Positions 1-17,172 of a DNA stretch of 17,172 nucleotides are shown one piece after another. A model generated the notes under the pieces. That model was not told where the DNA came from. It worked only from the letters and a program-made list of their open reading frames with translations, and made no database searches. The translations under genes and the position numbers were made by a program. The stretch covers positions 1-17,172 of the forward strand of contig CALAIO010000173.1 in the NCBI GenBank assembly GCA_937923355.1, written 5' to 3'. Source of the DNA: an uncultured Rhizobiaceae group bacterium. Its GTDB lineage: Bacteria > Pseudomonadota > Alphaproteobacteria > Rhizobiales > Rhizobiaceae. Every line of letters starts with the position of its first letter. Positions within the stretch are counted from its first letter, which is position 1.

Positions 1-800
1 ATATCCATGACTTTGTGGCTATCAATTTCTAATGGCTTACAAATACGGCCAATTTCATTTGCAAAACTTACCTTGGTTGCGTGCCAGACATTGTCGACGT
101 ATTTCACCATCTCAGCCACTTCAATGGTGGTCATGATGACATTTTCATCAACCGGATTATAAATATCTGCCACGATTTTTGCAGCACGCTCATCATTGGC
201 ACCGACAACTGTTTTTGGCGGTGCGTAGAAGTCCTCAATCGCTGAGCCTTCGCGAAGAAATTCTGGATTAAAAGCAATGCCAAAATCATCGCCCATTTTA
301 AGACCCGAAGCTTTTTCAATTTCGGGTACCATCACATCCAGCGTTGCACCTGGTGGAATTGAACAGCGCATGACAATGACGTGGTAAGAGCTTTTTTGAC
401 GTAAGCCTTTACCAATCGCTTGCGCTGCAGAGATAATATATCGGTAATCACAACCACCATCTTCACTCGTTGGCGTGCCAACAGACAGAAATGTTACTGA
501 CGTATCAATTACAGCACCTATCAAGTCAGTCGTTGCCGAGATCAGATTGTTCTGCACGCCTTCGTTTAAATATTTACCAAGGTCTTTCTCATGAATTGGG
601 GAAGTGCCTTCATCAATTTGTTGAACCTTGATCGTATCAACATCTACGCCAACCACACGGTGGCCAAGCTGCGATAGACAGGCTGTTGAAACTGCGCCGA
701 CATATCCAAGACCAACGACTGAAATGGCCGGTTTGTTAAAGTCGATTTCTGGTAGTGCGGTTGAGTATTCAAATTCAAACTTTTGAGCTAGTGCGTTCAT
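1..800 (-). CDS. algD: GDP-mannose 6-dehydrogenase, N-terminal 266 residues (partial at window edge)
   Basis: This cytoplasmic enzyme oxidises GDP-mannose to GDP-mannuronic acid with two NAD+, the committed step of alginate synthesis. The minus-strand frame is open from the ATG at 800 to the edge of the window, giving 266 residues of a protein usually near 436. The Rossmann motif GLGYVGAV begins at residue 30, about 24 residues later than in Pseudomonas AlgD, so there is a short N-terminal extension. The segments NPEFLREGSAIEDF and KYVDNVWHATKVSFANEIGR are typical of AlgD rather than of UDP-glucose dehydrogenases. The catalytic cysteine lies beyond the edge and cannot be checked. AGAGGA sits 8 bases before the ATG and supports this start. 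A sigma-54-like promoter and two activator-type sites lie upstream, so the gene appears to have its own promoter rather than relying on read-through from algI. Confidence 0.93.
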   Translation of the reverse strand, partial: MNALAQKFEFEYSTALPEIDFNKPAISVVGLGYVGAVSTACLSQLGHRVVGVDVDTIKVQQIDEGTSPIHEKDLGKYLNEGVQNNLISATTDLIGAVIDTSVTFLSVGTPTSEDGGCDYRYIISAAQAIGKGLRQKSSYHVIVMRCSIPPGATLDVMVPEIEKASGLKMGDDFGIAFNPEFLREGSAIEDFYAPPKTVVGANDERAAKIVADIYNPVDENVIMTTIEVAEMVKYVDNVWHATKVSFANEIGRICKPLEIDSHKVMD

Positions 801-841
801 CTTTAATTCCTCTTTGATTGATGATTGTTTGAACACTCTCT

Positions 842-857
842 TTCAATTCTTGTGCCA
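842..857 (-). promoter_or_regulatory. Candidate sigma-54 promoter of algD (weak -12)
   Basis: On the minus strand the sequence reads TGGCACAAGAATTGAA. The -24 half (TGGCAC) is perfect and the spacing to TTG of the -12 half is exact, but the -12 dinucleotide is GA, not the nearly invariant GC. The predicted start is near 831, giving a leader of about 30 bases with the ribosome site inside it. Two TTGCA-N3-TGCAA-like sites lie about 97 and 119 bases upstream. Taken alone this is moderate evidence; the same layout at the other promoters raises it. Confidence 0.6.
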
Positions 858-921
858 TTATAATTTATATAATAATTTCAGTTACTTATGTGTTTTTATG
901 ATTTAATTTTCGAGTAAGTTT

Positions 922-934
922 TTGCAATTTGAAA
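922..934. promoter_or_regulatory. LuxO-type enhancer site, algD proximal
   Basis: The sequence TTGCAATTTGAAA matches the palindrome TTGCA-N3-TGCAA with one mismatch. Its centre is about 97 bases upstream of the predicted algD start and 22 bases from the next copy, about two helical turns. Confidence 0.55.
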
Positions 935-943
935 AGATATTCT

Positions 944-956
944 TTGCGTTTTGCAA
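944..956. promoter_or_regulatory. LuxO-type enhancer site, algD distal
   Basis: The sequence TTGCGTTTTGCAA matches TTGCA-N3-TGCAA with one mismatch. Its centre is about 119 bases upstream of the predicted algD start. It lies just beyond the terminator of the algI operon, so it is not transcribed from that side. Confidence 0.6.
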
Positions 957-971
957 AGTTGAATTTTTGAC

Positions 972-1000
972 AAAAAAATAGCGGGTAAAATTACCCGCTA
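972..1000 (-). terminator. Rho-independent terminator after algI
   Basis: The inverted repeat TAGCGGGTA / TACCCGCTA (979-987 and 992-1000) forms a 9-bp stem with a 4-base loop. On the minus strand it is followed directly by seven T residues (978-972). It lies 24 bases past the algI stop codon and ends the SGNH-Sel1-algI transcript, separating it from algD. Confidence 0.92.
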
Positions 1001-1024
1001 TCCAAGTTCAATTTTTAGGAGCGA

Positions 1025-2530
1025 CTAAAAATTGAAGTAAATAAATTCCGTCAGATTGTTCAATCGATAGACCTGGATGATCGAACCAAGTGCTATGGCT
1101 GTTATTGCAAATGCCCAGACTGGCTTTGGTGCCCATTTGAACTGGAACAACCCAAAGAGCGGTCGCCCTAGTTCTTTAGCGGAGTTCAGAACAGGTCTGT
1201 ATTTACTCGTAAACTCAATACTGTTTGGCAGCAGTACGACAACCAGCAACATGAGGAGCAATTGATAAAGTATCAAGCCTGAAGCAGGAACGATCTCTTG
1301 CCATGTAGCGATGCCGATATATTCTGTTATTCCAAACATTGATTGAATCATAAGCGTTGCACCAGTGAACGTTTCTGCTCTGAAGAAGACCCACGCAAAA
1401 ACAACAGCTATCATTGTAACAAGCCAAGCTGAACATGCGTAAAGGTACGGATGTATTAAGACGCGTGTATTTTGCCCAAACCTTGAACCGCTCCAGGCAT
1501 GATTGATCATCAAATAGCCACCGTGTAATCCACCCCAGATTATGAAGTTCCAACCCGCTCCATGCCAAAGCCCACCTAAAAGCATGGTGATGATCAAGTT
1601 TCCTTTTGTGCCTAACATTCCAGATTTATTGCCACCTAGTGGAATGTATAGATAATCACGCAAGAACCTTGAGAGCGTGATATGCCAACAGCGCCAAAAC
1701 TCAACAATGCTCAACGCTCTGTAGGGTGAATTGAAGTTGATTGGTAATCGAATACCAAACATCAAGGCCAATCCTAACGCCATGTCGCAATAGCCTGAGA
1801 AATCAAAATAGATTTGAAATGTATATGCAAGCGCACCCAACCAGGCTGCTTCCATTGGCATGCTTGTTCCTTGGTCAGCCATCGTAAACACTGCATTTGC
1901 AACTGGCGCAATACCATCTGCCAGCACGATTTTCTTGAACAAACCGATGGCAAACAAAGTTGCCCCTGTCATAAGATTTGTTGCGTAGCGATTGCAAAAA
2001 TTACTCAGCTTAAATTGCGGGATAGTATCTTTTTGCATAACGATCGGCCCTGCAATGAGTTGCGGGAAAAACGTTACAAAAAGAACATATCGTTTAAAAT
2101 CACAGTCTACGAGTTTTTCCTGATAGGTATCTCGCAAAAATGAAATCTGTTGGAACGTATAAAACGATATCGCAAGTGGTAAAACCAGACCCAGTTCATC
2201 TGCTTGAATTCCGGTAATTGCTTTGAAGTTTCCGATGAAAAAATCAGCGTATTTAAAGACACCCAACATTAATAAGTTAGCCATGATGCCAAGCGCCAGA
2301 ACTGCTTTCGACTTATATTTCTCAAGATACAGGTGCACCAGATAATTGAAACCAACTGACATTAATAACAAGATCAGATGCTTTGGGCTCCAGCACATGT
2401 AAAAAACCAGAGACGCCACGATGAGCCACCAAATGATTGCGGTTTCAAGCCGCAAGGCGCGCAAGCAAAAGAAGCCAACGAGGACTGGTGGTAGAAACAA
2501 ATAAATGAACTCCAATGAACTGAAAACCAT
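1025..2530 (-). CDS. algI: AlgI, MBOAT-family alginate O-acetylation membrane protein
   Basis: This 501-residue inner-membrane protein of the MBOAT family is thought to pass acetyl groups across the membrane for O-acetylation of alginate in the periplasm. Hydrophobic segments fill the whole length. The family hallmarks are present: FWRCWHITLSRFLRDYLYIP with His283, and LGGLWHGAGWNFIIWGGLHG with His323, which corresponds to the essential histidine near 322 in Pseudomonas AlgI. Length is close to the usual 520. The ATG lies 4 bases after the stop of the Sel1-repeat gene, with only a weak purine-rich stretch before it, so translation is probably coupled. It is the last gene of its transcript, followed by a strong terminator. 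Periplasmic transfer partners of the AlgJ/AlgX type are not recognisable here; the SGNH protein two genes upstream may take that role. Confidence 0.94.
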   Translation of the reverse strand: MVFSSLEFIYLFLPPVLVGFFCLRALRLETAIIWWLIVASLVFYMCWSPKHLILLLMSVGFNYLVHLYLEKYKSKAVLALGIMANLLMLGVFKYADFFIGNFKAITGIQADELGLVLPLAISFYTFQQISFLRDTYQEKLVDCDFKRYVLFVTFFPQLIAGPIVMQKDTIPQFKLSNFCNRYATNLMTGATLFAIGLFKKIVLADGIAPVANAVFTMADQGTSMPMEAAWLGALAYTFQIYFDFSGYCDMALGLALMFGIRLPINFNSPYRALSIVEFWRCWHITLSRFLRDYLYIPLGGNKSGMLGTKGNLIITMLLGGLWHGAGWNFIIWGGLHGGYLMINHAWSGSRFGQNTRVLIHPYLYACSAWLVTMIAVVFAWVFFRAETFTGATLMIQSMFGITEYIGIATWQEIVPASGLILYQLLLMLLVVVLLPNSIEFTSKYRPVLNSAKELGRPLFGLFQFKWAPKPVWAFAITAIALGSIIQVYRLNNLTEFIYFNF

Positions 2531-2534
2531 CGTC

Positions 2535-3743
2535 CTAACCTTCTCTATTTGTATTGATTGATGAAGTGTCTATATTTTTTCTTGCTTCAATTTTTATAAT
2601 TTCATTCAAGAGCTTTTTGCTGCCTGAGTGCTTTAGAAGGGAACCCTGTTTAGCAAGCTCGCGGGCTTTCAATAAATTGTACTCGACGTGTTTGCCTTTT
2701 AAATAAAGGCGCCCCAGTTCTTCCATTGATCCTGGATGACCTGCCAAAATGCCTTTTTTGAAAAACTCGACAGACTTACGTTCTGGCAAGCCAAACTTGC
2801 TTTTTAGATGAAGTCTCCCAAGTGTAGTGATGGCGGCAGCGTAATCTCTTTTTATACTTTCATTTAAAAGCCCGATTACCTCATGCTTGATAGCCAATTG
2901 CTTATCTGTATCCATCAGCAAAATCGCCATGTCATGCATGGCAATGGCATCACCTAGACCTACAGCAATGGAGAGCCATTTTAAGGCTTCCTGTTTGTTT
3001 GGATCCATAATCATGCCATTCAAATACAGCCGACCAATACACCTTGCGGCACGTGCGTCTCCTGCCCTTGCAGCAGCTTCCAGCCTTGGCATAAACTCAT
3101 TTAAAATGGCGAGTGCTTTTTCAGGATTAGCAGGTAAGGATGAACTGCCTTTTGCAAGCAATTCAATTAAGGGAAGCACCGCTGAAGATGAATTATGACT
3201 GGCTGCAATTCTGTAATGCCTGAGTGCCAGTTCAATATTTTGCTCAACGCCAATTCCTCTTGCATATGATTTACCCAGTTCATTATGAGCTTTCATATAA
3301 CCCCATTGAACGGACTTGGTGAACCATTCAAACGCTATGCGCGAACAATCCTCACCTTTGGATTTTCGATATACCCTTCCCAGTTCGAATGCTGCCTTCG
3401 CACGATCCTTGAACGGTCGTTGAACGGCTTGCAGTAAGAGATTACGAGCTTTTTCGAGGTCACGTGACACGCCCCAACCTTTGACATAAAGCATGGCGTA
3501 TTCATATTTTGCCTGTACATTTGCACCAACAGCATTTTTAGAAAGTAGTTCTGCTGCCTTTTCCCAGTCCTTGTTCTTTGCAAAGGCCCTAGCTTTTAAA
3601 AGTTCCTGATGTGCAATTGGATCTGGCACATAAGAGACTAATGCGTTTTCCTTATGCAAAGAAAGTGCGCTTGAAACAATTACGGTTGAAAGGGAAGCAA
3701 GAATAGCAAATGAGGCTATTGTGAATTTCTTTTCTGAAGTCAT
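2535..3743 (-). CDS. Sel1-repeat periplasmic protein (AlgK-like role)
   Basis: I chose the ATG at 3743, giving 402 residues. It overlaps the stop of the upstream gene as ATGA, a classic coupling arrangement, and it places a hydrophobic signal or anchor segment right at the N-terminus (about residues 7-28). The longer reading from 3827 would add 28 residues overlapping the previous gene. From about residue 75 to 380 there are roughly eight Sel1/TPR-like repeats, for example LGRVYRKSKG, LGKSYARGIGV, IGRLYLNGMIM and LGRLYLKGKHV. Pseudomonas AlgK is also a repeat scaffold that holds the periplasmic alginate complex together. AlgK, however, is a lipoprotein, and no lipobox cysteine is visible here. 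The family and scaffold role are likely; orthology with AlgK is inference from context. Confidence 0.8.
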   Translation of the reverse strand: MTSEKKFTIASFAILASLSTVIVSSALSLHKENALVSYVPDPIAHQELLKARAFAKNKDWEKAAELLSKNAVGANVQAKYEYAMLYVKGWGVSRDLEKARNLLLQAVQRPFKDRAKAAFELGRVYRKSKGEDCSRIAFEWFTKSVQWGYMKAHNELGKSYARGIGVEQNIELALRHYRIAASHNSSSAVLPLIELLAKGSSSLPANPEKALAILNEFMPRLEAAARAGDARAARCIGRLYLNGMIMDPNKQEALKWLSIAVGLGDAIAMHDMAILLMDTDKQLAIKHEVIGLLNESIKRDYAAAITTLGRLHLKSKFGLPERKSVEFFKKGILAGHPGSMEELGRLYLKGKHVEYNLLKARELAKQGSLLKHSGSKKLLNEIIKIEARKNIDTSSINTNREG

Positions 3744-5047
3744 TTTTCCATTCTCCACACACGACAGTTTTCGCCCTGCCCAAGATGAATTGATTTGGCA
3801 ATTTGTTTTGAGGTTTCTGATCTGCACCGCACATCACGCTCGCGCTTCAACACTTTTTTGATCGAATCCTTATTTTTGGTGATGAGTGGAACGATTTGAC
3901 CAACGATTTGTCGGGCAACTTTTGAGTCAAAATGATAGGCATCGTTAAAGCGCCTTGCGTCTTCTGTCAGTGCATTGGGATAATCCAGATCGACTACCGT
4001 ACCCAGTTCAGCCAATTTCACTCGCAACTGATGGTTTAATTTGCCAAGGCCATTTTCCTGAATGGTATTTTGCAAATTTGTAATGGTAGGTGGAATTACG
4101 AAAATCAGATTTTTATCCTCTGATTTTGCCCAAGCACCTATTTCCTGAAAATGCTTCCAATAATTTTGGGAAAATTCAAATCCGCGCCAATCGGCTTTTC
4201 CGTTCTTGCGGACTTGCCTTTCATGTTTTTCTGGCAAGTCAGGGATTTGAGTGCTGACCCGATAAATTGATTGAAAATCTTGCCAATCATAATCAGGAAT
4301 ATCATATCCCCAACCATAGCTATCGAGACGATATCTTCCTGAGTATGTATATCCTTTGCGTAGAGTTTGCTGACTTACCGGTTTCAATCCGGTTGGCAAG
4401 TCACAACCAAAACAAACATCTGGTTCCAGTAGTTTTGAAAGGCTTGTTTTTCCTTCCTTTCCCAAAGAGCTCGCATTTGCTTGTGAGACAAAGGAGCCAT
4501 ACTGGGTGATTGCTTCTTCATGTTCTTTTTCAAAAACTTTGAGACTCGTCTGAAATACATTCCAGTTTTTTAAATATTCCAATTTGTGACGAACCAGTTC
4601 GACCGCTTCAGGAACCCTGTTCATGCCTCCTTTATGGTTTTCGTCGAAGCTGCGTAACTGCACTCCAATAACAAGGTTCCTGATTGCAGGGTCGGATTTG
4701 ATTACACTGAATGTGCTGAAAACTTCCGGGATCGTTCCACCGCCATAAGCCAGATTAAGCGCATGAGGGATATTTAACTCATGCCAATATTTATCGCGTA
4801 AGGCACGTGCTCTACTGTCACCCAAAATGATTGTATCGTGTGCGCCACGCTTGAACTTTGCCAATTTCCAAAGTGGGTAATGGGCTTTTTCCGCAATGTC
4901 ATTAATTGCCGTTGGGCGATCTTTTTTTGCAAACATCTGATACGGATCAACTGTCAGATTTAAAAAAGCTGGCACGGCACCCAGTCCAAAGGCTACTCCC
5001 AGCATGGGCAAGTATAAAGCTTGCTTTGTTTTTTGTGACTTTGGCAT
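3740..5047 (-). CDS. Membrane-anchored SGNH/GDSL-fold protein, likely alginate acetyl transferase or esterase
   Basis: The protein has 435 residues from the ATG at 5047. An earlier in-frame ATG at 5059 is rejected because GGAG (5054-5057) is well placed only for the second one, and the predicted transcript starts at about 5066. A hydrophobic segment (about residues 11-31) should anchor it with the rest in the periplasm. ILGDSR carries the candidate nucleophile Ser78, and the C-terminal DAYH gives Asp369 and His372 in the DxxH spacing of SGNH enzymes. It sits between alg8 and the Sel1 and algI genes, so acetylation or deacetylation of the polymer together with AlgI is the natural guess. In AlgJ and AlgX the DxH pair precedes the serine; here the order is the ordinary serine-first one, so this is not a simple AlgJ/AlgX orthologue. 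The substrate is not shown by the sequence. Confidence 0.82.
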   Translation of the reverse strand: MPKSQKTKQALYLPMLGVAFGLGAVPAFLNLTVDPYQMFAKKDRPTAINDIAEKAHYPLWKLAKFKRGAHDTIILGDSRARALRDKYWHELNIPHALNLAYGGGTIPEVFSTFSVIKSDPAIRNLVIGVQLRSFDENHKGGMNRVPEAVELVRHKLEYLKNWNVFQTSLKVFEKEHEEAITQYGSFVSQANASSLGKEGKTSLSKLLEPDVCFGCDLPTGLKPVSQQTLRKGYTYSGRYRLDSYGWGYDIPDYDWQDFQSIYRVSTQIPDLPEKHERQVRKNGKADWRGFEFSQNYWKHFQEIGAWAKSEDKNLIFVIPPTITNLQNTIQENGLGKLNHQLRVKLAELGTVVDLDYPNALTEDARRFNDAYHFDSKVARQIVGQIVPLITKNKDSIKKVLKRERDVRCRSETSKQIAKSIHLGQGENCRVWRMEK

Positions 5048-5076
5048 TTTGAACTCCATTTATTTACGAATAGAAT

Positions 5077-5092
5077 TGCAAAATGAGTGCCA
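5077..5092 (-). promoter_or_regulatory. Sigma-54 promoter of the SGNH-Sel1-algI operon
   Basis: The minus strand reads TGGCACTCATTTTGCA, a full match to the -24/-12 consensus with exact spacing. The predicted start is near 5066, leaving a leader of about 19 bases that contains the GGAG ribosome site and starts only 7 bases before the discarded first ATG. Two LuxO-type sites lie 96 and 117 bases upstream. Confidence 0.88.
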
Positions 5093-5155
5093 ATAAAATT
5101 ATACAACAATATCAGTTGCTTAGTTATTTTATTTTCTGATAATTGATTAATTTAT

Positions 5156-5168
5156 TTGCAGAATGCAA
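5156..5168. promoter_or_regulatory. LuxO-type enhancer site, SGNH operon proximal
   Basis: The sequence TTGCAGAATGCAA has both half-sites of TTGCA-N3-TGCAA intact. Its centre is about 96 bases upstream of the predicted start and 21 bases from the next copy. Confidence 0.72.
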
Positions 5169-5176
5169 AGCCTTAT

Positions 5177-5189
5177 TTGCAAATAGCAA
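5177..5189. promoter_or_regulatory. LuxO-type enhancer site, SGNH operon distal
   Basis: The sequence TTGCAAATAGCAA has one mismatch to TTGCA-N3-TGCAA and is centred about 117 bases upstream of the predicted start. It ends 6 bases from the alg8 stop codon. Confidence 0.65.
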
Positions 5190-5195
5190 AACCCA

Positions 5196-6791
5196 TTATG
5201 ACAGGATTGGCAGTACGTCCTTAAATTGAATATAACTGGGTATATCGACAAGATTTGTGTAATGAACCGTTGCTAAAAATAACAGCGCCACAGCAACGGT
5301 TGTACAAACGGAAGCCATCCAGTTTCTGAAGGTTTCGATGAAACTTTCGCCATTCATGCCAGCGGTCTGATTGCCACGATTAGACCAGCGTTGTTTGGAC
5401 AGTCGGAAAATACAATAGACTTTAACAGACGCATTGATGACCTGATTGAGATATAAAATCCATGAGTAGGAAAGCTCTACTTTTCGTGAGTATGTACACA
5501 ATACCAGAGATAATAAAAGCCGACTGATAGCGATAAAAATTATGTAGGACAGAAGATATTCTATGCCCACAAGAAATGCAGCTGAGATAGCTAACACGGG
5601 GCTTACCAACATCGTCCACATAGAGAGCCTTTGGTCAACCAGACACCACCATATGAAGAACGGCATTGCGCGGGGGCCAAGCGCAATGGCACGTTGACCA
5701 TTTCTAAGCATGTTGCCGGACCATCTTCTGAAATTTTGAACCATTCGCTCCATACCGGACCCCTCGATAACCTCAATCGTATAGCCGAGCGCATCCGGGA
5801 TGTAGAGCATGTGAGATTTGTGTTTCAGCATGAAGAACCAGGTACTTTTATCATCACCTGACAGAAAGCGGAATTTGCCCCATAGCCAGTGTTCAAGGTG
5901 ATCAGCTTCAAGCAATCTAATAAACTCTAATTGTTTTAAGTTCTTTGCTCTGAAAATCGACATACGTCCTGTTAGCGTTAGCACACGTCCTGAGAGTGCA
6001 TGCGATTGCATGGCAAGTCTTCTTTGGGAGAAGCGCATTTTCAACCAACGTTCAATCCAGCGTGGACCGATACAAATTACTTCTTCATCTGTCGTGCAGG
6101 CCTGAAGGTTTGGGTGAAGCTTAAACATCGGCATACAGCGGCTGATCGCACCTTCGCTTAGGACAAAATCACCATCCATGAAGATCACCAGATCATCATC
6201 CAGAACCGGCAAACGGCACATGGCTCGAAGCACCAAGCCAATTGCTGCACGCTTGCCGGATACATTTTGTCTGATAATGCGTAAAGTTACATCGACATCC
6301 ATGGCTTCGCGTTTGAGAAAATCAGAAATGATATCTTCATCAAACCGATCCGAAGACCCAAGCCATATGGTTCCGGGAACACCTGATGAATGTATTTCTT
6401 TCACAATCGAACGAACGACCATCTCGGTAATTTCACGATGCTCTTTGTAAGTGGTCATCATGAAATGAAGATGCCGTGGGCGCCAGCCGGATGCCCATAT
6501 CTTTTGGCCTTCACTGCGAAATTTTGGGTAAACAATACGACCATAAATCAAGGCACGGATTGCATGGGTAAACCACCATCCATAACGCCAAGCACCAAGC
6601 CCGCCAATCGTGAACGTAATCGCCATTGTTTTATGATCAAAAATTGTATTGGGCACGGTCAATAAACCGATGACGCATACCCCAATATACATGAAAATCC
6701 CAAGCAAGACTTTAGGTGTCCACTTGGCAAAACCCTTCGGCCAATAAGTCGGATCATCTACATGTTTTGAGGTATCAAATTGAAGTTTCAT
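5196..6791 (-). CDS. alg8: Alg8, mannuronan synthase catalytic subunit (GT2)
   Basis: This inner-membrane family 2 glycosyltransferase polymerises mannuronic acid from GDP-mannuronate and extrudes the chain, working with Alg44. At 531 residues it is slightly longer than Pseudomonas Alg8 (494). Hydrophobic segments flank the cytosolic catalytic domain: two near the N-terminus and several from about residue 370 on. The nucleotide-sugar DxD is FMDGDF (Asp206, Asp208), the acceptor or base region is FLSGDDKSTWF, and the QxxRW-like motif appears as QNFRRWSGNMLRN (Gln352 to Trp357), one residue longer than the usual form. The start overlaps the end of alg44 by 17 bases, and AGAGGA lies 9 bases before it, so the two are co-translated. 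No terminator is visible after the stop, so read-through into the SGNH gene is possible in addition to the internal sigma-54 promoter. Confidence 0.95.
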   Translation of the reverse strand: MKLQFDTSKHVDDPTYWPKGFAKWTPKVLLGIFMYIGVCVIGLLTVPNTIFDHKTMAITFTIGGLGAWRYGWWFTHAIRALIYGRIVYPKFRSEGQKIWASGWRPRHLHFMMTTYKEHREITEMVVRSIVKEIHSSGVPGTIWLGSSDRFDEDIISDFLKREAMDVDVTLRIIRQNVSGKRAAIGLVLRAMCRLPVLDDDLVIFMDGDFVLSEGAISRCMPMFKLHPNLQACTTDEEVICIGPRWIERWLKMRFSQRRLAMQSHALSGRVLTLTGRMSIFRAKNLKQLEFIRLLEADHLEHWLWGKFRFLSGDDKSTWFFMLKHKSHMLYIPDALGYTIEVIEGSGMERMVQNFRRWSGNMLRNGQRAIALGPRAMPFFIWWCLVDQRLSMWTMLVSPVLAISAAFLVGIEYLLSYIIFIAISRLLLSLVLCTYSRKVELSYSWILYLNQVINASVKVYCIFRLSKQRWSNRGNQTAGMNGESFIETFRNWMASVCTTVAVALLFLATVHYTNLVDIPSYIQFKDVLPILS

Positions 6792-8391
6792 CGTGGAAGA
6801 TCCTCTTTATCTTCGAGACCGTATTTCCAAGCTGATTATAGATTGCACTCGTTGAGCGTTTCGGGAAAACAACAACGGCTGGCAGGCCTGCGTAGATATA
6901 ATTCCGCTCTTCTTCCGTTAATTGAATCGTAAGGGAAACAGCGGCTGATTTTCCTTTTTGATCATCCCAAACATAATGTGATGCTTTGTCATTGATGAAA
7001 GCAGAGTTGCGGTCAATTTTGGAAACGGTTGCGGAAATATGTCTATCAAGCGCAGGAATAAAAATCTTGGCTTCATCGTAAAGTCCGATAGACAGGATTT
7101 GTTCCTGATCAAGGAAGGCCGTTACGGTTGGTTGCTCGTGTTTTTCGATCGTGAAAAGCTGTTCATTGCGCAGCACCATGATGTTGCCCGGCTGCTTAAC
7201 TGACACGATACGCCCATCAAACGGTGCCTTTATAATCATGCGCGTTTTCTCTACTTCAAGTTTTTCAACTTGCATGCTGGCAGCCATAACTTTTGCGTTT
7301 GCTTCTTCGATCTCCAAAGCCAACATATCCAGGTCTGAGACAAATTCTTTATGGTTGAAGTAACGTCTGCCAGAAACAGCATCCATTGCAGTTGCGCGTT
7401 CAAGATCAAACTCTGCTTCTTTTAATCGTCCCAAAGTATTTGATTGTTGACGGCGTAATTCATCCACTTTGCTTTCTGCAACCAGACCTTTTTTCCTTAA
7501 CTTCATTAAGCGTTCCAAATGGGCATCAGACGTTGCCAATGCCTGCTTTGCAGATTCAACACGCGCCTCTGCAATTTGACGGTCTGTTTTGTTGATAATC
7601 TGATAAAGCTTCATGCGTTGTTCTTCGATTTGATATCTCTCTTGAACCCGCGCAAGATTGCGTTTTGCCTGATCAAGGGCAATTCGCTTTTCATCCAAAT
7701 TGGTTTCAAACTTCGCATCGTGAATTCTGGCAATCGGTTGTCCTAGTTTCACGCGAATATCTTCTTGCATCAGAATTGGATGTAAGATGCCATCCATTGG
7801 CATTTTTATTGTGGCAAGTGGTGCTGAGACAACAGCAGATGACACTTCCATACGCATGGTCTTGCTGTAGATCAGAATGCTGAGATAGCCAAAAATACAA
7901 ACTGCAAGCAACGTATAAAACGTTGACATTACGATCAGTTTAATCGGCAATCTTTTTACCGGTACTTCATCTGCTGGATTGACATCAGGCTTTGTGGAAA
8001 TTGGCGTGACTGGAATATCAATTCTGCAGATTGTATCTTCAACTGTTGCCATTTGCCCGCGAATAAGATCATCAATGAAATGACTCATCAAATCATTTGC
8101 GCGCTCGTTTAGATTCTGAAATTCAAAACCAATTGTTTTGGCTTCCTCAACAGTTCTTACAACGCGAGCTTTCACTTCAAAGGCGATATCAAATCCTTGG
8201 AATGGCAGCTCCAATACAAGTTTGAGCTCCGCATTTACAGTTGGCAAATCACCCTTTACCGCATCAACGCGTAATCCGCCAATGCTCCAGTCTGTGGCCA
8301 TACAAGAGTAGCCATCAGGCATTGTAACTTTCATCGGGGCCTTGACGCGGTGATGACGACGTTGGCAAGGTTTTTCTCTTTCAATACGCAT
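6775..8391 (-). CDS. alg44: Alg44, c-di-GMP-binding PilZ/HlyD-like mannuronan synthase subunit
   Basis: Alg44 binds cyclic di-GMP and switches on the Alg8 polymerase. The N-terminal PilZ domain is intact: the RxxxR motif is Arg11-Arg12-His13-His14-Arg15, and the second motif DxSxxG is DWSIGG (Asp34, Ser36, Gly39). One transmembrane segment follows at about residues 147-175. The rest is periplasmic and resembles HlyD-type adaptor proteins, with a long heptad-rich hairpin at about residues 225-385 and a beta-rich barrel-sandwich part after it (KAPFDGRIVSVKQPGNI). At 538 residues it is about 150 longer than Pseudomonas Alg44 (389), the extra length being mostly the coiled-coil hairpin. AAAGGAG lies 6 bases before the ATG. 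It is the first gene of the leftward transcript, behind a sigma-54 promoter only about 15 bases away. Confidence 0.93.
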   Translation of the reverse strand: MRIEREKPCQRRHHRVKAPMKVTMPDGYSCMATDWSIGGLRVDAVKGDLPTVNAELKLVLELPFQGFDIAFEVKARVVRTVEEAKTIGFEFQNLNERANDLMSHFIDDLIRGQMATVEDTICRIDIPVTPISTKPDVNPADEVPVKRLPIKLIVMSTFYTLLAVCIFGYLSILIYSKTMRMEVSSAVVSAPLATIKMPMDGILHPILMQEDIRVKLGQPIARIHDAKFETNLDEKRIALDQAKRNLARVQERYQIEEQRMKLYQIINKTDRQIAEARVESAKQALATSDAHLERLMKLRKKGLVAESKVDELRRQQSNTLGRLKEAEFDLERATAMDAVSGRRYFNHKEFVSDLDMLALEIEEANAKVMAASMQVEKLEVEKTRMIIKAPFDGRIVSVKQPGNIMVLRNEQLFTIEKHEQPTVTAFLDQEQILSIGLYDEAKIFIPALDRHISATVSKIDRNSAFINDKASHYVWDDQKGKSAAVSLTIQLTEEERNYIYAGLPAVVVFPKRSTSAIYNQLGNTVSKIKRIFHDETSI

Positions 8392-8416
8392 GTGCTGCTC
8401 CTTTCATATCTATGGG

Positions 8417-8432
8417 AGCAAGAGGCATGCCA
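8417..8432 (-). promoter_or_regulatory. Sigma-54 promoter of alg44-alg8
   Basis: The minus strand reads TGGCATGCCTCTTGCT: TGGC and TTGC are perfect and correctly spaced. The predicted start is near 8406, giving a very short leader of about 15 bases that still contains AAAGGAG (8398-8404). LuxO-type sites follow 86, 107 and about 135-142 bases upstream. Confidence 0.85.
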
Positions 8433-8485
8433 TATAAAATTCTTATATATTACAGTAGGTTATCTTATTTACTATCTATGTGTGA

Positions 8486-8498
8486 TTGCATTTTGCAA
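8486..8498. promoter_or_regulatory. LuxO-type enhancer site 1 of the divergent region (perfect match)
   Basis: TTGCATTTTGCAA is an exact match to TTGCA-W3-TGCAA. It is centred about 86 bases upstream of the alg44 start and 164 upstream of the algA start. Its left arm (8486-8495) also forms a perfect 10-bp inverted repeat with 8510-8519 of the next site. Confidence 0.8.
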
Positions 8499-8506
8499 AA
8501 ATCTTT

Positions 8507-8519
8507 TTTCAAAATGCAA
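8507..8519. promoter_or_regulatory. LuxO-type enhancer site 2 of the divergent region
   Basis: TTTCAAAATGCAA has one mismatch to the palindrome. It is 21 bases from site 1, about 107 bases upstream of the alg44 start and 143 upstream of the algA start. Confidence 0.65.
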
Positions 8520-8534
8520 AGAAAATCACAGGTT

Positions 8535-8554
8535 TCGCATTTTGCAATTTGCAG
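8535..8554. promoter_or_regulatory. Two overlapping LuxO-type sites nearest algA
   Basis: Two overlapping copies share bases: TCGCATTTTGCAA (8535-8547) and TTGCAATTTGCAG (8542-8554), each with one mismatch to TTGCA-N3-TGCAA. Their centres are about 115 and 108 bases upstream of the predicted algA start, the usual enhancer distance, so these may serve algA while sites 1 and 2 serve alg44. Confidence 0.65.
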
Positions 8555-8629
8555 GTTTTACTATCCATAAATTGAGTAAAGTGTTGAATTAATTGAGCTT
8601 TCAATTTCATTTAAGTCTCGGACCAAAGA

Positions 8630-8645
8630 TGGCCTGAGCTTTGCA
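8630..8645 (+). promoter_or_regulatory. Sigma-54 promoter of algA-phosphomannomutase
   Basis: TGGCCTGAGCTTTGCA has TGGC and TTGCA at the exact -24/-12 spacing. The predicted start is near 8656, about 27 bases before the ATG, with AGGAG at 8672-8676 inside the leader. Confidence 0.87.
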
Positions 8646-8682
8646 ATTCTTCTGACAGAAAACATTTTAACAGGAGAAACCA

Positions 8683-10137
8683 ATGACACATAAACGCATC
8701 ACCCCGATTATTCTTGCAGGCGGTTCAGGCACAAGATTATGGCCTTTATCCAGACAGGACATGCCAAAGCAATTTTGTTCTATTGAAGGTGAGAAAAGCC
8801 TCTTTCAAAAATCACTAGAACGCGTACAAGAATCCAACTTGTTCAACCTGCCAATTATCGTGTGCAGCAAGCAGCATAAGTCTATCGTTACCACGCAATT
8901 GCTATCAGCCAATCAAACAGCACAGATGACAATTCTCGAACCTGAAGGTCGCGATACAGCAGCAGCAATTGCCCTGGCCGTACAACTGGCTGGTGGCGAT
9001 GCATCAGATCAATATCTGGTTATGCCATCTGATCACGAAATTGAAAACGTCAATGGGTTTCACACAACGCTTAAACAAGCGAAACCGATCGTTGCAAACT
9101 ATGACCGTATAGTTACGCTAGGTATTGAACCTGCTTATCCAGAGACCGGTTTTGGGTATATTCGCGCTGGTCAGGCACTTGGGAATTCAAATTGTAATGA
9201 GCTGATTGAATTCATCGAAAAGCCAAACTGCGAAACTGCAGAAATTCTCGTTCAGGAAAAAAACATTTTTTGGAATGCCGGCATTTTCTTTTTTAACGAT
9301 GCGGTTATTCGTAGAGAATTTCTAAAGCACTCTGCAGGCATATTTAATGATGTCGCAAGAGCGGTTGCGATGGGCAAATGGGAAGATGGGTTCTTTAATC
9401 CTGATACATCCGAGTTTTCCAAAATAAACCCATTATCACTGGATTATGCGATTATGGAAAAAACCGAATTTGCAAGTGTTGCTCCCCTTCAAGCAGATTG
9501 GTCCGATATGGGTTCCTGGAATACAGTTTGGGATTTGACAGAGAAGGATGAACAGCAAAACGTAAGCAAGGGTACATCGTATCATACAGAAACCGAGAGA
9601 TGTTACATTCAAACGGATGGACCCGTTGTAGGGGTTTGCGGGTTGGATGATATCGTTGTTGTGGCCAATCGGGATGCGGTTCTGGTGACCTCAAGAGAAA
9701 ACCCTCAAGGTGTCAAAAAATTGGTTGAGAAGATGAAACTCGATGAGACGCCTGTAGTAAAAAGTCATTCAGGTGAAAAAAGACCCTGGGGGCGTTTTGA
9801 CAGTCTGGATAAAGGCGAGACTCATCAGGTTAAAAACATCAAGGTAAACCCGGGTGGGCAACTTTCGCTGCAATATCATTTTCACCGCTCAGAACATTGG
9901 ATTGTGGTAAAAGGTGTTGCAACTGTAACTGTGAATGATGAAGTCACTCAGCTTATTCCTGGCCAACAAGTCTTCATCCCTCAGGGAGCGGTTCACAGAC
10001 TTGAAAACTTCACAGATGAAACGGTTGAGATTATTGAAGTTCAATACGGCACTTATTTTGGTGAAGATGATATTGTAAGGGTAGAAGATATTTACAATCG
10101 CTCTGCAACAGAAACACCAACCCAAGTAGCAGCATAG
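8683..10137 (+). CDS. algA: Bifunctional mannose-6-phosphate isomerase / mannose-1-phosphate guanylyltransferase
   Basis: The 484-residue protein catalyses two steps of GDP-mannose synthesis: fructose-6-P to mannose-6-P, and mannose-1-P plus GTP to GDP-mannose. The N-terminal nucleotidyltransferase domain has the pyrophosphorylase signature LAGGSGTRLWPLSR (from residue 11) and FIEKP (177-181). The C-terminal type II isomerase cupin carries RPWGRFDSLD, the metal-binding region LQYHFHRSEHWIVVKG and FIPQGAVHRLEN. Length matches AlgA/ManC/XanB. AGGAG lies 6 bases before the ATG. The phosphomannomutase gene follows after 9 bases, so the two enzymes that interlock in the pathway share a transcript. 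The name manC would fit equally well; I use algA because of the alginate cluster around it. Confidence 0.95.
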   Translation: MTHKRITPIILAGGSGTRLWPLSRQDMPKQFCSIEGEKSLFQKSLERVQESNLFNLPIIVCSKQHKSIVTTQLLSANQTAQMTILEPEGRDTAAAIALAVQLAGGDASDQYLVMPSDHEIENVNGFHTTLKQAKPIVANYDRIVTLGIEPAYPETGFGYIRAGQALGNSNCNELIEFIEKPNCETAEILVQEKNIFWNAGIFFFNDAVIRREFLKHSAGIFNDVARAVAMGKWEDGFFNPDTSEFSKINPLSLDYAIMEKTEFASVAPLQADWSDMGSWNTVWDLTEKDEQQNVSKGTSYHTETERCYIQTDGPVVGVCGLDDIVVVANRDAVLVTSRENPQGVKKLVEKMKLDETPVVKSHSGEKRPWGRFDSLDKGETHQVKNIKVNPGGQLSLQYHFHRSEHWIVVKGVATVTVNDEVTQLIPGQQVFIPQGAVHRLENFTDETVEIIEVQYGTYFGEDDIVRVEDIYNRSATETPTQVAA

Positions 10138-10146
10138 GAGGCTATG

Positions 10147-10890
10147 ATGAAGCGTATCTATTTATTTGATGTCGATGGCACTTTAACACCGCCACGTGCC
10201 CCTATGGATGAAAAGTTTTCCAAGTTCTTTCATGAGTTTACAATCTCAAATAAAGTCATCCTTATTTCGGGTAGTGATTACAAGAAAATCCAAGAGCAAG
10301 TACCGCAGGAAATCTTGGACGAATGCGATGGTGTATATGGTTGTTCAGGTGCCGAGTATTTTGAAAAAGATATCCTGATTCGTCGAAAGGAATATCAGTT
10401 TCCAAAGGAGTTGATGACCTTATGCGAAGCTTATGTTTCGGAAAGCAAATATGAATTGAGATGCGGCACTCATATTGAAGAACGTCCCGGTATGTTGAAT
10501 ATCTCGACCGTTGGCCGTGAGGCAACACCAGAACAGCGCAAGACATATCATGCCTGGGATAATGTCTATAAAGAGCGTATTGCCTTCGTTGATTTGATCA
10601 ATCAAAGCTCATTACCCTATGAAGCTTCCGCTGGAGGGGAGATAAGTATTGATATTGTTCCAGTAGGTTGGAATAAATCTGTTGTTAAAGGCGAAGTTTT
10701 AAAGAAATACCCTCACGCTTCGCTGCTGTTTTTTGGAGATCGCATAACTCCAAATGGGAATGACTTACCCCTTGCAGAAGCCTTGCTTGAACCTGAGGGT
10801 AAGCATGGCTCCAGGTCAGTCGATAGCTATCATGATACCTGGAAACTATTGGAAGCTGAACTTTCAATTTCCAAAGCACGGGTCGCCTGA
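10147..10890 (+). CDS. Phosphomannomutase of the eukaryotic (HAD) type
   Basis: The predicted reaction is mannose-6-P to mannose-1-P, filling the step between the two activities of AlgA. The 247-residue protein is a HAD-superfamily enzyme, not the large alpha-phosphohexomutase AlgC. The motif FDVDGTLTP carries nucleophile Asp8 and Asp10. GMLNISTVGR, SAGGEISIDIVPVGWNKS and FFGDRITPNGND line up by eye with human PMM1/PMM2 (GMLNVSPIGR, GGQISFDVFPDGWDK, FFGDKTMPGGND). Length matches PMM2 (246). AGGAGG (10136-10141) is 5 bases from the ATG at 10147 but only 2 from the ATG at 10144, so I prefer the second. A sugar-phosphate phosphatase is possible, but the position right after algA and the substrate-binding motifs favour the mutase. 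Confidence 0.87.
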   Translation: MKRIYLFDVDGTLTPPRAPMDEKFSKFFHEFTISNKVILISGSDYKKIQEQVPQEILDECDGVYGCSGAEYFEKDILIRRKEYQFPKELMTLCEAYVSESKYELRCGTHIEERPGMLNISTVGREATPEQRKTYHAWDNVYKERIAFVDLINQSSLPYEASAGGEISIDIVPVGWNKSVVKGEVLKKYPHASLLFFGDRITPNGNDLPLAEALLEPEGKHGSRSVDSYHDTWKLLEAELSISKARVA

Positions 10891-10895
10891 GAAGT

Positions 10896-12275
10896 TTATT
10901 CCCAGGTTTCTTTTTTGCGATAAATCGTAGAGGGGCTTAGCTTTAGCATTTCAGATGCTTTTGGAATGCTATTATTACAATGCTGGATGGCAGCTTCAAT
11001 GATCTGGCGTTCAATATCCGCGAAGTCCTGATTGAGATTGATGGAAAGAGGCAAGCCATTTTCACCGAAGTCTGTCTTGTTGTTTTTATGTAAGGCCTGA
11101 AATGATTGGATACTATCGATACCCAACATTTCTGCTGTAACATTATCTGAATCATTCAGAATAACCACTTTTCGAATGGTGTTTTGAAGTTCTCTGATAT
11201 TGCCCGGCCAAGGATACGTCAGAAGTGCGTTTTCTGCTTCTTCTGTGAAGCCAGTAAATGACTTTCCTTCCTCTTCAGACATTTCGGTTAGAAATACTTT
11301 TGCAATTTCTACCGCATCGGCTTCACGTTCCCTCAACGCTGGCAAATGCAACGGCAAGACATGTAAACGATAATAAAGGTCCTCGCGGAAACGACCTTCG
11401 GCTACTTCAACCATCGGGTCACGATTGGTAGCGCAGAGAATTCTAACATCAACGCGTGTTTGCTTGTCACTTCCTACTTTTTGAACAATCCCTGTTTGCA
11501 AAAACCTGAGTAACTTGGATTGAAGATTTAAATCCATTTCGCAAATTTCATCAAGAAATAGCGTTCCACCATCGGCTGTAATCGCGGCACCTGTTCTATC
11601 GGATGTCGCTCCTGTAAAAGCACCTGACTTGTGACCAAAAATTTCTGACTCTATTAGATCTTTTGGAATAGCTGCACAGTTTAAGGGCACGAAGGCAGAA
11701 CTTTTGCGTGGGCTTGCATCGTGTATGGATTGCGCGCAAACCTCTTTGCCGGTGCCACTTTCGCCCGTAATGAACACACTTGCCTTGGATTGAGCAATGG
11801 AATCAATCATACGGTAAACCGCTATCATGGGAAGGCTAGAACCTGTAAAACCGTGCTTACTTTTTTTCGAAGACCGTTTCTTGATTTCCTTTACCGTGCT
11901 TTGAATAACTTCTCGCTCCAAAGCATTGCGAACGGTGGTTACAAGGCGTTCTTCTGCAGCTGGTTTGATTAGGAAATCATAAGCACCCATTCTCATTGCG
12001 TCGACTGCAATGTTGATTGAGCCACTTGCTGTCACAATGACAAACGTGACATCCAACCCCTCTTCTTTTGCAAGACGAACAACTTCCTGGCCCTTCATGT
12101 CAGGCAGATCCAAATCCAGCAAAACGGCTTTGAACTTGCCTGTTCTTAAATGCTCAATACCTTCCGTGCCCGTACCAGCAATCGTAGCTTGCATACCTGA
12201 TTTTTTCAGCCATTTCTGAAAAACCAATGCTATGGAAGCTGTATCTTCAATAATCAGGATATTTGAATTGCTCAT
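10896..12275 (-). CDS. LuxO/SypG-like sigma-54-dependent response regulator
   Basis: The 459-residue protein activates sigma-54 promoters after phosphorylation. Receiver domain (1-125): acidic pocket Glu10-Asp11, phospho-acceptor Asp54 in LLDLDLP, Thr82 and Lys104. AAA+ domain (about 140-380): Walker A GESGTGKE (171-178), sigma-54 contact loop GAFTGA (218-223), GGTLFLDEICEMD as Walker B, and CATNRDP. The C-terminal Fis-type helix-turn-helix ends in SPSTIYRKKETW, very close to SPSTIYRKLQTW of Vibrio LuxO. KASVFITGESGTGKEVC and TGIVQKVGSDKQTRVDVR are also LuxO-like. It follows the kinase gene after 17 bases and so shares its transcript. LuxO-type binding sites lie in the alginate intergenic regions, making these promoters its likely targets. 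Its 3' end is 5 bases from that of the phosphomannomutase gene, with no clear terminator between them. Confidence 0.92.
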   Translation of the reverse strand: MSNSNILIIEDTASIALVFQKWLKKSGMQATIAGTGTEGIEHLRTGKFKAVLLDLDLPDMKGQEVVRLAKEEGLDVTFVIVTASGSINIAVDAMRMGAYDFLIKPAAEERLVTTVRNALEREVIQSTVKEIKKRSSKKSKHGFTGSSLPMIAVYRMIDSIAQSKASVFITGESGTGKEVCAQSIHDASPRKSSAFVPLNCAAIPKDLIESEIFGHKSGAFTGATSDRTGAAITADGGTLFLDEICEMDLNLQSKLLRFLQTGIVQKVGSDKQTRVDVRILCATNRDPMVEVAEGRFREDLYYRLHVLPLHLPALREREADAVEIAKVFLTEMSEEEGKSFTGFTEEAENALLTYPWPGNIRELQNTIRKVVILNDSDNVTAEMLGIDSIQSFQALHKNNKTDFGENGLPLSINLNQDFADIERQIIEAAIQHCNNSIPKASEMLKLSPSTIYRKKETWE

Positions 12276-12292
12276 TGTCTACTCAATCTTGC

Positions 12293-15277
12293 CTAATTGC
12301 TACGGGATGCTTTTTTGACATAATATTCTTCAACATTCTGGGTCGCATCGATTATCTCGCGCGTTTTTTTAATTAAAAGAGTTGCCTCATCATAAAGTTT
12401 TTCATGGTCATCACTATGGCAAACTTCATTTACACGGCTTGCGAGTTCAGATAGTTGCATAGCACCAAACATGCCAGACACACCTTGTATGCCATGTGAC
12501 GCCCTTTCTAGTAGTTCAGAATTTTTTTGCGCTAGACCATCATTTGCATTTGAAAGATAACGCTGAACATCATTGTTAAATTCACTAAAGATATTGGTCA
12601 CCGCTTCCGGTTCCATATCTTCCAAAATAGTATCCAATATCGCTATATCAAATTCGGTTATGTTTGATGTTTCGCTTGTCGATATCTGGGTAGCTTTGTC
12701 TTGTCCCAGATTAAGATTATCCAAAATAACTTTCGCAAGTTGATCTCTTGAAAATGGCTTTGGAATAAAACCATCCATCTTTGCTTCAGCAATTTTTGCC
12801 TGATCGTCTTTGCTTGCATAGGCAGTAAACGCGATGATCGGCAGTTCAGATTTTTGCTTGTTTTCTATATTTCGAATCTTTGCCGTTGCTTCATATCCAT
12901 TCAGTTCTGGCATTGAAATGTCCATTAGAATGATATCAAAATCGCTCATCATGACTTTTTCTACGGCTTCAATCCCATTATTGGCAATTTCAAACTGGCA
13001 GCCAAAATGTGAAAGGTATCGTGAGGTAATCAATTGATTGGTTTTATTGTCTTCAGCGATCAATACCCGAAGCTGTGATAAATCAGAAATTGGAAGCTCA
13101 TCATTTTCCATTACCTGCGTTAATTTATGACTTTCTTCAGAAGCCTTAAGCGCCAGATTAAACCAAAACTTAGAACCCTTACCCGGATTGCTGGAAAGAC
13201 CGATTTCACCATCCATGTTTTCAACCAGAGCTTTGCATATCGCCAAGCCAAGTCCTGTTCCGCCAAACTTGCCTGAATAACTTGCATCGATGGTTGAAAA
13301 CTCTGCAAAAAGATCAGCATGTTTTTCTTGAGGAATCCCTATACCTGTATCTTTGACAGAAAATGAAATTACATCATTCGTTCTGTTTTCAATCAGAATT
13401 TCAACCTTACCTTGTTCCGTAAATTTTATTGCATTCCATGACAGATTGAGAAGGATTTGACGAATTCTTGCCGCATCCCCCATTAAGAAATGAGGTATCG
13501 AGTCTTCGATTTCACAAACAAGCTTTAATTCCTTTTCATCGGCATGAGGCTGAATAAGATTGACAACAGAGGTTACCAATTCCCGTATGTTAAATGGTTT
13601 GTTTTCAATCTCAAATTTACCAGCTTCCAATTTTGAAAAATCCAATAGGTCATTGATAATTGTAAGGAGGGATTGGCCTGATTCCGAAGCCGTTTCCAAT
13701 AGTTGTTTTTGATCATCATCAAGTTTGGTTTCCTTCAGCAAACCATGGATACCCATGACACCATTGAGCGGTGTTCTTATTTCATGGCTCATCATTGCAA
13801 GGAAGCTGGTCTTGGCACGGGTAGCCATTTCTGCTGAATTTTTTGCATCCAGAAGCTGAGCTTCAAATGATTTTCGTTCAGAAATATCACGCGCATAACC
13901 GATGAATAATTTTCCCGTTGCTCCCTCAATTTCACGAATTGCCAGTTCAATTTGAATTTCATCACCACTGGCGTGTAGGCCTTCAATTTCAATTCGGTTA
14001 TCAAGCACAGGCCCTTCGCCCGTTGCAAGATAATGCTTCATGCCTTTTTCATGCGCTTCGCGGTAGCGATCTGGAATAATGACATCGCTTAGTTTCTTTC
14101 CGGAAATATCCTCAAATTTATGACCAAATATTTCTTCTGCTGCCGGATTAAAATTAATTATTTTGCCTTGATCATCGATCAGGATAATCGCATCCATTGC
14201 CGCATTCATGGCATTTTCAAATTGTGCTTTGGCACGTTTTTCATTGGCAAGCGCCTGCGTTCTTTGTGAAGCATCTCTGATAAACCCGGCAAAACACACC
14301 TTGCCTGATGCATTAAACTCTGAAATTGAAAGTTCTATATCAAACTCGGTGCCATCTTTTTTTACACCAATGGATTCAAAACTATGTCCCACTAAATGGC
14401 TTTCATCTGTTTCCATGTAATGTTTGATTGCATGTTTTAATAATTGTGCATTTTCATCTGACATTAAGTGAGAAACATTTTGTCCGATCAACTCAGAACC
14501 CTGATAATCAAACAAGGTTTCAATTGCCGGATTTAGTCTTTCTATCTGTCCATTACGATCAACGATTACAACGCCATCAACTGATGACTGCAAAAGCTCT
14601 TCGAAGATTTGAATATTTTCTTCTGCTTTGAGGTTTGCAAATGCCAAATCTTCAATATGCGCCGTATTAGCGACGAACTGTCGAGCATTTTTGGTATAGA
14701 TCGCAAGAATGAAAACAACCGCCGCATAACCTGCAGCGAGTTCAAATACCGCACCTACCAACAATTTATCAGAAGAAATATATTCCGCATAAGAAGTGGT
14801 AATGTCGGCACCATTGATGATGGCTAACGTAAATATGCCAAGCCAGCCTGCAAGAACTGTACTACCTGCAACAAGAATGCTCCACGGATCGGATCGTAAT
14901 ATCCTAACAACTGTATAAAGACCCAAAAAGATTATTGTTGGCGTTTTAAACGTCGCTTCCAGTGGCAAGCTATAGGCATGATTATATGAAAGCATTAATC
15001 CAAAAATCAGCATGCCATCAAAGACGGTCAGAGTATGCGAATAAAAGTTACTCAATCTATCAGCATATGATGCCCTAACTCTAAGCAGAGAAGTCATCAA
15101 TATCATTGCAGCTATACCAATAGTGACAGCACTGATTGTTGCCCATTGGTTCTTTGATGCTGAAATAATATGAAGCATGAAGATCGTGAAAGCCATAAGT
15201 CCTTGCAGAACACCAATGGCTCTCTCACCTTTACGATCATTGTTGCTAAGTATCTCTTTAATTCTACTATTTTGCAT
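12293..15277 (-). CDS. Hybrid sensor histidine kinase with 6 TM, two PAS, REC and Hpt domains
   Basis: The 994-residue inner-membrane kinase is predicted to pass phosphate His to Asp to His and then to the adjacent response regulator. About six transmembrane segments occupy residues 22-195, with no large periplasmic domain. Two PAS domains follow (about 225-345 and 355-475), both with NPA motifs ([18 protein letters not shown]). HisKA has His498 in [10 protein letters not shown]. The ATPase has the N-box variant [12 protein letters not shown], then DTGIGIP and GGTGLGLAI. The receiver has Asp786 in LMDISMP. The C-terminal Hpt has His928 in [14 protein letters not shown]. All phosphotransfer residues are present. 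The built-in Hpt replaces the separate LuxU-type protein of the Vibrio quorum relay and resembles SypF. The signal is unknown. No strong ribosome site precedes the ATG, so the exact start is less certain. Confidence 0.92.
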
Positions 15278-15288
15278 GAGTATAGCTT

Positions 15289-15356
15289 TAAAAATTTAGG
15301 GTAATTTCTAAAGTAATTAAGTTTTCTAACATTAAAGTTAAAATCCTAAATTTTTA
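15289..15356. repeat. 12-bp perfect inverted repeat upstream of the kinase gene
   Basis: TAAAAATTTAGG (15289-15300) and CCTAAATTTTTA (15345-15356) are exact inverted copies separated by 44 bases, starting 12 bases upstream of the kinase ATG. It could be a pair of operator half-sites for looping or a long stem in the leader. AT-rich DNA makes chance more likely than usual, but 12 of 12 matched bases including the GG/CC end is notable. Confidence 0.5.
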
Positions 15357-15441
15357 TATGTACTGATTATTAAAAAAATTTGGAAATTATCCCCTTATAA
15401 TTACCCACATGATCGATCCATTAGACAATTGAATCGTAACT

Positions 15442-15576
15442 CTAACGGACCACTTTTATTGAGGCAGGCCAGGTGCATTTCCATACCTCGATGATGGCGG
15501 TATAATTGAAGGCTGAACGTTTGAACCGTCTGAAGGCCTTAAGTTTTCCAAATTCTGACTGTGGTGCGATTTCAGC
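15442..15576 (-). pseudogene. Short coding remnant, possibly the end of a transposase
   Basis: On the minus strand an open stretch of 44 codons ends in TAG at 15442. It reads FGKLKAFRRFKRSAFNYTA and then IIEVWKCTWPAS, a basic, aromatic-rich tail that looks like real protein rather than random sequence. It has no start codon and an in-frame stop directly upstream (15577-15579). It may be the C-terminal relic of an insertion-sequence transposase. I do not recognise the family and see no terminal inverted repeats. Confidence 0.35.
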
Positions 15577-15667
15577 TTAAAATCATTCAGAGAACAAGCT
15601 CTCAGAGCGTTCGCTCACGCAAAACGTCTGCCGCTGATGGTTCAATATGTAGTGACTTGTTCATTGC

Positions 15668-15693
15668 GCTTTTCCTTTCAGGAAAAGCTTTTT
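15668..15693 (+). terminator. Hairpin with T-run beside the tRNA fragment
   Basis: GCTTTTCC (15668-15675), a 5-base loop and GGAAAAGC (15681-15688) form a perfect 8-bp stem followed on the plus strand by five T residues. No plus-strand gene is visible upstream, so what it ends is unclear. On the minus strand it follows the tRNA 3' end but lacks a T-run. Confidence 0.5.
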
Positions 15694-15697
15694 AAAA

Positions 15698-15747
15698 TGG
15701 CGCACTCGGGAAGATTCGAACTCCCGACCCCTTGATTCGTAGTCAAG
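15698..15747 (-). pseudogene. 3' half of tRNA-Arg(ACG), likely integration attachment site
   Basis: Read on the minus strand, the segment contains a complete anticodon arm (CTTGA-CTACGAA-TCAAG, anticodon ACG), variable loop, T arm (GGGAG-TTCGAAT-CTTCC) and the 3' acceptor strand with encoded CCA. The D arm and the 5' acceptor strand (expected GCACTCG) are absent; the sequence beyond 15747 is unrelated. A tRNA 3' half directly next to a tyrosine recombinase gene is the usual footprint of an integrated element. Given the orientation, the restored full tRNA-Arg gene should lie at the far, right-hand end of the element. Confidence 0.85.
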
Positions 15748-15761
15748 TCACCAGAAGATTT

Positions 15762-15778
15762 CAGTATATTCCATACTG
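15762..15778. repeat. Short inverted repeat next to the attachment site
   Basis: CAGTAT and ATACTG flank a 5-base spacer, 15 bases inside the element from the tRNA homology. It could be a binding site for the recombinase or an excision factor. It is short and could be chance. Confidence 0.3.
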
Positions 15779-15858
15779 TTGCAAAACTGCTGAAAACTAT
15801 AGATTTTTAAGGGTTATTGCTGTATCATAACGTTTCATACAAAACATATTGGTTCGCT

Positions 15859-15880
15859 TTTTTGTGACCTTTTTGTGACC
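15859..15880 (+). repeat. Tandem 11-bp repeat upstream of the integrase gene
   Basis: TTTTTGTGACC occurs twice in direct tandem, ending 21 bases before the integrase ATG. One helical turn per copy and this position suit arm-type sites for the integrase or an operator for control of its own promoter. The role is inference. Confidence 0.55.
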
Positions 15881-15901
15881 TTTTATCAAAATTGAGCTTT
15901 T

Positions 15902-17172
15902 ATGATGTCTCGCAAACTGAAATTTACCGACAAGTTTATAAAATCCGCAAAACCTCAAGACGGTAAACAAACAGAATATTTTGACACTCACTTTTCAGGC
16001 CTATGCCTGAGAGTAAACATGGCTGGCTCAAAAACGTGGACTATGCGCTATCGAGTTAAAGGAGGAGATGCAAAACAAAAACGCCTCACAATTGGTACTT
16101 ATCCAGAAATGAAGCTTGCTGAAGCTGGTGAGCTAACTGTGAAGTATCGAGGGCAAGCGAAAAATGGCAATGATCCTGCATTAAAGCGTAAGGCCAAACT
16201 AGAAAAGAAACGCCTAAAGCGAGAGAAGATTGCATTAAAAGACCGTGACACGGTTCAAGCTATTGGCGAATGGTATTACAAAGAATGCAAAGCAGGCAGA
16301 CAGAACCAACGCGCCAAACGCCCTAAAAGGGAAAGCACACTAATAACCGAACGCCTTTACTTTGATAAAACCATCGTCCCTGCCCTTGGCAAACTGAAGC
16401 TGGCAGACATACCACGTGCTACGATTGAGCAATTCATCAATGATTTAACAGATAATCGCTCAAAGGGTGCAGGTCGCCATTGTTACGTAATCCTGCATAG
16501 CCTTTATGAGTTTGCTATATGGAAAGAAATAACAGACCGCAATCCTTGCAGGGGATTATCTAAGCCGCAAATCAACCAACGAAAACGAGTTTTAACAAAC
16601 ACAGAACTAAAGACTGTGTGGAAAGTCTTTTCACTTCCAATAGATACGCCCAAACTATCAGTCTCGCCCAATGTTGCATGTGCGATACTGCTTGCGATGG
16701 TTACTCTCCAAAGGCGTGGTGAAGTTGCGCAAATGAACATCAACGAACTTAATTTTGAAGATAAGCTTTGGATTATTCCAGGCAATAGAGCAAAGAACCA
16801 CCATGAACATGCAGTCCCATTATCAAACTTGGCTATCGAGTTAATTGAACTTGCAATGTCATTACGTATTAGGCAAAGCAGCTTCATATTCCCATCGCCG
16901 CAAGCCAATGAAACACATGATATTCCCATTAACCCAAAAGCTGTAACTAGAGCGTTTGCGAGAATGCGAGTAGCATTGAACCTTTCGGATGTTATTCCCC
17001 ATGACTTGCGCCGTACTGGTGCAACAAACCTTACCAGCGAACGTTTAGGCTTTCCACGCTTTATTGTATCAAGAGTATTGAATCAAATGGGTGATACTGG
17101 CGGCGCTGCTGCTGTTACTGGTGTTTATGACCGCAACGAATACTTATCAGAGAAACGCCGCGCATTAGATGC
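15902..17172 (+). CDS. Tyrosine recombinase / P4-type island integrase (partial at right edge)
   Basis: The frame is open from the ATG at 15902 to the window end (423 codons seen); a second ATG follows directly at 15905. The N-terminal part (about residues 8-95) is the arm-site DNA-binding domain of P4-like integrases (FDTHFSGLCLRVNMAGSKTW, RLTIGTYPEMKLAEA). A SAM-like core-binding domain follows (about 120-230). The catalytic domain shows Arg271 in LQRRGEV, His367 and Arg370 in HDLRRTGATNL, and the nucleophile Tyr409 in TGVYDR. Where most relatives have LNH, this one has LNQ (Gln395), a change at a normally conserved position that may lower activity. It likely integrates the element into the 3' half of tRNA-Arg(ACG) next door. 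No strong ribosome site is visible. The C-terminal end is outside the window. Confidence 0.92.
   Translation, partial: MMSRKLKFTDKFIKSAKPQDGKQTEYFDTHFSGLCLRVNMAGSKTWTMRYRVKGGDAKQKRLTIGTYPEMKLAEAGELTVKYRGQAKNGNDPALKRKAKLEKKRLKREKIALKDRDTVQAIGEWYYKECKAGRQNQRAKRPKRESTLITERLYFDKTIVPALGKLKLADIPRATIEQFINDLTDNRSKGAGRHCYVILHSLYEFAIWKEITDRNPCRGLSKPQINQRKRVLTNTELKTVWKVFSLPIDTPKLSVSPNVACAILLAMVTLQRRGEVAQMNINELNFEDKLWIIPGNRAKNHHEHAVPLSNLAIELIELAMSLRIRQSSFIFPSPQANETHDIPINPKAVTRAFARMRVALNLSDVIPHDLRRTGATNLTSERLGFPRFIVSRVLNQMGDTGGAAAVTGVYDRNEYLSEKRRALD

Follow-up and report, generated by a model that had tools for sequence, protein, structure and literature searches.

Published accounts describe several systems close to the one considered here. 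In Vibrio, the UAS (upstream site) of LuxO is TTGCAWWWTGCAA (PMC10162802), and residues S423, I425, Y426, R427, and K428 of LuxO are required (PMC11407668). In Vibrio fischeri, a relay runs from RscS through the Hpt of SypF to SypG, and qrr1 has overlapping sites for SypG and LuxO (PMC10162802). In Pseudomonas aeruginosa, AlgB of the KinB-AlgB pair is an NtrC-family response regulator with GAFTGA and is needed for algD transcription (PMC6932827). The PEP-CTERM pair PrsK-PrsR lies beside exopolysaccharide genes, and another part of the same genome carries a PEP-CTERM gene that depends on RpoN, while the exopolysaccharide genes themselves are seemingly RpoN1-independent (PMC9850573). Sigma-54 was generally associated with exopolysaccharide genes by Francke et al. 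(2011), in whose main text AlgB is cited for alginate and the word LuxO is absent (PMC3162934). LuxO-type control of alginate genes was not described in the open-access titles and abstract openings covered, and no open-access paper was found that connects LuxO with polysaccharide control in Rhizobiaceae.

The primary concern of this study is a stretch of 17,172 nucleotides from an uncultured Rhizobiaceae group bacterium, called the window throughout, in which LuxO-type sites and -24/-12 elements lie within an alginate-type gene cluster; this observation is confirmed, and a local LuxO-type/sigma-54 regulon is the reading of the sequence with the best support. The genes, with one inverted repeat, are arranged as follows:

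3..800, minus strand: algD-like NDP-sugar (GDP-mannose-type) dehydrogenase (Pfam), cut by the window edge
978..1001: perfect inverted repeat, then a T-rich run (minus strand)
1025..2530, minus strand: MBOAT acyltransferase, AlgI/DltB-like (profile matches)
2535..3827, minus strand: Sel1-repeat protein in an AlgK-like position (profile matches)
3740..5059, minus strand: SGNH acyltransferase-like protein with an N-terminal helix
5196..6791, minus strand: Alg8-like family 2 glycosyltransferase (domain search)
6775..8391, minus strand: Alg44-like PilZ plus HlyD-type protein (domain and profile search)
8683..10137, plus strand: algA-like mannose-1-phosphate guanylyltransferase/mannose-6-phosphate isomerase (TIGR01479, 515.5 bits against a cut-off of 372.95)
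10144..10890, plus strand: eukaryotic-type phosphomannomutase, PMM (PF03332)
10896..12275, minus strand: LuxO-like response regulator with REC, GAFTGA sigma-54 AAA+, and Fis-type HTH with SPSTIYRK
12293..15277, minus strand: hybrid histidine kinase with two PAS, HisKA, HATPase, REC, and Hpt (domain search)

A GDP-mannose dehydrogenase, an Alg8-type synthase, a PilZ Alg44, and precursor genes are thus all present, with the Alg8 and Alg44 assignments based on domains and gene order, not on equivalog models. The top PDB match of the algD-like protein is GDP-mannose 6-dehydrogenase (241.6 bits), ranked above UDP-glucose dehydrogenases. Its start is probably ATG 800, rather than GTG 836 as picked in the list of open reading frames, because the ribosome-binding-like AGAGGAAT lies upstream of ATG 800, and the inverted repeat at 978..1001 is likely a terminator separating the MBOAT unit from algD. 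In the SGNH protein, GDS at 80-82 and D373/H376 are invariant across 30 sequences. Its identification as AlgX or AlgJ was dropped and the claim restricted to the SGNH fold, because the listed fold matches are DltD, PatB, and other SGNH esterases and include neither of those two proteins.

The activator gene with intact GAFTGA that the original prediction placed next to the cluster is indeed there, with the receiver, GAFTGA AAA+, and Fis-type HTH domains of LuxO and with LuxO as its top match in both NCBIfam and PDB; however, it scores 588.8 bits against the LuxO equivalog NF041946 (NCBIfam), under the curated cut-off of 800, and is therefore called LuxO-like rather than an equivalog. The best match to the LuxO model in each relative genome ranges from 388.7 to 625.8 bits, none above the cut-off. 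The recognition helix of the window regulator, SPSTIYRK, is identical to LuxO 421-428, and seven of the 11 residues found essential in LuxO by alanine scan are kept (I411, L418, S423, I425, Y426, R427, and K428), with G409, N410, V420, and L429 altered. Among the 120 closest homologues, 98 have GAFTGA, 11 have GSFTGA, and 11 have neither. Assignment to the PEP-CTERM-box regulator PrsR was rejected (TIGR02915, 381.4 bits, under the 502.6 cut-off). The backbone of a tree containing one LuxO and the alginate-linked regulators was not resolved, and long branches meet in it.

The locus resembles the SypF-SypG-syp system of V. fischeri in that a hybrid-kinase Hpt, here predicted from the sequence, would feed the sigma-54 activator of a polysaccharide locus, and in that the regulator is linked to such a locus with enhancer-like intergenic sites. 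It differs in that the genes targeted form a mannuronate-like cluster of the synthase type in Alphaproteobacteria, the kinase has its own Hpt and adjoins the regulator, and the sites are LuxO-like TTGCA-N3-TGCAA whereas the SypG consensus is TTCTCANNNTGMDWN. With the Vibrio LuxO-Qrr system it shares the site TTGCAWWWTGCAA, sigma-54, paired upstream sites, and SPSTIYRK (PMC10162802, PMC11407668), but the window regulator is under the equivalog cut-off, its predicted targets are biosynthetic, one protein combines kinase and Hpt, and no Rfam match was found in the window. KinB-AlgB is similar in having an NtrC-family GAFTGA regulator tied to algD. AlgB works with the sigma factor AlgT, not RpoN. 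Adjoining the Bermanella cluster (L033) is a regulator that is 29% identical, has a different recognition helix, and is AlgB-like at a guess. PrsK-PrsR also is a two-component pair adjoining exopolysaccharide genes, and it differs by the low TIGR02915 score of the window regulator.

The predicted regulatory elements lie in three intergenic regions:

842..857, minus strand: -24/-12 element of algD (TGGCACAAGAATTGAA), ending TTGA; L001, L002, and L013 have counterparts, and the footprint is mostly invariant here
879..888, minus strand: IHF-like element TAAGTAACTG (algD), 31 bp upstream of -24
922..934: UAS 1 of algD, one mismatch
944..956: UAS 2 of algD, one mismatch
5077..5092, minus strand: -24/-12 element of the SGNH-Sel1-MBOAT unit, exact core
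5113..5122, minus strand: IHF-like element TAAGCAACTG (SGNH), 30 bp upstream of -24
5156..5168: UAS 1 of SGNH, perfect
5177..5189: UAS 2 of SGNH, one mismatch
8417..8432, minus strand: -24/-12 element of alg44-alg8, exact core
8453..8462, minus strand: IHF-like element TAACCTACTG (alg44), 30 bp upstream of -24
8486..8498: UAS in the alg44/algA divergent region, perfect
8507..8519: UAS in the alg44/algA divergent region, one mismatch
8535..8554: two overlapping UAS (8535-8547 and 8542-8554), with the algA -24 lying 90 and 83 bp away
8630..8645, plus strand: -24/-12 element of algA-PMM, exact core, TGGCC variant

Four -24/-12 elements had been predicted (algD, SGNH, alg44, and algA), three of them with the full TGGC-N7-TTGC core, and all were found in place, with GG and GC at fixed spacing; the exception to the full core is algD, with TTGA, and algA is a variant with TGGCC. 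Dinucleotide shuffles of the intergenic DNA gave a mean of 0.036 exact cores and a maximum of 2 against the 3 observed (0/5000 reached 3). The algA element has counterparts in L001, L002, L003, L005, L009, L015, L032, and L036, with none listed in L014, L021, and L022. Between UAS and promoter lies the IHF-like element, which the original prediction had overlooked; its pattern TAA-N4-YTG occurs at 39 of 81 promoters against 3.4% in shuffles, and at only 7/36 of the alg44 promoters.

The motif TTGCANNNTGCAA, allowing at most one mismatch, has 9 matches in the window against 2.50 expected, a number reached by none of 200 shuffles. Eight of the nine are within the three intergenic regions, which make up 615 bp or 3.6% of its length (binomial P 2e-11), and with the overlapping pair counted once the figure is 7/8 (P 6e-10). 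Intergenic dinucleotide shuffles gave a mean of 0.15 motifs and a maximum of 3, and 0/5000 reached the 8 observed. When all 1024 5-base half-sites with a 3-base gap were ranked in the window, TTGCA came first with 8, the runners-up had 3, and 30 shuffles gave at most 3. Copies of TTGCA-N3-TGCAA in each intergenic region, as predicted, are therefore borne out by eight sites with at most one mismatch. Only two of the eight are perfect and six have one mismatch, and an A/T-only centre, as in the published LuxO consensus, occurs in just one of the two perfect sites. The distances first given as 97/119 (algD), 96/117 (SGNH), and 86/107 (alg44) bases upstream of predicted starts fit predicted transcription starts, but not start codons. 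The nearest tandem UAS are spaced 21 or 22 bp centre to centre, and UAS distances are in helical phase (R=0.61 at 10.5 bp for 33 promoters, one site each; 0/20000 uniform draws as high). A footprint from the window and three near loci per promoter places its clusters of invariant columns on the UAS and the -24/-12 elements. Each of algD, SGNH-Sel1-MBOAT, and alg44-alg8 is thus preceded by a -24/-12 element, an IHF-like element, and paired sites in helical phase, and algA-PMM has a -24/-12 promoter with sites nearby.

The LuxO-like activator and hybrid kinase next to the cluster are a linkage repeated in many Alphaproteobacteria. Twenty-six clusters, window included, share their stretch with a LuxO-like gene that is at least 45% identical; L038 and L039 (stretches of counted loci) and upstream pieces <150 bp were left out of the cluster counts. 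In these 26, sigma-54 elements were found at alg44 in 23/26, SGNH in 20/22, and algD in 16/18, and UAS in 17/26, 16/22, and 12/18, respectively; stretches drawn at random from the same loci gave 3.2% for sigma-54 and 3.5% for TTGCA. As close relatives, L001-L003 and L013 do not count as independent of the window; when L001-L003 and the window are left out, the counts for alg44, SGNH, and algD are 19/22, 17/19, and 13/15 for sigma-54 and 13/22, 13/19, and 9/15 for UAS. Seven distant Alg8/Alg44 clusters with no regulator in the stretch (L120, L122-L126, and L129) have neither element at alg44 (0/7 for each). The elements and a regulator do not always go together within a stretch. A recognisable UAS is missing in several clusters with a linked regulator (e.g., L121, L131, and alg44 of L028, L029, and L030), and L121 is missing the -24/-12 promoter as well. 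Clusters without the regulator in the stretch still have the promoter at alg44 in 13/24, SGNH in 7/13, and algD in 2/12, and UAS in 9/24, 5/13, and 3/12; for some of these (L010, L012, L013, and L017) the regulator is farther away or on another contig, while others, e.g., L128, have no regulator so placed. A LuxO-like match >500 bits was found in 14/15 genomes searched, in each of them with one on the alg44 contig by coordinates, among 25-59 LuxO-model matches per relative genome that are mostly weaker and many to the receiver domain only.

Two checks proposed with the original prediction came out in its favour: the positions of the intergenic sites are conserved in relatives, and exact TTGCAWWWTGCAA sites in 20 relatives' genomes are rare and concentrated in these loci, with 21 of 48 in polysaccharide loci (own placement) and 27 outside. 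A stricter composite pattern had 5 matches in 5 genomes of a 385-genome sample of the class; the 6 genomes with an Alg44 match had none. One composite match lies by another sigma-54 response regulator, one by a receiver-domain gene, and one before a FlgA-like gene. Qrr-like RNAs were considered for the extra sites of L085 and L048 and rejected: by eye, small ORFs come after the promoters, and no same-strand terminator was found, L085 having none on either strand and L048 two on the strand opposite to the promoter.

The half-site itself varies among relatives; its ranking covered 7 of 10 groups. TTGCA is first of the 1024 half-sites in the window and two relative groups; the L014/L015 group has TTGCG 4 and TTGCA 3 (shuffled maximum 3), and TTTGA tops the L028/L031 group with 3 (shuffled maximum 3). 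In one clade, that of L021, the sites are TTCGA-N3-TCGAA instead of TTGCA-N3-TGCAA, in the same helical phases and belonging to one regulator clade. A single recognition-helix residue was rejected as the cause, because the regulators of L084, L118, and L037 share STLYRK with the TTCGA clade yet adjoin TTGCA-site clusters.

Several other explanations bear on these data. Chance matches in intergenic DNA that is AT-rich in appearance, with one mismatch in 6/8 sites, are refuted because no shuffle in 5000 matched the observed counts and because positions and phases are conserved in relatives at 47-65% regulator identity. An ordinary quorum-sensing LuxO, chiefly driving Qrr-like small RNAs with polysaccharide genes as secondary targets, would account for the best NCBIfam and PDB matches of the regulator, but is highly improbable given the score under the equivalog cut-off, the window free of Rfam matches, the kinase with its own Hpt, and the way exact sites in relatives gather in the cluster. 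Genuine sites and sigma-54 promoters could also be bound by another NtrC- or Fis-type protein, the LuxO-like neighbour having a different target. The dozens of LuxO-model matches per genome, the exact sites outside the loci, the clusters that keep promoters and sites without a LuxO-like gene in the stretch, and the failure of any single residue separating the TTCGA clade from TTGCA users to account for the switch agree with this. It is nevertheless unlikely in view of the regulator on the alg44 contig in nearly every genome searched, the SPSTIYRK helix shared with LuxO, the seven distant clusters lacking a regulator in the stretch and the alg44 elements alike, and the TTCGA sites that keep their phases within one regulator clade.

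The polymer is a separate matter, as "alginate" is a name inferred from the genes. A real regulon could control some other acylated polysaccharide made by an Alg8/Alg44-like synthase: AlgG epimerase, AlgL lyase, AlgE porin, and AlgX were not recognised among the ten proteins of the window, which stops within algD; the Sel1-repeat protein matches the AlgK model weakly (36.7 bits; cut-off 700); the MBOAT protein matches a DltB model; and the model of the SGNH protein looks like SGNH esterases such as DltD and PatB. This is the most serious of the alternatives, though still rather improbable, since the mannose route to GDP-mannuronate is encoded (algA above its cut-off, phosphomannomutase, and a GDP-mannose-type dehydrogenase) and there is a match, if a weak one, between the Alg44 profile and the PilZ structure of Alg44.

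The local LuxO-type/sigma-54 regulon is very probably a switch complete in itself, running from a phosphorelay to sigma-54 and serving an acylated, mannuronate-based polysaccharide of the alginate type. Phosphate would pass within the kinase from His to REC to its own Hpt and on to Asp54 of the activator, which when phosphorylated would occupy the paired sites. IHF would bend the DNA, and ATP hydrolysis via GAFTGA would open sigma-54 polymerase at all four units jointly, with c-di-GMP possibly gating the synthase via the Alg44 PilZ domain. In many relatives an RTX protein gene lies immediately 3' of algD and so may be activated along with it.

If true, an alginate-type matrix polymer of Alphaproteobacteria would be governed by a transcription code well studied in quorum sensing. 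A single 15-kb block would hold everything from sensor and activator to enhancers and targets, and the system would therefore be portable to a laboratory strain, while the natural site switch in one clade would be a ready system for how LuxO-type helices read DNA. More tentatively, TTGCA-N3-TGCAA with LuxO-type activators may be an old polysaccharide switch common to Alpha- and Gammaproteobacteria, re-coded to TTCGA-N3-TCGAA in one alphaproteobacterial clade and later put to use in Vibrio for Qrr quorum sensing, and the locus may hint at where to seek the original role of LuxO-like regulators.

The window carries ten genes in a single block, an alginate-type cluster with a LuxO-like sigma-54 response regulator and a hybrid kinase, and it very probably encodes a local LuxO-type phosphorelay/sigma-54 switch for alginate-type polymer genes. 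The features are as follows:

Minus strand: algD-like dehydrogenase, cut by the window edge
Minus strand: MBOAT acyltransferase
Minus strand: Sel1-repeat protein
Minus strand: SGNH protein
Minus strand: Alg8-like glycosyltransferase
Minus strand: Alg44-like PilZ/HlyD protein
Plus strand: algA
Plus strand: eukaryotic-type phosphomannomutase (PMM)
Minus strand, after algA and PMM: LuxO-like response regulator
Minus strand, following the regulator: hybrid kinase (two PAS, HisKA, HATPase, REC, Hpt)
879-888: IHF-like TAA-N4-YTG
5113-5122: IHF-like TAA-N4-YTG
8453-8462: IHF-like TAA-N4-YTG

A phage-type integrase and a weak tRNA-like stretch (18.8 bits against a gathering score of 29) lie side by side at the right edge of the window (15708-17170), where the cluster may have an integrative element as its neighbour. 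In the genome collection, the Alg44 loci nearest to that of the window belong to MAGs named 'uncultured Rhizobiaceae group bacterium'.

The original prediction placed four -24/-12 elements (ahead of algD, the SGNH gene, alg44 and algA) and paired LuxO-type sites, TTGCA-N3-TGCAA, between the genes, and both were found there. Eight of the nine window matches to TTGCANNNTGCAA (at most one mismatch; two of the eight perfect) fall within 615 intergenic bases (P 2e-11; 6e-10 with overlapping sites counted once), against a mean of 0.15 in dinucleotide shuffles of these regions, of which 0/5000 reach eight. Exact intergenic -24/-12 cores number three against a shuffled mean of 0.036 (0/5000 reach three). 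When all 1024 palindromic half-sites were counted without bias at a gap of 3 bases, TTGCA ranked highest in the window (8; runner-up 3; shuffled maximum 3), in the nearest relatives (23; runner-up 8; shuffled maximum 7), and in eight loci that are more distant (24; runner-up 8; shuffled maximum 4).

Related loci were drawn from an Alg44 alignment search of the genome collection (39 loci) and from genomes matching at E 1e-60 in order (16/297), family (11/394), and class (6/385) samples. The gene order HK-regulator-(PMM-algA)-alg44-alg8-SGNH-Sel1-MBOAT-algD, HK being the histidine kinase, is repeated in relatives with variations and with similar placement of sites and promoters. The table covers the 26 clusters, window included, whose stretch contains a regulator with 45% identity or more; sigma-54 elements were scored with GG and G fixed and at least 6/8 further positions. 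In random stretches of the same loci the frequencies were 3.2% (sigma-54), 3.5% (TTGCA), and 0.7% (TTCGA). Footprints built promoter by promoter, each from the window with three near loci, show an enrichment of invariant columns at sites and -24/-12 elements.

Table. Elements upstream of three genes in linked clusters; in brackets, counts that exclude the window and L001-L003, which are closely related to it.
Gene: sigma-54 element; TTGCA or TTCGA site
alg44: 23/26 (19/22); 17/26 (13/22)
SGNH: 20/22 (17/19); 16/22 (13/19)
algD: 16/18 (13/15); 12/18 (9/15)

The distances from -24 to site centre cluster near 60, 71, 81, and 92 bp, with helical phasing at 10.5 bp (R=0.61, 33 promoters, single site per promoter, L001-L003 and L013 excluded; 0 of 20000 uniform draws as high). 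The spacer separating sites from promoter contains TAA-N4-YTG, similar to the IHF consensus YAANNNNTTGATW. It occurs within 50 bp upstream of -24 in 39/81 promoters, compared with 3.4% of shuffled spacers, at 30-31 bp in 22 of the 39 and one turn away, at 39-40 bp, in 12; each of the three tested promoters of the window carries it at 30-31 bp. The element is frequent at SGNH (19/27) and algD (13/18) and infrequent at alg44 (7/36). Excerpts of PMC7962754 describe IHF as frequent at RpoN-dependent promoters.

Three clusters (L021, L022, L034) keep most promoters and lack TTGCA sites; their top half-site is TTCGA (10; shuffled maximum 3), followed by GATTT (8) and AATTT (7), both of which can coincide with it at A/T-rich palindromes. 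The majority of TTCGA sites share helical distances with the TTGCA sites of other clusters, and the sites have apparently been re-coded to TTCGA-N3-TCGAA. The three regulators form one clade (100/100), with a weakly supported position within the family (83/65), and have the helix SPSTLYRKR. The STLYRK helix was rejected as the TTCGA determinant because other STLYRK regulators adjoin TTGCA clusters.

In relatives' genomes the motif is concentrated rather than equally common throughout, since placements of exact and composite sites, by coordinates and neighbouring genes, favour these loci. Exact TTGCAWWWTGCAA occurs at 48 places in 20 genomes (about 87 Mb; reversed-pattern control 1): 16 in alginate-type loci, 5 in linked kinase/regulator/secretion operons, and 27 elsewhere. 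The composite of site and -24/-12 gave 21 matches in 12/21 genomes (control 0), of which 13 are in alginate-type loci (two on one promoter) and 7 elsewhere. The remaining match precedes a Pelagibius operon with two kinases and a LuxO-like gene (L067, 6001-12708), which suggests autoregulation of that gene; upstream of the window's kinase, neither a site nor an exact -24/-12 core was found.

The regulon may extend to other members. In two loci (L073, 749-10669; L069, 3055-10707), genes for type I secretion (ABC, HlyD) adjoin a kinase and LuxO-like gene and are preceded by exact LuxO-type sites. A possible further member is a small ORF in the L032 genome, ahead of which lie a -24/-12 element and two perfect sites spaced 18 bp apart (L085, 6001-6090). 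The L034 genome has an exact site together with a -24/-12-like element upstream of a gene whose product carries a cupin domain of the mannose-6-phosphate isomerase type (L050, 1501-2157). An RTX calcium-binding repeat gene directly follows algD in L001, L002, L005, L007, L021, L032, L034, and L036 and is perhaps co-transcribed with it; the window sequence stops inside algD.

The regulator's best NCBIfam match is LuxO (588.8 bits, below that model's cut-off; second, PEP-CTERM regulator, 381.4), and its best PDB match is LuxO 5ep0 (457 bits). Its recognition helix, SPSTIYRK, has the same eight letters as LuxO 421-428 according to the residues listed in PMC11407668. Excerpts of PMC11407668 give eleven residues needed for LuxO function, including S423, I425, Y426, R427, and K428, and seven of these eleven are retained. 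Among the best 120 homologues, 72 have SPSTIYRKK and 36 SPSTIYRKR. LuxO-like matches above 500 bits occur in 14/15 relatives' genomes, in each case with one placed by coordinates on the alg44 contig, at most about 14 kb from alg44 except in G013 (about 34 kb); none above 500 bits was found in a Colwellia genome. The Pelagibius genome G016 has a second such regulator on a contig other than that of its alginate-type locus (L040, G016:C6:179762-181147).

It is unlikely that another NtrC- or Fis-type protein binds the sites while the neighbouring LuxO-like gene has a different target. Clusters without such a regulator in the stretch often retain the promoter (alg44 13/24, SGNH 7/13, algD 2/12; sites at 9, 5, and 3, respectively), which slightly lowers confidence in the LuxO-type switch and raises it in another binder. 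For four of these clusters (L010, L012, L013, L017) the genome does have the regulator, either beyond the stretch or on a different contig; for others, L128 among them, none was seen. Seven distant clusters of this kind (L120, L122-L126, L129) have neither site nor promoter at alg44. Among the clusters with a linked regulator, L121 has neither promoter nor site, L131 has promoters and no recognised sites, and no site was found upstream of alg44 in L028, L029, or L030.

At the level of sequence, we have shown the parts, positions, conservation, and phase of the proposed LuxO-type switch. In operation, phosphate would pass from kinase to Hpt to Asp54, the regulator would bind the paired sites, DNA looping would be aided by IHF, and the four units (algD, SGNH-Sel1-MBOAT, alg44-alg8 and algA-PMM) would be activated jointly. 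Judging from excerpts of PMC10162802, the closest working parallel is RscS/SypF-SypG-syp; in Pseudomonas, according to excerpts of PMC6932827, algD transcription requires AlgB, a known NtrC-family regulator. The original prediction of a LuxO-type/sigma-54 regulon over the alginate cluster is sound and is wider than claimed. The predicted system is a variant form of the LuxO/SypG-type polysaccharide switch.
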